A DNA stretch of 64,000 bases from Clostridiales bacterium (lineage in GTDB: Bacteria; Bacillota; Clostridia; Lachnospirales; Lachnospiraceae), in the NCBI GenBank assembly GCA_023663185.1, contig JAMPHY010000013.1:32225-96224 (forward strand). Reading direction: 5' to 3'. The notes beneath the pieces were generated by a model. That model made no database searches and had not been told where the DNA came from. It saw only the letters and a program-made list of their open reading frames with translations. Below are positions 1 through 64,000 of this stretch, piece by piece. The position numbers and the translations under genes are program-made. Position 1 is the first letter of the stretch. Each line of letters opens with the position of its first letter.

Positions 1-1023
1 CTCAGACTGTCTTGCGATTTCTGCCGGCGAAGCTGCAAAATAATCCTTCTGTATCGCTTGAAGCAGCTCTTTTATCTCCGTGCGGGCGTTCTTTACAATC
101 TCGCGTTTCAAAGCAGAAACGGTCTCATCTTTTTTAGACGGAAGCCTGTCAAAAGTTAAAGCGGCAAAGCTCTCATAACGCCTCTCATAATCGGAAGTAT
201 CTAGCAACCGCTCTATATTTTCTTTTTCCCTATCGAGCAATTCTCCGTACATATACGGTCCGTCCGGCTCTTCGCACATCGTTATGCACATATTCATACG
301 CTCTAGGGCGCCTTTAAGCAAAAGCTCCGTATTATTCATCAAACGACTAACCCATGTTTCAGACTCAGGGCAGCCCGCTTTTCTTCCTCCAAACCATTCT
401 TCTGCGCCAGAATAGTCCGCTTTTCTTTCTTCCAGCCATTCCTCAGGAAAAGGGTTACTCATAGCAAAATCATACAGCTTCAAAACTGCCTCTTCTACCG
501 CCTTATCCCGACTGCCCGTACTGAAATATTCCATGCAGTTTAAGAAGCTCTCAGCTCCCTCACTATATTGCTGTTCTAACACATCGGCAAGCACATCTGC
601 CTTAAGCAGTCTTAATTCTCCCTCGTCTGCAATTCTGAACCCCGGATCCAGACCGATTGTATGAAAATGGTTACGTATAACAAACAGGCAGAAGCTGTCT
701 ATCGTCGTAATCTGCGCATTATGCAATAACGTCATCTGCCTCTGCAAATGCTCGTTTTCAGGCTCCGACATAAGTTTAAGCCCTATTGCATTTCTGACTC
801 TTTCCCGCATCTGCGCTGCTGCCGCATTGGTAAAAGTCACCACAAGCAGACGGTCGATATCCACGGGGTTATCGCCGTCGCTTATCATTTTCACAATACG
901 CTCTACCAATACAGCGGTCTTGCCTGAACCCGCTGCCGCAGATACCAAAAGGCTGCAACCATGCGTATCAATTACTTTTTGTTGTTCCTCCGTATATACA
1001 ACGCCCACTTTGTCACTCTCCAT
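1..1023 (-). CDS. addA: ATP-dependent helicase/nuclease subunit A, N-terminal part (runs off window)
   Basis: The reverse strand opens with ATG at 1023 and reads without a stop to the window edge, giving the first 341 residues. A Walker A motif (AAAGSGKTAVL) and the UvrD-type motif VVTFTNAAAAQMRERV identify the N-terminal helicase domain of AddA, which with AddB processes double-strand ends for RecA loading. The start overlaps the last 11 bp of addB, so translation is probably coupled. The remaining helicase motifs and the C-terminal nuclease domain lie outside the window. Confidence 0.93.
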   Translation of the reverse strand, partial: MESDKVGVVYTEEQQKVIDTHGCSLLVSAAAGSGKTAVLVERIVKMISDGDNPVDIDRLLVVTFTNAAAAQMRERVRNAIGLKLMSEPENEHLQRQMTLLHNAQITTIDSFCLFVIRNHFHTIGLDPGFRIADEGELRLLKADVLADVLEQQYSEGAESFLNCMEYFSTGSRDKAVEEAVLKLYDFAMSNPFPEEWLEERKADYSGAEEWFGGRKAGCPESETWVSRLMNNTELLLKGALERMNMCITMCEEPDGPYMYGELLDREKENIERLLDTSDYERRYESFAALTFDRLPSKKDETVSALKREIVKNARTEIKELLQAIQKDYFAASPAEIARQSE

Positions 1024-4000
1024 CGTCCGCTATTGCCACATCTATTCCATCGTCCACTATTATCTGCGCGTCTGCTAAGTCGTCCGCTATTGCCTGCCGC
1101 ATTTGCTCGATTGCCTCATCATGCGACATTTTTTCGAGCTCCCGCTTGTCATATCCCGCAATCTCAATATCATAGCCGCATACACTTTTATACTCGCAAT
1201 ATGTACATGCGTCGTTTCCGTTATGTTCACATGGGGTTACGGATATATCGCCCTGTAAAATGCCGCTTCCCAATTCCTTAATTTTGTGGTTTACATAACT
1301 CGAAACAACCTTCATATCCTCTTCGCTGATAATACCAGAATGGGCGGAAAAAGTTCCGTCCTTTTTCTTCTCTATCGGCAAAATATCCGACTTATTTGTA
1401 AATTCTCCATCTAAAAGACTAATCGCCCTCTCGTTATCGCTGACTACCCCTGTCATTTTAAGCTCCTGAAGCAGTTTGAGATTAAGCTGCTCAGGCGTCA
1501 AACTTTGTCCATCGTCTATCATGGGATCCGATATATGATAATATAACATCGCCGCTGGAACCACGTTTTTATCGGGATATTTCTTCTTCTCCAATTCAAC
1601 CGCCGCATTCATATAGACGACTAATTGAAGCTGTAATCCATAATATAACGCCGCCAAATCGAATCTGCGGCTTCCCGACTTGTAATCAATGACCTTGACA
1701 TATACAGTATCGTTTTCTTCACAGGTATCAATTCTGTCAATTCTTCCGCGCAGCTTCATTTTTTCCTGACTGCTTAGGGCAATATTCACAGAATCCAGCT
1801 CATCAAGCGTCTGAAACGACATTTCAAAATGCTCCGGCAAAAAAGCCCCCTTCTTTAGCTGCGCCTGCATAGTATTTACGGTCCTTAAAAGAATCCTCTT
1901 TATACGCTGTAAAAGATATTTGTTTCTGGCGCTGCTGTACAAAATCGTCTCGCTGTATCCGACCGCATAGGCTTCAATCGCTTCGTCCAATATCTTTTCC
2001 CCTATCTCGCAAGGGAAGTCTAACCATGTATAACCATACTCCGTCAGTTTATCCGCAAAAAGCTCCAGTACGCCGTGGAATACATTACCCATGTCCACAG
2101 CCTCAAAACTGTACTCTTCTCTTTCTTTTAACGACAAGCCATACTGTAAAAAATGCGCATAAGCGCAGGAAGCATATTTTTCCAAACGGCTGACGCTGTT
2201 ATACAATATGCTGCCATACAGAAGGCTGGTCACTTGACGAGAGAGCGGACTGTCCTTATAATAATAGAACGCCGTATCCGTCAGCTTATCTATCCTCTCC
2301 TTATAAGCAGGATTAAAATAATAGCTGTTATAGAATGTGAAAAGCTTCCTTTCTTCACTTTCATCGAGCCTGCCCGCCGCATACTCCCTAAGCATATCCG
2401 TCAAAAAGCTGATTCCATCTTCACCGTTTACCAACTGTTCTTCCACAGGAAGCAGCTCCGGATTCCGCTTCATAAGCTGCGGATACAGCTTTTTAACCGT
2501 ATCTATCAGATATGCCGGTCGCTTACTCTTACCGTCGTTTCCCACTCTTGCATATGATAAATACAGCATGTCGGAAGGCTTAGTCATATTCAGATACAGA
2601 TATAAGCGCTGAATATACATCTGCTGCCTCGGCGTCGGCGCAAGCTCCCAGCCCGACTCCTGTAAAAATTCTCTGTCTATATCCGAAATAATACCGCCAC
2701 CGCCTGTTCCTTTGGGAATATTATCATCATTTATCCCCATAAAAAACAGTATTTTAACCTGTTTTAAACGTGTTCTCTCTATATCTCCGATTACGATTCT
2801 GTCCACATTCTGAGGAATCGTTCCTACCGTAATTTCGGCAAAACCTGCGTCCAATATCTGCGCAAATTCCTGAAAATCCATTTCTTCGTCACTAAGAAGC
2901 CCTTCTATCTGGTCTAGCAAATCAATTACCAATCCATAAATCTGCCCATATTCCTTAGCCCTAACCAGATTGCCTTTTGCTTTAAAACTCTCTTCAAAAC
3001 TTTTAAGCTTAAGCTGCAGTTCGTTTTTTACCAAAAAATCATACAAAGCATGTACCAATTCGCCGGCTGTTTTGAATGTTTCGATTAACGGCGCAAGCTG
3101 CTGCATAAGCTTCTCCCTCAGAGCATTATATAATTCAAGCGACTGTACGCCTTCTTCCCCGCCGTTTTCTTTATATACGAAAAGGCTGTTCCACTTGCTC
3201 TTCCCACGGATTCCGAATCTTCTTATATAATTTTCCAGCCTGTCAATATCCTCACGCTTAAATCCGCACAAGCCCGTCCTAAGATAATGAAATACCGACT
3301 CCCTATCGAAATCCCTAAGCACGATTTGCAACGCGCTCCGTATGTATTCGGTAAAAGGATTGAACAATATCCCTCTGGTCTGGTCCATATAGATAGGAAT
3401 GTCAAACTTAGCAAACTCTTCTTCTATATCATTGGCATAGTCCGCCATACTTCCACTCACCACGGCAATATCACGATAATGCAGCTCAGGTTCCCTTGCA
3501 AGCAGCCTTCGTATCTCTATGCAGACCTGCCGTACTTCCTCTTTCGGCGTGGACGCTTCAAGCAGATGAATGTTTTTAGGCTCATTATCATAAGTTTCTA
3601 TCGGATACCTGAAAAGATGTTTCTCCAAATGTGCAAGCTCCGGATTGTCCGCGAATCTGGGTATCCGTCCATTAAGCCTCTCCTGACAGATTACCGCCGG
3701 AATCATCTCACAGCCGCATTCAGCCCCCAGCCTCCTTAAATCTTCGACGGTTTTCTTACTCAAATGAAAAAGCTTCTGCTCGCCGTCCAGCTGATAAGGA
3801 TTTTCCACAATATCTATTGTAATGCTGACAATGACTTTACCTGCAAGGCGCATAAGCTCCTGAATCACGCGGTTCTGAATCGGCGTAAATCCGGTAAATC
3901 CGTCAAAAGCAATGACGCAGTTTTTTATAATCTCAGATTTAGGCAGAGCTTCTCTAAGCTTATCCAGAGTTTCCTCCGTAGTAATAAACTTCTCCTGAAT

Positions 4001-4507
4001 ATATGATAAAAAGCTGCCGTACAGAATTTGCAAATCATTCAGCTTATAATAAAGCGCACCTCTTTTCTGCGCGCTCTTGGCAATATCTTTAAGCTCCTTA
4101 ATCCCTATGCCATACTGCATAAATTCCGAAATTGCCGATTTCACCTCATGGACATAGCCTATTTTATTCATGTGCTTCCCGATTACAGAGAGCTTCTCCT
4201 GCTCGCTTAGTGCAATTTTGCGCAAAATCAGACTCTTTCCGGTATCGTCAAGCACAGGAAGCTGCTCGTATCCCACTTCTTCAAGTATCCTATGCGTAAG
4301 CCGTCCAAAGCTTAAAACATCAATATTCATAATGCCTTTTTTCGAGTGCTCTAAAACCAAGTCCATCTGCGTCTGCATCGTAAACTGGTCCGGAACAATC
4401 AGCAGAAAATCTCGCTTCGGCTCGCGAAGCGACTCTTCTATTATATATTCATGAAGTTTTTTACTCTTTCCGGCGCCTGAACCACCGAAATAAAACTGCA
4501 GCGACAC
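1013..4507 (-). CDS. addB: ATP-dependent helicase/deoxyribonuclease subunit B
   Basis: A 1164-residue AddB/RexB, the usual length for the family. The N-terminus has a Walker A loop (GGSGAGKSKKL). The C-terminus has the RecB-like nuclease core (KVIDYKSG) and the Fe-S cysteines: one in YASCAYAHF and a cluster in ACTYCEYKSVCGYD. In the family these four cysteines hold a 4Fe-4S staple around the nuclease domain. AddB carries the second nuclease and Chi scanning of the AddAB complex. It precedes addA with an 11-bp overlap. No obvious disruption. Confidence 0.96.
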   Translation of the reverse strand: MSLQFYFGGSGAGKSKKLHEYIIEESLREPKRDFLLIVPDQFTMQTQMDLVLEHSKKGIMNIDVLSFGRLTHRILEEVGYEQLPVLDDTGKSLILRKIALSEQEKLSVIGKHMNKIGYVHEVKSAISEFMQYGIGIKELKDIAKSAQKRGALYYKLNDLQILYGSFLSYIQEKFITTEETLDKLREALPKSEIIKNCVIAFDGFTGFTPIQNRVIQELMRLAGKVIVSITIDIVENPYQLDGEQKLFHLSKKTVEDLRRLGAECGCEMIPAVICQERLNGRIPRFADNPELAHLEKHLFRYPIETYDNEPKNIHLLEASTPKEEVRQVCIEIRRLLAREPELHYRDIAVVSGSMADYANDIEEEFAKFDIPIYMDQTRGILFNPFTEYIRSALQIVLRDFDRESVFHYLRTGLCGFKREDIDRLENYIRRFGIRGKSKWNSLFVYKENGGEEGVQSLELYNALREKLMQQLAPLIETFKTAGELVHALYDFLVKNELQLKLKSFEESFKAKGNLVRAKEYGQIYGLVIDLLDQIEGLLSDEEMDFQEFAQILDAGFAEITVGTIPQNVDRIVIGDIERTRLKQVKILFFMGINDDNIPKGTGGGGIISDIDREFLQESGWELAPTPRQQMYIQRLYLYLNMTKPSDMLYLSYARVGNDGKSKRPAYLIDTVKKLYPQLMKRNPELLPVEEQLVNGEDGISFLTDMLREYAAGRLDESEERKLFTFYNSYYFNPAYKERIDKLTDTAFYYYKDSPLSRQVTSLLYGSILYNSVSRLEKYASCAYAHFLQYGLSLKEREEYSFEAVDMGNVFHGVLELFADKLTEYGYTWLDFPCEIGEKILDEAIEAYAVGYSETILYSSARNKYLLQRIKRILLRTVNTMQAQLKKGAFLPEHFEMSFQTLDELDSVNIALSSQEKMKLRGRIDRIDTCEENDTVYVKVIDYKSGSRRFDLAALYYGLQLQLVVYMNAAVELEKKKYPDKNVVPAAMLYYHISDPMIDDGQSLTPEQLNLKLLQELKMTGVVSDNERAISLLDGEFTNKSDILPIEKKKDGTFSAHSGIISEEDMKVVSSYVNHKIKELGSGILQGDISVTPCEHNGNDACTYCEYKSVCGYDIEIAGYDKRELEKMSHDEAIEQMRQAIADDLADAQIIVDDGIDVAIADDGE

Positions 4508-4550
4508 TTTGCGGTTCTCCTTTACATAACTAATTGTCTCTAGTTCAGGA

Positions 4551-4616
4551 CAAATGAATAAAAACGGGACTCCAATGCCTGAAAAGCGGTAAGTCGTCCC
4601 TTATTTTATTCATTTG
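4551..4616. repeat. Long imperfect inverted repeat between addB and cysK
   Basis: The outer 13-bp arms (CAAATGAATAAAA at 4551 and its complement ending at 4615) are perfect, and an inner GGGAC/GTCCC pair extends the stem. It lies between divergent genes, inside the presumed addB leader, so it is not a normal end-of-gene terminator. It may be a leader attenuator for addBA or a remnant palindromic repeat. Confidence 0.5.
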
Positions 4617-4661
4617 CCCTAAACTTATGTATATATTTATAATAGCATATAGGCAGTAATT

Positions 4662-4720
4662 TAGGAATTATAAAAATTTTTTAAATTCCTATTGACATAT
4701 TTCTCGTATCGTAGTATATT
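4662..4720 (+). promoter_or_regulatory. cysK promoter with palindromic candidate operator
   Basis: TTGACA (4692-4697) and TATATT (4715-4720) are separated by 17 bp. Directly upstream and abutting the -35 is an 8-bp perfect inverted repeat, TAGGAATT (4662-4669) and AATTCCTA (4684-4691). The GGAATT core recalls sites of Rrf2-type cysteine regulators such as CymR, which repress cysteine genes in Firmicutes. Promoter and palindrome are seen directly; the regulator is inferred. Confidence 0.7.
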
Positions 4721-4786
4721 TCATATAAATCCTATTGATTAAGTAGTATTTAAACATTTAATAAAAAAACAGGGAGGAATTTTATT

Positions 4787-5725
4787 ATGGCAAACATTAA
4801 ACACAGCGCAGTAGAACTTATCGGCAATACTCCTTTATTGGAGGTTGCAAACTATGAGAAAGCAAATCAAATCAATGATGTAACAATCCTAGTTAAACTT
4901 GAATATTTCAATCCCGCGGGCTCCGTAAAAGACCGTATCGCACTCAGCATGATTGAAGACGCCGAGAAAAAAGGGGTGCTTAAACCGGGAGCTACGATTA
5001 TCGAACCGACTTCCGGTAATACGGGTATCGGACTTGCGGCAATAGCTGCGGCTAAAGGCTATAAAGCAGTTCTGACTCTTCCTGAAACAATGAGTATCGA
5101 AAGAAGAAAACTTCTTCAAGCATACGGCGCAGAGCTTGTTCTAACAGAAGGCAGCAAGGGCATGAAGGGCGCGATTGCAAAAGCCGAAGAACTTCAGGCT
5201 TCAACCCCCGGCTCTATTATTTTAGGGCAGTTCGTGAACCCTGCCAATCCTACCATACATAAAGCAACGACGGGACCTGAAATCTGGAACGATACTGACG
5301 GTAAAGTAGATATCTTTGTCGCAGGCGTAGGCACAGGCGGCACAGTCACCGGCGTAGGAAGTTATTTAAAAGAGAAAAATCCGAATATAAAAGTCGTAGC
5401 GGTAGAGCCTGAAAGCAGTCCTGTTTTATCAGGCGGCGCCGCTGGAGCTCATAAAATTCAAGGTATCGGCGCGGGCTTCGTACCAGAGGTATTGGATACG
5501 GAAATTTATGACGAAATCATTAAAGTTTCCAATGAGGACGCTTTTGCCATTGGAAGAGAAATTGCAGTAAGGGAAGGCGTATTAGTAGGTATTTCTTCCG
5601 GCGCAGCGCTCTTTGCCGCGACAGAGCTGGCTAAACGTCCCGAAAATAAGGGGAAGACGATTGTTGCGCTGTTGCCTGACTCAGGAGATAGATATTTATC
5701 TACGCCGTTGTTTTCTGCTGAATAA
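4787..5725 (+). CDS. cysK: Cysteine synthase A (O-acetylserine thiol-lyase)
   Basis: A 312-residue PLP enzyme making L-cysteine from O-acetylserine and sulfide. The PLP lysine lies in [11 protein letters not shown], the substrate loop is [11 protein letters not shown], and the phosphate-binding glycine loop is [10 protein letters not shown]. The ATG follows AGGGAGGAATT. It stands alone with its own promoter and is divergent from addB. A palindromic repeat follows it. Confidence 0.96.
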
Positions 5726-5782
5726 TATGTGTTGTTAATACTGCATGGCTGAATGGATAATAAATGGCTAAATGGCTGAATG

Positions 5783-5970
5783 CGACATGGACGCATATAC
5801 TTCCTCTTGAGGTACGCTCTCGCTCCAGTGTATAAACAAACGAATGCCACGCTATGTGGCATTCTTATTGTTACGCAGCGGTACTAAGCTCAAAAGCTTA
5901 AAAAACAGCTTTTTCACTAAGTACCGGCGTTTTACAAGGACCTCAAGAGGAAATATATAAGTCCATGTCG
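5783..5970. repeat. 188-bp palindromic element with 31-nt inverted ends (MITE-like)
   Basis: Outer arms 5783-5813 and 5940-5970 are inverted copies: GACATGGAC and TCCTCTTGAGGT on the left match ACCTCAAGAGGA and GTCCATGTC on the right. Nested inside are a GAATGCCAC/GTGGCATTC hairpin (5842-5864) and a GGTACT/AGTACC pair (5880-5925). The outer arms are imperfect in the middle. No coding potential. The inner hairpin could terminate cysK. It fills most of the 386-bp gap before the next gene, the rest of which shows nothing else. Confidence 0.65.
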
Positions 5971-6111
5971 TTTAAAGGTTATGAATACTTACATGGTATT
6001 TTATATAAGAGATTTATACAATTAATTTGGGGAAGTGTTATAGCATATATCTAAGATACATGATATCATTCAAGTAGAAAATGAACATAATATCCGAAGG
6101 GAGAATTTCTT

Positions 6112-7851
6112 ATGGAAAAGATGAAAAACAAGAGTATTGCCGAGCGAATGAACAAGATGAGTTATCGCAATTTCAACGTCAGCGTATATTGTCCGGTCGG
6201 CAATGTCAATCAGATTACCGATTTTGAAGCGTTTGAGGAAAAGTTCAAGCTTCTATCTGAGAATGTCAAAATCGGCAGGGTTTATCTTGAATGCTATCGC
6301 GGCATGGAGTGGTGCAGTAAAGAACATCTTATTAAAGTGAAGGAATATTTTGAGAGCAAGGGCATTGCAACCTCCGGCGGAATTACGACCTGTGACAGCA
6401 GCAATAACAACGGCTTTGTATCGCTTTGCTATTCTACCAAGAAGGGGCAGGATATCTTGAAAAAAGCGGTTGCCTTAAATGCAGAGGTGTTTGATGAATT
6501 TATTTTCGACGATTTCTACTTCCTCAACTGCCGCTGCGCCGAGTGTATAAAGAATAAAGGCGATAGAAGCTGGTCGCAGTTCAGACTCGACCAAAAGAAA
6601 TGGATTACCGAAGAATTGGTAATGAAGACTGCTAAAGAAATCAATCCCGATATCAACGTAATTGTAAAATATCCACAGTGGTATGAAGATTATAACGAGA
6701 CCGGTTACGATCTTGTAATGGAGCCGGCGCTGTTTGATTCCATTTATACTGGAACCGAAACCAGAAATCCTTCCTACTGCCAGCAGCATCTTCCTAAGTA
6801 TTTAAGCTATTTTGTCATGAGATATCTGGAAAGCGCTGCTCCTGAGAGAAATCTCGGTGGCTGGTTCGATCCGTTTGAATGTACCTATAACCTTACCTCA
6901 TACCTTGAGCAAGGATATCTGACTCTGTTTGCTAAGGCAAAAGAAGTGACCTTATTCTGTCTTGGCGCATTGATTAATGCTCCCGATTTCCGCCTATTTT
7001 CTCCGGCTGTCGGCGAGATGTTTAATGAGATAGACGCTTATCTGGGCGAATTAGGCAATCCTATAGGCGCAGCAGCGTACAGACCCGAATATGCCAGAGG
7101 TGAAAATAACCTGCACAACTATCTGGGAATGTGCGGCATACCTTTTGAACCCTATATCAGCTATCCGGAAAATGAAAAAGTTATTTTCCTCACAGAAGGC
7201 GCAGCAGAAGACACAGATATCACGTCAAAAATGAAAAAGAGCCTTTTAAACGGCGCAGATGTAATAGTTACAAGCGGTTTTGTGAGAAAACTTGGCGATA
7301 CGTTTAAGGATTTCGTCAATGTATCGTATTCTGCAAGAAAAGCTTTAGTCAGCGAATATGCAGACACTAAGGACAACGGTTTGACCGTCAGCGGTAAATA
7401 TTACGGAGATACCAAGATTTTAATACCCCAGCTTGACTACTGTACCAACGATATCTGGGAACTTGCCGCCGCATACGGAACCGACAATAATTTCCCGCTT
7501 GTATTAAGGTGCAGCTATGGAAGCGGTCAGCTCTCAATTATCACTATCCCCGATAATATGGGCGACATTTATCACTATCCAGCTCAAGTACTTAATGTAA
7601 TCCGTAGCTTATTTACAAAGGAAATGCCCGCTATGATAGAAGGCTCCTCCAAAGTACAGATTTTTGTCTATGATAACAACAAAGTTATTGTACGCTCAGA
7701 CCTTGATTATTACGAAAGCGTCACAATCAAACTGGACGAGAGCATAACAGCCGTAAAAGAGTTGATAAGCGGAAGGAACATTCCCATTACAAACCACAGA
7801 ATCACACTACAGATGTCCCCTGCGGTAAATTATGTACTTTCGTTGCAGTAA
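6112..7851 (+). CDS. Unrecognised glycosidase-like protein of a sugar locus
   Basis: A 579-residue protein with no signal peptide or membrane segment, so probably cytoplasmic. I do not recognise a named family. The first ~300 residues read like a TIM-barrel glycosidase: strands such as VYLECYRGMEW, an acidic strand end EFIFDDFYFLNCRC, a Cys-x-Cys-x2-Cys knot, and YDLVMEPALFDSIYTGTE. The next part (NGADVIVTSGFVRKL) resembles the amidotransferase-like domain found after such barrels in beta-galactosidases. The ATG follows GAAGGGAG. It converges on a sugar-type ABC transporter and shares a terminator with it, which suggests action on the imported saccharide. Substrate unknown. Confidence 0.6.
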   Translation: MEKMKNKSIAERMNKMSYRNFNVSVYCPVGNVNQITDFEAFEEKFKLLSENVKIGRVYLECYRGMEWCSKEHLIKVKEYFESKGIATSGGITTCDSSNNNGFVSLCYSTKKGQDILKKAVALNAEVFDEFIFDDFYFLNCRCAECIKNKGDRSWSQFRLDQKKWITEELVMKTAKEINPDINVIVKYPQWYEDYNETGYDLVMEPALFDSIYTGTETRNPSYCQQHLPKYLSYFVMRYLESAAPERNLGGWFDPFECTYNLTSYLEQGYLTLFAKAKEVTLFCLGALINAPDFRLFSPAVGEMFNEIDAYLGELGNPIGAAAYRPEYARGENNLHNYLGMCGIPFEPYISYPENEKVIFLTEGAAEDTDITSKMKKSLLNGADVIVTSGFVRKLGDTFKDFVNVSYSARKALVSEYADTKDNGLTVSGKYYGDTKILIPQLDYCTNDIWELAAAYGTDNNFPLVLRCSYGSGQLSIITIPDNMGDIYHYPAQVLNVIRSLFTKEMPAMIEGSSKVQIFVYDNNKVIVRSDLDYYESVTIKLDESITAVKELISGRNIPITNHRITLQMSPAVNYVLSLQ

Positions 7852-7860
7852 TATCAAAAA

Positions 7861-7886
7861 AAGACTCCGGAAAACTCCGGAGTCTT
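7861..7886. terminator. Bidirectional terminator
   Basis: Perfect 10-bp stem AAGACTCCGG (7861-7870) and CCGGAGTCTT (7877-7886). A run of A precedes it and T-rich sequence follows. It lies between convergent genes and can serve both. Confidence 0.85.
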
Positions 7887-7903
7887 AATTATTGTATCAA
7901 ATA

Positions 7904-9481
7904 TTAGTTACCTGATTTCCAAGCTTCATACTGTGAAGAGAACTCAGCTAAAACGTCCTGATATCCTGCTTCATCAAGAGCTGCCTGATAAGCTTCGATT
8001 GCGCCCGGAACATCTGCCTCTGAGTAACCACCGTTCTCAAGAGGGAATCCGTACTCATCAAATACCTTCTGGCAAGCTGTGTACTGAGCTTCTACAGGAG
8101 ACTTATCAAAACGGAATCCTGCTGCGCTTGATGTTGTAGCTCCACCGTTGAAATCTTTGTACAAGTCGCCAAAACCGTCAGGCTGATTGTACATAGGTGT
8201 AACGATTGTAGCGGAAGCTGACTCCCACATAGAGTGGTTGTACTTACCGTTATCTGTCTGTTCTACATGTCCGTTTGCATCGTAGTTGAAGTCTTCGCCT
8301 TCGATACCGTATGTATAGATATCAGCAAGTTTGCTGTCGGTATAAAGCAGTCCCATGAAATCGATACAAGCCTGTGCCTGCTCAGGTGTGCTGTTTGCTG
8401 TTACGCAGTAGCAAGAACCAAGAGCTGATGTTGAATGTGCCCATCTGCCTGTATAGGACTGTAACACAACTTCCTGACCATAACGGCTTTCTGCTTCATC
8501 ATTAACCGGAAGGTCTGTCCACCATGTAATTGCCCAATCCTGTGACTGAGTTGTGGTATCGCCTGTTACCTTAGTAACATCATCTTCAGAAATGTAACCT
8601 GCATCTGCCCACTTACCCATCAATGTACAGAACTCTAAGTACTCGTCAGTAAGAACAACATCTACAACTGTATCTGTGTCTCTGTCAACTGCAACCCAGT
8701 TAGATGTAGCATCTGCTGTGAAGAAATCAAAGCTGTCAATGTACCATCTGTAGAACATAGCTGTCTTCTGTGTAAGGTAAGGATATTTAAGTCCTTCTGC
8801 CTTAGCATCAGCAAGCATCGGCTCAAGGTCAGCAAGCTTCTTTACATTAGAGAAATCCCAACCGTACTTGTCAGCGATTTCCTTACGAGCTATGATATCA
8901 TAACCTTCTACATTGTCTTTGTATACAGGAATGTAGTAGTTTCTGCCATTATACTTGGTAGCTTCCCACTGTCCTGCGTCCATTGACTCATAAAGAGGTG
9001 TGCCCGGAAGTAAATCGGTAATATCATACACTGCGTTTGCAGGAACAAGGTCGTTTGTTCCGATGGTGCTTTCCCATGAAGCTGTCCACAACAGGTTAAT
9101 CTCGTTGGCAGCCAATGACATGTTAGCCTTATCTGTGTACTCTCCAGAACCGATATCAGTAAGTACGATCTGAACGTTAATCTTGTCTTTGATGTACTCA
9201 TTGATAGCATCCTGTACTTTCTGAACCTGTGCGGAATCAGGAGTTGCAAGATTGAATGTGTTTCTTGTGATATTGATTGTTACAAGATCACCTGAAGCAG
9301 CGTCCCCCCCCGTTGAAGCGGTATCTGTAGAAGAACCGGAATCTGACGGTGTGGTTGTCTGTGTGTCATTGCCCGTAGACGATGACTGGCTGCTGTCTCC
9401 GCTGTCGTTGCCACAGCCAACAAGTAATGTTGCTGTCATAGCGCCAGCTAAAACCAAAGCCAAAAGTTTTTTGATTTTCAT
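7904..9481 (-). CDS. ABC transporter substrate-binding lipoprotein (LplA-like)
   Basis: A 525-residue extracellular solute-binding protein. The N-terminus is a lipoprotein signal: a charged start, a hydrophobic core, and lipobox LLVGC with the cysteine near residue 23. A Ser/Thr/Asp-rich linker follows, then a type 1 periplasmic-binding fold. Two downstream genes encode permeases of the LplB/YtcP class. This type usually imports oligosaccharides or uronates using a shared MsmX-like ATPase encoded elsewhere, and none is encoded here. Ligand unknown. Confidence 0.87.
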   Translation of the reverse strand: MKIKKLLALVLAGAMTATLLVGCGNDSGDSSQSSSTGNDTQTTTPSDSGSSTDTASTGGDAASGDLVTINITRNTFNLATPDSAQVQKVQDAINEYIKDKINVQIVLTDIGSGEYTDKANMSLAANEINLLWTASWESTIGTNDLVPANAVYDITDLLPGTPLYESMDAGQWEATKYNGRNYYIPVYKDNVEGYDIIARKEIADKYGWDFSNVKKLADLEPMLADAKAEGLKYPYLTQKTAMFYRWYIDSFDFFTADATSNWVAVDRDTDTVVDVVLTDEYLEFCTLMGKWADAGYISEDDVTKVTGDTTTQSQDWAITWWTDLPVNDEAESRYGQEVVLQSYTGRWAHSTSALGSCYCVTANSTPEQAQACIDFMGLLYTDSKLADIYTYGIEGEDFNYDANGHVEQTDNGKYNHSMWESASATIVTPMYNQPDGFGDLYKDFNGGATTSSAAGFRFDKSPVEAQYTACQKVFDEYGFPLENGGYSEADVPGAIEAYQAALDEAGYQDVLAEFSSQYEAWKSGN

Positions 9482-9553
9482 TGCTAAAAATCCTCCCTTT
9501 TATTTCTATTTATTTCTAATCCGCCGCACTATTGCATTGGATTGAAACCTAAA

Positions 9554-10486
9554 TTAACCTTTTACGGAACCTACCGTAAGACCTTTTACAAAGTATTTCT
9601 GGAAGAACGGATATACTACCATAATAGGAGCTATAACTACAACAACGGTTGCCATTGTTGCCGAATACTGCGGAATATTTCCACCCATCGCCGCTCTTGC
9701 CGCTGCCGGCACGTTCGAGTTATTAAGCAAAAACTCTATACTCTTCTGGATATTAACGAGCAGAAGCTGTAACGGTTTCTTAGCGTCGGACGTAATATAG
9801 AGCATCGCATTCTGCCAATCATTCCAATAAGCTGTAGCCATCATGAAGCCTACTGCTGCCAGCGAAGGTTTAAGCAGCGGAAGCGTAATCTGGAAAAAGG
9901 TACGATACTCGCCCGCTCCGTCGATTTTAGCAGCTTCCATAAGCTCTCCCGGAATGCTGTTCGCAATATAGGTTCTTAGTATTATAACATTCATGGTCGA
10001 AACGCACAGAGGCAGAATCAATAACCATAAGCTGTCTTTCAAGTGATAATAAGTTGTAAATATAATATATCCTGATAAAGTACCGCCGTTGAAAAGCATT
10101 GGTATCAGCAGATATATTGATAAAAACTTGGATAAACGGAAATCCGGTCTGCTGATGGAATATGCAAACATACTCATAAGCAGTAAGCCTAACAAGGTTC
10201 CGAATACCGTGATAAAAATCGTTACTCCATACGATGTCAAAAGCTGCTTGCCGTATTTTAATACGGACTCCATACCGCTTAACGACCACTTTTCAGGTAT
10301 GAAAGCGAAACCGTTCTTATTGATTGCCTGTTCATCAGTAAACGCGGCAACAAATACAAGTATAACCGGCAGCGCGCAGAATAATGTATATAGCAGAAGG
10401 AAAAAGCCGAGTATATATTGTCCTATTCCCTTTTTCTCTGTTTTAGACATTGCCAAATCGGCTGAATTACCTTTTTTCTTACTCAT
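9554..10486 (-). CDS. Carbohydrate ABC transporter permease (YtcP-like)
   Basis: A 310-residue permease with about six membrane segments. The EAA loop that docks the ATPase is visible as EAAKIDGAGEYRTFFQITLP. Length and C-terminus (FFQKYFVKGLTVGSVKG) fit the YtcP group that pairs with LplB permeases. It sits 20 bp after the partner permease and precedes the binding protein in one operon transcribed leftward. Confidence 0.9.
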   Translation of the reverse strand: MSKKKGNSADLAMSKTEKKGIGQYILGFFLLLYTLFCALPVILVFVAAFTDEQAINKNGFAFIPEKWSLSGMESVLKYGKQLLTSYGVTIFITVFGTLLGLLLMSMFAYSISRPDFRLSKFLSIYLLIPMLFNGGTLSGYIIFTTYYHLKDSLWLLILPLCVSTMNVIILRTYIANSIPGELMEAAKIDGAGEYRTFFQITLPLLKPSLAAVGFMMATAYWNDWQNAMLYITSDAKKPLQLLLVNIQKSIEFLLNNSNVPAAARAAMGGNIPQYSATMATVVVVIAPIMVVYPFFQKYFVKGLTVGSVKG

Positions 10487-10506
10487 ATCTCAATCTCCTC
10501 CCCTTA

Positions 10507-11412
10507 TTAGAATAACGAATCTTCCGGTGAAATCTTGCGCACCATGCCATTAGCAAACAGCATTAGCAACAAGCCCACAACGGACTGGAAAAGACTGGTT
10601 GCGGCAACAAAACCAAAGTTTGAACTCTTCAAAATCGCATTCAGCACATAAGAGTCAATAACCTGTGTCGTTTCGTACAACTGTCCGTTATTTCTAGTTA
10701 CCTGATAGAAGAGACCTGTATCGGAACGCATAACCGAACCAACGGAAAGAAGCAGCATAACCGTAATCATCGGAAGCAGCGACGGCAAAGTAATGTGCCA
10801 AATCTGTTTCCATTTATTAGCTCCGTCAATCTGAGCTGCTTCATAAAGCTCCGTATCAATACCAGCAAGAACTGACATATACAAAACCGAACCGTAGCCT
10901 ACACTGTTCCAAATCTTAACTATGGTCAAAATTGCCGGCCACAATGAAGCGGTTGAATAAAATCTCGTACTCATGCCAAAAGTATGATTCAGAATACCTG
11001 TATCAGTACTAATGAATGCGTATACGATAAACTGTACTGCCGCATATGAAATAAATACCGGAACAATCATAATGGTCTGCATCGTCTTAGCCACTTTTTT
11101 AAAAAGGAACTGGTCGATTGCAATCGCAAGCACCACGTTTAAAAATGTTCCTAAGCCTGTGAAAATTATGTAATACATAAGAGTGTTCTTAGTCATAGTA
11201 ATGAACGTACTCTTTGAAGCTATCAGGAACTTGAAATTATCAATTCCGTTCCACGGACTTGCCCAAATGCCTTTCGAATAATCAAAGTTCTTGAACGCCA
11301 TTACCAGACCTGCCATCGGTACATACATGATAAAGAACAAAATCAAAAATACCGGCAAAGCCATCACTACATGCGCTCGGTGCTTCCATGTGTTTTGAAA
11401 AAAACCTTTCAT
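10507..11412 (-). CDS. Carbohydrate ABC transporter permease (LplB-like)
   Basis: A 301-residue membrane protein with about six segments and the EAA loop EAAQIDGANKWKQIWHITLP. It is the first gene of the leftward operon permease-permease-binding protein. The LplB/YtcP pairing is typical of gut Firmicute transporters for complex saccharides. The ATG follows GGGGGTAG. Confidence 0.9.
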   Translation of the reverse strand: MKGFFQNTWKHRAHVVMALPVFLILFFIMYVPMAGLVMAFKNFDYSKGIWASPWNGIDNFKFLIASKSTFITMTKNTLMYYIIFTGLGTFLNVVLAIAIDQFLFKKVAKTMQTIMIVPVFISYAAVQFIVYAFISTDTGILNHTFGMSTRFYSTASLWPAILTIVKIWNSVGYGSVLYMSVLAGIDTELYEAAQIDGANKWKQIWHITLPSLLPMITVMLLLSVGSVMRSDTGLFYQVTRNNGQLYETTQVIDSYVLNAILKSSNFGFVAATSLFQSVVGLLLMLFANGMVRKISPEDSLF

Positions 11413-11553
11413 TGCAACTACCCCCTATTAACTTAATCGTTTTCGCAATTCGTTATATATATGATATAGCATTTTTGGATATTTTGCAATACTTATTTGA
11501 TTTTTTTTGTGCATTTTTAGTAAAACTGCATTAATCACACCGAAAGCGCACCG

Positions 11554-11979
11554 TCAATCTGCCAAGTTTTCCCTTATTTTTTCAATCATTTCTTTATATT
11601 CCGCTTCACTTAAATATTTTTTATCAGGGTTCATTTGGAACGTGCCGCCCCATTCATCTTTATCCTTATATTTAGGAACCAGATGCATATGCAGATGGCA
11701 GCCGGTATCGCCATACGCGCCATAATTGAGTTTATCGGGCTTAAACGCCGCATGAATAGCCTTCGCTGCCTTTGTCACATCAGCCATAAAGCGATTCCGC
11801 TCTTCTTCGCTTATATCCACAATCTCACTGACATGGTCCTTATAAGCCACTATACATCTCCCCGGTTTGCTCTGCTCCTTAAACAAAATCAACTGACTCA
11901 CGTCCAAATCACAGATTTTAATGCCAAATTTTGCCAGCAGTTCGCCACCCTGACAGTAACCACAATTATTATCTTTCAT
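11554..11979 (-). CDS. HIT family hydrolase
   Basis: A 141-residue histidine-triad protein. The catalytic motif is CHLHMHLVP, with the middle histidine the expected nucleotidyl acceptor. The N-terminus has a CxxC pair (CGYCQGGEL) that may bind zinc. Members hydrolyse nucleoside phosphoramidates or dinucleotides. It starts 12 bp after the glycogen phosphorylase gene and is likely co-transcribed with it. Confidence 0.9.
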   Translation of the reverse strand: MKDNNCGYCQGGELLAKFGIKICDLDVSQLILFKEQSKPGRCIVAYKDHVSEIVDISEEERNRFMADVTKAAKAIHAAFKPDKLNYGAYGDTGCHLHMHLVPKYKDKDEWGGTFQMNPDKKYLSEAEYKEMIEKIRENLAD

Positions 11980-11991
11980 ACTAATCCCCCC

Positions 11992-14301
11992 CTATTTAAG
12001 TTTCCAGATATCCCTGTTATATTCTTCTATCGTTCTATCAGAAGAGAAAAATCCCGCTTTTGCAATATTGACTAACATCATTCTTCTCCACTTATCCTGA
12101 TTTTCATAGTCAGCAAACATCTTATCCTTCGTCTTAATATAATCCTCTAAATCAAGAAGCGTCATGAACCAGTCCTTATTCAACAGTTCCTTATAAAGCC
12201 TGTCCAAATTCTTCTTATGTCCTACTTTAACCGCTTCCTTGCTAACGATAAAATCAACTGCCGCCTTGATATCGGGATTATTATTATAATAATCTTTGGA
12301 TACATAGTCCGCCTTTTTATAATGCTTGATGACCTGCTCGGATTTTTCACCGAATATATATATATTGTCGTCGCCCACCAGCTCATGAATCTCTACGTTT
12401 GCGCCATCGGAAGTACCCAGCGTTACGGCTCCGTTTAACATGAACTTCATATTTCCGGTTCCTGACGCCTCCTTAGACGCAAGTGAAATCTGCTCGGAAA
12501 TATCACAGGCGGGAATCATTTTCTCCGCGTATGATACATTATAATTCTCTACCATAAGAACTGTCATATACGGGCTTACGTCCTTATCATTATTGATAAT
12601 CTCCTGCAATACCAAAAGCAGATGTATGATATCCTGCGCAATAATATAAGCTGGCGCGGCTTTAGCCCCGAAAATAAAGGTCATAGGTCTTACAGGCTTC
12701 TTGCCCGCCTTAATTTCCAGATATTTATGGATTATATACAGCGCATTCATCTGCTGACGCTTATATTCATGCAGCCTCTTAGACTGAATATCAAAGACAG
12801 AGTCTGGGTTTAGGGTGACTCCTTCTACTTCCTTCACATAAGCTGCCAAATCTTTCTTGCGGTTCATCTTAATCTCTGCAATTCTGTTAAGCACCCTCTC
12901 ATCGTCCTTATATTCCAGCAGTTTTTCAAGCTTCGCCGCATCGGACTTATAGCCGTCGCCAATAGTTTCTGACAGGAATGTCGCTAACTCATGATTACAG
13001 GACAGCAGCCATCTTCTAAAGGTAATTCCGTTAGTCTTGTTATTGAATTTCTCCGGATAAATCTTATAAAAAGCGTTAAGTTCGGTATTCTTAAGGATTT
13101 CCGTATGGATTGCCGCTACGCCGTTTACCGAAAATCCGTAATGGATATCGATATGCGCCATATGCACCCGCTTCTCTTTATCGATAATTCTTACCTTCGG
13201 GCTCTTATATTTAGCTGCAGCCCTCTTATCAAGCTCTTTAATAATCGGAACAAGCTGCGGAACTACCTTTTCAAGATATGCTAAAGGCCATTTTTCCAGC
13301 GCTTCCGCTAAAATCGTATGGTTTGTATAAGCGCAGGTCTTGCTGACTACCTCGATAGCCTCGTCCATCGTAAACGCTTTCTCATTCACCAATATCCTAA
13401 TCAATTCCGGTATTATCATGGTCGGGTGCGTGTCGTTAATCTGGATTACAGCGTGTTCATACATGGTGCGTAAATCGTACTTCTTTTCTTTCATTTCCTT
13501 TAAAATAAGCTGCGCAGCGTTGCTTACCATAAAATACTGCTGGTATATACGAAGGAGCAGCCCCGCCTCGTCTGAATCATCGGGATAAAGGAAAAGCGTA
13601 AGGTTTTTCTCAATGTTCTCCTTATCAAAGTCAATGCCCTTCTTGACAATCTTCTCATCTACCGACTCAATATCGAAAAGTCTCAACTTATTAACGCCAT
13701 TATCATATCCTATTACGTCGATATCATAAAGTCTGGAGGTTACTTTGCGGTCGCCAAACTGCACCTCAAACATAACATCTGTTTTGTTAAGCCATGACTT
13801 ATCTTCAATCCAGTCATTCGGCTCCGCTTTTTGCAATTTATCCTTAAATACCTGCTTGAAAAGACCGAAATGATAATTAAGTCCGATTCCTTCTCCCGGC
13901 AGTCCCAAAGTAGCGATAGAATCCAAGAAGCACGCGGCAAGACGCCCCAGACCGCCGTTGCCTAAAGACGGTTCGGGCTCCACCTCCTCAATAGCGCTTA
14001 AGCTTTTGCCGTTCTTTTTCAAAATCTCGTCCAGCTTGTCATATATCCCCAGATTGATTAAATTGTTGGATAAGAGTTTACCAATCAGAAATTCCGCGGA
14101 AATATAGTATACTTTCTTCTCTCCCTCAATCGGCTCAGAAACCGCCATCAACCGCTTAGATAAAAGAAGAAGGCTGTAGTACAATTCCTCATTACTGCAC
14201 TCAGCGACACTCTTCCCGCAGGCGTTCTTCGCCTGTTCTTCCAGTTCCTTCTCCAAGTTCATCACAAGTACGTCCCTTTTTAGATTACTTGCCTGTGTCA
14301 T
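11992..14301 (-). CDS. glgP: Glycogen/maltodextrin phosphorylase
   Basis: A 769-residue alpha-glucan phosphorylase releasing glucose-1-phosphate. It shows [18 protein letters not shown] near the N-terminus, [10 protein letters not shown] mid-protein, and the PLP lysine region [15 protein letters not shown] with [12 protein letters not shown]. It is somewhat shorter than the usual 800-840 residues, mainly in the first third, but the catalytic elements are intact. It lies 29 bp after the DegV-fused kinase, so sensing genes and glycogen breakdown probably share a transcript. Confidence 0.95.
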
Positions 14302-14330
14302 AAAAATACCTCCTTAAAATAAAGTTAATA

Positions 14331-17084
14331 TCACGTATCGCTTCCTAAAAGCGCCTCGTCCTTTGCATTTATATAATAAGCAAAACCGAAAGTTCTTATA
14401 CCTGCGTTACATGCAAGCGAGACAGAACTTCTGTGCATATATACCTTTTCAAACGGAACACACTTAAGCGCTTCACGGCGTATCTGCTCCTGTTCGTCCA
14501 CGCTGCAGCATACATGTGAGATATAAATAACATCTGTATTTATTCGTTTTTTATACAAAAGATGCCAGCGGATAAATCGTCTCCACGCATTATCAAGCCT
14601 TCCTACCCTTATTCCCGACATCACCATACCGCTCTGGCTCATTTTAAAGCCGGGATGGAAACCAAACAACTCACATACTTTTGCCACTGTCTTATTAGCA
14701 AACCCATGCTGCGCAAAAATCATTGCCGACGGCATAATATAACGTGATTCCACACGTTTCTTCATACTTTCCACACTTGTGCAGATTTTCTCTGCCGAAT
14801 AGCCTTCTAGGGCAAGCTTAGCCGCATATAGAACTATTAGCGCCTGACCGCAGGATATCTGACCGGAATCAATCACATGCACATGGTCGAAGCACTTTGA
14901 GGCTGCCAGCGAAGCTTCGTAGCTTTTACCCATGTTTTTTGCCATAGATATATGGATAACCCGCTCTCCATGCGTAAGCGCCTCTGCAAAAAACTCCTCA
15001 TATTCTTCAACTGTCGCCACACTTGCTTCCGCCTTGCTTGCCGAATCCGTCATATACTGGTTAAGGTTATCCGAAGATATCTCCAATACATCGACAAAGC
15101 GCCCTTTATCCGTCTGAATATACAGATACAGCATTCCTATATCGTACTTTTCCAAAAGCTGCTCTGATAAGTCACTGACACAATCTGTAGTAATATATAC
15201 CTTTTTAAGCTTATGATGATTAGTCTTTTGTACATTTTCTTCGTCTTGAATATTCTGTTGTACGTCACGATATTCAACTATATCACCCGGAATGAATTTA
15301 AGAACTGCTTTTTCAAGCGCCATTCCCTGAATAGGCTTTTCGAGATATCCGTCAAAGCCTTCATCTAAAAGCCGCTGCTCCGCTTCTGCGGCTGAATTTG
15401 CCGACAGAGCGATAACTGCGCTGTCGCGGCACAAGCCGTTTTCCTGCTTTCGCAACAGTTTTAAAGTCTCGCTTCCGTCCATTTCCGGCATCATGTAATC
15501 CATTAAAATTACATGATAATACCTTCGTTTTGTTTTTTCAAGACACTCCGCGCCACTTTTCGCTACATCGACCTTTACCTTCGTCGCTGATAGCAGCTTG
15601 CTCTCTACCATCGAATTCATCGGATTATCATCGACAATAAGCACGCGCGCCTCAGGAGCGGTAAAGCTCTGCCTGTATCTGTCAATACCTTCCTTGCCAA
15701 GCGTAAGAAACTTCACATTGCCTATGGGAGTCAAATCTACTATCTCCTGTGAAAGCACCACTGTAAACGTAGAGCCTTTAGTGTAGATACTGTCCACCGT
15801 AATCTCTCCGCCCATTAAATCAACAAGCTGTTTCGTAATCGCAAGTCCAAGACCGCTTCCTTCTACCTTTCGATTTTTATTCGCGTCAACTCTGCGGAAC
15901 ACCTCGAAGATATGCTCCAGATTTTCTTTTCTAATGCCTATTCCCGTATCTGCTACGGATATCCTTAAGCTTACGGTTCCGCCGCCTGCGGAGTCGCTGT
16001 TCATGGGTTCACTGTTTACGGAGTTACTGCGCACAGTCTCCCCACGCACTGAAAGGGTTACGGAGCCCGTTTCGGTATATTTCGCGGCGTTGGTAAGAAT
16101 ATTCAGAATTACCTGACTTACCCTCTTCATATCCCCGTACATTACAGAGGGTAGATTTTCATCAATATCCACGATAAAATCCAGCTTCTTTTCACTAAGA
16201 CGCACCCTAATCATATCAATCAGACTGCCGAATAATTCAACAGTATTATACTGCTGGGGATTAATCTCCATTTTCTTCATTTCCACTTGCGAAAGGTCTA
16301 AAATGTCGTTTACCAGATTTAACAACATTCTGCTGGCACTCTGGATATTCCGCGCATATTCTCTGGTTCCGTCCTCATTACTTTCACGCAAAATCATCTC
16401 ATTTAATCCGATTATCGTATTGATAGGAGTACGGATTTCATGACTCATACTTGCAAAGAAGCTGTTTTTCTCACGACTTGCCTTTTCTAACTCTTCCTGC
16501 TGCTTTTTTGCGACGTTTCTCTCAATCTCGAATAACTTCATCTGCATCTTAAGTATCGCGCCGCCAGCAAGACCTACCACAAATACCGAAAAAATAGAAT
16601 CCATAAACGCCGCGCCTCTTGACGCCATAGGCTCAATCAGCTCCGGATAATAGTAGCCAAAAGAATATGTAAACACGTCCACCACTATCGATAATATAAG
16701 AAAGAATATCAGTTTTTTACCGGAAAACATAAGAAAGACATAGAATATCCCCAGCGCAAACCAAACCGTAGCTCCGCCTTCAAGACCACCGCTTAAGAAG
16801 AACATGGTCGGAAAAACCATCAAAATAACAAGGATACCTACAATAATCGCGGCAATGTCAATCCTGCGGTACTTAAAAGTAATTAAAATCTCTCCCACCA
16901 TAACCGCAAGCAATATAAAGAGCGGCACTATTATGATATTTACGTCCATCAACAGAACACATTCCACTATTCCCATCACGGCAAGCCCGCTGCCGACAAG
17001 GATAATCATTCTGAAAATGCGCTCCCGCAGCTCATAATCTCTTCTATATATAATCTCTGTTAATTTTTTATACAGTTTCTTCAT
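14331..17084 (-). CDS. Hybrid histidine kinase-receiver fused to a C-terminal DegV fatty-acid-binding domain
   Basis: About 917 residues from ATG at 17084; an in-frame TTG at 17108 is possible but lacks a ribosome site. Order: about six membrane helices (to ~185), a coiled linker, HisKA with FFASMSHEIRTP (His ~215), HATPase (GSGLGLAITKQLVDLMGGEI), a receiver (VLIVDDNPMNSM, acceptor Asp in ILMDYMMPEMDG, lysine in YLEKPIQG), then ~270 residues of DegV type. The DegV part opens TTDCVSDLSEQLLEKYDIG and includes GERVIHISMAKNMGKSYEAS, VHVIDSGQISCGQ and a fold end with ELFGFHPGF. Stand-alone DegV proteins bind fatty acids (FakB). Lipid sensing by this kinase is inference. Confidence 0.88.
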   Translation of the reverse strand: MKKLYKKLTEIIYRRDYELRERIFRMIILVGSGLAVMGIVECVLLMDVNIIIVPLFILLAVMVGEILITFKYRRIDIAAIIVGILVILMVFPTMFFLSGGLEGGATVWFALGIFYVFLMFSGKKLIFFLILSIVVDVFTYSFGYYYPELIEPMASRGAAFMDSIFSVFVVGLAGGAILKMQMKLFEIERNVAKKQQEELEKASREKNSFFASMSHEIRTPINTIIGLNEMILRESNEDGTREYARNIQSASRMLLNLVNDILDLSQVEMKKMEINPQQYNTVELFGSLIDMIRVRLSEKKLDFIVDIDENLPSVMYGDMKRVSQVILNILTNAAKYTETGSVTLSVRGETVRSNSVNSEPMNSDSAGGGTVSLRISVADTGIGIRKENLEHIFEVFRRVDANKNRKVEGSGLGLAITKQLVDLMGGEITVDSIYTKGSTFTVVLSQEIVDLTPIGNVKFLTLGKEGIDRYRQSFTAPEARVLIVDDNPMNSMVESKLLSATKVKVDVAKSGAECLEKTKRRYYHVILMDYMMPEMDGSETLKLLRKQENGLCRDSAVIALSANSAAEAEQRLLDEGFDGYLEKPIQGMALEKAVLKFIPGDIVEYRDVQQNIQDEENVQKTNHHKLKKVYITTDCVSDLSEQLLEKYDIGMLYLYIQTDKGRFVDVLEISSDNLNQYMTDSASKAEASVATVEEYEEFFAEALTHGERVIHISMAKNMGKSYEASLAASKCFDHVHVIDSGQISCGQALIVLYAAKLALEGYSAEKICTSVESMKKRVESRYIMPSAMIFAQHGFANKTVAKVCELFGFHPGFKMSQSGMVMSGIRVGRLDNAWRRFIRWHLLYKKRINTDVIYISHVCCSVDEQEQIRREALKCVPFEKVYMHRSSVSLACNAGIRTFGFAYYINAKDEALLGSDT

Positions 17085-17086
17085 GC

Positions 17087-17125
17087 AGTAACCATGTTCC
17101 TTTCTCAACCTGCGAATTTGTGCCT
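17087..17125 (-). repeat. Leader sequence shared with the HD-GYP-like gene (copy 1)
   Basis: Read on the minus strand, GCAGGTTGAGAAAGGAACAT followed by GGTTA precedes the DegV-kinase start. A near-identical stretch precedes the first gene of the operon (20955-20990). Both copies contain a short ATGGTTA reading frame after AAAGG; here it ends in TGA overlapping the kinase ATG. Confidence 0.5.
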
Positions 17126-17136
17126 AAAAGTCCTCT

Positions 17137-19887
17137 TTACTTCCCGTTTCTCAAAGCATCTCTGATACCCGACACAGTCTCTAACGCCGACATATAATCG
17201 GACATTTCCACTTTTTTCTTTACGGGTTCAAGCTTCTGCGCAAGTTCCTGCCCGTGATACTGGTACTTTTGCATTTCTGACAGTAGTGTCATCATTTTCC
17301 CGCCATCTAGCGCATATACGGCGTCCTCAAGTTCTGTTAAAAGTGTGTCGAACTTTTCTTCGCTAAGCTCTTCGGCGGCTATGACTGAATCGGATTCGTC
17401 CGACTTTTCCTTTTCACACTCCGTCATAGGTATGTCTGCACTTTCAGTTTCAAGGAACTGCTCCACCTCTTTTATCACACGGCGGTATTCCACAAGCAGA
17501 CCATCGTGGTTTGCCTTTATAAATTCAATATCATCGCTCTTTCCGGCATGCTCCAAATCCTTCGCCTTAGCGGAAAGAACATCGGCGCCGATATTTTTCA
17601 TGCCGCTTTTTATCGCATGTACCCTGATAGTATAATCTTTCCAGTTTCCATCGGCAAAAAGTTTATTAAGCTGCTCTATTTCTTCCGCCGCGCCCTCGCA
17701 GCATACATTTAAAACATTCAGATACAACTCTTTTCCGCCGCAGTATAAGAGCCCTTTCTCTACATTCAAATCTCCGACTGCAAATTCCTCGCTATGCTTT
17801 TCCGTAGACTCTTCATTAGTCTGGTATACCAGCTTCTTCTCCGGCAGATTCCGTTTCAGCACCCTTTCCAATACGGAAGTCTCAATCGGCTTCTCTACAA
17901 AATCATTGAAGCCTGCTTCCAGAAACATCTCACGGTTTCCCGGCGCTGCGTTCGCCGTCAGCACGACAATCGGCACTCTTTGATAATAATGCCCTACCTT
18001 CTCACGAATACGATGCAAAGCCTCTATACCGTCCATCACAGGCATCATATGGTCCATGAACACAAGGTCATATGTCATATCCTCAATCATATCCAACGCT
18101 TCCATTCCGCTTGTCGCATATGTCACCTTAATACCATACTCTTTAAGCAGACCTTCCGCCACGCGAATGTTTATCATGTTATCGTCTACTATCAAAACAT
18201 GCGCTTCCGGCGCGGTAAACCTGCCCTGACGCACCCACTGTTTGCCACCCTCTGCGCCTTTTCTTCCGTTCAGCACCGAAACTACCGGCAATATGTAGAA
18301 AGGCTTATAAAGCTTGATAATATTAGGATTGGTGATATATTTTTCTCTCGGACGGTCGGTTACGATTATCACTTTGCTATGCTCTGAAAGCTCATCAAAG
18401 TATGGCTCGTCCTCCTGATATTCCTCCAGACTTATAAAAATATGCGTAAACGACTCAAGACTTTCCCTGCGCTTAAGCTCTGCTAAATTACGGCACGCAT
18501 GACACCTGACTTGCAGGCGTTTCACCATATTGATAATAAGCGTGGTATATTCGTCCCTGATAGACATCATATCAAACTGCTCCATATCGAAGTATGTAGC
18601 TATATTCATGTTTTCCCTATGCTCTACCTGTACAATCGGCTTATCATCAAGTACCTTTTGCGGCACTACGAAGGAAAAATTACTTCCTCTTCCTAGACGG
18701 CTCTTAACGGTAATCGTTCCGTCCATATGATGAATAAGCTCCTTAGAAATGGCAAGTCCTAGACCTACGCCGCCGCTCTGCCTATTTCTCCTTGTATCTA
18801 CTTGCGTAAAGCTTTCAAACAACTTCTCAAGGCTCGCCGCCTCTATGCCGATTCCGGTATCTTTTACCGATACGCAGAGATTCACTCCGTAATTTTCTTT
18901 CCTGACCGTAACTGTAATGATAACGCCGCCCTCGCTGGTAAATTTAATGGCGTTATCCACCAAATTCATTATTACCCTTCGTATCTTCTTCTCATCGCCG
19001 TACAAGACGCTGGGAATATCCGCAGCGCAGTCTACGATTAATTCAATCTGTTTATCGCCCCTGCGCGCCATCGCCATATTTATAATATCATTAATTGTAG
19101 AGGTGATATTATACGCTTCCTCTTCAAGATTCATTTTTCCCTGCTGTAATTGTGAAAAGTCCAGAATATCGCTGACTAGCGACATAAGATTGTGTCCCGC
19201 ATCCCTGATGTCAAAAAGCTCCTCGCGCACTTTCTCCGTATCCTGCTCTCTTAGCGCTATATCGCTCATTCCACAGATTGTATTAACCGGAGTACGTATC
19301 TCGTGGCTTATATTTGCCAGAAAGTCGTTTTTACTCTGTTCTGCGTCCATAAGTGCTTCGACAACCTGATACATCTGCCTGCTTGCCTCATTACGATTCT
19401 TAAGCCACACATACAGCACAATCTCCATGCAGAAAACATTTCCAAGCTGATTCCATAAATAATCAATTGTCTCAGATGGCAGCCTGCTTAAGTTATCCGT
19501 AATAACGGCATGATAAAAAAGTATAAAAAGCAGCGAACCTATCGTAACCCACAAAAATTCCGGTTTCCCATACAGCGCCACTAAAAGCAGCAAAATCATA
19601 AACATAGGAATAGTTGTTGTTACATCGTCAACCGCCGTAGCATACATAATGAGCATCGCCTGTATCATTATACAGGTAATCGCCGTCCTGACATTGATAT
19701 TCCTGTATTTACTTATCAGTACAGAAAGACTTATAAAATAAGCCGTTAAGAAAAATATTATCAGCCATGCTTTTCCTTCTATGCCTGCTGCCAAAAAACA
19801 CAACCTGACGGTATATATTCCATATATGGTATTAACGAATATTTCCATATTCCGTTGACTTTTCTTATTTTTATTGAGAAATTCCAC
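17137..19887 (-). CDS. Hybrid histidine kinase with receiver and HPt domains
   Basis: A 916-residue membrane kinase starting at GTG (19887) after GGGGGAG. Order: about five to six N-terminal membrane helices; HisKA (NDFLANISHEIRTPVNT); HATPase (GLGLAISKELIHHMDGTI); a receiver-like region without a clear acceptor (around FIFISLEEY to KLYKPFYILP; degenerate); a true receiver (VLIVDDNMINIRV, acceptor in LVFMDHMMPVMDG, FVEKPIE); and an HPt domain with VHAIKSGMKNIG. All parts of a His-Asp-His phosphorelay are present in one protein. It lies 12 bp after the receiver/HD-GYP-like gene and 28 bp before the DegV-fused kinase. Confidence 0.92.
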   Translation of the reverse strand: MEFLNKNKKSQRNMEIFVNTIYGIYTVRLCFLAAGIEGKAWLIIFFLTAYFISLSVLISKYRNINVRTAITCIMIQAMLIMYATAVDDVTTTIPMFMILLLLVALYGKPEFLWVTIGSLLFILFYHAVITDNLSRLPSETIDYLWNQLGNVFCMEIVLYVWLKNRNEASRQMYQVVEALMDAEQSKNDFLANISHEIRTPVNTICGMSDIALREQDTEKVREELFDIRDAGHNLMSLVSDILDFSQLQQGKMNLEEEAYNITSTINDIINMAMARRGDKQIELIVDCAADIPSVLYGDEKKIRRVIMNLVDNAIKFTSEGGVIITVTVRKENYGVNLCVSVKDTGIGIEAASLEKLFESFTQVDTRRNRQSGGVGLGLAISKELIHHMDGTITVKSRLGRGSNFSFVVPQKVLDDKPIVQVEHRENMNIATYFDMEQFDMMSIRDEYTTLIINMVKRLQVRCHACRNLAELKRRESLESFTHIFISLEEYQEDEPYFDELSEHSKVIIVTDRPREKYITNPNIIKLYKPFYILPVVSVLNGRKGAEGGKQWVRQGRFTAPEAHVLIVDDNMINIRVAEGLLKEYGIKVTYATSGMEALDMIEDMTYDLVFMDHMMPVMDGIEALHRIREKVGHYYQRVPIVVLTANAAPGNREMFLEAGFNDFVEKPIETSVLERVLKRNLPEKKLVYQTNEESTEKHSEEFAVGDLNVEKGLLYCGGKELYLNVLNVCCEGAAEEIEQLNKLFADGNWKDYTIRVHAIKSGMKNIGADVLSAKAKDLEHAGKSDDIEFIKANHDGLLVEYRRVIKEVEQFLETESADIPMTECEKEKSDESDSVIAAEELSEEKFDTLLTELEDAVYALDGGKMMTLLSEMQKYQYHGQELAQKLEPVKKKVEMSDYMSALETVSGIRDALRNGK

Positions 19888-19899
19888 AGCGTTCTCCCC

Positions 19900-20955
19900 C
19901 TAATGCAACTGCCTGTATATCTTTCTTAGGATTTTAAAAATATCTGCATTGAACTTCTTGTCCACATCTGCCTCCATCATGGATAAGGCTTCCTCAATAT
20001 GATATGGATCTCTATATACACGATTCTCCGTCATTGCACAGTAAGCGCTCACCACGGAAATAATCTGTGCCGAGAGCGGAATTTCTTTGCCTTTTAAGCC
20101 GCACGGATAGCCGCTTCCGTCCCAGTTCTCATGATGATAATGCGCAATATCTATCGACATCTGTAAGAAATCATTATAATCTCCGGTATCTCGTATGTCC
20201 TCCAAAATCCTTGCACCTATAGTGGTATGCGTCCGTATTACTTTCAATTCTTCTAGGGAAAGCGGCTCTTTTTTCTGCAAAAGGTCAGTGGGTATCGCCA
20301 CATTGCCCAAATCGCATATAGGCGCCGCCAATTCTATCGTATCTATGTATGAATCGGATATCTGACTTCCGTACTCCTCCGATAACTGCATCGCTTCCGC
20401 CAATACACGACAGTTATAACTTAACCTCTCCATATGGTCTTTATCATAACATGCGTTTTCTCTCGCCACGCGGATAAGCGCATATAACACATTTTTCTTC
20501 TCCATCTCAAGCTGACGGAGCTGCTCTTCCACCGAAACCTGAAGCCGTCTGTTCATTTCCAGCATTTCGTTATTTGCTTCATAAAGCTTCAAATGCAGTT
20601 TAAGCCTTGCCTTTACCACCTGCGGTATAAACGGCTTGGTAATATAGTCCCCACCTCCGAGGTCAAAACCTTTTACAACGTCCGATGGATCGTCGAACGC
20701 GGAAATAAAAATTATCGGAATATCTCTGGTCGCCGGATTTTCCTTCAATATCTTACAGAACTCATATCCGTCCATTTCCGGCATCGCTATATCCAGAATA
20801 ATCAACTGCGGATTCAATCTGTTGACAATTTTAAGCGCCTGCACGCCGTTCTCCGCCAGTATCGGCTGATATCCCATCTCCTGAATTATGTCTCTTAGCA
20901 CAAATCTGTTAGAAGCAACGTCGTCTACAATAAGAATTTTTATTTCATCTGCCAT
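19900..20955 (-). CDS. Response regulator with degenerate HD-GYP-like output
   Basis: A 351-residue protein. The receiver (1-125) has DDVASN, acceptor Asp55 in LIILDIAMPEMDGYEF and Lys107 in YITKPF. After a coiled coil, residues ~155-351 follow HD-GYP phosphodiesterases: AAPICDLGNVAIP (211-222), RTHTTIGARIL and HHENWDGSGYPCGLKG (274-289). The HD pair is Cys214-Asp215 and the following lysine is Asn218, so cyclic-di-GMP hydrolysis may be lost or altered. First gene of the signalling operon. Confidence 0.9.
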   Translation of the reverse strand: MADEIKILIVDDVASNRFVLRDIIQEMGYQPILAENGVQALKIVNRLNPQLIILDIAMPEMDGYEFCKILKENPATRDIPIIFISAFDDPSDVVKGFDLGGGDYITKPFIPQVVKARLKLHLKLYEANNEMLEMNRRLQVSVEEQLRQLEMEKKNVLYALIRVARENACYDKDHMERLSYNCRVLAEAMQLSEEYGSQISDSYIDTIELAAPICDLGNVAIPTDLLQKKEPLSLEELKVIRTHTTIGARILEDIRDTGDYNDFLQMSIDIAHYHHENWDGSGYPCGLKGKEIPLSAQIISVVSAYCAMTENRVYRDPYHIEEALSMMEADVDKKFNADIFKILRKIYRQLH

Positions 20956-20992
20956 CTTTTAATAACCATGTCCCTTTCCAGCCTGCAAATCC
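20952..20992 (-). repeat. Leader sequence shared with the DegV-kinase gene (copy 2)
   Basis: On the minus strand, GCAGGCTGGAAAGGGACAT followed by GGTTA matches the leader near 17.1 kb at most positions. It sits directly before the ATG of the receiver/HD-GYP-like gene. It could be a duplicated translation-coupling leader or a regulator site. Confidence 0.5.
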
Positions 20993-21022
20993 GCGTCTGT
21001 CCACATGTGTCCTACAATTTCT

Positions 21023-21057
21023 AAAAAAGGCTGAACCTGAGCTGATTCAGCCTTTTT
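21023..21057 (-). terminator. Terminator of the phosphofructokinase gene
   Basis: A-run plus GGCTGAA (21023-21035) pairs with TTCAGCC plus T-run (21046-21057). It is placed 25 bp after the pfk stop in the direction of transcription and can act on both strands. Confidence 0.85.
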
Positions 21058-21081
21058 CTAATCCTATTTAAACGAATGAGT

Positions 21082-22311
21082 TTAAGCCTTGCGTACTAAA
21101 TGACGAGGCAGACCGTTTACAAATAACGGCTGTAATTCACCCATAATAAGCGGTCTTGCATACTTCTCATAACCATCGTTAAGGTTTTTGCCGTCCGCTG
21201 TTATCCACTCGTCAGGCACTTTTCTTTCCACATTGGCAATCGCATGAATATCATATGCGCTTGTTCCGCACTGATAAGGAGCGTCTCCGTTTCTATCAAG
21301 AGTAATCATCATACCTGTCTTGCCTTCTTCTGCTGCATTTACGGCGTCAAAACCAACTTGGAACGCTTCGTTAATATCGGTTAATGAAGCCAGATGCGTA
21401 GCCGCACGCTGCAAAGTTGAAAATTCGATAGCACGAGTCTTAAGACCTGTCTCTTCCGCAATCTTATTAGCAAGCATAGCCGCCGTACCGGACATCTGCT
21501 TATGTCCGAATGCGTCTACCGCTACCTCCTTACCAAGCTCGCATACATAACGTCCGTCTGCAATACGCACGCCTTCTGATACCGCAATAACTACGGAAGA
21601 CTTCTCATTAGCAAGCTTCTTAACGTCTTCCATGAACTTGTCCATGTCGAATACTTTTTCCGGTAAATAAATAGCGTCCGGACCGCTGCAGTCATCTCCC
21701 TTAGAAAGCGCCGCCGCCGCAGTAAGCCAGCCTGCGTTACGTCCCATAATCTCTACGATACAGATGGTAGGCTTACGCGCGCCAAAAGACTCATTATCGC
21801 GGATAATCTCTTTCATGCTGGTTGCGATATACTTAGCAGCAGAGCCGTATCCGGGGCAATGGTCCGTAATCGGAAGGTCGTTATCAATAGTCTTGGGAAC
21901 TCCCATAAATCTTTGCGGTTTGTTATGAGCCGCCGCATAGTCGGATAACATCTTCACGGTATCCATAGAGTCGTTTCCGCCTGCATAGAACAAACACTCG
22001 ATATCGTGCTTCTCCATAATCTCAAAAATTTTCTCGTATACGTCCTCATGTCCTTCAATCTTAGGCATTTTAAAACGGCATGAACCTAAGAACGCCGAGG
22101 GGGTTCTTTTCAATAATTCGATTCCCGTCTCATCGTCAAGGTATTCTCCGAGGTCAATCATATTATCCTGCAAAAATCCCTCAATACCATGAACCATACC
22201 ATAAATCTTTTTTACTCCCAGCTTCTTAGCAGCGGCATATACGCCCGCTACAGAAGAATTAATAACGGCAGTAGGACCGCCGGACTGACCAACAACAATA
22301 TTTCCCTTCAT
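21082..22311 (-). CDS. 6-phosphofructokinase, probably PPi-dependent type
   Basis: A 409-residue PfkA-fold enzyme. The nucleotide/PPi loop is GQSGGPTAVINSS and the phosphate-binding loop is YAGGNDSMDT, where ATP enzymes have GGDGS. The catalytic stretch is VPKTIDNDLPITDHCPG. A non-glycine at the second position and lysine in PKTIDND are marks of the pyrophosphate-using clade. The predicted reaction is reversible fructose-6-phosphate to fructose-1,6-bisphosphate. Phosphoryl donor is inferred from motifs only. Monocistronic, with its own terminator. Confidence 0.9.
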   Translation of the reverse strand: MKGNIVVGQSGGPTAVINSSVAGVYAAAKKLGVKKIYGMVHGIEGFLQDNMIDLGEYLDDETGIELLKRTPSAFLGSCRFKMPKIEGHEDVYEKIFEIMEKHDIECLFYAGGNDSMDTVKMLSDYAAAHNKPQRFMGVPKTIDNDLPITDHCPGYGSAAKYIATSMKEIIRDNESFGARKPTICIVEIMGRNAGWLTAAAALSKGDDCSGPDAIYLPEKVFDMDKFMEDVKKLANEKSSVVIAVSEGVRIADGRYVCELGKEVAVDAFGHKQMSGTAAMLANKIAEETGLKTRAIEFSTLQRAATHLASLTDINEAFQVGFDAVNAAEEGKTGMMITLDRNGDAPYQCGTSAYDIHAIANVERKVPDEWITADGKNLNDGYEKYARPLIMGELQPLFVNGLPRHLVRKA

Positions 22312-22387
22312 TGCAAAATCTCCTTTAATATCTTAATTTTTAATTTCTCATGAAATTATACCAAAAAAATCCATATGTGGCAAGCGC

Positions 22388-22420
22388 GAAAAAAGAGGGA
22401 TTGAACCAACAGTTCAACCC
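22388..22420 (-). terminator. Terminator of the TA/DUF1835 operon
   Basis: Stem GGGTTGAAC...GTTCAATCCC on the minus strand (22397-22420) followed by TCTTTTTT. It lies 18 bp after the DUF1835-type stop codon. Confidence 0.8.
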
Positions 22421-22437
22421 GCAAATTAACTCGAAAT

Positions 22438-23325
22438 CTATATTCGGCATATCATTCTGGCATATTTATTTTCTGAATCTTCAACAATTTTGATTTTTCC
22501 TGTTTGAATAAAGTAATCTATCCTTTTTGCATACCACCAGTCCCCTATTCCAAGCGGGCTATTGCCAAGTATATCGCCAATCAGCCTTGCTTCTTTTATT
22601 GGCTTTGGGGAAATTCTTTTCCAGATTAGGAAATCATAAAAGTCCTGCGCCACTCCGATAAGCTTTCCATTGACAAATGCGCGCAACGGGCTGTTATCTT
22701 CCTGCAAACTGCTCCATAACATAGCGTACATTCGGATTTCTTCCCCTGATAATTTACTTTCACAGTTTAAAAATCCGGCAAATTCTTCTGCGGCAACCTC
22801 GCCCCAGTTTTTACATGAAATAATGACATTATCGGGGCGGACTCTGTATTCGGGCAGTTTGACCACGCTTATTTCATTCTGATACCCTTGAAGGCTTACG
22901 CATAAATGATAAAAGCCGCACCTTGAATATGGCGCGTCGCTATACCATATCCTAATCTTTTCGCCATCTGCTAAGTATGCTTTCAGGCGTTCCATTTCAG
23001 CGCAATAATGTCCACATAACTGCATTAACTCCGTATCCATCGTATCATCTTTTGTGCCTCGTCCTTGTGCATACATGGAATAAATCAGGTTCTTGCGATA
23101 CTCACTATCTACAGCTTCCCTTATATCACCGATATCTAATAAAAAGCCAAGGCAGATAACTTCGTCCGGCGTTCCTTCAACCCAGCCGCAGTTTTCTCTT
23201 TCAGGCGGCTTCTTCTTTCCAACTGTCCATATAGCTGTAGGACCATCAATTTTGCTTGTGATAACAGTGCTTTTGGCTGCCTTCATTGCGGCGGCTTCAC
23301 TTTCTCCGAATAATACTTCTATCAT
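22438..23325 (-). CDS. DUF1835/DUF3658-like protein
   Basis: A 295-residue soluble protein. The N-terminal MIEVLFGESEAAAMKAAK and the following VICLGFLLDIGDI match my recollection of DUF1835; the C-terminal half (GEKIRIWYSDAPYSRCGFYHL, then LIGDILGNSPLGIGDWWYAKRI) resembles the DUF3658 partner domain. Function is unknown. It begins 15 bp after the PIN toxin stop and is likely co-transcribed with the RelB/PIN module. Confidence 0.7.
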   Translation of the reverse strand: MIEVLFGESEAAAMKAAKSTVITSKIDGPTAIWTVGKKKPPERENCGWVEGTPDEVICLGFLLDIGDIREAVDSEYRKNLIYSMYAQGRGTKDDTMDTELMQLCGHYCAEMERLKAYLADGEKIRIWYSDAPYSRCGFYHLCVSLQGYQNEISVVKLPEYRVRPDNVIISCKNWGEVAAEEFAGFLNCESKLSGEEIRMYAMLWSSLQEDNSPLRAFVNGKLIGVAQDFYDFLIWKRISPKPIKEARLIGDILGNSPLGIGDWWYAKRIDYFIQTGKIKIVEDSENKYARMICRI

Positions 23326-23340
23326 TTTGATTCCTCGTTC

Positions 23341-23757
23341 TTACTTAACAGTGTCAATAATCTTCATCATCTCCGCCGGAGTAACAATGAACTTTTTATC
23401 TGGAAAATGTCTGGTATTCCCAGTCACAAGATATGCGCCATCTCTACGCTTTTCCATTGTTACTTCATAAAATATCAGGTCGTCCATGTCCGGAATCACT
23501 TCACCAGTTGAAGATGGGTACACCTCAACACCAAACGTTTCAATAGTCTCAAGAATCACATCAATGTCTTTCTCATGAATGTGAAACTTCGAGCGATGTG
23601 CTACTTCTTTATACTCTGCCAAAATCTCCGAATGATACAGTGGCGTAATCCGTCCGTCAAGCACAGCCTGAATCACCCGATAAGTCGCTGACTCCCTATT
23701 CTTCGTGAGCAATACTGATATAATCACATTGGTGTCGATTACTGCTAAGACAGACAT
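23341..23757 (-). CDS. PIN-domain toxin of a RelB/PIN module
   Basis: A 138-residue PIN ribonuclease-like protein. Conserved acids are visible in VIDTNVIISVLLT, EILAEYKEV and DMDDLIFYEVT, and a final acidic TRH region follows. It belongs to the COG1569-like PIN toxins. The stop of the antitoxin and this ATG share one base (TAATG), a typical coupled toxin-antitoxin arrangement. Confidence 0.87.
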   Translation of the reverse strand: MSVLAVIDTNVIISVLLTKNRESATYRVIQAVLDGRITPLYHSEILAEYKEVAHRSKFHIHEKDIDVILETIETFGVEVYPSSTGEVIPDMDDLIFYEVTMEKRRDGAYLVTGNTRHFPDKKFIVTPAEMMKIIDTVK

Positions 23758-24071
23758 TATTTACCTGCTTTCCGCGCGGCACGGACCGCTGCAATCTCCG
23801 CGTTAATCTCCTCCGGCGTCATCTCTGGGAGTGTCGCCGCATTGAGCCTGATATTCTCAAGTGCCTGCAGTCCTCTTTCACGCAACATTTTTTCGTCAGT
23901 TTTGGGAAGTGTGGTTGCAAAAGGAAGTCCTTTTTCAATTCTTGTACGGGCAAAAAACATCCGAATAGCAGTTGGTATATCTAGCCCCATTTTTGCATAA
24001 ATATCTGCCACTTCATCACGCAAATCTTTGTCTAAACGAACTTGTACGAGCGCTTGTTCTGCCATTGCCAT
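23757..24071 (-). CDS. RelB/DinJ-family antitoxin
   Basis: A 104-residue protein. The N-terminal ribbon-helix-helix VQVRLDKDLRDEVADIYAKM, then LDIPTAIRMFFARTRIEKGLPF, is typical of RelB/DinJ. The C-terminal tail is charged and should bind the toxin. RelB/DinJ usually partners RelE/YafQ toxins; here the partner is a PIN protein. Probably autorepressed through the palindrome at its promoter. Confidence 0.88.
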   Translation of the reverse strand: MAMAEQALVQVRLDKDLRDEVADIYAKMGLDIPTAIRMFFARTRIEKGLPFATTLPKTDEKMLRERGLQALENIRLNAATLPEMTPEEINAEIAAVRAARKAGK

Positions 24072-24109
24072 AATCCCCTTTCTATCAATAGTTATGTTAT
24101 ATATTTTCT

Positions 24110-24144
24110 CATACTATTGTATGTATTATTCATATTTTTGTCAA
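24110..24144 (-). promoter_or_regulatory. Promoter and operator of the RelB/PIN operon
   Basis: On the minus strand TTGACA (24139-24144) and TACAAT (24116-24121) are 17 bp apart. A palindrome, CATAC-N4-GTATG (24110-24123), covers the -10, the placement expected for antitoxin autorepression. Confidence 0.75.
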
Positions 24145-24205
24145 CAAAAGCCTTGCTATTGATTACAAGAGGGAAAAATAATTGTTTTACACTTATCCAT
24201 ACCTA

Positions 24206-25070
24206 TCAAAATGCAAATGGAAAATCAAATTTCTCCCCTACGGAGATGGCGTACCCTTCCGGCGCTTCAATAACTGTAAAACTCGCGCCGTCCCAGCCAA
24301 TGATTTTTATGATTCCCTTTACAATTCTGGTATCTGCATCATTCGATGTGAAAGCCAGTTCTCCATTTTCATTGTCAACAAAGGTTCCCTTAAATTCCCC
24401 CACTCTGTAAATGGAAATAACGGCTTCATCATCTCCTGAATATCCTTGTCGGGTAATCATAGAGCTGTATATGCTTCCTGTTTCCTGATTATCTACAAAA
24501 AATCCGTACTTTGCTGACCGTTCCGGCATAACAAAGGATTCACCTGTTATCTTTGCTAATTCATTCGCAAGAACATAAGCCCTGTTTTTAGTAATCTCTT
24601 CTAAAAAGGACTTTCTCCTTTGTTTGCTGATCAGCGGAATTGCTGAATCTACTCCAAAGACTATTTAATTCAGTATCCCATATTACGAAAAACCATTGGG
24701 ACGATACATTCATTTCTCCTTGAGTTTGGGCTGCCTGAGCTAACGGAGTGTACTTTTGGATAATCTTCTCAATATTCTCCAATTCTTCTTGCAAAGTGTC
24801 AGAACCTGATACCACATAGTCAACATCTGCCTTAATATTTTCAGAATAGTCATAGGTAAAATCTATTTCAAGTTCATCAGCCAATTTATTCTGCTGTGTG
24901 TCCTTGTCGTTTTGCTTTGCATAATCTGACGTATCTGTGTCCGTATTTTCTGAATCTTCAATATACTCAACCTGCACATCTTCTACTGCAATTCTCTTTT
25001 GTCCGTAAGCAGAAAGCGCAAATATTACTGCTGTTGCCGCTGCTGTTATCATTATAATTGGTTTTTTCAT
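24206..25070 (-). pseudogene. Decayed secreted LprI-like (DUF1311) protein gene
   Basis: Two reading frames form one broken gene. The first (25070-24588) has a signal peptide/anchor, an acidic Asp/Thr-rich linker, then DTELNSLWSRFSNSADQQTK, typical of lysozyme-inhibitor LprI-type domains, and stops after VLFRRDY. The second frame continues from about 24610 (EEITKNRAYVLANELAKITG) and on through MPERSAKYGFFVDNQ to 24206. Relative to my recollection of the family about 30 residues are missing at the junction, which lies on a T5 run, so both a deletion and a frameshift occurred. A sequencing error could explain the shift but not the missing segment. Confidence 0.6.
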
Positions 25071-25181
25071 AATAATTCCTCATTTTTTCTACACACAATA
25101 AAAATGGGAAAACTCGAAGCATAAATTCTATCACATACAACTTAAATCAGTTTTCTTTTGATATAAAACATGGATTTCAAA

Positions 25182-25595
25182 TCATTTTCCTACTAATTTA
25201 CAAAACTCTTTGGGTGTAATCGCCTTCGTATCAGCACATTTATAATCTTCCATATTTCTTGTTACAATATAATCTGCCTTTGCTGAGACGGCACATTTGT
25301 CTTGCAGGCAGTCCTCAAAATCCTTAAATTCCACACTCTCAACTGCTTTGACTACTTCATCATGCCCTGTACTGACTACTGATAACAAGGTACATATCTG
25401 TTTTAACATTTCCCTGCGAACGTTATCAGGCTTTTTTCTTAATATGAACCATATATTTGGCAAAGAATGGAACGCAACACAACCTTGCACTTTTCCATCA
25501 GCACATATTTCCATTATTTTCTTTGCGTCATCGAAAAATTCTTCTCTTTCAGCAAGATAGTCAAGAATAACATTTGTATCAACCAATACCACCAT
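25182..25595 (-). CDS. PIN-domain toxin (second module)
   Basis: A 137-residue VapC-like PIN protein: VLVDTNVILDYLAEREEF at the N-terminus, conserved acidic residue in FKDFEDCLQ, and late TRNMEDYKCAD. A metal-dependent RNase fold is expected. The start overlaps the upstream antitoxin by 17 bp. It is unrelated at motif level to the other PIN toxin nearby. Confidence 0.87.
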   Translation of the reverse strand: MVVLVDTNVILDYLAEREEFFDDAKKIMEICADGKVQGCVAFHSLPNIWFILRKKPDNVRREMLKQICTLLSVVSTGHDEVVKAVESVEFKDFEDCLQDKCAVSAKADYIVTRNMEDYKCADTKAITPKEFCKLVGK

Positions 25596-25824
25596 ATTTT
25601 TCTTCCCTCGCTTCCGCCAGTTCTTTATCTGGATTAAAATCTATCGGAAAACCGCCTCTCAACTGCTCCAATCTCTGAAACGCTTTCATTTTATCTGATA
25701 CTGTTGGATTGACCGTCTCATTTTCTTTATGAATCAATCTCTCGATTATTTCCAATATAAATTTCACATCAACATCTGACATATTAGCCACATGATTTAT
25801 TACCTGCTCTTGTGCTGTGGACAT
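25579..25824 (-). CDS. Antitoxin partner of the second PIN toxin
   Basis: An 81-residue acidic protein (helical, FILEIIERLIHKENE; C-terminal DKELAEAREEKYGGIG). No named family recognised, but size, order, charge and the 17-bp overlap with a PIN gene fit an antitoxin. A palindrome, GTTATT-N5-AATAAC (25855-25871), upstream of its ATG may be its operator. Confidence 0.75.
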   Translation of the reverse strand: MSTAQEQVINHVANMSDVDVKFILEIIERLIHKENETVNPTVSDKMKAFQRLEQLRGGFPIDFNPDKELAEAREEKYGGIG

Positions 25825-25854
25825 TGTAACACCGCCTTCCCATATCTGAGTATA

Positions 25855-25871
25855 GTTATTTGTTCAATAAC
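25855..25871. promoter_or_regulatory. Palindromic candidate operator of the second TA module
   Basis: GTTATT-TGTTC-AATAAC is a perfect 6-bp inverted repeat 31 bp before the antitoxin ATG. A TTGACA lies just upstream on the minus strand (25883-25888). Confidence 0.5.
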
Positions 25872-25969
25872 TTTTCACTGTTCTGTCAAAATTATTATAT
25901 CACGCTCATATCAATCATTCCACAAAATTCTCCTCCAAACCTGTAAGGCAAAATTTCCTTTTCACCCTA

Positions 25970-26917
25970 TCATTGCAGCAGATATACAAAATATGCGGCG
26001 TAGCATACCAGCATAATAATACCGCCGCTGCGCTGAAGCTTCTGTTTACGCAGTACGCACAGCCAGAGCAGAACGGCTGCCGCTATGCAGGCAATGCTGT
26101 CAATGAGGAACGCATTGGAATAAACAACAGGTGTTATTGTCGCGGTAATTCCTACTACGAAAAGAATGTTGAACAGGTTGCTTCCTACGATATTTCCAAC
26201 CGCAATATCCGCCTTGCCTTTTATTGCCGCCGTAGCAGAGGTGACAAGCTCAGGAAGCGAAGTTCCGAATGCTACAATCGTCAGTCCGATAAGACGCTCG
26301 CTCATGCCGAATATCCTTGCAAGTTCAGTCGCCGCATCAACCGTAACGTCGCTGCCTATTACAATCATAACTCCGCCGATAAGAATCATTAAAAGTGTCT
26401 TTAATATACCACTTTTTTTATCATCTTCCTTTTTCTCTTCGACTACGGCAGCCGCCTGCCCTTTCTTCGTCATGCGCAGCAGATAAAGCATATACAGCAC
26501 CATGCCGATTAACAGGATAATGCCTTCAAGTCTGCCTACTGTTCCATCAAAAAGCCCTAATGCCGGCAAAAGCAGCGACGCTGCAATTACAATGGGGATT
26601 TCATATTTGACTGTCGATTTCTGCACAAGCAACGGTGAAATTGTCGCGGTAATGCCTAAGATTAAAAGCACGTTCATTATATTGCTGCCAAGTACGTTGC
26701 CTATCGTAATCTCCGCGCTGCCTTTCAACGCCGCAGAAGTGCTGACCGCAGCTTCCGGCAGACTTGTCCCCATCGCTACTATCGTCAGTCCAATAACAAG
26801 CTGCGGTATGCCGAACCGCTCGGCAAGGCTGCTCGCGCCCTCCACAAACCAATCGGCTCCCTTTACCAGCATAACGAAGCCTACTACTAATAATAACAGT
26901 TGTAATGCTATGTTCAT
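25970..26917 (-). CDS. CaCA-family cation antiporter (YrbG-like)
   Basis: A 315-residue membrane protein with two inverted halves. Each carries the alpha-repeat: MGTSLPEAAVSTSAALKGSA with GNVLGSN, and FGTSLPELVTSATAAIKGKA with GNIVGSN. These repeats form the ion-binding core of Na+/Ca2+-type exchangers. Eight to ten membrane segments. The gene sits behind a probable manganese-sensing yybP-ykoY riboswitch, which makes Mn2+ or Ca2+ export plausible. Confidence 0.93.
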   Translation of the reverse strand: MNIALQLLLLVVGFVMLVKGADWFVEGASSLAERFGIPQLVIGLTIVAMGTSLPEAAVSTSAALKGSAEITIGNVLGSNIMNVLLILGITATISPLLVQKSTVKYEIPIVIAASLLLPALGLFDGTVGRLEGIILLIGMVLYMLYLLRMTKKGQAAAVVEEKKEDDKKSGILKTLLMILIGGVMIVIGSDVTVDAATELARIFGMSERLIGLTIVAFGTSLPELVTSATAAIKGKADIAVGNIVGSNLFNILFVVGITATITPVVYSNAFLIDSIACIAAAVLLWLCVLRKQKLQRSGGIIMLVCYAAYFVYLLQ

Positions 26918-26950
26918 TTTTCTTCTCCCTTCTTACTTTGGTACACTTAT

Positions 26951-27134
26951 ATAAAAAATAAAGACCTTCGGCACTTTCGTGCTAAAAGTCTCGTACTTTC
27001 TGGTATTTCCTCGCATTAAATCAAGATTTAACATTTAATTATATCTAAATACTAGCTCTGGAAATCGAAAGATGCGCAAACACGGTCTTCACCGGGGCAT
27101 GTTGCTTACGCATAAATACTACTCCCTCTTAACT
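26951..27134 (-). ncRNA. Probable yybP-ykoY (Mn2+) riboswitch with terminator
   Basis: Read on the minus strand the leader begins UAAGAGGGAGUAGU and later has UACGAGACUUUUAGC. These match the yybP-ykoY loops GGGGAGUAG and GCRAGACC, and UAAGAG can pair with CUUUUA as P1. The 3' part of P1 also enters a terminator: GACUUUUAGCAC/GUGCCGAAGGUC (26963-26990) followed by a U-rich run. Ligand binding should keep P1 and prevent termination. The rest of the 364-bp gap upstream of 27134 holds the divergent MATE promoter. Confidence 0.72.
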
Positions 27135-27214
27135 TGTCATAAGATTATCATATGTGGGCAGCGGTGTCAATAAATTTTTTAGGTCAGGCAGATGATTAAA
27201 TGGAGAGTTTATGA

Positions 27215-27249
27215 TATAATTGATATATTTATTGTACCAAGCGTACAAT
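27215..27249 (+). promoter_or_regulatory. MATE gene -10 and palindromic operator
   Basis: TATAAT (27215-27220) is followed by ATTGTAC-CAAGC-GTACAAT (27231-27249), a perfect 7-bp inverted repeat over the transcription start. This suits a MarR/TetR-type repressor site. The regulator is not encoded next to it. Confidence 0.55.
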
Positions 27250-27281
27250 TACACAATTAAAAAGGAGTTACATAAAAAACC

Positions 27282-28667
27282 ATGACCGAAAACAGCAAAG
27301 CACTATCCAGAGAAGAGCGCATGGCGTCGTCATCAATCATAAGTCTGATTGGCAGTATGGCGGTTCCTTCCATATTGGCGCAACTCATCAATATTCTTTA
27401 CAGTATTATAGACCGCATTTATATCGGACATATGAAAGACGTAGGCGCGGCGGCGCTGACAGGCGTAGGCGTGACTTTCTGTATCACTGTGTTTATTTCT
27501 GCCTTTTCCGCCTTTATAAGCAACGGCGCAGCTCCGCTTGCTGCTATCTGGCTTGGGAAAAAGGACAAAGACCATGCGGAGAAAATCCTCGGCAACAGCG
27601 TTACCTTCCTTATTATATGGACAGTTATTCTTATGGCAGTCTTTTATACATTCCAAAGACCAATGCTCTATATGTTCGGTGCAAGCGACTCTACCATTGA
27701 ATATGCGGTTTCTTATATCTCGATTTACTTAATTGGCACGATATTCGTAGAGCTTTCTCTTGGGCTTAACGCTTTTATTATCTGCCAAAGTCAGTCCAAA
27801 ATCGCTATGTTTTCCGTACTTATTGGCGCGATTGCTAATATAATACTGGATCCTATATTTATTTTTGCCTTCGGGCTTGGAGTCAGGGGCGCTGCAATAG
27901 CAACTGTTATTTCTCAGGCGCTAAGCGCAATATGGGTAGTGAGCTTTCTGATTGGTCCTAAGACTTCTATAAAGATTAAAAAAAGCTGTATGAAGCTTGA
28001 AAAAGACATTCTTTTCAGTATTTTTTCGCTCGGTATCTCCCCTTTTATCATGCGTGCCACGGAGAGCTTCATAAGCATTGTGCTTAACCACGGGCTGCAA
28101 ACCTACGGCGGCGATTTATATGTCGGCTCGCTTACGATAATGCAGAGCGTTATGCAGATATTCTCTGCGCCAATCGGTGGTTTCACACAAGGCATGGCGC
28201 CGATTATAAGTTACAACTACGGAGCAGGTAATTTTGACAGGGTGAAAAAAGTGTATCGCTGCATGATAGGAATCTGCTTTATTTTCATGGCGATTTCAAC
28301 GGTCTCCACTATTGTTGTCCCTGAATGGTATGCGTCGTTTTTTACCGACGATGCGCAGTTAATCGCGCTTGTCGGGGAGATTATGCCGGTATTTATGTTC
28401 GGTATGCTGATTTTCGGGTTGCAGAACGGAATCCAGCCTACATTCCTTGCCTTAGGACAGGCTAAAATTTCCCTCTTTATCGCCGTTTTCCGTAAGATTA
28501 TCCTTTTGATACCACTCGCCATCATTTTTCCGCACTTTTTCGGCGTTATGGGCGTATATTATTCGGAGCCGGTTTCAGATATTTTGTCAGCCACTACAGC
28601 TACGATATTATTTGTCTGCAATATCAAGAAGATGTTGTCGAAGGAAGCATTAGAAAAGATACATTAA
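27282..28667 (+). CDS. MATE-family multidrug/cation exporter
   Basis: A 461-residue protein with about 12 membrane helices in two MATE repeats. GSMAVPSILAQLINILYSII (N-half) and the matching GISPFIMRATESFISIVLNH (C-half) are seen, with QGMAPIISYNYGAGNFDRVK typical of the family. Export of cationic compounds by Na+ or H+ exchange is expected. Starts after AAAGGAG. Monocistronic. Confidence 0.93.
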   Translation: MTENSKALSREERMASSSIISLIGSMAVPSILAQLINILYSIIDRIYIGHMKDVGAAALTGVGVTFCITVFISAFSAFISNGAAPLAAIWLGKKDKDHAEKILGNSVTFLIIWTVILMAVFYTFQRPMLYMFGASDSTIEYAVSYISIYLIGTIFVELSLGLNAFIICQSQSKIAMFSVLIGAIANIILDPIFIFAFGLGVRGAAIATVISQALSAIWVVSFLIGPKTSIKIKKSCMKLEKDILFSIFSLGISPFIMRATESFISIVLNHGLQTYGGDLYVGSLTIMQSVMQIFSAPIGGFTQGMAPIISYNYGAGNFDRVKKVYRCMIGICFIFMAISTVSTIVVPEWYASFFTDDAQLIALVGEIMPVFMFGMLIFGLQNGIQPTFLALGQAKISLFIAVFRKIILLIPLAIIFPHFFGVMGVYYSEPVSDILSATTATILFVCNIKKMLSKEALEKIH

Positions 28668-28733
28668 AAATAACATTAGAACATATACAAATGGCATTAT
28701 TACATATAATAAACTAAGGGTTTGAGAAATTTA

Positions 28734-29477
28734 TTATTGTATAATAAGCTTCTCAAACTCTTCCTTGTTTCCATTAAAGATGTTCATATCAATATATTCT
28801 TCGTCACCGTTATATCCATCTAGCCGCTCAGTATCCGTATACTGCCACAGAGTCCAGCTATTTCCCATATCTACAAACGGCGGATAATACACATTGCGTA
28901 TCCACAGCGGATAGCCCTCGAACCCTTCTTTTATATACCTTTTGTATACTTTATAGGTCGTGTATATGATAGGCTTTGTTCCATATTCTTCCTCCAGAAT
29001 AAGCAGCATTCTCTTGATATGCTCTACGGTCTGCTCCTTATCGGGCGGATTTTCCTTTTTATCACCATAATACTCGATATCAATTACAGGTGTTATTTTG
29101 CCATGTAAATCTCCTACCGTATTTATAAATAACTCCGCCTGCGTCTTGGCGTCACTGTCGAAACTGAAAAAATGATAGGCTCCTATCATTATATTTGTCT
29201 TTGACGCCTCCTGCCAGTTATAGTTAAAGCATTCGTCCACATGACTGCTGCCTTCCGTCGCCTTTATAAATGCGAAATCCACGTCCTGACTTTCAATTTT
29301 TCCCCAATCAATAGCGCCTTGATAATGGGATACATCAATGCCACGCACGGAATATGAATTTACGAACAGTTTATTTATATTGATATTTCTTGTCAATACA
29401 AGCGTTATCACCACGGCGGCGCAGATAACCAGCCCCGCACAGACAGCGGCAAGTTTTTTTATATGAGCTCTATTCAT
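28734..29477 (-). CDS. Membrane-anchored GH25 lysozyme-like hydrolase
   Basis: A 247-residue protein. One N-terminal membrane anchor (about 10-28) is followed by a GH25 muramidase domain: GIDVSHYQGAIDW (catalytic Asp), FAFIKATEGSS, VIDIEYYGD (catalytic Asp/Glu strand) and LWQYTDTERLDGY. Predicted to cleave MurNAc-GlcNAc bonds outside the membrane. The last codons lie within an inverted repeat (GTTTGAGAA/TTCTCAAAC, 28719-28757). Confidence 0.9.
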   Translation of the reverse strand: MNRAHIKKLAAVCAGLVICAAVVITLVLTRNININKLFVNSYSVRGIDVSHYQGAIDWGKIESQDVDFAFIKATEGSSHVDECFNYNWQEASKTNIMIGAYHFFSFDSDAKTQAELFINTVGDLHGKITPVIDIEYYGDKKENPPDKEQTVEHIKRMLLILEEEYGTKPIIYTTYKVYKRYIKEGFEGYPLWIRNVYYPPFVDMGNSWTLWQYTDTERLDGYNGDEEYIDMNIFNGNKEEFEKLIIQ

Positions 29478-29724
29478 TAAATTTTCCTATTTTCTATTAT
29501 TTAACAGCTTATGAAAAGCATGGTTGAACTGCTTCATTATTTTGCCTATTGTCTTGATTTTATCACAACACAGACCTTTTTACTACCGTCTTTTCCTTAT
29601 ATCCTTCACTATATTTCACTTTTTTCCTTTTCCTATTGCTTTTTTTTGCCATTTTATCTATCATCTAATAGGGGTTATGATAGTAAATCCTATACAAAAT
29701 CGGAATAAACAGGGGAATAAATAT

Positions 29725-30585
29725 ATGTGGATAGCTGATAATTGGAAAGATTATGAAGTGATAGATACCTCTTCGGGTGAAAAACTGGAACGCTGGGGCA
29801 ATTATATACTGGTAAGACCTGATCCGCAGGTCATATGGAATACGCCTAAGACACACTCCGGCTGGAAAAACAGGAACGGACACTATCACAGAAGCGCAAA
29901 GGGCGGCGGTGAATGGGAATTTTTTAATCTGCCTGATGAATGGAGTATCAAATATAAGGACTTAACCTTTAACCTAAAGCCTTTCAGCTTCAAGCATACC
30001 GGACTTTTTCCCGAACAGGCGGCTAACTGGGATTGGTTTTCTTCTATAATAAAGAACGCCGGCAGACCGGTTAAAGTACTGAATCTGTTTGCTTATACGG
30101 GCGGCGCTACTCTCGCGGCGGCAAAAGCAGGCGCAAGCGTAACGCATGTGGACGCTTCAAAAGGCATGGTAATGTGGGCTAAGGAAAACGCTGCCGCTTC
30201 TGGACTTAGCGATGCTCCGATTCGCTGGCTTGTCGATGACTGTGTGAAATTCGTGGAGCGCGAAATCAGACGCGGCAATGTTTATGATGCAATAATAATG
30301 GATCCCCCGTCATATGGCAGAGGACCAAAAGGTGAAATCTGGAAAATAGAAGAGAGCATCTTCCCTTTCCTCGAATTGACTTCTAAGGTTTTATCAGAAA
30401 ATGCTCTCTTTTTTCTTATTAATTCATATACTACCGGCTTACAGCCTGCGGTACTGTCATATATGCTTGAAACGGTGATAGTCCCAAAATTTAGCGGACA
30501 AGTGCAGGCTTCCGAAATAGGTCTGCCCGTCAGTTTAAGTGGATTAACTCTTCCATGCGGAGCTTGCGGACGCTGGCAGCGTTAG
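29725..30585 (+). CDS. Class I SAM-dependent (rRNA-type) methyltransferase
   Basis: The ATG at 29725 follows AGGGGAAT; an upstream in-frame ATG at 29524 would add an improbable hydrophobic stretch. 286 residues. The SAM site is VLNLFAYTGGATLAAAKAG, then VDASKGMVMWAKENA. The catalytic DPPSYGRGPKGE matches RlmI/RlmK-like methyltransferases. No PUA domain is present. Target RNA unknown. Divergent from GH25. Confidence 0.88.
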   Translation: MWIADNWKDYEVIDTSSGEKLERWGNYILVRPDPQVIWNTPKTHSGWKNRNGHYHRSAKGGGEWEFFNLPDEWSIKYKDLTFNLKPFSFKHTGLFPEQAANWDWFSSIIKNAGRPVKVLNLFAYTGGATLAAAKAGASVTHVDASKGMVMWAKENAAASGLSDAPIRWLVDDCVKFVEREIRRGNVYDAIIMDPPSYGRGPKGEIWKIEESIFPFLELTSKVLSENALFFLINSYTTGLQPAVLSYMLETVIVPKFSGQVQASEIGLPVSLSGLTLPCGACGRWQR

Positions 30586-30604
30586 CATGTTTGCTTTAAA
30601 TTTT

Positions 30605-31156
30605 TTAGTAATAACGCAATTCATTAGCAATAATACCGAGCAGGCTTCCACCGAAAATAAGCGTAATTACAAGGCAAACTGCATACAGTATCAATGCGGC
30701 TTTGCAGAAATTAGATTTACTCCTCTTAGCGCCTGAACCGAACGCCCATACAAACAGCATGACAATATTGACACACGGAACAAACAGAATAACAAGAAGG
30801 GTAATTATCCACTCGCCCAACGAAACAGGCTCTTCTAAATCTGTCTGCTGGTAAGGCTGTTGATAGGGCTGTTGCTGATAACCGCCGTTATTATACGGGT
30901 TCGGCTGATAGTTATTCGCGCTTGTGTACGTGTTCTGCTGGTAGTTATTCGCATTTGTGTACTCATTCTGCTGGTAGTTATTTGCGTTTGTATACGTATT
31001 CTGCTGATAGCTATTTGCATTTGTATACGTGTTCTGATTCTGTCCGTAATCCCCTCCCTGCGTAGAAGAGTCCTGATAATAACCGTTCTGATTATTGTCA
31101 GGAGTCGGATTATCGGTTGGCTGGTTCTGATTCTGATACATGTTGTTACTGTCCAT
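30605..31156 (-). CDS. N/Q-rich repeat membrane protein
   Basis: Start chosen at ATG 31156 because GGGAGG precedes it. 183 residues: an N-terminal half rich in Asn, Gln and Tyr with four to five copies of an 11-residue unit (like NTYTNANNYQQ), then a Gln/Pro/Tyr stretch, then two membrane helices (GEWIITLLVILFVPCVNIVM and ALILYAVCLVITLIFGG). No named function. Last gene in a leftward membrane-protein cluster after DUF2752; that pairing recurs with CD225/TM2-like proteins. Confidence 0.8.
   Translation of the reverse strand: MDSNNMYQNQNQPTDNPTPDNNQNGYYQDSSTQGGDYGQNQNTYTNANSYQQNTYTNANNYQQNEYTNANNYQQNTYTSANNYQPNPYNNGGYQQQPYQQPYQQTDLEEPVSLGEWIITLLVILFVPCVNIVMLFVWAFGSGAKRSKSNFCKAALILYAVCLVITLIFGGSLLGIIANELRYY
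30913..31045. repeat. 33-nt tandem repeats inside the N/Q-rich gene
   Basis: Four near-identical 33-nt units encode NAN-NYQQN-YT-type peptides. The copies vary at a few positions. Repeat number could change by slippage, altering protein length without a frameshift. Confidence 0.75.
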
Positions 31157-31225
31157 TTTTTCCTCCCTCATGTGTTTATGGATTCACATCGTTTGTTTTT
31201 GCGCGCCGCTTTTTCATATGCGACA

Positions 31226-31705
31226 CTATATAGTATAGCACAATACCCCTAAATCGTACAGTATTTGTTTATAATATGGAAAAATTCTCTCGAAAACGTT
31301 GCCTGTGCTATAGACATACGGAGCTCTGGAAGGGAAAAAGTTATACATTCTCCACACATACAAGATAAGCAGGCAGACTACAGCTATTCCGATAAGCTGC
31401 ATTAACCATTTCGCCTTTCTCCCCAGTATATACCTGTTAAAACAAAAGTATATAAAAATACAGACAATCGGTATTCCCAGCGGATTTATCTGTATGGACT
31501 GCCGCACTCTTCCCGTTGCCAGATAAAAAAACGCCCTTGTCAGTCCGCAGCCGGGGCAGGGAAATCCTGTCATTATTACCATCGGGCAAAAGGCGTGAAA
31601 AATCAAATTAACCAAAACCGTATAAACTATTAGAATTATAACTGCCAGTCCATAGTCTTTGATATCGCGAGTAACACGTGTTATTGTTTCTTTAATGCTA
31701 ATCAT
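31226..31705 (-). CDS. DUF2752 membrane protein
   Basis: A 159-residue protein with three to four membrane segments. The hallmark GFPCPGCGLTRAFFYLATGR is present. Function unknown. The start region is tandemly duplicated (AATAAATGATTAG occurs twice, about 31699-31729), and no strong ribosome site is seen, so it may be translated by coupling with the preceding TraX gene 28 bp upstream. Confidence 0.9.
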   Translation of the reverse strand: MISIKETITRVTRDIKDYGLAVIILIVYTVLVNLIFHAFCPMVIMTGFPCPGCGLTRAFFYLATGRVRQSIQINPLGIPIVCIFIYFCFNRYILGRKAKWLMQLIGIAVVCLLILYVWRMYNFFPSRAPYVYSTGNVFERIFPYYKQILYDLGVLCYTI

Positions 31706-31733
31706 TTATTCTTTATCCTAATCATTTATTCTG

Positions 31734-32516
31734 TTATTGCATTGCGCTAAGCATTAACATCTTTATCCCATACAACATCAGCAGATGTAAAGGATAAAAC
31801 AGATAGTAACATGCTTTCGGAAGCTGTTTTCCTTTCTGCCCGTTGTAGAAATAAATCGGGATAAAAGCAAACAGACCATACATTTCACTCATGCCTGATT
31901 CCATAAATACGGCTAGTGGCAGTCCCCAGCCCCAATATCTCACTACATAAAGCAGCACTATTCCTACATATATGGTAACAGAGCCGACTAGAAACTGGCA
32001 GGTAAAGGATTTCCTAAATATGTAGAATACAACGATAAGCATAACTCCCATGAACATATAGTCGGTTTTAAGAAGCGCCGCCGCAATGCAGCACAACGCC
32101 ACGCCTAAAAACTGTATTATCAAATGTCCGTGCAGCTTATCTATTATGCAAAGCGCCAGCACGCCTAAGAACAATGTAAAATAAATGTTCTGGTTATCCA
32201 TTGTAAAGAATGTTCCTTCAATCGCCAAATCAAAAGGGATTTCCGAAACAAGTGCAAAAATTCCCAGCCGCAGAAGATATTTTGTGCGGCTGCGCGTATG
32301 GCAGAAGCCTTCCGCTGCCATAAATGCAAACAGAATGAACGCTACCCTTCCTACTGCCCTTCCTGTATCATATATAACGTCCAAGCTTTCTGTATTAAAT
32401 CCCTGTGCCAGCCGTATGCCTACATAAGCAGAAAATACTACCGCAAAAAAGTGGTCGATAAACATAGAAATATATGCTATATGTTTTAAAAAAGCTGCGC
32501 TTACTCTATTTTTCAA
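31734..32516 (-). CDS. TraX family membrane protein
   Basis: A 260-residue protein with seven to eight membrane helices. FLKHIAYISMFIDHFFAVV and VGRVAFILFAFMAAEGFCHT followed by RLGIFALVSEIPFDLA are characteristic of TraX, named for F-pilin acetylation but widespread in Firmicutes without conjugation genes. A role here, perhaps acyl transfer, is unknown. Follows the VanZ gene by 15 bp. Confidence 0.9.
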   Translation of the reverse strand: MKNRVSAAFLKHIAYISMFIDHFFAVVFSAYVGIRLAQGFNTESLDVIYDTGRAVGRVAFILFAFMAAEGFCHTRSRTKYLLRLGIFALVSEIPFDLAIEGTFFTMDNQNIYFTLFLGVLALCIIDKLHGHLIIQFLGVALCCIAAALLKTDYMFMGVMLIVVFYIFRKSFTCQFLVGSVTIYVGIVLLYVVRYWGWGLPLAVFMESGMSEMYGLFAFIPIYFYNGQKGKQLPKACYYLFYPLHLLMLYGIKMLMLSAMQ

Positions 32517-32531
32517 TTTCCAACATTCCTT

Positions 32532-33182
32532 TTATTTAAGTATAAAATCCCACAATGCCGCTGATACGAAAGGACGCACCAAAAATATTATAATAAATAC
32601 GGTTATAAAAACAATCGGCAGCTCCAACTTATTTTCTTCGGTCGTCTCCTGCGCTGTAAGCTCAGCTTCCGCCTTTTTAGGTACAAAATGCAAAAATATA
32701 AGCCAGATATAATATCCTAATACCGCCCCTAAAGTGTTAAAAATCAAGTCGTCTATATCTGTAAGCCTGAATGTAAATATCTGCAATGTTTCTATTATAA
32801 GTGATAATCCAAACCCCATCAATGCAACCTTTTTCAAGGAACGGCGCTCTTTCCATATGGCAGGCACCAAAAAGCCAAATGGGATAAACAGCAGTATGTT
32901 AAGTAAAGTATTCACAATATACGCCGGCGGATCGTTTACTATATCAATAATAGGTATCAGGTTAAAAGTTAAATCTATCCGTATATTAGTAATGGACGGA
33001 ATCCCCACCACCACGAAAACCGCCGATAGATAAAATCCGAATACAATCAGCAATATCTCCCTGCCGATGCTTATTGGATAAAATAACGTGTGTCGTGCAA
33101 TTAGCAAAACCGGTATCAGTATAATTGCCGTGGGAATTGTATCTATAGCAACCATCATAAACCTGTATAATATCTGTGACAT
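32532..33182 (-). CDS. VanZ family protein
   Basis: Start taken at ATG 33182, which follows GGAGGAAATGAG. 216 residues with five membrane helices. NTLLNILLFIPFGFLVPAIW, then ETLQIFTFRLTDIDDLIFNT and LGAVLGYYIWL, are the VanZ signature. VanZ-type proteins are linked to low-level glycopeptide tolerance and envelope homeostasis. First gene of the VanZ-TraX-DUF2752-repeat protein cluster. Confidence 0.9.
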   Translation of the reverse strand: MSQILYRFMMVAIDTIPTAIILIPVLLIARHTLFYPISIGREILLIVFGFYLSAVFVVVGIPSITNIRIDLTFNLIPIIDIVNDPPAYIVNTLLNILLFIPFGFLVPAIWKERRSLKKVALMGFGLSLIIETLQIFTFRLTDIDDLIFNTLGAVLGYYIWLIFLHFVPKKAEAELTAQETTEENKLELPIVFITVFIIIFLVRPFVSAALWDFILK

Positions 33183-33293
33183 CTCATTTCCTCCGTTCGT
33201 CAAATTTCCTATTCTACATATTATAACGGAGAAAAATTAAGATTATTGTCAAATTTTATTAAATTTTGTTTAAAATTCATATAATAACATATA

Positions 33294-34190
33294 TTATTTA
33301 ATTTTTTCAAGGAACATATCATTTACAGGCGTTGATATACTATGCTTTTTCCCCAATTCACAAATTGTTCCGGCAAACAACACCACCTCTGTTTTTCTAC
33401 CTGCTTTACTGTCCTGACGCATCGACGGCTCACCGTCGGGATTCAGGCTATCAATAATTGCCACCCAATCATTCAAATCTTTTTCTGATAGCTTCACGCC
33501 TTCCGCATTCGCCACAAGGATTGTCTCGCGCATAGCCGCTTTCATCATTTCGCGCTCTTTTCCCTCTTGCTGCACGCTTCTATAAGTCCCTTCACACAAC
33601 GACACGGTCTGATTCACGCCGACATTGCACAAGAGCTTGCCCCACATCGCATGTTTCATATCAGCAGGGCATGAATAGGCGAAGCCCGTTTCTTCAAAGA
33701 AGTCTATTACGGCTTTTAAGCATTCCTGTCTCCCATTATTCAAAATGCCGAGCGCTAGCTCTCCTTTATTAGTGCAGGTCGCAACGTTACCCACTTTCTG
33801 AGCGTCCATCTTCTGCGCGATACAATGCACTACCTTTTCACCGCCAAATTTCGCACTCAAGTCATCTTCGCTGCGTATTCCGTTCAAGGCGGAAATCAAA
33901 ACTGTATCTTCCCCTACCAAATGAGCGACTTCTTCCATCGCAGTCTCTAAAGCTCCGTATTTTACCGCAAATAATATGAGCTGCGATGTACGGCTTTCTT
34001 TAGCTGCATCACAATAATTAAAGTCGCAGGCTTCGCCGTTAAAAGTAAAGCCTTCCTTTCTGTATCTCTCAATCCTGCCATGGTCGGCAAGCACGCGCAC
34101 ACGTTCCCTTCCCAGCTTCTTAGTAAAAAAGTCCGCGTACATCACGCCAAGCGCGCCCAAGCCTACGATATCGATACTATTAATTTTCAT
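33294..34190 (-). CDS. 2-dehydropantoate 2-reductase-like protein
   Basis: A 298-residue ketopantoate reductase fold. Rossmann start IVGLGALGVMYADFF; lysine in FAVKYGALETA; NGIRSEDDL; C-terminal helix region MKHAMWGKLLCNVGVNQTVS; and RQDSKAGRKTEVVLFAGTI. The family makes pantoate for coenzyme A with NADPH, but paralogues occur, so panE itself is not certain. 15 bp after the membrane protein gene. Confidence 0.87.
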   Translation of the reverse strand: MKINSIDIVGLGALGVMYADFFTKKLGRERVRVLADHGRIERYRKEGFTFNGEACDFNYCDAAKESRTSQLILFAVKYGALETAMEEVAHLVGEDTVLISALNGIRSEDDLSAKFGGEKVVHCIAQKMDAQKVGNVATCTNKGELALGILNNGRQECLKAVIDFFEETGFAYSCPADMKHAMWGKLLCNVGVNQTVSLCEGTYRSVQQEGKEREMMKAAMRETILVANAEGVKLSEKDLNDWVAIIDSLNPDGEPSMRQDSKAGRKTEVVLFAGTICELGKKHSISTPVNDMFLEKIK

Positions 34191-34205
34191 ATTAATCCCC
34201 CATTC

Positions 34206-35540
34206 CTATGCTGGAAATATTCCTGTATAAAGCTGCGGCACCATCACACTAATGAAAATCATTATAAAACATAAAAGCCACAGCGCACCTGCCATAATCT
34301 CCACAGTCTTTCGCTTTCCGCCTAAGATATCGCCAAGCTGGTTATAACCTTCTGTCACATAAATCATAAGCGCAGGAAGCGCAGGCATAAAGTAGCGCCC
34401 CTGAGCTTGATAATCACTGTTGTAAGAGTTATATATGCTAAGAATTACAGGTGTTATTATACATACTGCACAGCATATGTATAGAAGCAAATTCTCCTTT
34501 TTCAAGCGTTTTTTCAGTCCGCCATATATAAATCCTGCTGCGGCTGTAAGAATTATTATCCCATAGCACACATAATACTTAGCCGATACCCAAATGTCAA
34601 GTGCGCCGAAGCAGGCAAAAAAACTTTTCACACTATAGCTTATCCATTCCGTTTCGGTAAGCATGTTCAAGAGCGTTCTACCCTGATTAGCCCATGTGGG
34701 ACGGTTAGAAGGCTTAAGCTCATCTATGGCGTAAATCTCGCCGCAGGCTTTCTGTGCGTCAATTCCCAAGAAATCGCCATCATAGAGCAGCGCATTTCTA
34801 ATAAAAAACCAGCCTGTCAATAAAAATACTACAAGCGCAATAATTAAACCATGTTTTATGGCATATTGCCATTTATTTTCAATGGAATCATCACGCATAA
34901 CCGTTACGAAGTAATACAATATACTACACAATATCCATGCGTAAGCATTATAATAGGTCAATATACATAAGCTGATGGCAAATCCGAGAAAAAGACAGCT
35001 TTTAATATCCCAGTGCCGCTCTTTTCCATAAAGCCAGCCAAGCAAAATGAGCATTGAGGTAAAAACAGCAAAAACATCATTATTAAGATATGCCGATAGA
35101 AACACAAACTGCGGCAAAACTCCAATAAGCACGCCATAGAGCAGGCGGCTCTCAAATTTAGGAAACAGCTTTTTAGCAATAATAAATCCCAGCCCTACGC
35201 AGCCCGTCGCCGCTAAAACATTAACAAAACGCGACGCAATAATAAGTGTCGTTATACTATCATTAAAAACTGAGACTATCGCCATTATGCCCGCTGCCAG
35301 CACGGACGGCAAATAGGGCGTAAAAGCATAAGAAAAGCCCCATAGTTCATTGATAATTTCCTCATCATACCCTGCCGGAAGCCTGTGATGTTCGAATATA
35401 TACCGCGCGACGTCATATCTCATCACTTCATCGGGAGCCTTAACTATCGGCAAAAAGCACGACAGGCTGAAATATATTATAAATACAGCAAGAAGTATGA
35501 GCCATTGTAATACAGGCTGCCATTTTTTGCTATCGTTCAT
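34206..35540 (-). CDS. Polytopic membrane protein, DUF2142/GT39-like
   Basis: A 444-residue protein with about 11 membrane helices. An early extracytoplasmic acidic motif (IVKAPDEVMRYDVARYIFEH) is placed as in DUF2142 and dolichyl-phosphate-mannose transferase-like GT-C proteins. Late loop NSDYQAQGRYFMPALPALMI also fits that class. Transfer of a lipid-linked sugar to the envelope is plausible but unproven. Confidence 0.75.
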   Translation of the reverse strand: MNDSKKWQPVLQWLILLAVFIIYFSLSCFLPIVKAPDEVMRYDVARYIFEHHRLPAGYDEEIINELWGFSYAFTPYLPSVLAAGIMAIVSVFNDSITTLIIASRFVNVLAATGCVGLGFIIAKKLFPKFESRLLYGVLIGVLPQFVFLSAYLNNDVFAVFTSMLILLGWLYGKERHWDIKSCLFLGFAISLCILTYYNAYAWILCSILYYFVTVMRDDSIENKWQYAIKHGLIIALVVFLLTGWFFIRNALLYDGDFLGIDAQKACGEIYAIDELKPSNRPTWANQGRTLLNMLTETEWISYSVKSFFACFGALDIWVSAKYYVCYGIIILTAAAGFIYGGLKKRLKKENLLLYICCAVCIITPVILSIYNSYNSDYQAQGRYFMPALPALMIYVTEGYNQLGDILGGKRKTVEIMAGALWLLCFIMIFISVMVPQLYTGIFPA

Positions 35541-35662
35541 TATGTTCCTCGCTTATATCCGCTTTCAGTAATCGACAGAGTTCAGGTCATTTTGTTCATT
35601 TTGGCTTAACTCGTCACTAAAAACGATTACCTCTCAATCACTTAAATCTATTCCATTATACA

Positions 35663-37465
35663 TCAAATCTCCCAAAACATAAACAAATTCCAATACAATA
35701 TATCCGTAATTGTAACCGCAATCATAACAAGTGTAATTATATTATATAATTTGCGTAATTTGCCGGACTGCATCTTACATAATGCAACTATTCCATATAT
35801 GACCACAGCAGCCATCACAACTATAAGCGGTATAAACGCAGCGTTCGCCCATGTATAAGATGCTGCCGGCGCATAGCTTGACGCGCCGATAGCCATTATC
35901 ATGACTAACAAAGCTGCCGCTAATTGCAATAATGCCGCCAATGTACTCCATCTGCCAAGTGGTATCGCCGTATCCTTTTTCCTGATTATGTAAACCACTT
36001 TTTTAATCAATTTAATAACTATACTAACGACAGAAAATATCAGCGCCGCAATCCATAAGAAAAACAATGCTATTTCCAATATAAACCGTCCAAGCGGCAC
36101 GCGCACATAATCTCCATACGGGCGGCATACTTTATCGATACCGCCGCTTGTTCCTACCGCCCAGATACCGTACAAGTCCGCCGCGTCCGTATATGATAGG
36201 CTCAAAACCTTAAACGGTCCTTTCCTGCATGTCCTCGCAGAAGTGTATATGCCGCTCGGTTCACCCTGATTGCCACTAAAGTAATTCTCCGCAGAATACT
36301 CCCCGAAAATCAGCTCCATCATATCATAGTTATAGACTTCTTCGTTGGATTGATTAGTCATAACGACTACGCCTATGTTATCCTGTAAATCTAATAACAG
36401 ATACGACGAACAGCCCGCAGTGTTTCCACCGTGCCCGACTGTCTGCACTCCGTACGCCTGTATCCAGAAACCATGACAGTTGGACGGCACTCCGCTGTCC
36501 CCCAGATATGCAGTAGGCGTAAAAAGAGTCTGCCATGTTTCACTTTTTTCAAAAAGTATGGAATTTTCATCTAAGAGTGCTTTTCCGAATTTCTCGAAAT
36601 CTTCCAGTGTGGACGTACACATACCTGCAGGATATAAAGATATGTAATAGAAACAGTCGGGAATCAAATCACCGTCTATTGTATAACACTGTAATTCGCT
36701 GTGCTTCCCAGCCACTTGGCTATTATCGCTTAAGTCTGCCGATATAGCGCTATTTTCCATGCCAAGCGGTTCGAAAATATTCTGATGAACATAGTCGTCA
36801 AAGTTAAGCCCGCTAATCCGCTCCACGATATACGCCGCCAGCGCCACTCCCCAATTTGAATAGGCGGTTACACTTCCCGGTTCATAAATCTGCTCAGGCA
36901 TATGCGCTTTAAGCGCCTCTTCTAATGGAAGAAGCGCATCATGCTCCTTTAAAAATAAGTCTGCGTAAACTTCCTGATATCCTGCGTCATGGTTCATAAG
37001 GTTTGTCATAGTTACGGGAACATCATAGTTAAGATTTGTCAGAAACTCTTCCGGCAGATATTCCTTGATATCCGCATCTAAATCAATTTTTCCCTGTTCC
37101 CAAAGCTGCATTACGCTTACCCAAGTCAACAACTTTGAAGTCGAACCCCATTCCATCACTGTGTCTTTATCAACTTTAAGTCCTGCTTCTTTATCCGCAT
37201 ATCCGAAATAATTGGTATATACGGTTTCATACCCATTAAATACGCTAACTTCCATTCCCGCGGTAGTATCTTCATGCTCCGCTACATATTTCTCAATCTC
37301 CGTCCCCAAATCGCTATATGCTATGCCTGAGGGAAAACTTTCTTCCGCTGCGTATACCCGTGTCATAGACAGATTTGGCATAACCAGCCCCTGCATTAAT
37401 ATAATCGCTGCCGCCAATACAGATAACAGGGCTTTTCTTGCCATTTTCGCATATTTTACCTTCAT
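35663..37465 (-). CDS. Serine hydrolase, beta-lactamase/PBP fold, with membrane tail
   Basis: A 600-residue protein with a signal peptide. The class C beta-lactamase-like domain has SxxK in MEWGSTSKLLTWVSVMQLWE, Tyr-x-Asn in VTAYSNWGVALAAYIVE, and HGG in TVGHGGNTAGC. The last ~160 residues form about four membrane helices, so the catalytic domain is held at the outer face. Such proteins are D-amino peptidases or esterases rather than antibiotic-resistance enzymes. A palindromic operator lies just before the start. Confidence 0.88.
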   Translation of the reverse strand: MKVKYAKMARKALLSVLAAAIILMQGLVMPNLSMTRVYAAEESFPSGIAYSDLGTEIEKYVAEHEDTTAGMEVSVFNGYETVYTNYFGYADKEAGLKVDKDTVMEWGSTSKLLTWVSVMQLWEQGKIDLDADIKEYLPEEFLTNLNYDVPVTMTNLMNHDAGYQEVYADLFLKEHDALLPLEEALKAHMPEQIYEPGSVTAYSNWGVALAAYIVERISGLNFDDYVHQNIFEPLGMENSAISADLSDNSQVAGKHSELQCYTIDGDLIPDCFYYISLYPAGMCTSTLEDFEKFGKALLDENSILFEKSETWQTLFTPTAYLGDSGVPSNCHGFWIQAYGVQTVGHGGNTAGCSSYLLLDLQDNIGVVVMTNQSNEEVYNYDMMELIFGEYSAENYFSGNQGEPSGIYTSARTCRKGPFKVLSLSYTDAADLYGIWAVGTSGGIDKVCRPYGDYVRVPLGRFILEIALFFLWIAALIFSVVSIVIKLIKKVVYIIRKKDTAIPLGRWSTLAALLQLAAALLVMIMAIGASSYAPAASYTWANAAFIPLIVVMAAVVIYGIVALCKMQSGKLRKLYNIITLVMIAVTITDILYWNLFMFWEI

Positions 37466-37477
37466 GTAATTTCTCCT

Positions 37478-37539
37478 TTCAATGAAACGTCAAGTTTCAC
37501 ACCACTTATCTTTATATATATAAACTGAGTTTCATTGAA
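37478..37539. promoter_or_regulatory. Nested inverted repeats upstream of the serine hydrolase
   Basis: TGAAAC-GTCAA-GTTTCA (37483-37499) is a perfect 6-bp palindrome. The larger TTCAATGAAAC (37478-37488) has its exact complement at 37529-37539, with an AT-rich -10-like TATATATA between. Two linked sites of the same core suggest a dimeric repressor. Confidence 0.5.
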
Positions 37540-37567
37540 ATAATCTTCAACATACTTTAAAATATTT

Positions 37568-38914
37568 TTAGCCTTCCCTGCCCTTCTTCCATTTCCCCTG
37601 AAAATAACGCAGCATATTAAATGTCCCCGCGGCAAACCATGTAAGCGCGGTGGCAAGCCAGACTCCCCAGACGTCAATCACCGGAATCAGCGTAAGCGGC
37701 TTAGCAAAGCAAATTCTTCCAAGCATTTCCACAATTCCGTTGGCAAAAGCAAACACGGCGTCGCCCGCTCCGTTTAAAAGCCCTCTCGTCACATAGATTG
37801 AACCTAAGAATAAGTAAAACCAACTGGTAATTTTAAGCGCATGAGCGCCAAAAGCAATAACATCTTCTTCACTGACAAAGAGCTTCATAATAAACTCTCC
37901 GCCAAACTGAAACAGCGGTATCATTACCAGCGAAAATACCGCCATAATCGTTAATCCTTTTCGGTATCCCTGACGAACCCTGTCAATCTTGCCCGCGCCG
38001 ATATTCTGTCCTGTATACGTTGACATTGCCATGCCAAGCGAGTTATACGGCTGCTGCACTAACTGCTCGATTCGGCTTGTCGCAGTAAATGCCGCAACTA
38101 CAACAGAACCAAAGGTATTGACGACGCTTTGCAGCGCCACACATGAGATGGCAATCAGCGAAGTCTGAAAAGCGAGCGGAACGCCCATTCTCGTACATTG
38201 CCAGATAATATCCAAATCCGGCTTTCGCAAATCTTTTTCAATTTTAAAAAACGGATTTTTCCAAAATGCAAATAAAAGACTCCCCATTCCTGAAAGGAAC
38301 TGAGATATAATAGTCGCTATTCCTGCGCCGGCTATCCCCCACTTAAATGTTTTTACAAATAAAAGGTCCAGAAAAATATTTAAAATACTTGACATTATGA
38401 GAAAATAAAGCGGCGTCTTGGAATCCCCTACTGCACGCAAAATCGCGGAGATACAGTTATACAGCGCCACAGCTAAGACTCCCGCGCACATAATGCGCAT
38501 ATACATCACCGCATCGTCTAAAATATTGTCCGGAGTATGTAAGAGCATAAGCACGGGGCGCGAAAGCAGAACCCCCAGACTTCCCATAATCGTGCCGACT
38601 ACAAGCATGATGTAAGCGGCATTCGCAATCGCCTTTTTTACATAATCATGATTTCCCGCGCCGAAGTGCTGTGAAATAACCACTCCTGTTCCGTTGGACA
38701 TTCCGCCGCATAAGGAAAAGAAGAGGAAATTAAGCGAGCTGGTGGCTCCTACCGCCGCCAGCGCGTCCGCCCCTACAACCTGCCCGACAATTATGGAATC
38801 CACCATATTGTAAAGCTGTTGAAAAATATTTCCTACTACCATAGGAAGCATGAAAGTGAGAAGCAGCCCTGTCGGGTTTCCCACTGTCATGTCTTTTACA
38901 TACGTTTTTTTCAT
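37568..38914 (-). CDS. MATE-family exporter (second)
   Basis: A 448-residue protein with about 12 helices. N-half GLLLTFMLPMVVGNIFQQLY and YNMVDSIIVGQVVGADAL; C-half GVPLAFQTSLIAISCVALQS; YTGQNIGAGKIDRVRQGYRK. Distinct from the MATE protein at 27-29 kb and nearer the NorM/DinF-like branch by sequence pattern. Not in an operon. Confidence 0.93.
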   Translation of the reverse strand: MKKTYVKDMTVGNPTGLLLTFMLPMVVGNIFQQLYNMVDSIIVGQVVGADALAAVGATSSLNFLFFSLCGGMSNGTGVVISQHFGAGNHDYVKKAIANAAYIMLVVGTIMGSLGVLLSRPVLMLLHTPDNILDDAVMYMRIMCAGVLAVALYNCISAILRAVGDSKTPLYFLIMSSILNIFLDLLFVKTFKWGIAGAGIATIISQFLSGMGSLLFAFWKNPFFKIEKDLRKPDLDIIWQCTRMGVPLAFQTSLIAISCVALQSVVNTFGSVVVAAFTATSRIEQLVQQPYNSLGMAMSTYTGQNIGAGKIDRVRQGYRKGLTIMAVFSLVMIPLFQFGGEFIMKLFVSEEDVIAFGAHALKITSWFYLFLGSIYVTRGLLNGAGDAVFAFANGIVEMLGRICFAKPLTLIPVIDVWGVWLATALTWFAAGTFNMLRYFQGKWKKGREG

Positions 38915-39048
38915 AATATAATACGCCTCTTTTTACTTATAAACCTACGCCATGCGTAAATTTACATACTAGTATATGTTTTTTATATCACACTAGCAAG
39001 AGAGTATCTATAATAAACCTTTTTAAATATTGTCAAATTCTCTTTTCC

Positions 39049-42000
39049 TCAATTATCCGACTTATCGCGGATTTCGCTGTGCAATTCCTGAAGCGGCTTA
39101 ACCTTGCTGCCTTCATGGGTTCTTAGATAATGTATGCCCTCCGCAGTTACCTTTGCCGCCGCAACCGTCGTGATATAAGGAGTCTTTGCCTTAATCGCCG
39201 CTTTTCTTAAGTAACTGTCGTCATGAATGCTGTCTTTTCCTATCGGAGAATTAATGATAAGGGCAAAATCGCCATTGGTAATCATATCGCCGACATTAGG
39301 ACGCCCTTCATAAAGCTTCTTCGCTTTCTTAGCCGGAATACCCGCTGCGGTTATAAGGTTATAAGTTCCTTCCGTCGCCACGATTTCAAAGCCGTCTTTA
39401 GCAAGGCTGCCTGCGACTTCCACTACTTCGTCCTTATCCTTTTTATTTACGGAAATCAAAACGGTTCCTTCAAGCGGCAATTTGGACTGCACCGCCTCCT
39501 GCGCCTTGAAAAACGCCTCGCCATAAGAGCGCGACAGTCCTAAAACCTCTCCTGTAGAACGCATTTCCGGTCCTAAGATAGGGTCTACTTCAGGGAACAT
39601 ATTGAATGGGAATACCGCTTCCTTCACGCCATAGTAGGGAATGTCTTTTTCCTTTAAATCCGGAACTGGCGAAGGGCGCCCTGTAATCTCAGAAGTAATA
39701 ATATCTGTAGCAAGCGGCACCATGCGAATATTGCATACCTTCGATACTAACGGCACCGTTCTTGACGCCCTCGGATTAGCCTCCAGCACAAATACTTTGC
39801 CATTTTCAATCGCATACTGCATGTTCATAAGTCCTTTTACGTGCATCTCTTCTGCGATTTTCCTCGTATATTCTTTAATCGTCTCTACATTTTCCGGCTG
39901 GATATGCACTGAGGGAATAATACATGCAGAGTCGCCCGAATGGATTCCTGCAAGCTCAATATGCTCCATAACAGCGGGTACAAAAGCATGTGTGCCGTCG
40001 CTGATTGCGTCTGCCTCACACTCTAGGGCGTGATTTAAGAAACGGTCAATCAGAATAGGACGGTCGGGCGTCACGCCGACTGCGGCTTCCATATACTCGG
40101 TCATACTCGCGTCGTCATAAACTACTTCCATACCTCTTCCGCCAAGTACATAGGAAGGGCGCACCATCACCGGATAACCGATTTCTTTTGCTATGGCGAG
40201 CGCTTCCGCTACCGTAGTCGCCATACCAGACTCTGGCATCGGAATCTCAAGCTTGTCCATCATAGCGCGGAATTGGTCTCTGTCCTCCGCCAAATCAATT
40301 ACAGCGGGAGACGTTCCGAGAATTTTAACTCCGTTCTTCTCTAATTCTGACGCTAAGTTTAACGGCGTCTGCCCGCCAAACTGCGCAATCACGCCTAGCG
40401 GCTTTTCTTTTCTGTAAATGCTCAACACGTCTTCTAGTGTAAGCGGTTCAAAATATAATTTATCGGACGTATCATAGTCTGTCGAGACTGTCTCAGGATT
40501 ACAGTTGACGATAATGCTCTCAAAGCCAAGCTGCCGCAGCGCTATCGCCGCATGTACGCAGCAATAATCAAATTCGATTCCCTGACCGATTCTGTTCGGA
40601 CCTCCGCCCAAAATCATAATCTTCGGTTTATCCTCATTGACAGGATTTTTATCGGGCGCATTATAGGTGGAATAATAGTAGGCGCTATCCTTAGTTCCAC
40701 TTACATGAACGCCTTCCCAAGCCTCTTCTACGCCTAACTCTATGCGGCGGTTACGGACAACATCTTCCGGAATTTCCAGAAGTTTGCTCAAATATTTATC
40801 TGAAAATCCGTCTTTTTTCGCCGTAATCAGCATTTCGTCCGGTATAAGAGCGCCTTTATATTTTAAAATCTCCTCTTCTTCTTCTACCAGTTCTTTCATC
40901 TGTTCAATGAAATACGTCTTAACTTTGGTGATTTCAAAAATTTCCTCAACTGTCGCCCCTTTGCGCAATGCCTCGTACATAAGGAAATGGCGTTCACTGG
41001 AAGGAGTTATCAGGCGTTTTAATAGTTCTTCTTTGGATAAAGAAGCAAAATCTTTGACATGCCCTAAACCATAGCGTCCTGTCTCCAATGAGCGAATCGC
41101 TTTCTGAAAAGCTTCCTTGTAAGTCTTGCCGATACTCATAACCTCGCCTACCGCGCGCATCTGTGTTCCCAGCTTATCCTCCACTCCTTTAAACTTCTCA
41201 AAAGCCCAGCGTGCAAACTTGATAACCACATAGTCGCCGTCCGGCACATATTTATCTAAAGTCCCATATTTACCGCAGGGGATATCTTTTAGGGTAAGTC
41301 CTGCGGCAAGCATAGACGATATCAGCGCAATCGGGAAACCTGTCGCCTTAGAAGCTAACGCAGACGAGCGCGAAGTACGGGGATTAATCTCTATAACTAT
41401 AACGCGGTCTGTCACCGGATCATGCGCAAACTGTACATTGGTTCCGCCGATAACCTGAACCGCTTCCACAATTTTGTACGCCTGTTCCTGTAATCGTTTC
41501 TGGCACTCCTCAGAAATCGTAAGCATGGGCGCCGAGCAGAAGGAATCGCCCGTGTGCACACCAAGCGGATCTATATTTTCAATAAAGCAGACCGTAATAA
41601 TATTGTTATCTGCGTCGCGCACTACTTCAAGCTCTAACTCTTCCCAGCCCAGCACAGATTCTTCCACTAAAACCTGTCCTACCAAACTTGCCTGAAGCCC
41701 TCTGGCGCAGACCACCTGCAATTCTTCCCTATTATAGACAAGTCCGCCGCCTGCTCCGCCCATAGTATAGGCTGGACGCAGTACTACCGGATATCCAAGC
41801 TTCTCCGCAATACCAAGCGCCTCGTCCACCGAATATGCGACTTCGCTGCGCGCCATCTCGATACCGAGCTTTGTCATGGTCTTTTTAAATTCAATGCGGT
41901 CTTCTCCTCTTTCAATAGCGTCTACCTGTACGCCGATGACCTTCACGTTATATTTATCTAAAATACCCGCTTTATTTAATTCTGCACATAAATTAAGCCC

Positions 42001-42282
42001 TGACTGTCCTCCCAAATTCGGAAGCAGTGCGTCGGGGCGTTCTTTTGCAATAATCTGCTCTAATCTTTCTACATTAAGGGGCTCAATATAAGTCACATCT
42101 GCTGTCTCCGGATCTGTCATGATAGTTGCGGGGTTAGAATTGACTAATACAATTTCATATCCTAACTTCCGCAGCGCCTTACACGCCTGAGTCCCCGAAT
42201 AGTCAAATTCACACGCCTGACCTATAATAATCGGACCTGAACCTATAATTAGCACCTTATGAATATCTGTTCTGCGCGGCAT
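39049..42282 (-). CDS. carB: Carbamoyl-phosphate synthase large subunit
   Basis: A 1077-residue protein, standard length. Two homologous ATP-grasp halves: starts KVLIIGSGPIIIGQACEFDY and KIMILGGGPNRIGQGIEFDY; ATP-binding YPVVLRPAYTMGGAGGG and YPVMVRPSYVLGGRGME. The C-terminal allosteric MGS-like domain follows from about residue 940. With glutamine from CarA it makes carbamoyl phosphate for pyrimidine and arginine. No carA is next to it on either side. GGAGG precedes the ATG. Confidence 0.96.
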   Translation of the reverse strand: MPRRTDIHKVLIIGSGPIIIGQACEFDYSGTQACKALRKLGYEIVLVNSNPATIMTDPETADVTYIEPLNVERLEQIIAKERPDALLPNLGGQSGLNLCAELNKAGILDKYNVKVIGVQVDAIERGEDRIEFKKTMTKLGIEMARSEVAYSVDEALGIAEKLGYPVVLRPAYTMGGAGGGLVYNREELQVVCARGLQASLVGQVLVEESVLGWEELELEVVRDADNNIITVCFIENIDPLGVHTGDSFCSAPMLTISEECQKRLQEQAYKIVEAVQVIGGTNVQFAHDPVTDRVIVIEINPRTSRSSALASKATGFPIALISSMLAAGLTLKDIPCGKYGTLDKYVPDGDYVVIKFARWAFEKFKGVEDKLGTQMRAVGEVMSIGKTYKEAFQKAIRSLETGRYGLGHVKDFASLSKEELLKRLITPSSERHFLMYEALRKGATVEEIFEITKVKTYFIEQMKELVEEEEEILKYKGALIPDEMLITAKKDGFSDKYLSKLLEIPEDVVRNRRIELGVEEAWEGVHVSGTKDSAYYYSTYNAPDKNPVNEDKPKIMILGGGPNRIGQGIEFDYCCVHAAIALRQLGFESIIVNCNPETVSTDYDTSDKLYFEPLTLEDVLSIYRKEKPLGVIAQFGGQTPLNLASELEKNGVKILGTSPAVIDLAEDRDQFRAMMDKLEIPMPESGMATTVAEALAIAKEIGYPVMVRPSYVLGGRGMEVVYDDASMTEYMEAAVGVTPDRPILIDRFLNHALECEADAISDGTHAFVPAVMEHIELAGIHSGDSACIIPSVHIQPENVETIKEYTRKIAEEMHVKGLMNMQYAIENGKVFVLEANPRASRTVPLVSKVCNIRMVPLATDIITSEITGRPSPVPDLKEKDIPYYGVKEAVFPFNMFPEVDPILGPEMRSTGEVLGLSRSYGEAFFKAQEAVQSKLPLEGTVLISVNKKDKDEVVEVAGSLAKDGFEIVATEGTYNLITAAGIPAKKAKKLYEGRPNVGDMITNGDFALIINSPIGKDSIHDDSYLRKAAIKAKTPYITTVAAAKVTAEGIHYLRTHEGSKVKPLQELHSEIRDKSDN

Positions 42283-42372
42283 AAATGTCCTCCATTCCTA
42301 AAAGTCGGGAATCTGCACGCATGGCAAATTCCCTGATTAATTTTTGTAAATTTTGTATATTTTCTTTCTAAT

Positions 42373-42402
42373 ATTTTATCATTGGATATACTATGCTGTC
42401 AA
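42373..42402 (-). promoter_or_regulatory. carB promoter
   Basis: Minus-strand TTGACA (42397-42402) and TAAAAT (42373-42378) with an 18-bp spacer. The leader toward carB contains a GGGAAT/ATTCCC hairpin (42307-42336). Confidence 0.7.
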
Positions 42403-42444
42403 TTTGATTTACACAGATACAATTTGGTTCAAGAGAAAAAATTA

Positions 42445-42571
42445 TTGACGAAGACACTGATAAGTGTTAAGATGTTATTGCAAGAAAGGGTGTTACCATA
42501 AAGCAACGGCCCGCCTTGTTTAAGTTGATTCAAAAAAGCAACCTAACGTTGGTCGGCGCGGTTGCTTTTTT
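42445..42571 (+). ncRNA. Candidate antisense antitoxin RNA of a type I TA locus
   Basis: A plus-strand promoter TTGACG (42445-42450), 17 bp, TAAGAT (42468-42473) faces the toxin gene. Transcription from about 42480 would stop at the AAAAAAGCAACC/GGTTGCTTTTTT hairpin (42532-42571). The RNA is antisense to the 3' end of the toxin message. No ORF of its own. Confidence 0.6.
42532..42571. terminator. Shared bidirectional terminator of toxin and antitoxin RNAs
   Basis: A perfect 12-bp stem with A-run and T-run on both sides. Convergent transcripts end here, as in type I pairs of Firmicutes. Confidence 0.85.
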
Positions 42572-42677
42572 GATGTTTATCATTTCTTCCGGTCTGTCGG
42601 ATACTGATAACTGTGACGATGATGCTGATAACCGTCACTACAATACCGACAAGTTCCAAAATAGTTCCGAACACCAA
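42543..42677 (-). CDS. Small hydrophobic peptide, holin-like type I toxin candidate
   Basis: A 44-residue reading frame from TTG 42677 (GTG 42674 possible), preceded by AAAGGT. The sequence is a single hydrophobic helix (VFGTILELVGIVVTVISIIV) and then a basic tail (RQTGRNDKHQKSNRADQR) encoded by the terminator stem. This matches membrane toxins such as the TxpA/BsrG and holin-like families. A strong ribosome site (GGAGG) upstream instead serves a 22-codon overlapping frame from ATG 42706 ending within the toxin. Either coupled translation or a one-base lesion in the toxin start is possible. Confidence 0.55.
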   Translation of the reverse strand: MVFGTILELVGIVVTVISIIVTVISIRQTGRNDKHQKSNRADQR

Positions 42678-42777
42678 TAGTGCTTACCTTTCACTTTATT
42701 TTCCATATGTACCACCTCCTATGATACTGGAAGCCCTCAAATGTACTCATTTGGCAAAAGGCGAACCGCCACCGTTT

Positions 42778-42824
42778 TGGTAACACCCACATATACATTC
42801 TACCATAGCAGCAGTTTTTTACAA
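42778..42824 (-). promoter_or_regulatory. Toxin-gene promoter
   Basis: Minus-strand TTGTAA (42819-42824), 16 bp, TAGAAT (42797-42802) with an extended TGG before the -10. The transcript begins with GGGTGTTACCA, which the opposite antisense RNA also carries near its 5' end, so the locus is bounded by inverted copies (42488-42498 and 42778-42789). Confidence 0.6.
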
Positions 42825-42994
42825 GATATTACAACAAATATTTTCATTTTTCCAATAATTCAGCCTCCAACAACCGCGGAAACAGCCGCACTTCCCGAAG
42901 AAAGTACGGCTGCCCCGTGGTAATTACAACACTTTGCAAATTTATGATATATTCCGCTAACTTACTTAACCAGAGTGGGCTGCGGAATAGCTCA

Positions 42995-44770
42995 TTAACC
43001 GAGTAATGACAGTGCCAACTGATTAGACTGGTTAGCCTGTGCCAGCATTGATGTACCAGCCTGCTGTAAGATGTTGTTGTTAGCATATTTAACCATCTCA
43101 GTAGCAATGTCGGTATCACGGATTGCTGCTTCTGCGCTTGTGGTGTTCTCAACAACGTTGTTGAGGTTGTTGATTGTGTGCTCCAGTCTGTTCTGGATAG
43201 CGCCGAGTGCTGAACGCTGTTTTGAAACCTTAGCGATTGCGTCTGCAACTGTATTTACAGCTTCGTCTGCATTCGTAGAGTCTTTTCCTGTTACGGATAC
43301 ATTATCAATGCCGAGGCTCTTTGCGCTCATGGACTCGATATCAACGTTAATCTTATTCTCCTCAGTTGTGTCAGCGCCTACCTGAAGGCTGAAATTTAAT
43401 GCGTCGGACAATTCTACTGATGCTTTGCGCGCAATGTTTAACGAAAGTCCTGCCGTTGCAACATCACTTATATATGTTACCGATTCTCCTTTCTTTGAAG
43501 CATCATTACTTGGTGCTGCTGCCGCTTTAGTTGCCACACCATCAAAATCCGTGCTAGCTATGCTCTCTATATCTTTTGTTTTCCCTGATGCCTTTAATAT
43601 AGCATCAGATTCGATTTTATCTTCTGTTGAAACCGGACCACCATTGGCATCGGTAATTGCACTTGTACCATCACTATCATTATGATATACCGTTTTGTAT
43701 GTTACTTTACTATCTAAGTTTACTGTTACTTGATAATTATCCCCCAGAAGTTTCTGTAAATCCTCAACAGTCTTAAATGTATTAGCATCATCTGTGGTAG
43801 ACGCTTTAGCCTTGTCATAGGTATATGTTTTTCCATCAATTGTGATAGAATTCCCGGATGTCAGTTTCATAGTTCCATCCTTGTCTGTCAGAGAAATTGT
43901 CACTGATTCACCAATCGCTGGAGTTGTTTTCGTAGCACCATCAAAAGATGTTGTCAAATCTCCGTCCTTAGCCTTGAATTCTATTCCAGTCACAGCATTT
44001 TTACTGTTATCCGTTTTGCTACCACTTAACTTGGACTCTACTGCCAACTTCCCAGTCTCGTCAGCGGAAGCTTTAAATATCGCTTTCAGGTCTTTATCAT
44101 TATTAATCGCTTCTGCAATATTTGCAGCCGTATCTTTCGCACTAGCGCCAGCCTTGAAAACAACATCTTTGGTTCTGGTATTTCCGTCAGCATCTTTATA
44201 AGTTACGGTTGCCGTATCTTCCGTTCCTGATGCAAGTGCCTTCTCTGCATTAATTGTTCCGCTAAAAATGTTTCCTTTAGCTGCAACAGTAGTCGCTTCC
44301 TGTGTAATACCACCAACATTTGCTTCTGCCTTAACAGTCGCACTCTTATCTCCCGAACCTTTCAACAAATAAGTCTCATTGAACTTAGTTGTCTCAGATA
44401 CACGGTCAATCTCTGTGATGAGCTGGTCGATTTCGTCCTGAACGGATTGTCTGTCAGATTCTGACATTGTGCCGTTGCCTGCCTTAATAGCCAGTTCGTT
44501 CATTCTCTGTAACATGTCATGAACTTCTGTCAGCGCGCCTTCTGCGGTCTGTACTGCACTGATACCGTCCTGTGCGTTAGCTGCTGCCTGTGTAAGACCT
44601 CTTGCCTGACGTCTCATCTTCTCACTGATTGCCAATCCTGCTGCGTCATCTGCTGCACGGTTAATCTTATAACCTGATGACAATTTCTCTGTGGACTTTG
44701 CCTGTGCGCTTGTTGTGATACCAAGCATTCTGTTGGCGTTCATCGCTGTAATGTTGTGTTGTACTATCAT
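42995..44770 (-). CDS. Flagellin
   Basis: A 591-residue flagellin. Conserved N-terminal D0/D1 (MIVQHNITAMNANRMLG; LSSGYKINRAADDAAGLAIS; LQRMNELAIKAGNG at ~87-100) and C-terminal D1/D0 (RSALGAIQNRLEHTINNLNN; SMLAQANQSNQLALSLLG) flank a long Thr/Asp/Lys-rich variable part (~140-490). The TLR5-contact positions equivalent to Arg90, Leu94 and Glu114 of Salmonella FliC appear retained (Arg89, Leu93, Glu113). It follows csrA on the same strand. Its leader has two candidate CsrA sites. Pseudaminic-acid genes at 52-54 kb may glycosylate it. Confidence 0.95.
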   Translation of the reverse strand: MIVQHNITAMNANRMLGITTSAQAKSTEKLSSGYKINRAADDAAGLAISEKMRRQARGLTQAAANAQDGISAVQTAEGALTEVHDMLQRMNELAIKAGNGTMSESDRQSVQDEIDQLITEIDRVSETTKFNETYLLKGSGDKSATVKAEANVGGITQEATTVAAKGNIFSGTINAEKALASGTEDTATVTYKDADGNTRTKDVVFKAGASAKDTAANIAEAINNDKDLKAIFKASADETGKLAVESKLSGSKTDNSKNAVTGIEFKAKDGDLTTSFDGATKTTPAIGESVTISLTDKDGTMKLTSGNSITIDGKTYTYDKAKASTTDDANTFKTVEDLQKLLGDNYQVTVNLDSKVTYKTVYHNDSDGTSAITDANGGPVSTEDKIESDAILKASGKTKDIESIASTDFDGVATKAAAAPSNDASKKGESVTYISDVATAGLSLNIARKASVELSDALNFSLQVGADTTEENKINVDIESMSAKSLGIDNVSVTGKDSTNADEAVNTVADAIAKVSKQRSALGAIQNRLEHTINNLNNVVENTTSAEAAIRDTDIATEMVKYANNNILQQAGTSMLAQANQSNQLALSLLG

Positions 44771-44777
44771 AAAGTTA

Positions 44778-44812
44778 CCTCCTTGTGTTTGCCAGCCGTA
44801 AATCCGTTTACG
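44778..44812 (-). promoter_or_regulatory. Candidate CsrA-binding sites in the flagellin leader
   Basis: On the transcript, CGTAAA-CGGA-TTTACG (44797-44812) is a hairpin with GGA in its loop (ACGGA). 11 bases further is CAAGGAGG (44778-44785), where a second AAGGA overlaps the ribosome site of the ATG at 44770. A looped site plus a site on the ribosome-binding sequence is the arrangement described for B. subtilis hag repression by CsrA. Confidence 0.7.
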
Positions 44813-44883
44813 ACCGTTGCTTTGTTTTTAGTTTCTTTTTGTTTTATGAATAATCCCGAAGCCCCTAGGATTGCTCCGGGTTA

Positions 44884-45147
44884 TCACCGCCTAATAGAAT
44901 CGTTCACCACGATTTTTTTCTTACGATACTTCTCCGGTAAATCCGGTACTGCATGGTAATGCGGCAGTTTTGCCTTCTCCTCCGGATTGGTCGTGTTGTT
45001 CTCGATAACTTTGCTGCGGACTACATTCAGTTCTTTGGGTGCGTCAATCATAATTCTCAAATGGTTTTTGCTGCCGCCTAAGAAAACAATTTTTACGTCT
45101 TCCCCAATCATCAAGTAGTCTTCTGCGCTAACTGTAAGTCTTAACAT
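44884..45147 (-). CDS. csrA: Carbon storage regulator CsrA homologue
   Basis: Start at ATG 45147, which follows CAGGGAGG; a longer frame upstream lacks family sequence. 87 residues. MLRLTVSAEDYLMIGEDVKI followed by VFLGGSKNHLRIMIDAPKELNVVR matches CsrA; the basic C-terminal tail (KLPHYHAVPDLPEKYRKKKI) is longer than the ~74-residue B. subtilis protein. CsrA blocks hag translation and is normally antagonised by FliW, which is not in this window. It lies 113 bp upstream of flagellin. Confidence 0.85.
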   Translation of the reverse strand: MLRLTVSAEDYLMIGEDVKIVFLGGSKNHLRIMIDAPKELNVVRSKVIENNTTNPEEKAKLPHYHAVPDLPEKYRKKKIVVNDSIRR

Positions 45148-45192
45148 CTTAAAACCTCCCTGCTTTTTCTTTTTTAAAAGTGCCGCCCTGCT

Positions 45193-45221
45193 ATGCAACA
45201 TTTGTATGAAAAATGTTGCAT
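45193..45221. repeat. Left inverted site of a candidate invertible segment
   Basis: ATGCAACATTT and AAATGTTGCAT flank the asymmetric 7-bp core GTATGAA. The 23-bp CAACATTT-core-AAATGTTG (45196-45218) occurs again perfectly, inverted, at 45949-45971. This is the layout of tyrosine-recombinase core sites: paired inverted arms around an asymmetric overlap. Confidence 0.75.
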
Positions 45222-45231
45222 GAGCGCAAAA

Positions 45232-45257
45232 CGTTGTATATTTATAAGAAATACAAC
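45232..45257. repeat. Additional inverted repeat upstream of the recombinase
   Basis: GTTGTAT-N10-ATACAAC lies between the left site and the recombinase ATG. It resembles the arms of the recombination sites but with a longer spacer. It may be an autoregulatory or accessory binding site. Confidence 0.5.
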
Positions 45258-45280
45258 AAATCAAGAAAAGGAGAAATTTC

Positions 45281-45862
45281 ATGAGTACAACTTGTCCAAT
45301 CAAAAATGAAGAAAAACTGGAAAAATTCAAGGAATATTTTTTGACGAAGAAACCGATTTACAGAAACTATGCTATGATTATTCTAGGGTTGAACACCGCC
45401 TTTAGAATCGGAGACCTTTTGAATCTAAAGTGGAAAGACGTATTTAATATGAAGGGAGGCTGTTTTAGAAGCCACATTTATGTAATTGAACAAAAAACAG
45501 GAAAAGAGCGAATTGTTGCCGTAAATACTGCGGTTACAAGCGCACTGAAAATATTGCAAAGTAATATAGAATATGCAGATGGAGAACAATATCTTTTCCC
45601 AAGTATCCGCAAACCTGAAATCCCGCTCTCTCGTTCGCAGGCATTCCGTATTATTAGGGAAGCGGCGGAGTATGCCGGAATTGAAGAGAGAGTAAGCTGT
45701 CACTCTCTGCGCAAGACCTTCGGCTATTATGCTTGGAAACAGGGCGTACCGCCTGCAATGCTGATGGATATATATAACCACTCTTCTTACCGTGTCACGA
45801 AGCGTTATTTGTGTATCGAGCAGGACGACAGGGATAGGGTGTATTTAGAAGTATGTATATAG
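45281..45862 (+). CDS. Small tyrosine recombinase (probable DNA invertase)
   Basis: A 193-residue catalytic-domain-only recombinase. Catalytic residues are Arg42 (NTAFRIGDLLNLKW), Lys72, His141 and Arg144 (CHSLRKTFGYY), His167 (YNHSSYRVTK) and Tyr176. No N-terminal core-binding domain, like FimB/FimE-type and other small invertases. The gene is framed by perfect 23-bp inverted sites at 45196 and 45949, and its start follows AAGGAG. It probably flips its own segment, between csrA/flagellin and an HD-protein gene. Confidence 0.87.
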   Translation: MSTTCPIKNEEKLEKFKEYFLTKKPIYRNYAMIILGLNTAFRIGDLLNLKWKDVFNMKGGCFRSHIYVIEQKTGKERIVAVNTAVTSALKILQSNIEYADGEQYLFPSIRKPEIPLSRSQAFRIIREAAEYAGIEERVSCHSLRKTFGYYAWKQGVPPAMLMDIYNHSSYRVTKRYLCIEQDDRDRVYLEVCI

Positions 45863-45944
45863 AAGCAGTAAAATTATTTTAATTTTTTTAAATTTTGCTA
45901 TAAAGTATTTCAAAGAGGCTCCGATATATAAAATGTAAGCTTAA

Positions 45945-45975
45945 GATACAACATTTTTCATACAAATGTTGTATC
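45945..45975. repeat. Right inverted site of the candidate invertible segment
   Basis: GATACAACATTT and AAATGTTGTATC flank core TTCATAC, the exact complement of the left core. The two sites are therefore in inverted orientation, as inversion needs. It could also act as a terminator, but the exact match to the left site favours recombination. The rest of 45976-46132 is AT-rich and holds only the promoter region of the next gene. Confidence 0.75.
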
Positions 45976-46132
45976 ATTTTTATTGTTCCCTTATAATATA
46001 AATTCTAATACCTATACTAGTCTGTTTACTATAAATTTTGAATTTTGGTATAAATTTCTTTAAAAGTATTGAAAATTATAATGAATGTATGCAATAATAA
46101 AGATGATACTTCATAGATTGGAGCAATGAAAT

Positions 46133-46489
46133 ATGTGCAAAATAATAAGCAGCGATGCAGTTATCGGCAATTTCATTATAGAATCTGTTGAAAGAGATAA
46201 TTATGATATTTCCATTGAAGAAATGAATAATTATGAGAAACAGCTTTCAGAGAATTTAGAGAAATATAATTATTTTACTCGCTTTGATTTTGACGAGATT
46301 TTAGATTTTACGGAAAATTATCCTTTTTTCGTAAAATCACTTCAATCTAATCATATGAAAATATGCAACAAATCAAATAATAATACAAATCTGATAAATA
46401 AATTAAAACGATATTTTAGAATTGGTATGCCTACACTGGTTATTAATGAAATGGTATCAGTCTCAAAAAGTATATTAGCTTCGGAGTAA
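46133..46489 (+). CDS. Small protein of unknown function upstream of the HD protein
   Basis: A 118-residue AT-rich gene; no family recognised. Acidic N-half (IEEMNNYEKQLSENLEKYNY), no signal or membrane segment, and a basic C-terminus. It ends 7 bp before the HD-domain gene, so the two form a unit. A partner or inhibitor role is possible. Confidence 0.65.
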   Translation: MCKIISSDAVIGNFIIESVERDNYDISIEEMNNYEKQLSENLEKYNYFTRFDFDEILDFTENYPFFVKSLQSNHMKICNKSNNNTNLINKLKRYFRIGMPTLVINEMVSVSKSILASE

Positions 46490-46496
46490 TTATTGC

Positions 46497-48179
46497 ATGA
46501 AGATAAAAAGTATTAAAGATACTATACATGGTTATATACAAATAGAAGAACCTTTTTGGCGTATTATAGATACCGCCGAATTTCAACGTTTAAAATGGAT
46601 TGAGCAGACAAGTTACCGAGTTCTATACCCTTCGGCAAGACATGATAGGTTTATTCATTCCATCGGCGTGTATCATTTAGGACAAAAAGCTATAAACGGT
46701 CTTATTAAAAATTGCAAACCTGACGATAAAGAACTGGTTCTCAAATATAAAGATTCTTTTCTTCTTGGTTGTCTATTACATGATTTAGGTCATGCACCCT
46801 TTTCACATACCTGTGAAGATTTATATAATTATCAGAATAAAATTAGAAACGAGTCATGTCCATTAAATTCCCGACTTTTTGATTTATATAAAGAAAATGC
46901 GGAAAGTACAGAAGTTTTTAATTCTTTTAAATCTGATTACAGATATATAATAAATTCAAAAAGCGATATTTGCAAGCCTCCATCTGAACATGAAGTAATG
47001 AGTTCAATATTAACCGTCAAGAATTTTTCTAAATTTAAAGAATATTTTGGAAAAAATACATTTTTAGATTTGGATTTAGCAATTAGAGCAATTTTAGGCT
47101 GTGTATTCGGCATAAGTCTTGATGATACACCAGAGCGAAAAAGAGCCTGTGGCATCAAAAACTGCTTAATAAGATTATTAAATTCTCCTACTGTTGATGT
47201 TGACAAATTGGATTACATTGCCCGCGATACGCAGATGTCCGGATACGACAACATTGTCTTAGATAATGAACGATTATTGGATAGCACATGTCTTATAGTC
47301 GAAGATAACGATATCTATTTTCCGGCTTTTAAGAAAAGTGTTTTAAGTGTAATAAGCAATGTTATGTTGGCAAAAAATCTGCAGGCACAGTGGATAGTTA
47401 ATCACCCGATTGTATTATATGACGCCTATTTATTAAGAAGAGCTATTGGAATTTCCATTAAAAATATGTATGACAAAGATTATGTAAACAATGAAGAAAT
47501 CGCATCTTTTGATATACTTTTAAATAAAATATTCTCTCATGAAGCCTTATCCAAAGAAGGTGTAAATTTAGGTACTCAGCGGTTATCACTTCTCTCTGAC
47601 GTGGAACTATTAAGTTGTATGAAGCAAAATATATCAGACAAAAAAATTTCTGAATATTTCGCCAGAGATGAGAGAAAATCTCCTATTTGGAAATCACATG
47701 AGGAATTTCTGTTTTATTTAGGTTCTGATAATAAGAAAAAAGCTGAAAAAATTTCTGAATTTATGGCTCCATTGATGACATATCTAAATAAAATTGAAGA
47801 TTTATACTTACCAAAGGAAATAAATAAAGATCTTAAAGACAAGCTCAGCGCAGAAGATATAAATGGAAAAGATGAATTACTGAAAATTATAGATACTTTA
47901 ATTTCCTATACATTTGAAGACAAATCTGGATTTGAATATGTTATTTTGCCAGCTAAAAACACTTTCTTTGCTAAAATGAACTCAGAACATATTTACATTC
48001 GATTTGGTGATGATGAAAAATGCTATGCTAAATATAACCAGCTTAAAGAAGAGCCTCCCGAAATAAATAAAAAAAGTTATGAATTCTTTTATTTATATTC
48101 AAATGAAAAAATTGATGCAAAAAACTTTTTAGATTATTTGCATAGAGAGGCTCTTAATAATCTTGAAATCAGGGCATAA
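46497..48179 (+). CDS. HD-domain phosphohydrolase (dNTPase/SAMHD1-like)
   Basis: A 560-residue protein. The metal-binding residues are all present: RHDRFIHSIGVYHLG (His), CLLHDLGHAPFSHTCED (His-Asp), and VDVDKLDYIARDTQMSG (Asp). The start (IKDTIHGYIQIEEPFWRIID) and RLKWIEQTSYRVLYPSARHD follow COG1078-type HD proteins that cleave nucleoside triphosphates. The C-terminal ~200 residues are not assigned. The gene is clearly more AT-rich than its surroundings, pointing to transfer. dNTP depletion in phage defence is a possible role. Confidence 0.82.
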   Translation: MKIKSIKDTIHGYIQIEEPFWRIIDTAEFQRLKWIEQTSYRVLYPSARHDRFIHSIGVYHLGQKAINGLIKNCKPDDKELVLKYKDSFLLGCLLHDLGHAPFSHTCEDLYNYQNKIRNESCPLNSRLFDLYKENAESTEVFNSFKSDYRYIINSKSDICKPPSEHEVMSSILTVKNFSKFKEYFGKNTFLDLDLAIRAILGCVFGISLDDTPERKRACGIKNCLIRLLNSPTVDVDKLDYIARDTQMSGYDNIVLDNERLLDSTCLIVEDNDIYFPAFKKSVLSVISNVMLAKNLQAQWIVNHPIVLYDAYLLRRAIGISIKNMYDKDYVNNEEIASFDILLNKIFSHEALSKEGVNLGTQRLSLLSDVELLSCMKQNISDKKISEYFARDERKSPIWKSHEEFLFYLGSDNKKKAEKISEFMAPLMTYLNKIEDLYLPKEINKDLKDKLSAEDINGKDELLKIIDTLISYTFEDKSGFEYVILPAKNTFFAKMNSEHIYIRFGDDEKCYAKYNQLKEEPPEINKKSYEFFYLYSNEKIDAKNFLDYLHREALNNLEIRA

Positions 48180-48182
48180 TGA

Positions 48183-48208
48183 AAAAATAGGGGGAAAGTT
48201 TTTCCGCC
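48183..48208 (-). terminator. Terminator of the chemoreceptor operon
   Basis: On the minus strand GGCGGAAA...TTTCCCCC is followed by TATTTTTT just after the chemoreceptor stop. Moderate stem with one mismatch. Confidence 0.6.
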
Positions 48209-49708
48209 TTATTCCTCACCTTTACGGCTAAGCATAAGTAAATTCTCGGAAACTGTATTTACCTGTCTGAAAGATTCCTCCACTTCTCCGGTAACATGCT
48301 TCTGCTCCTGCGACTGCTCAACGATTTTATTTGCCTGTGCGACAGTATTTTCAACAAGCTGTTCCATCTGACTAATCATGTTAAGAACCTGTTCGCTCTT
48401 CTCTACTGTATTTGTACTGGAAGCTGCAGCAATACGCACTTTTTCCTCGGACTTTTCTTGAAGCGTTCCTATGCCTTCCGCTTCCTTTTCTATCTCATAG
48501 AGTTTCTCTGTCTCGTTTACTACATTAATAATATTTTCCTTATTTGACTTCTGCACTTCCGTAAGGAGTGCAAAAATTTTATGTATAATCTGTGTAATCG
48601 CATCGCTCGCCTGCTTAGAATCAGCCGCTAACACGCCTACTTCTTCCGCCACAACCGCAAAGCCTTTTCCCATCTCGCCCGCCCTTGCCGCTTCTATGGA
48701 AGCATTGAGCGCTAACAGGTTCGTCTGGCTTGCAATGCCCGCGATTGTATTGGTGAACTCGGAGACTTCCTTCATTCCGCTTTCCAGATTGCTAATCAAG
48801 GTCTCGGTCTGTCTAGCAGAGTTTTCTATAATCTGAATGCTCTTTGTAGTCATGCGCATACGGTCGATGTATCCCTGAATCTGTCTCGTTGTATCCGCTG
48901 ATATTTCCAGTATTTCTTTCATATTGCCAACTACACCGTCCGCATTACCGCTCAATTCATTCATTGAGTCGCGGACGGAATTGACAAATTGAAAGCTTTC
49001 ATTACATTCCTGAAGCGTTGAATTGGCGGAATTAGTAATACTGTCATTGGTATTGGCAAAATCATGAATATATGTGTCCAAGTGTTCTACCACATCATTT
49101 AGTTTCTCGGACGATTTTTCACATTCTTCTATCAAAGCCGCCGTCTGCTTTGTATCCGCGAACTTAAGCAGCATTTGATGGGACAGGTCGGCTATTTTCA
49201 CACAGATAACACTCATAACAACTGTTTCCAAAAGAAAGCCTATGGAACGGGTGATAAACCACATCATATTTGTATCATATTCTATCTGCTGCACGCCAAG
49301 AGAGCGGAAATACAAGGACGCCACCAGCAGAATATAAGAAACAACCGAGACCTGTATGGTAAACTTTTTATCATAATAGAACAAGCTGAATACCATTGCA
49401 AAAGCGTAGGTCATATAGATACCGATTGCCGCGTTAGTAGCCATAATCGCTATTAAGGCGCCAAGTGCAAATGTCGTTAAATATTTAAGAATGTGGATAG
49501 GCATATTCATTTTATATGCTATGCCCGGTCCCATTGTTACTACGATTCCGATAAGAGTAAGCGGAATCATTTCACTGATTTTCATTTGAAAAATCCCTAC
49601 GGCTGAAAGAATTATTAAAAGCGGAAAGACAAGAATCAACCACCGCAGCGCTTTTACCGCCGTCTTTGTAACTCTGGCGTCATTTTCATAAAAAATATCG
49701 TGTTCCAT
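48209..49708 (-). CDS. Methyl-accepting chemotaxis protein with membrane-embedded sensor
   Basis: Start chosen at ATG 49708, preceded by AAGGGGGC; an upstream ATG at 49729 lies before that site. 499 residues. The first ~180 form about six membrane helices with no large extracellular sensor. The signalling hairpin tip is [20 protein letters not shown] followed by [13 protein letters not shown]. It is last in an operon with an AgrC-like kinase and an AgrA-like regulator, so the input may be membrane-related or linked to cell-cell signalling. Confidence 0.9.
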
Positions 49709-49748
49709 AAATAGTAATGCCCCCTTCATATTATGCTATTTTTTCACA

Positions 49749-50492
49749 CTATTCTTCTCTACAATAATAACTGAAATACTGTTCCTTTAATTCCTTGTAA
49801 TTACCCCTCGGTAAATGGATTTTGCTGCCGTTGTCCATACATATTTCTTTTGAATTAAGACTGCCGACATATCCGAGATTGACAATATACGAAACGCCTA
49901 TTTTGACAAACTCCTGATATGGCGAGAGCTGTTTATAAAGTTCCGCCATTGTCATGCGCAGGGTGTACTGTTTGCCATCTGTAAGATACATGTATTGGTT
50001 TTTTCCATGCGCTTCACAGTATACGATATCATTTAACGACACCCGCACAAGCCTGCCTTCAATCCGCAACAGAATATAACGCTTGCGCTCCTCATCAATA
50101 TCCTTGAGCAAATTGTCAAGCAGAGTGAACAATTTTTCTTCCGATATCGGCTTTACCATATATTGCAAAGCGTCAACGTCAAATGCTTCAAGCGCGTGCT
50201 CTTTTGAGGTAGTAAGAAAAACAAGCTTTCCTTTATAATTGATATTGCGAAGTTCTCTCGCCGCCTCGATTCCTAAAGGAAGGGAACCGCTTTTTTTATC
50301 CGGCATATAGATATCCATAAATATCATATCAGGCATATAATTTTCCCTTATCCTTCGCAGCAGTTCGTCCGCATTTTCAAATCTGCGAATCGTAAAATCC
50401 AGATTGGAATGTTGTTTCTCATATTCACGCAGCAATTTTTCCGTCTTTTCAAGTTCTATGGGTTCATCGTCACAAAGCGCAATCAGGTACAT
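49749..50492 (-). CDS. LytTR-family response regulator (AgrA-like)
   Basis: A 247-residue regulator. Receiver: LCDDEPIELEKTEKLL, acceptor Asp in DMIFMDIYMP, TTSKEHALEAFDV, YMVKPISEE. LytTR DNA-binding domain: DIVYCEAHGKNQYMYLTDG and the FVKIGVSYIVNLGYVGSLNS region. It follows the kinase by 21 bp. Likely binds the ACAG-type repeats upstream of the divergent small ORF at 52.0 kb. Confidence 0.92.
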   Translation of the reverse strand: MYLIALCDDEPIELEKTEKLLREYEKQHSNLDFTIRRFENADELLRRIRENYMPDMIFMDIYMPDKKSGSLPLGIEAARELRNINYKGKLVFLTTSKEHALEAFDVDALQYMVKPISEEKLFTLLDNLLKDIDEERKRYILLRIEGRLVRVSLNDIVYCEAHGKNQYMYLTDGKQYTLRMTMAELYKQLSPYQEFVKIGVSYIVNLGYVGSLNSKEICMDNGSKIHLPRGNYKELKEQYFSYYCREE

Positions 50493-50513
50493 ATTGCGTC
50501 CCCCCTATCTCAT

Positions 50514-51827
50514 CTACAAATCGGCTGGAATATTCATAATCAGCCTGAATATAAACACGCCGTTATCATTTTTAAAATCGTATTCTCCTTCATACTTCTC
50601 CGCCGTCTTGATAATACTGGAAACGCCGATTCCACCTGTAAATTCCGTTTTAGGCTGTCCATCTTCAAGTTCAGTCTCCAGCCGGCAGGTATTACTACAA
50701 AAGATAATCAATTTATTTTTCTTTTTCCTTATCATTAAATGAATCGCACATTCACGCGCTCCTGATTGCTTCTTTACTTCCATGCAGGCATAAATGGCGT
50801 TTTCATAAGCGTTGGCAAGTATCGCTACCAAGTCGATATTCGGTATCGCCAAATCCTTGCCGATTTCAATATCGAGTTTAACCTTGATATTCTCATTCCG
50901 CGCCTTTCTAGTGTACGCTGAAAGAATGTTATTAATCGCAGTATTGGCGCATATTTTTTCTACCGCACCCTCGTCTGTTTCCTTATCATACTCCTGTAAA
51001 TATTGCAGCAGTTCGTCCTTCTGCCCGCGTCGCGCATATTCCGCTATCATGGCGTTGTGGTGCCGCACATCATGGCGAAGCCGCCTGCCTGATTCCACCG
51101 AGTCCTCCAAAATCTCAAGCTGACGCTCTAAAAGCCTGTGGTTCATCTGTATCAACTGGTTTTCCCGCTCATATTCCTTCTCTTTACCAAGATGCAGATA
51201 AAAGTGAATCATAAGCAGCTGCAAAGTGCCCGTCAGCACAAAATTAACAAGAATCTGATAAAGACGGTATCCTGTAGCATCTTTTAAGTTCGGGTTTAGG
51301 ATAAATCCAATACCAAGCATAATACTGATAATCATAATGGCGACACTGAACTTATCTACTTCTTTCGTCACATAATCGCTGAAATCCCTAATATTATCTT
51401 TCAATTTCCTATCTATTATAAATGTTATAATCAGGATAAGAATAACACGTGTTATAATATCTGCCCATACATTTCTGTCAAAGAATATAACAGCAACTTC
51501 CAGTCCGCCAATCAGGAATACGGCAAGCAGGTAAAATATCAGCGCCAGTTTATAGATAGACAGATAAACCGAATCTTTGCTCATAAAGATTGCAAAGACC
51601 ATAAAGCACATGTACATTGCAAACGCCACAATCCGCACGCAGCTCTCCCAGTCCACAACATACCAGATACATGCACCGGCAATCAAAATAACGCTGAATA
51701 CGCTATAATAGGCAATCGTCTTTTTTCTGTCAAACCGTGATTCGCTTATGCTGGAAAATAATAAAATCACACCTGCAAGGCTTATTGCAAACCGAATAAG
51801 AGCTACATATACCGAACCGCCTAACAT
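50514..51827 (-). CDS. GHKL sensor histidine kinase (AgrC-like)
   Basis: A 437-residue kinase. Six to seven N-terminal membrane helices (to ~205), DHp with RRLRHDVRHHNAMIAEY (phospho-His), and a GHKL ATPase with AILANAYENAIYACME (N-box) and FTGGIGVSSIIKTAEKYEGE. This is the class that senses cyclic or linear peptides. No AgrB/AgrD is adjacent, so the ligand source is unknown. Confidence 0.92.
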   Translation of the reverse strand: MLGGSVYVALIRFAISLAGVILLFSSISESRFDRKKTIAYYSVFSVILIAGACIWYVVDWESCVRIVAFAMYMCFMVFAIFMSKDSVYLSIYKLALIFYLLAVFLIGGLEVAVIFFDRNVWADIITRVILILIITFIIDRKLKDNIRDFSDYVTKEVDKFSVAIMIISIMLGIGFILNPNLKDATGYRLYQILVNFVLTGTLQLLMIHFYLHLGKEKEYERENQLIQMNHRLLERQLEILEDSVESGRRLRHDVRHHNAMIAEYARRGQKDELLQYLQEYDKETDEGAVEKICANTAINNILSAYTRKARNENIKVKLDIEIGKDLAIPNIDLVAILANAYENAIYACMEVKKQSGARECAIHLMIRKKKNKLIIFCSNTCRLETELEDGQPKTEFTGGIGVSSIIKTAEKYEGEYDFKNDNGVFIFRLIMNIPADL

Positions 51828-51947
51828 ATATTCTATTTCTCCTTTGGATTTAGAGTCATAAAAATTAAGTCTTAAAAATTATACCACATATTAATCGACT
51901 GAAAAAGAGATAAACCGACACAGAGCACAGATTGCACCTTTTACGGT

Positions 51948-51997
51948 ACAGTTTGCAAGAAAAGGCTCTAGAAGAGCACAGTCTGATTTGTTATAAT
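51948..51997 (+). promoter_or_regulatory. Activator-type promoter with LytTR-like direct repeats
   Basis: Direct repeats ACAGTTTG (51948-51955) and ACAGTCTG (51978-51985) are 30 bp apart (about three helical turns), the second over the -35 region. TATAAT is at 51992-51997 with no good -35. Two weaker ACAG copies lie at 51919 and 51926. This fits a promoter that needs an AgrA-type activator. Confidence 0.5.
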
Positions 51998-52032
51998 AGA
52001 AATCGATATCAGACAAATAGGGAGACTTAAAT

Positions 52033-52239
52033 ATGCTCATTTATCCGAACACATTTACCCCCAATCTCCCAACCGGAGAACTGCTGTATAATTCCACACT
52101 TTTTGTAGCGCTGCGCGCCCCTATTCTTCTCGGCCTCTCCTCCATATGTACTTCAATTGCCGGACGGACGCGCTGCCTGTTGGAAAAGCAGATTAAAGAC
52201 AGTGAAGATTACCAGCGCGTATCTTCACTGCCTGTCTGA
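52033..52239 (+). CDS. Small ORF divergent from the AgrC-like kinase
   Basis: 68 codons after AGGGAGACTTAAAT and a TATAAT promoter. The peptide has a hydrophobic middle (STLFVALRAPILLGLSSI), a cysteine pair region (CTSIAGRTRC) and a charged tail. It resembles no family I know. Position suggests a signalling or accessory peptide for the GHKL/LytTR pair. Caution: its last codons lie inside a hairpin that probably terminates the opposite pseG gene. Confidence 0.4.
   Translation: MLIYPNTFTPNLPTGELLYNSTLFVALRAPILLGLSSICTSIAGRTRCLLEKQIKDSEDYQRVSSLPV
52202..52238 (-). terminator. Probable terminator of the pseF-pseG unit
   Basis: AGTGAAGAT (52200s) pairs with ATCTTCACT with extension GACAG/CTGTC. 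On the minus strand it is followed by TTTAATCTGCTTTT, 30 bp after pseG. The stem overlaps the end of the small plus-strand ORF. Confidence 0.5.
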
Positions 52240-52267
52240 ATCGGAATCCAACAGCTAAGGATGTTTA

Positions 52268-53305
52268 TCACTGCTGCAAAATCTCCGCAATCCTATATGC
52301 TCCCTCTCCATCTACCAGATTTCGCTCTCTTTCATAATAGCAGCTACGTAATTCTTTACTATCGCACATGGCTTCAAACTGTTCTCTTATGCTGTCGAGT
52401 ACGGTCTGCTTTCCTTGATTCCACTTTCCTGCGCAACCTGCAGTTTTGGTATTCCCTATATAATCAACCAATGCATTCTGGTTATCCGCATAAGAGAAAC
52501 ATATGAAGGGAATTCCCAATGCAGACAATTCATATATCGTACTTCCCCCAGCAGTCACAGCCATATCGCATTGCGCCATAAGTCCTGCAACGTCCGATAT
52601 ATCATAATGCACTTTGATATTCCGGCTTTCCTGTAACCGTCTCCGCCAACTCTCCAAATGCGTGTTGAAATGCCCTACCAAAATATGATAAGTAATGTTT
52701 TCACTCCTGTATATTGCGTTTAAAATCTCAGCAGCAATATTACTCTCATCTCCGCCACCCGTCGTAATAAGCACATCTCTAACAATATCTTTTATTGTAT
52801 ACCCAAAATCCATGAACTGCTTCCTCAACGGTATATATTTATTGCCAAGATAAAATTCCACAGCCTTCCCTTTGTACAAATCTTCATATATTTCGAGGTT
52901 TGCAAAAATATTATAATTTATTATCCCGTCCACTGGATAGGCATGATCCTGCATATCGTCCATCAAATATACTTTTCCATATTCCTTAAGCCGCAGTAAA
53001 TATGTATCAGTAACATAATAACTGTCTACGAGTATGATATTCTCTCTGCTTAATACATTGCTATGCCGTGACAAACACAATGCCAGTTTATCCAGTTCCC
53101 CGTCCATATCATGTAAGTCCGTGTTTAGTATGTCCGCCTCAAATCCGTGGGCTGATACGGTTTGAGCCGATTCGCCATTGGCACATATAAACAAAATGGG
53201 ATAATCATTTCCATTCAGACTTCTTACCGCCTCACCAACCGTCATACATCGCATCAAATGACCGATTCCTATTTGGACATTACCGTCCGCACGAATAATA
53301 AGCAT
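52268..53305 (-). CDS. pseG: UDP-2,4-diacetamido-2,4,6-trideoxy-L-altrose hydrolase
   Basis: A 345-residue GT-B-fold hydrolase. N-terminus IIRADGNVQIGIGHLMRCMT is the PseG signature; the C-half has VLITTGGGDESN and MAVTAGGSTIYELSALGIPF. The enzyme removes UDP in pseudaminic acid synthesis, used to glycosylate flagellins. Downstream of pseF by 47 bp. Confidence 0.88.
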   Translation of the reverse strand: MLIIRADGNVQIGIGHLMRCMTVGEAVRSLNGNDYPILFICANGESAQTVSAHGFEADILNTDLHDMDGELDKLALCLSRHSNVLSRENIILVDSYYVTDTYLLRLKEYGKVYLMDDMQDHAYPVDGIINYNIFANLEIYEDLYKGKAVEFYLGNKYIPLRKQFMDFGYTIKDIVRDVLITTGGGDESNIAAEILNAIYRSENITYHILVGHFNTHLESWRRRLQESRNIKVHYDISDVAGLMAQCDMAVTAGGSTIYELSALGIPFICFSYADNQNALVDYIGNTKTAGCAGKWNQGKQTVLDSIREQFEAMCDSKELRSCYYERERNLVDGEGAYRIAEILQQ

Positions 53306-53352
53306 TTTATCCCTCCAGTTCCCCCGTCATATCTGTATACCGTGCTAACCTC

Positions 53353-54066
53353 TTACATTATAATCTCTTTCATCAGGCGGTATTTCATCTCCGCAATCTC
53401 CCAATCAGTCTGGTTGTCAATATCCTGAACTTCCAGCTCCGATACTATAAAAGGCAGTATGTCGCCAATCATAAGTTTTCTATTTACTCTAAAAGGTTCC
53501 GTGCGAAACACATAAAATTGTCCGACATCATGATAATGCGGTGTTAAATCCTGAGAACGACTATCTAAATACTCTGGATTTTTAAATATAAGTCTTTCAT
53601 TCTCTATAACCATTGCCCTCTGCGGCGGATAGGAAAATGATACTACAGGTATTAAAGTATCAGCCTTGCTTTCCTCAAGCTGCTTAACCGCTGTTTTCAG
53701 CTTATCCGCAGTTACAAAAGGTGCTGTAGGATATATACATACTGCAATATCAAAGCATTCGCCCCTCTTCTCATATTCGCTAAGCACTTCTAAAAGTACG
53801 TCATTGGTAGTCGCATAATCGTTTGCTGTATCCGCGCTTCTGAAAAATGGCACTTCCGCACCATACTTTCTTGCAATATCGGCAATCTCCTTATCGTCTG
53901 TCGATACCATTACAGTGTCAAATATGCCGCTCTCTACCGCCGCCTGAATAGAATACGACAATATCGGTCTTCCACAGAATTCCTTTATATTTTTATGTGG
54001 TATACGTTTACTTCCTCCTCGCGCCGTAATAATCGCAATTCTTTTCTTTTTTATTAAATCAGTCAT
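53353..54066 (-). CDS. pseF: Pseudaminic acid (acylneuraminate-type) cytidylyltransferase
   Basis: A 237-residue CMP-sugar synthase. IAIITARGGSKRIPHKNIKE is the CTP loop; PILSYSIQAAVESGIFD, VSTDDKEIADIARKYGAEVP and VCIYPTAPFV are family motifs. With pseG adjacent, pseudaminic acid is the likely substrate rather than sialic acid. The rest of the pathway (pseB, C, H, I) is not here. First gene after the tuf-end array. Confidence 0.87.
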   Translation of the reverse strand: MTDLIKKKRIAIITARGGSKRIPHKNIKEFCGRPILSYSIQAAVESGIFDTVMVSTDDKEIADIARKYGAEVPFFRSADTANDYATTNDVLLEVLSEYEKRGECFDIAVCIYPTAPFVTADKLKTAVKQLEESKADTLIPVVSFSYPPQRAMVIENERLIFKNPEYLDSRSQDLTPHYHDVGQFYVFRTEPFRVNRKLMIGDILPFIVSELEVQDIDNQTDWEIAEMKYRLMKEIIM

Positions 54067-54212
54067 GCTACTACCGTGCCTTTCCGCTAATATTGTTCGT
54101 TACGAATAATTAATTAATTTGCAAATTAATTCGTACAATCAAGAGATTATCCCGATATTCATATTTTATTATGAAGTATTTTTATTGTAAAAGCAATAAA
54201 TTTCATTCCAAT

Positions 54213-54343
54213 TTCAAAAAGGGCTTCCCGAAAATCTCGGAAAGCCCCATAAATTTAACTTTTTCCTAATGAATTCGTTAGAATTCTGTTTACTCAATAA
54301 TGCTGGCAACCCTGCCAGAACCAACTGTACGTCCACCCTCACG
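54213..54343 (-). other. tuf 3'-end copy 1 with terminator (attachment-site-like)
   Basis: Minus-strand 54343-54290 encodes REGGRTVGSGRVASIIE and stop, the end of elongation factor Tu. The 3' flank carries a strong terminator GGGCTTTCCGAGA/TCTCGGAAAGCCC-type hairpin (54221-54248). Upstream of the first Arg codon the match to EF-Tu stops at once. Next to normal chromosomal genes on the left, this is probably the original chromosomal tuf end, displaced by insertions. Confidence 0.85.
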
Positions 54344-54441
54344 TTTCTACGGTGGGTTATTCTGCATTGCAAACCATGATAAAATGGGGATTTTTTATTT
54401 GTATTATCCTCAATTTCGGCTTATTTTTCTGGTTATTGAAA

Positions 54442-54465
54442 ATTTTAGAAGCATTTTAGAAGCAC
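54442..54465. repeat. Arm-like direct repeat, left end of module A
   Basis: Tandem TTTTAGAAGCA twice, ending in C. A 22/24 match in the same orientation is at 56770-56793 near the other end of the module. Paired repeats at both ends of an element suit arm-type integrase sites. Confidence 0.5.
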
Positions 54466-54469
54466 AAAG

Positions 54470-54797
54470 CTTAAATACGTTTTAGATAAATCTTGGGTAA
54501 ACCTTGGATACTGCTTGAGTAAATTTATCTTCGCCATTCGTCTGTAAATCGCCAGCCAATGGCTAGCGATTTAATTGTAGCATCATTAACCTCATTATCA
54601 TACTAAACAGCAACGGCTCTTGTTTAAACCTTGGATAAATCTTGTTTAAATTACATTATTGTTTCAAAATCTAAAACAAGCACAATTTTACCTTTATTCA
54701 TTAAAAACTCTTATCTTTCCATTAGCTAATTCTAACTCGTCTGTTCCAGCATAGACATCTATCTTGAATGAATCTTGTTTAAACCTTGTTTAAATTT
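54470..54797. repeat. 11-bp iterons of module A
   Basis: Three clusters of CTTG-NN-TAAAY at exactly 11-bp spacing: 54490-54525 (three units), 54618-54651 (three) and 54773-54797 (two). They fill the 470-bp gap between tuf copy 1 and the AlbA_2 gene, together with a 12-bp-arm palindrome AAATCGCCAGCC (54546-54572). No ORF. Helical phasing indicates cooperative protein binding. Confidence 0.7.
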
Positions 54798-54815
54798 CAA
54801 TATTAAAACAAGAAC

Positions 54816-56543
54816 TCATTTTAATATCCAACTAGATTTTTGCTGGTTTTCCGAGTCTGTATCAATAATACCTTGTTTTCTTAGAGCTGTAAGCATATTT
54901 CGTATTTTGTTTTCTTTTTGAACATCACTCAAAACATCCGGCAACTTATCCCACAATAACTCCCGAATATCTTTCTTTTTAGCTTTTCTGTACTGTTTCA
55001 GGTATTCAACAATCAAATCCTTATAATACTTATCGTCAAATCCTTTGTTTTTAATATAAGTCGTGCTTTCATCAATACTTTTAGCCGCTGATGCTGATAA
55101 ATACAGACTTGTCAACCTGCCTTCCACCAGCTTCTGTCCCCGCAGTCTGTCTACATCTTCCTTTTCTACCGGCAGACCTTTCTGTATTCGGTCAAGCAAA
55201 AACACCGTCTGCAAGTCTAAGTCCTGATGATCATACAAGATGTGCATATAACTGTCGTTCAACGTTTTTCCGTAAATTGTTACTTCAACCTGTGTTCCGG
55301 AGGAAACATTATAATCAGGCATCGGAAAATACTTTGCTTTTTGAATGTTATACGCACGACGGATTCCCAAAGTTGCAGTATCAATCATATGAAATGCTGC
55401 CATAGATTCCGCCAACAGTTGATTCCTGTAAAATGGCGGACTATAGCTTGCTTCCAAAACATTCTCAATTTTCTGAGGGATAAAATCACCCGGATTGGTA
55501 AATTTGAGCTTGTCCTCAAATTCATTGACATAAATCCTGCCGCCTAATTGATAATTTGTGTGCGCAATACAGTTGTTCAGCAACTCGCGCATTAGCCAGC
55601 TATCATACTGCTCCGTTTCCATCGGAAACAATGTCATCTGATTTGGCATATACCTGTAAGTCAGATTCCTAACTTTTGCAAACACCTTGTCTACTACATT
55701 GATAAATGGAATTTTGAAAATGGCATAGTCCCTATCCATATTGTCAGCGCCGTATAATCTCCACATAATGCTCGGTGCAGACTGAAACATATAATCATAA
55801 TCTGAATTTCCTAACAAAAGCATTCCTGCGTGTGTGATTTTACCATTTATCATGAGTTTTAACTTTGTTAAAAACTGCTCATCACTCATGGCATCCACTT
55901 CCTCGGAAATGTGTTCCTGATTCATTTTTTCCTTATACTTCTCTCTGGCTAAAGCAACCGCATCTTTATCTAAATGCTCTATGCTTGCTTGTTCCAGCAC
56001 TCGTTTGGACCAATCCCTTCGCTCTTGTGAACGAATTGCGTCTATCTTGTACTGTTTTAACGGCACAAGACTTTCTCCAGCACGCTCATAATAATTTGTT
56101 TTCCAATCGGTAGGTATGCCTGTTGCTGCTGCCGGAATTTTAAACATAAGAACCCGATATTCTTTGTCATTAACAACTGGGAATATTTCTATAATATCAT
56201 AAAATGTCATACCATTGGTAGTATCTCTGGATATTTCATATTTAAAACGTTCCAGCAAACTGCTATCGCCATTTTTGTAAGCTGTTCCTACAATCTTCTT
56301 TGTCTTAGTTTTTTGTTCCTCACCAACACCAAAAATGAGCCAACCATATTGTTGTTGGCATAAGTTCGCCTCGTTGCTGATTGCAGAAAAATATCTACCA
56401 ATTTTATCTGTATCATAACCGCCTTTGGCTTCCTTAAATTCGACTATCTCATATTCCCATCTTTTCATGAGATTTTCTAGTATCTCATAATATTCGATGT
56501 CTTTTACAGGCTTATTATATTCAAAATATGACATATCCCTCAC
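54816..56543 (-). CDS. Schlafen AlbA_2/GHKL-type ATPase protein, module A
   Basis: A 575-residue protein. The N-terminal AlbA_2 domain has EFKEAKGGYDTDKIGRYFSA and GWLIFGVGEEQ. Then comes a middle region (IPTDWKTNYYERAGESLVPL; RSQERRDWSKRVLEQA) and an HATPase_c_4-like part (LMRELLNNCIAHTNYQLGG; LKFTNPGDFIPQ). C-terminal ~80 residues are likely winged-helix (RKAKKKDIRELLWDKLPDVL). This is the COG2865 class of putative transcriptional regulators/helicase-related proteins. It is the only gene in its 2.6-kb tuf-bounded module and is paralogous to the gene at 57.2-58.9 kb. Confidence 0.85.
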   Translation of the reverse strand: MRDMSYFEYNKPVKDIEYYEILENLMKRWEYEIVEFKEAKGGYDTDKIGRYFSAISNEANLCQQQYGWLIFGVGEEQKTKTKKIVGTAYKNGDSSLLERFKYEISRDTTNGMTFYDIIEIFPVVNDKEYRVLMFKIPAAATGIPTDWKTNYYERAGESLVPLKQYKIDAIRSQERRDWSKRVLEQASIEHLDKDAVALAREKYKEKMNQEHISEEVDAMSDEQFLTKLKLMINGKITHAGMLLLGNSDYDYMFQSAPSIMWRLYGADNMDRDYAIFKIPFINVVDKVFAKVRNLTYRYMPNQMTLFPMETEQYDSWLMRELLNNCIAHTNYQLGGRIYVNEFEDKLKFTNPGDFIPQKIENVLEASYSPPFYRNQLLAESMAAFHMIDTATLGIRRAYNIQKAKYFPMPDYNVSSGTQVEVTIYGKTLNDSYMHILYDHQDLDLQTVFLLDRIQKGLPVEKEDVDRLRGQKLVEGRLTSLYLSASAAKSIDESTTYIKNKGFDDKYYKDLIVEYLKQYRKAKKKDIRELLWDKLPDVLSDVQKENKIRNMLTALRKQGIIDTDSENQQKSSWILK

Positions 56544-56769
56544 CTTTATAAAATACTTTTGTCCTACTCCACAGTTTACATAGCAACTTTCATTTTTTCT
56601 TTATTATATTTTATCAAACAAATTACATTCAGTAAACTAATAATCAAAATATTCTATTATCAAAAATGGAAATGGTGAAATCAACTGTTAATATAATATA
56701 AATCCATATTAATAGAATTTTTCCAATCAATCATAAAAGCATAATTCTGCAACTTATCATTTTCCAAAT

Positions 56770-56793
56770 ATTTTAGAATCATTATAGAAGCAC
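56770..56793. repeat. Arm-like direct repeat, right end of module A
   Basis: ATTTTAGAATCATTATAGAA then GCAC matches the repeat at 54442 at 22 of 24 positions. It lies 27 bp before tuf copy 2. The remainder of 56544-56819 is AT-rich, with no ORF, and should contain the AlbA_2 promoter. Confidence 0.5.
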
Positions 56794-56819
56794 GTGCAAA
56801 TTACATAACAAATTTCCAG

Positions 56820-56949
56820 TCAAAAAGGGCTTCCCGAAAATCTCGGAAAGCCCCATAAATTTAACTTTTTCCTAATGAATTCGTTAGAATTCTGTTTATT
56901 CAATAATGCTGGCAACCCTGCCAGAACCTACTGTCCTACCACCCTCACG
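56820..56949 (-). other. tuf 3'-end copy 2 with terminator
   Basis: Minus-strand 56949-56896 again encodes REGGRTVGSGRVASIIE-stop. Together with the hairpin and 3' flank it is nearly identical to copy 1 over 130 bp. The differences are synonymous changes in the coding part (for example GAG to GAA, CGT to AGG). The match ends at the same codon as copy 1. Confidence 0.85.
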
Positions 56950-57112
56950 GTTTTCTGTTATAAAAATTATTGTGTTTTCTGGTGATTTTTAGGGCATTTT
57001 TTGATAGTTTTTTGCTTGATATACACCTCGCATCTGACGTTTTGGAAATTTTTGTTATCATGGTGTTATCACAAATGTATTTCCTGCATCTTTCATATTA
57101 ACTTAATCTTCC

Positions 57113-57222
57113 TTGTTCTAGTCCAACTTAGTTCAATTTTAGTCCAAGATTTAGTTCAACTTAGTCTAAAACAACCAAATTTCACATACTTTTAGTGCAA
57201 CTTAGTCCAAAATCAGTTCAAG
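57113..57222. repeat. ~11-bp iterons of module B
   Basis: About eight copies of AGTYCAA spaced 10-12 bp (57120-57170 and 57193-57222), running into the last codons of the AlbA_2 gene. The unit differs from that of module A. The sequence 56950-57112 also has a TTATCA-type repeat (TTATCATGGTGTTATCA near 57055) and no ORF. Confidence 0.68.
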
Positions 57223-58948
57223 TTTTTTGTCCATTAGTCAGCATCCACCTTGCCTTATGCCCGCTTCCTTCGACACAAACTATACCTTCTTTTTTCATAT
57301 TTTGAAGAATATTAGAAACTTTTCTGGTTTTCTGCCTTTCATCCATGATTGCTGGCAAAGCGCCTTCCAATACAGCTTTTATGCCAGACACTTTCGCACT
57401 TTTCATTGTTTTTAAAGCATTTATAATTAGCTGTTGATATATATCTTTATCTAACCCCTTGTTCCTTACATATTCTGCTGATGTCCCCACAATGTTAGCA
57501 ATCTTATATGACACAAACAAGTTGGGATATCTCCCCTCTACTAATCCGACTTTTTTCAGAGAATTATAATCCTCTTTGGAAATAACCTCTTTTTTCTGTA
57601 CTTTATCCAATAAAAACACCGTATGCAAATCCAAATCTCCATTACTATGAAGCAATTGCGTATAATTTCTATCAAGAATTTTTCCATATAAAGTAACCTT
57701 TACACGATTAATATCTTCCAGATCATATGTTGGCAACGGAAAACATTTATCCCGTTGAATTTGATACATCATGGGAATCCCCATTGCATTCGTATCTATC
57801 ATATAAAGGTTGACCATCGCATGACATAAAAAACCATTCCTATAATACGGCGGCTTATACCCCTCCTCAAGTGTACGCTCTACAGTTTCCGGAATAAAGC
57901 TGCCTTCATTAATAAATACCAATCTATCCTCAAATTCTTCCACATTAATTTTGCCTCTGAGCTGGTAATTAGAATGTGCAATACAATTATTCAAAATTTC
58001 TTTCACCACATCAGGATCATATTGATCTACTTCATCCGGAAACAAAGTCTGTTGTCCCGCAATATAACGATATTTTTCATTCCTAATCTTTGCATAAGTT
58101 TTGTCTACTGCCAACAAAAGCGGCATATCAAAATGCTCATATGCTTTAACAGAGCCATCTCCGTTATATAAAGTCCATGTTATTCTTGGAATAAAACCAT
58201 CAAACAAATAATGAGATTCCTCTTTTCCCAAAAGAATCAGCGCTGTATTTGTCACTTTTCCCTTTATTAATAATCCTGCTTTATTCAGTATCTCTATATC
58301 AGACATCTTTTCCAGCATCTCTGTAGACCTCTTGGAAGCCTTTTGCTTTTTAACAAACAATGTACGTGCATATTTCACAGCTTCTGCATCCAAATCTTCC
58401 ATATCTGCATTTTCCACAATTTCTTTCGACCAATCAACGCCTACCTGACTGCGAATCAAGTCTACTTTATCCATTGGCAATGGACAGGTATTTTCATCTT
58501 CCCTTGCGTAAGCAGCACCATTCCATGTTGTCGGAATACCACGAAGTGCGGGCGGAATCTGAAAAGCAACTACTCGCTTTCCTTCTAATTTCAACTCATA
58601 TATCTCCATAAATGTCAGGCGCTCATTCGTTCCGACAATTATTTCTTTTTTCATCCTCTGCAAACTTCCGTCTTTTCTATATGCCGTTCCAACAACTTCC
58701 TTTGTATTTGTAACGCCAAATATCAGCCACGCCTCTTTCATATCCCTGATATTCGCCTCATTGCCTAATGCAGAAAAATATTTCCCGATATCTTTAAAAG
58801 AATAGTTAGTTTTTGCCTCCTTGAACTCCACAACTTCATCTTCAAAATTTTCTATCATTTGAATAATTTTTTCTTTAAGCTGGTTTTCAGAATATATCAT
58901 GTCTTCTTTCTCCAATATCATCATTTCATTATGGTTCTTGCATTGCAT
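57218..58948 (-). CDS. Schlafen AlbA_2/GHKL-type ATPase protein, module B
   Basis: A 576-residue paralogue of the module A protein with the same domain order: EFKEAKTNYSFKDIGKYFSA and AWLIFGVTNTKEVVGTAYR (AlbA_2); IPTTWNGAAYAREDENTCPL; VDWSKEIVENADMEDLDAEA; VVKEILNNCIAHSNYQLRG (ATPase N-box); LVFINEGSFIPETVE; C-terminal winged-helix-like GIKAVLEGALPAIMDERQKT. Clearly diverged yet equal in length. Same position relative to tuf end and iterons. Confidence 0.85.
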   Translation of the reverse strand: MQCKNHNEMMILEKEDMIYSENQLKEKIIQMIENFEDEVVEFKEAKTNYSFKDIGKYFSALGNEANIRDMKEAWLIFGVTNTKEVVGTAYRKDGSLQRMKKEIIVGTNERLTFMEIYELKLEGKRVVAFQIPPALRGIPTTWNGAAYAREDENTCPLPMDKVDLIRSQVGVDWSKEIVENADMEDLDAEAVKYARTLFVKKQKASKRSTEMLEKMSDIEILNKAGLLIKGKVTNTALILLGKEESHYLFDGFIPRITWTLYNGDGSVKAYEHFDMPLLLAVDKTYAKIRNEKYRYIAGQQTLFPDEVDQYDPDVVKEILNNCIAHSNYQLRGKINVEEFEDRLVFINEGSFIPETVERTLEEGYKPPYYRNGFLCHAMVNLYMIDTNAMGIPMMYQIQRDKCFPLPTYDLEDINRVKVTLYGKILDRNYTQLLHSNGDLDLHTVFLLDKVQKKEVISKEDYNSLKKVGLVEGRYPNLFVSYKIANIVGTSAEYVRNKGLDKDIYQQLIINALKTMKSAKVSGIKAVLEGALPAIMDERQKTRKVSNILQNMKKEGIVCVEGSGHKARWMLTNGQKT

Positions 58949-59081
58949 CGCATATGTAAAGTGTTTACAATATTTATTCTATTTTCCAATCTTCTATACC
59001 ATATTTCTCCATAAGTTCATTATGCTTTTGCTTCGCCATCTTTCGTAATATACATAGATTTTGAACGATGTGAACCCTGTC

Positions 59082-59705
59082 TTATGTAATCTTTCTCGTC
59101 AATACATTAACCCATTGTTCATTTTCCCTACCTTTACGAACATCTCCTGTTATAAAAATATCTTCTACCAAAAAACCATTACTTATCATAAGATTTTTTA
59201 ATCCAAGTTCTTCATAATCATAAAACAATCTGCCTTTATCCATCCTCATACCTTTTCCATATTTAAAAGAAGCATATAATATTCCCTCGTCTTTTAAAGC
59301 ATCACAAAATCGCTTTAGCACCCCACTTATTTCTGTATACGAAACATGCAAAAGAGACGCACATGCCCATATTCCATCAAACTCCTGCTGAAACTGCATT
59401 TCCTCAAATCTCATACAAAGAACTTTTTTCTTCATCAGTTTCTCAGCCTCTTCACATATTCTTCTGGAGGCATCCAGTGCTGTTACTTGATAATCTGCAT
59501 CTAAAAATACTCTTGCATCCCGCCCGCTTCCGCATCCAGCGTCTAAGATATGAATTTTGGTTCTCTCACTTTCGTTTATATTAATATGTTCCTTCTGATT
59601 CAAAAGACGTAAAAATTTATCCCTGCAAAAAGCCATATCAGAGTCTTTTGTTGCACGGCAAAACTCTTCTGCATTATCATCATAATAAGATATTGTCTGA
59701 TTCAT
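59082..59705 (-). CDS. Class I SAM-dependent methyltransferase
   Basis: A 207-residue small-molecule-type methyltransferase: ILDAGCGSGRDARVFLDADY (SAM loop), VTALDASRRICEEAE, FDGIWACASLLHV. It resembles TehB/UbiE-like enzymes and has no target-recognition domain, so DNA methylation is unlikely. Its start overlaps the HNH gene by 26 bp, so the two are translationally coupled. Confidence 0.85.
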   Translation of the reverse strand: MNQTISYYDDNAEEFCRATKDSDMAFCRDKFLRLLNQKEHININESERTKIHILDAGCGSGRDARVFLDADYQVTALDASRRICEEAEKLMKKKVLCMRFEEMQFQQEFDGIWACASLLHVSYTEISGVLKRFCDALKDEGILYASFKYGKGMRMDKGRLFYDYEELGLKNLMISNGFLVEDIFITGDVRKGRENEQWVNVLTRKIT

Positions 59706-60819
59706 TACCGCCTTTCACATCCTTATAAATCCAATCTTTAAATCCGCAATTCCTTGCAGATTGATATACCGGCTGCAAAATCTCTTCTAATGAGCGGGAA
59801 AACTTCATAAAATCCTGTCCTTTTTGATAAATTTTCCTTTTCACTGCATTATCATTTAAATGCTCTTTTGCACATTTTTCAAATTCATCATGCAAAGCAT
59901 CGTATTTCCACATCATCTCATAAGAAATAAATTCCAGCTTTGCAAGTTGTGGAAAATAAATATTCCAATCCGGCAAATTATTGTTCTTACTACTATTAAT
60001 GCTTCGCGTTGTAGGATGCAAATTCCAAAATTCATCATGAGCCACATACGACCATGGTACAAAATGGTCTATTGAAATATCTTTCTCTGATAACTGCATA
60101 TGTCCGTATATTTCATGAATTGGCTGAATCTCCAGTAACAGTTTCCAATATTTTTTAACTTTCTCTAACTTACGCTCCTGAGGTGGATATAATTTATCTG
60201 CAATTCCCGGAACGCTTGGATTACGTTTTTGCAAATATATAATAATATTATATTGTAGCCAGCCTTTTATAATCTCTTGATTTTGATGTATATATGTAAT
60301 CCATTCCGGATTCAAACGTATAACCGTCTGCATACCGTTTAAAGTTTCAAAATAATACATTAGTCTCCGTTCCCGGTTAATTTTAGAGATAAGTTCTCCT
60401 TCCGGTACATCCCATTCTTTGCCTTTAACCTTATCCATAAATGGAGCTTGAATACGATATGGAACGTTCTTTGTCAGGATTCTTTTCCGCCTTACGACTT
60501 CTTTATCCGTACAATTACTTAAATAATTGATGATATTTTCCTTCTTTTCGGAAGATTTGAGTTGCGATATCTGCTGCAGATAAAGCACTAAACCTTCCAA
60601 AGTATCCCTAGGTCCCAGATTCAGATGGTATTCAATTACCATATACCACGCATCTGCAATCATTTCATCAACCAAGTCTTCATACGTTATGCAGATTTTA
60701 CCAGCCAACGCCTTTGTCACAACCGCCTGAAACCAAAAAAATTTATAACATTCGCTTGTATTGTCGAATATTCTGCTTAAATATTGGATTTCTAAAGTAT
60801 CAGAATATGGAAGCTGCAT
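59680..60819 (-). CDS. HNH endonuclease-domain protein
   Basis: A 379-residue protein. The HNH core is near residues 247-285: SIDHFVPWSYVAHDEFWNLH, PTTRSINSSKNNNLP. The N-terminal ~240 residues (SRIFDNTSECYKFFWFQAVV; helical) are of unknown fold. Coupled with the methyltransferase behind it in module B. A defence or element-maintenance role is possible. Confidence 0.8.
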   Translation of the reverse strand: MQLPYSDTLEIQYLSRIFDNTSECYKFFWFQAVVTKALAGKICITYEDLVDEMIADAWYMVIEYHLNLGPRDTLEGLVLYLQQISQLKSSEKKENIINYLSNCTDKEVVRRKRILTKNVPYRIQAPFMDKVKGKEWDVPEGELISKINRERRLMYYFETLNGMQTVIRLNPEWITYIHQNQEIIKGWLQYNIIIYLQKRNPSVPGIADKLYPPQERKLEKVKKYWKLLLEIQPIHEIYGHMQLSEKDISIDHFVPWSYVAHDEFWNLHPTTRSINSSKNNNLPDWNIYFPQLAKLEFISYEMMWKYDALHDEFEKCAKEHLNDNAVKRKIYQKGQDFMKFSRSLEEILQPVYQSARNCGFKDWIYKDVKGGNESDNILL

Positions 60820-60984
60820 ATGAATTATCCTTTTACCTTATATAGTTATTGGCATTCCCTGTCTATGTAAAAACCTGTATTATAATTTGCTGATTATGTT
60901 TGATGCTTTTTTACATTATACTATATTGATTTAGTATTTAACAACAAATATGAAAAATTATATTTTCTCCGGTTAATAAACTCA

Positions 60985-61095
60985 AAAAATCTCCCGCCGA
61001 TTTTTCGACGGGAGACAGTAGTTTTACTTATAGAATCAAGATTACTCAATGATAGACGCAACCCTACCAGACCCAACGGTCCTACCACCCTCACG
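60985..61095 (-). other. tuf 3'-end copy 3 with a different terminator
   Basis: Minus-strand 61095-61042 encodes REGGRTVGSGRVASIIE-stop with yet other synonymous codons (GGG, TCT, GCG, ATC). The terminator is distinct: CTCCCG/CGGGAG stem (60991-61014). So protein sequence is kept while bases diverge, as if from another host's tuf. 60820-60984 otherwise shows only AT-rich promoter-like DNA. Confidence 0.82.
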
Positions 61096-61196
61096 ATACT
61101 TTAATAGCGTTTTTTGTGGTATTTTCTATGCTTTTTATTGCGAAAATCAGCATAAAATCGCTGTTTTTATTTAGTGTATTTTTATTTACATGATTT

Positions 61197-61267
61197 CTTG
61201 GCACCGTTTTGGCACCAAGACCACGCTTCTCCTTATCCATTCTTATTACATGGTGCTAGCACCATGT
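61197..61267. repeat. Repeats at the start of the third element
   Basis: TTGGCACC occurs at 61198 and 61209 (11-bp period). A perfect 20-bp palindrome, ACATGGTGCTAGCACCATGT, covers 61248-61267 and shares the GGTGC/GCACC core. As in modules A and B, the short repeats lie just right of a tuf end. The rest of 61096-61344 has no ORF. Confidence 0.65.
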
Positions 61268-61344
61268 ATATATAATCAGCAAGAAAAGGGTATATTTTCA
61301 TACACTTATCAAACAATACAATTCACGAATAAATTCAAATCCAA

Positions 61345-61995
61345 TCAATTCCTTGAATAAATAATCGAGTAGCGGCATCCAGCTAAACATTTAAGACAAG
61401 TAATACATTTATAGACATCTACAATATCATCGCGGCTTATACCTGCTTCCCACTTTTTCCCATGTATTGCTTGCACTGGACAAACTTTAACACATAAATT
61501 GCATTCGCCGCATCTACTAGAAATTATTTCAGATTTGACAGCATTCAAAGGCATATCTGTAAGCACAGAACACATAGAAATTGCTGCTCCATATTTTTCT
61601 GTGACCAACAGGTTATTTTTTCCAATCCACCCTAATCCCGACATTGTAGCTATTTTTTTATGTGGCAATATAGAACTTTTAGTTTTCTCATCGTATTCCC
61701 CTCTGAAATCTATAGCATTTTCAGATTGCGAAATAGCCTTATATCCCCTTTTCTGGATAATCGTAACAAGTTCGTCAGCTAATTCATCCGTTTTATTTTC
61801 ATAATTCACAAAAACAGAATAATCTGTCTCTTTTTCATGATTCAATTTATCAATATATTCTTTAGGCAAAACTTTAACTAATAGAATTGCATAAAAATAT
61901 CCTCTATTTTCCTCTACGGATAATGAGGTAATATCAACAACTTTTATAATATCTATATGATTTTCTTCTGCAAAATTCTGTATAATTTCTTGCAT
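61345..61995 (-). CDS. Short 4Fe-4S protein, QueG (epoxyqueuosine reductase)-like
   Basis: Start at ATG 61995 with GGAGGGG just before it. 216 residues. The N-terminus is a QueG-like cobalamin-binding fold (ATMSGLGWIGKNNLLVTEKY; GAAISMCSVLTDMPL). Two ferredoxin-type clusters follow: CGECNLCVKVCPVQAIHG and CITCLKCLAGCRYS. It is shorter than true QueG (~380 residues) and lacks the HEAT-like tail, so it is a relative of unknown substrate. Cargo of the third element. Confidence 0.82.
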   Translation of the reverse strand: MQEIIQNFAEENHIDIIKVVDITSLSVEENRGYFYAILLVKVLPKEYIDKLNHEKETDYSVFVNYENKTDELADELVTIIQKRGYKAISQSENAIDFRGEYDEKTKSSILPHKKIATMSGLGWIGKNNLLVTEKYGAAISMCSVLTDMPLNAVKSEIISSRCGECNLCVKVCPVQAIHGKKWEAGISRDDIVDVYKCITCLKCLAGCRYSIIYSRN

Positions 61996-62091
61996 AACCC
62001 CTCCAATAATCTCCATTTTTTGATTATATCACTTTCTATTTTTATTTACAACAAAAATATAGGGCATAGCAACCGCCACGCCCCACATTTA

Positions 62092-62406
62092 TTATCGCTC
62101 TAATGATTTCTCAATCTTCCATTTCTGCCCTTTCAAATCGTTCTGTTTCTCATAAAGACTATTCCGCTCTTTGCAAAGTTCTTTCATGCGCTCCAACTGC
62201 GCCCGCACTCCCTCCCGGCAGTCTGGCTCTATCATTTTATATTCCCCGGTCAGATTGCGGATTGTATTATTATTTTCTTTTATCTGCTCCGAAAGGCACA
62301 CCCAGTCTATCAGATTTTGCACTTCCTTATCCGTTTCGTAAAGGTCTGTTTCTGCTACAATCTTAGCACACAGCCGCACCATGACTTTCTTTTCCATATC
62401 CGTCAT
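62092..62406 (-). CDS. Small coiled-coil protein next to the relaxase
   Basis: A 104-residue, highly charged, helical protein (RAQLERMKELCKERNSLYEK). No named family recognised. It starts 18 bp after the relaxase stop, so the two are one unit. Small helical proteins in this place often assist mobilisation. Confidence 0.75.
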   Translation of the reverse strand: MTDMEKKVMVRLCAKIVAETDLYETDKEVQNLIDWVCLSEQIKENNNTIRNLTGEYKMIEPDCREGVRAQLERMKELCKERNSLYEKQNDLKGQKWKIEKSLER

Positions 62407-62423
62407 ATCCTAAATCCCCTTTC

Positions 62424-63794
62424 CTATCGACTCACTTCAAAGGCACGTTTCGGGCATTTATTTACCCTCTCTGCCTGTTCCAATGCCTTTGACCGTTCCA
62501 CTATCGACTGCACCTGTTCTTTGCCTAAATGACGCTCCAAGCGCCCTAAATCAGACACTTTTTCCTGCAATCGGTCTATGGTATCGTTCTGCTCCATGAC
62601 CTTATCTGTCAAGCGGCTAATCTGTGTCTGTCGTCCGTTCACTTTGGCAGTCAGCTTCTTACTTTGTTCTGTAAGCTGTACGCACTTAATTGTCAGATTT
62701 TTTACTACATCTTTTAGCTTCTCCACAAGCGGTAAAGCCTTTTTATCCCGGTATGCCTTTGCGCTCATCAATGCCACCGGCTCTGCCAACTGCCATTTTA
62801 CATCTTCATCATAGACATGAATATTGCGCTCCATGACTTCTTTTGACTGCACCATTTTATTAAGTTCATGCTGTAACTTTTTCTGCTGGTTTTCCAATTT
62901 CTCATTTTCGGATAACAGCTTTTCCTTATCCTCTGTCAGCGTTTCCGTCTGTTCTTTCAGCAATAGGTTTGTCGCGGAAAGTTCCGATACTTCCTGCCGG
63001 ATTGTTTCGCCCTCTTTCCGTATCTGCTCCGTTTCCTGTTCTTCCGCTATCTGCTGATGAAGAATATTGGATAATTCCTCTTTATTGCCGGAAATCGTCT
63101 GTTCCAGTTCCGCAATCTCTTTCTGTCTTTCCTGTTTCTCAAAATCGAGTACAGACAAATGCTTGTTATGCGTTCCTAGCTGTTTCCACTGTACGCCATA
63201 CCGCTCCATAACTTTTGAAAGTTCCTGCTTCTCCGATTCTATCCACTGATTCCATTCTGTCATTCCCCTTGTGCCGCCTTTGAATCCCTGCTCCGACAAT
63301 GCACCCTTTAGTGATACTCTGGTATCAAGTCCACGCTTGCTGTTACGGATAAAAGGAACAAAATCAATGTGGATATGCGGTGTCTGCTCGTCCATGTGCA
63401 GATGGCTTGAAAATACATGAAGATTGGGATTTCTTTTCTGAAACTGCTCCATGAACTCACACAAAATATCTTTTGCCAACTGCCCCTCATTGCTCTGCAC
63501 GTTCATATCATCTTTATTACCGATTTGGAAGATAACCTCATAAAACAATTTCTCCTGCTTACCCCGGCGTATCTTCTCATAATAATCGTCAATCTTTCGG
63601 TCACTCCGCTTCTGCTTTGCATTGTAGCGTTCGAGTGCTTCATCAAAAAGAGTGTGATAGACTTGTTTTATATCCGAATGGCAAAATTCCACGTTATCCC
63701 GGCTTCGTTCCTTATCCACATTTTTAGCTGTAAAGGCTCTTGTGTTGTGATTGACAGAACCCTTTCCCATCATGCCGCTAATCGTTCTTTCCAA
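62424..63794 (-). CDS. Pre/MobV-type mobilisation relaxase
   Basis: Start at TTG 63794, nine bases after GGAGG; ATG 63773 or an ATG at 63833 are alternatives. About 456 residues. Relaxase domain: GSVNHNTRAFTAKNVDKERS and the histidine motif HLHMDEQTPHIHIDFVPF. From ~215 on, a very long coiled coil (GNKEELSNILHQQIAEEQET and onwards) as in Pre/Mob proteins. It should nick oriT and start transfer with help from a conjugative element. It marks the third segment as mobilisable. Confidence 0.88.
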   Translation of the reverse strand: MERTISGMMGKGSVNHNTRAFTAKNVDKERSRDNVEFCHSDIKQVYHTLFDEALERYNAKQKRSDRKIDDYYEKIRRGKQEKLFYEVIFQIGNKDDMNVQSNEGQLAKDILCEFMEQFQKRNPNLHVFSSHLHMDEQTPHIHIDFVPFIRNSKRGLDTRVSLKGALSEQGFKGGTRGMTEWNQWIESEKQELSKVMERYGVQWKQLGTHNKHLSVLDFEKQERQKEIAELEQTISGNKEELSNILHQQIAEEQETEQIRKEGETIRQEVSELSATNLLLKEQTETLTEDKEKLLSENEKLENQQKKLQHELNKMVQSKEVMERNIHVYDEDVKWQLAEPVALMSAKAYRDKKALPLVEKLKDVVKNLTIKCVQLTEQSKKLTAKVNGRQTQISRLTDKVMEQNDTIDRLQEKVSDLGRLERHLGKEQVQSIVERSKALEQAERVNKCPKRAFEVSR

Positions 63795-63862
63795 TAGGCA
63801 TATCCTCCACATTCCCAATATTTGTATCGCCATTTTTACTGCGCCGACAGGCGCAAGGCTTT

Positions 63863-63929
63863 GTTACTTTCCCGAAAGTAACGCAAAAGCACTTTCGACA
63901 CGCTCCGCTTTATCAAAAGTGCCTTTGCG
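63863..63929. other. Candidate oriT upstream of the relaxase
   Basis: GTTACTTTC-CC-GAAAGTAAC (63863-63882) is a perfect 9-bp hairpin. It is followed by CGCAAAAGCACTTT (63882-63895) with a 13/14 complement at 63916-63929, loop of 20. Two adjacent hairpins directly upstream of a relaxase are typical for a transfer origin. The nick site is not identified. Confidence 0.55.
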
Positions 63930-64000
63930 CCCTGCCGGGGGCTTTTCCGTCCGTCACTGTCTGATTTTATCCAGTTCCCAATGCCATGTATTGTTTATCC

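Follow-up and report, generated by a model that had tools for sequence, protein, structure and literature searches.

Tandem integrative elements appear to stack at the 3′ end of the elongation factor Tu gene in Lachnospiraceae gut bacteria

In staphylococci, SCC elements form tandem composite islands behind the 3′ end of rlmH, and some of them have no recombinase genes. The locus described here is similar to SCC in having tandem islands behind a house-keeping gene, but SCC elements use serine recombinases, whereas the integrases found here are tyrosine integrases. In streptococci, tandem accretion of mobilizable elements (IMEs) is already known at the 3′ ends of rpsI, rpmG, and rplL (Coluzzi et al. 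2017, PMC5357655). It involves CIMEs and microCIMEs as well, which have kept their att sites, have lost their integration and transfer genes, and lie in tandem with IMEs (Guedon et al. 2017, PMC5704250; Lao et al. 2020, PMC7563491). The streptococcal IMEs resemble the present elements in being small, in carrying a tyrosine integrase and a relaxase, and in occupying a translation gene at its 3′ end, where they form tandem arrays with further elements and with decayed ones. However, the present elements are at tuf, in Lachnospiraceae and near relatives. Moreover, the integrases here form a single clade that shares one core but has several repeat types, while PMC5357655 gives 21–69% identity and no particular relatedness for the integrases in accretion. 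No paper naming tuf as an integration site was found in titles and abstract beginnings, within a partial coverage of the literature, and the word "tuf" is absent from the main texts of PMC12884075, PMC5357655, PMC5704250, PMC8138268, PMC4701971, and PMC7563491 in their available parts.

The window, i.e., the whole stretch of 64,000 nucleotides that was analyzed, comes from the draft genome of a Clostridiales bacterium of the Lachnospiraceae. The earlier note had claimed that it contains three minus-strand copies of the tuf end with terminators and without a tuf body, all beginning at one Arg codon and differing only by synonymous coding changes, and the coordinates (Table 1), peptide, and open-codon counts agree with this description. 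The common reading of the three EF-Tu C-terminal copies was REGGRTVGSGRVASIIE followed by the stop, and the coding differences among them are synonymous because one peptide is obtained from all three. Each copy starts at CGTGAGGGTGG, that is, with the same CGTGAGGG core, and a hairpin with a T-run was read by eye 3′ of each. No tuf body was found ahead of the copies, the open codons before the motif being 3, 15, and 12. Copies 1 and 2, together with the terminator, are included in a 133-nt direct repeat of 95% identity (54214–54346 and 56820–56952), and over 70 nt copy 3 shares 76% identity with copy 1. Since a 54-nt coding match occurs three times with a common start, the copies are not due to chance.

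Table 1. Features of the tuf-end array in the window, with element boundaries and arm-like pairs as proposed from the sequence
Feature	Coordinates	Strand	Remarks
tuf 3′ end, copy 1	54290..54343	-	core CGTGAGGG at 54343
tuf 3′ end, copy 2	56896..56949	-	
tuf 3′ end, copy 3	61042..61095	-	
Terminator-like hairpin and T-run after copy 1	54213..54248	-	read by eye
Element 1 (putative)	54344..56949	-	2606 bp; integrase-less; GCTTCT-type pairs at both ends
Element 1 distal arm-like pair	54446..54463	-	GCTTCTAAAATGCTTCTA; 11-bp spacing; -120 from copy 1 core
Element 1 proximal pair	56774..56791	-	GCTTCTATAATGATTCTA; second repeat one base off; +158 from copy 2 core
HATPase_c_4 protein (RecG C-terminal-like)	54816..56543	-	element 1 cargo; 575 aa
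Element 2 (putative)	56950..61095	-	4146 bp; integrase-less; only distal pair recognised
Element 2 distal pair	57054..57070	-	GATAACACCATGATAAC; -121 from copy 2 core
SLFN_AlbA_2 and HATPase_c_4 protein	57218..58948	-	element 2
SAM-dependent methyltransferase	59082..59705	-	element 2
HNH_4 protein	59680..60819	-	element 2; 96% identical in G007, there directly after intact tuf
Element 3 (putative), distal part	61096..64000	-	GGTGCC-type element; cut by contig end
Element 3 distal pair	61200..61216	-	GGTGCCAAAACGGTGCC; -121 from copy 3 core
4Fe-4S protein	61345..62016	-	element 3 cargo
Mob_Pre relaxase	62424..63833	-	element 3

Judged from sequence comparison, the window very probably contains the tuf-distal part of an array in which integrative elements lie in tandem at the tuf 3′ end (probability of about 0.93). 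According to the proposed mechanism, an arm-binding tyrosine integrase would insert the circular form of an element at the CGTGAGGG core, with which the final 17 codons of EF-Tu begin and where the crossover would lie. Because the incoming element would supply its own copy of the final codons, the stop, and the terminator, EF-Tu would stay whole, while the previous tuf end would be displaced downstream, to the far side of the element. The new end of tuf could then be targeted in its turn, so that later elements would enter upstream of earlier ones. Copy 1 would be the oldest end, probably the original chromosomal one, and copies 2 and 3 would each have been the tuf end in turn. The anatomy, the site, the link with the integrase, and the agreement of repeat types are seen directly in the comparison of genomes; the order of events, the arm function, the crossover point, excision, and any movement of elements 1 and 2 are inferred. 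A fourth copy attached to tuf would be expected past the edge of the contig, adjacent to the element 3 integrase.

The tuf gene of this genome is not seen because the right edge of the window is also that of the contig (C4, 96224 bases) and the draft contains no EF-Tu gene above the cut-off. In its 54 contigs, no EF-Tu match reached 1e-60, and the best match to the EF-Tu family scored 89.8 bits against a cut-off of 522.4. An integrase close to the L063 type described below was also not found in the draft, where the best match was 26% identical over most of its length. In short, the draft lacks tuf and the integrase as well as the proximal end of element 3. Repeat arrays behind tuf may be the reason why many of the draft contigs collected for comparison stop a short way past this gene.

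In relatives, an intact tuf followed by orphan tuf ends in the same orientation was found, as the earlier note had anticipated. The genus survey gave 84 core-bearing copies, 43 attached to tuf and 41 orphan, and comparison of these brings out a common anatomy: core, tail with terminator, a repeat pair of 11-bp spacing (usually at +139), the body, a pair of the same type at -120, and the next core. A repeat with 11-bp spacing lay at -123 to -118 in 31 of the 39 orphans having at least 160 bp upstream, against a background of 20 in 4641 positions; by script, the other 8 lack the pair, one of them (in L058) having a degenerate one. A recognised pair was present at +80 to +300 in 67 of 86 tuf-attached copies, and no downstream repeat was found for 57 of 164 copies. 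These pairs lie within the element, approximately 139 bp from one end and 120 bp from the other, and are likely to be the arm sites of the matching integrase. In the window, copy 2 is followed by a pair of the GCTTCT type, and copy 1 is not followed by a pair of any recurrent type, its 11-bp-spaced TGAAATT repeat at +127 being chance-like.

The repeat types at the two ends of an element were compared likewise. A pair was recognised at both ends in 11 of 17 hand-picked core-to-core intervals of the genus, and the types agreed in 11/11, although G076 (258 bp) is a trivial case because both of its cores share one pair, and element 1 of the window and G033 were recognised only with loosened patterns. 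When all 38 intervals bounded within one locus were considered, the type was the same at both ends in 20 by script (including G076) and in 6 by hand; among the remainder, 2 differ in type and 10 have an unrecognised end. L214 and L238 carry unlike types at their two ends, and since the proximal pair fits the integrase in both, each was read, without proof, as two elements whose middle core has been lost. In G018, two orphan ends are located on contigs other than that of tuf, one of them behind pseF. Arrays of mixed type occur, including in isolates and one complete chromosome.

Near the core, CGTGA is nearly invariant, and no base is conserved at -30 to -1 in 81 orphans. Canonical tails were found in 87 of 88 tuf-attached copies compared with 68 of 82 orphan copies, and this larger share of altered orphan tails is as expected if displacement frees the copies from selection. 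Terminator-like hairpins were found for 79/86 attached and 66/80 orphan copies, and in 13/166 shuffles. An association between base and repeat type (z > 3) was seen at 1 of 34 variable positions upstream of the core, at 4 of 25 within the tail, and at 6 of 8 just past the stop. By implication, mobile DNA is the source of the EF-Tu gene end and of its terminator there, which is clear past the stop and only weakly shown for the codons. The 54-nt tail was also considered as a transferred signature of type and was rejected (identity of 0.839 within types and 0.837 between them, with 98 of 300 shuffles reaching the difference).

As predicted, a tyrosine integrase was found beside tuf in relatives, and integrases of one clade occur in many elements, at a median of 1.9 kb behind the core. 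In a scan of named genomes, which covered the best 77 loci of 148 relatives, a tuf end was present in 68 of the 77; the loci include Blautia, Fusicatenibacter, Eubacterium plexicaudatum, and others. For 85 distinct integrase sequences from all loci, a tuf end on the same strand was upstream in 66 and not in 19, and no tuf end was found in the 10 kb upstream of the L212 and L281 integrases. R195, K218, H294, R297, and Y330 were invariant in 6 integrase sequences, and we take them to be the R, K, HxxR, and Y residues of tyrosine recombinases. In the one integrase scanned, that of L063, the domains PF14657, PF14659, and PF00589 correspond to an arm, SAM-like, and catalytic domain, the same order as in the arm-binding-domain tyrosine recombinases of PMC8138268 (Mol Syst Biol 2021). 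Among 62 integrases, the identity of the arm domain was 0.90 within repeat types and 0.47 between them, while that of the catalytic domain was 0.89 and 0.69, respectively. The arm domain of the integrase tracks the repeat type.

Element 3 looks like an IME, a class whose members have an integrase and a relaxase of their own, lack type IV secretion genes for conjugation, and would transfer with the help of a conjugative element; the relaxase of element 3 is the Mob_Pre protein. In the relative L063, tuf is followed by the integrase, an AAA protein, and the relaxase in that order, and the integrase of element 3 would fall past the contig end, at the position where L063 has it. In G007, an intact tuf is directly continuous with the DNA found behind copy 3 in the window (59090–61095; 95% over 2008 bases), and no repeat pair was found there. 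G007 thus has what looks like the earlier state, before the insertion of element 3. The earlier note had asked for an empty site in relatives, with pseF directly after tuf; this was not found, and only the apparent pre-insertion state for element 3 was. It had also taken copy 1 as the displaced original end and copies 2 and 3 as element-borne, an order that fits the repeat-pair pattern and the state of G007, with elements 1 and 2 having no integrase.

In the case of elements 1 and 2, neither integrase nor transfer genes were found among the ORFs, by integrase tblastn, or with Pfam. Because neither encodes an integrase, they are not autonomous, and they are proposed to be integrase-less remnants or passengers similar to CIMEs. 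CIMEs are flanked by att sites of the same specificity and can be mobilized in cis once accretion has occurred, and element 1, with cores and GCTTCT-type pairs at both ends, looks CIME-like; element 2 has tuf cores at both ends and a repeat pair at the distal end only. The 258-bp interval of G076 likewise resembles a microCIME. Unlike in the described CIMEs, neighbouring units in the window differ in repeat type. The HATPase_c_4 protein of element 1 is 44% identical to that of element 2; it also has relatives at 59% in both G018 and G017 and, in G096, a partial one at 45% (E <= 1e-60, 77 genus genomes), none of them inside a bounded tuf element. The G018 relative lies approximately 7 kb from an orphan tuf end. 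Short repeats between the AlbA-type genes and the pairs (54491–54815 and 57116–57226) were considered as additional arm arrays and dropped; they were not called arm sites because lag 11 was not enriched at -600 to -124 in 75 orphan ends (lag 10, 24; lag 11, 20; lag 12, 20).

Instead of decayed leftovers, element 1, and perhaps element 2 as well, might be satellites that keep arm sites for same-type integrases acting in trans, which is possible but doubtful. Five of the 11 agreeing genus intervals have no integrase (element 1, G012, G033, G070, and the trivial G076), and in G086 (L176) an 80-aa ORF near the contig end, behind a GCTTCT-type tuf end, has an integrase-like N-terminus. However, element 2 has no proximal pair, the same integrase-less unit was not found in a second genome (two proteins, 77 genus genomes, E 1e-60), the HD-type protein of G012 has only a 40% relative, and decay would look the same.

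A prophage family with tuf as its attB is very unlikely. Tyrosine integrases of this domain layout are common in phages too, but the viral contig scan, with 200 stretches matching a pattern, gave only 3 relatives (22–41% identity), and homologues of three query relaxases were found in 24 of the 29 integrase-bearing bounded elements, with 5 having none. Slightly less credible still is an origin of the copies by plain segmental duplication or by decay of additional tuf genes, with no site-specific recombinase involved, since the missing integrases of elements 1 and 2 and the 26% best match in the draft are outweighed by the common start codon, the unconserved -30 to -1 bases, the near-invariant CGTGA, the repeats at fixed distance, and the linked integrase clade.

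With a tandem array of integrative elements, tuf might serve as a shared dock, with one core specificity and approximately eight arm specificities among the integrases, and with an arm code picking the unit that is moved; this proposal is tentative and rather unlikely as it stands. If true, many elements could occupy the same essential gene together without cross-excision, and integrase-less cargo, some of it defence-like, would be moved in trans by matching residents, making an addressable cassette array. The matching sets of repeats and integrase arm domains are natural data for how arm domains choose their sites. In Lachnospiraceae gut bacteria, small mobile islands appear to stack at the last codons of tuf, each with its own gene end; this places a hot spot of integration in a gene that is essential and highly expressed in these common bacteria of the gut.

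The three tuf 3' ends of the window were found on the minus strand exactly where the earlier note had placed them, and its description was borne out in that all three encoded one peptide (REGGRTVGSGRVASIIE*) from one start, the core CGTGAGGGTGG, differed only synonymously, and were each followed by a terminator-like hairpin (read by eye). The right edge of the window was the end of contig C4. As the 54-contig draft contained no EF-Tu match at 1e-60 and its best EF-G match (644.7 bits) was below the family cut-off (659.4), the tuf-bearing stretch seems to be absent from the assembly. Over 2008 bases, the stretch behind copy 3 shared 95% identity with the DNA 3' of an intact tuf in the relative G007, and the LytTR/kinase region (48209-52018) was also common to both (89.9%). 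Judged from this match, G007 appears to display the state before element 3, and the window array is very likely located at tuf. Downstream of copy 1, none of the recurrent pair types was present, though a TGAAATT repeat of 11-bp spacing lay at +127 (positions are counted from the core); this copy is most plausibly the native tuf end.

Tuf 3' ends and elements of the window; repeat pairs (two direct repeats 11 bp apart) are named by their letters
Feature	Position	Repeat pairs	Proteins
Copy 1	54290-54343		
Element 1	54344-56949	GCTTCT, both ends	HATPase_c_4 protein
Copy 2	56896-56949		
Element 2	56950-61095	GATAAC, distal end only	SLFN_AlbA_2/HATPase_c_4 protein, methyltransferase, HNH protein
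Copy 3	61042-61095		

The HNH protein had an 84% relative in G036 lying approximately 6.6 kb past the last tuf end there; thus, the HNH-bearing stretch may be either DNA that has long adjoined tuf or an ancient element. The relaxase region of element 3 was common to the tuf loci L059 (87.3%) and L063 (86.7%), and the last 52 bases of element 3 matched L063 at 96%; the portion cut off here by the contig end contained, in L063, an AAA protein and the integrase, adjoining tuf. Short near-repeat arrays (CTTGTTTAAA-like and AGTCCAACTT-like) were observed at 54491-54815 and 57116-57226, just behind the AlbA-type genes of elements 1 and 2, with similar arrays in L067 and L068; the arm spacing was not general in such arrays. 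A palindrome (ATGGTGCTAGCACCAT or its core) at approximately 61265, -170 from the copy 3 core, was also observed in L059, L211, L217, and others. It stood at -169/-170 or -176/-177 in 19 of 75 orphan ends, i.e., tuf ends without a tuf body (nine GGTGCC and ten GGCTCT types), and is possibly a regulator or Xis site.

An EF-Tu match at 1e-60 was obtained in 47 of 61 genomes (this genome and 60 relatives), and 25 genomes of the genus plus eight more from the order supplied tuf with its downstream DNA, many stretches being short as the contig stopped soon after tuf. The arrangement anticipated earlier, an intact tuf and, behind it, another tuf end oriented alike, was seen in the genus loci L058, L059, and L063, and a looser search added L067 and L068. 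A 61-base query gave 90 matches in total, distributed over 54 of 77 genus genomes, with at least two in 25 genomes, and 60 further stretches were fetched. The 84 core-bearing copies read (43 attached to a tuf body, 41 orphan) leave out some matches that lacked the exact core (G073, G062, G098, and G082), which were read by eye, and some near contig ends or in unfetched loci. The canonical tail was carried by 87 of 88 tuf-attached copies and 68 of 82 orphans; the one departing attached copy, from a Tyzzerella, had a different but open tail. These figures agree with the suggestion that every copy was at one time the working end of tuf. Terminator-like structures followed 79/86 attached and 66/80 orphan copies, compared with 13/166 in shuffled DNA.

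Counted from the core, the order was the coding tail with its stop (54 nt), the terminator, and then a direct-repeat pair (11 bp apart), typically at +139; a recognised pair was located at +80 to +300 in 67 of 86 tuf-attached copies. A pair also preceded the core at -120/-121 in 31 of 39 testable orphans, against a background of 20/4641 positions. The types were GGTGCC, GGCTAC, GGCTCT, GGTTCT, GCTTCT, GATAAC, GACCT, and GGTAAC, some of which are one letter apart, with single cases of others. In 17 hand-picked genus intervals, for which the integrase was entered by hand, pairs were recognised at both ends in 11, and the type agreed in all 11; two patterns were loosened here (window element 1 and G033 being otherwise one-sided), the agreement in G076 is trivial as both cores share one pair, and G073 was scored one-sided, though a one-base-off GGCTAC pair was readable at its distal end. 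When both bounds lay within a single fetched locus (38 intervals), scoring by script gave 20 same (G076 included), six different, 11 one-sided, and one none. By inspection, four of those scored different were same-type, namely window element 1 (one degenerate repeat), L226, L227, and L228 (the latter two with a pair at +260), as were the one-sided L058 (degenerate pair) and L230 (pair at +249). The final tally was 26 same, 10 undecided, and two different (L214 and L238).

The tyrosine integrase (one was scanned) contained the PF14657 arm domain, PF14659, and PF00589, and was present in GGTGCC, GGCTAC, GGCTCT, GGTTCT, and GATAAC elements and in single cases of other types. A tuf end lay upstream on the same strand for 66 of 85 distinct integrase sequences from all loci (19 were without one), at a median distance of 1924 bases (1066 to 7992). 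An integrase relative was encoded by 148 stretches of the named genome collection, and the best 77 loci of the 148, mostly Lachnospiraceae by title, were retained. The integrase loci included Blautia wexlerae, Fusicatenibacter saccharivorans, Eubacterium plexicaudatum ASF492, Clostridium sp. MD294 (complete chromosome), and Lachnospiraceae GAM79 (complete genome). A tuf end was found in 68 of these best 77; the nine loci without one included short contigs as well as L212 and L281, in which 10 kb of upstream sequence was in view. For 62 sequences, identities within and between repeat types were 0.90 and 0.47 in the arm domain, 0.90 and 0.68 in the SAM-like domain, and 0.89 and 0.69 in the catalytic domain, all being pairwise means across related sequences and hence not independent tests; in this comparison, L238 was typed from its distal pair, though its arm domain resembles the GGTGCC type. 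The GGCTAC-type integrase gene of G022 was in two pieces approximately 117 kb apart (L066, L160; G022:C7:44464-45078, 161756-162277), and the two tuf ends there were 137.7 kb apart.

The gene order in L263 was regulator, small HTH gene (putatively Xis-like), integrase, AAA protein, relaxase, and cargo; L235 resembled it in order but was without a homologue of the three query relaxases. With these queries, the 38 bounded intervals encoded integrase and relaxase (24), integrase only (5), relaxase only (2; L067 and L150), or neither (7), shares that are no census because most of the loci were fetched for encoding integrase. A GCTTCT-type unit in L258 (16783-21074) contained a relaxase-like ORF, and no integrase was seen within its 4.3 kb.

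In 81 orphans, positions -30 to -1 were without any conserved base, and CGTGA was conserved from position 0. In 66 tuf-attached copies of known type, a base-type association of z>3 was found at 1/34 variable positions before the core, 4/25 in the tail (+5, +20, +41, and +47), and 6/8 after the stop; the whole tail showed no grouping by repeat type. The conservation from position 0 and these associations point weakly to a crossover that probably occurs near the tail start.

Mixed repeat-type arrays occurred on single contigs. On NZ_RAZG01000011 (L279, L260; approximately 460 bases between them are outside view), tuf and a GATAAC pair were followed by a core that was preceded by GATAAC and followed by GGCTCT, and then by a core preceded by GGCTCT and followed by GGTGCC. 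KE159546 (L249, L258) contained GGTTCT, GGTGCC, and GCTTCT units, with tuf outside view; G036 (L059/L263, L154) showed GGCTCT, then GATAAC, and the complete chromosome NZ_CP097810 (L235) showed GGTGCC, then a GGCTCT pair. In G018, orphan ends were observed on contigs other than that of tuf (L290, G018:C24; L291, G018:C8), for which a secondary site or a rearrangement are candidate readings. One of these ends was directly behind pseF, which likewise borders copy 1 in the window, and the stretch with that end contained, as read by eye, a pseI-like gene and a relative of the element 1 protein. L148 (G097:C18) contained three orphan ends, two just 1014 bp apart; an ORF that we take, from its resemblance, to be a transposase and genes lying beyond the array in G010 stood between two tuf ends, thus suggesting that the locus was rearranged.

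Among 10 hand-chosen proteins, some matched kinds known from anti-phage systems: two AbiL-like proteins paired downstream of tuf in G018 (8e-73, 9e-23), a G010 type II restriction enzyme (2.6e-152), and a protein of G012 with a weak dGTPase match (3e-7), whose AlbA-type neighbour partially matched pAgo. For the four window proteins, PADLOC matches were weak or partial (7e-4 to 4e-12) or, for the HNH protein, lacking, and named no system. Defence genes would be one reading of this cargo.

According to passages of PMC5357655, PMC5704250, and PMC7563491, integrative and mobilizable elements (IMEs) and their integrase-less relatives (CIMEs) accrete in tandem at the rpsI, rpmG, and rplL 3' ends of streptococci, and S. 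salivarius has been surveyed for CIMEs and microCIMEs. As far as those passages go, the arrangement is of the same kind, whereas the gene (tuf) and the hosts differ here. The two-core interval of G076, in which a single pair was common to cores 258 bp apart, was similar to a microCIME. The tuf arrays combined one integrase clade and one core with several repeat types, and this arm diversification may merit a higher standing, if it is true that it separates elements in assays.
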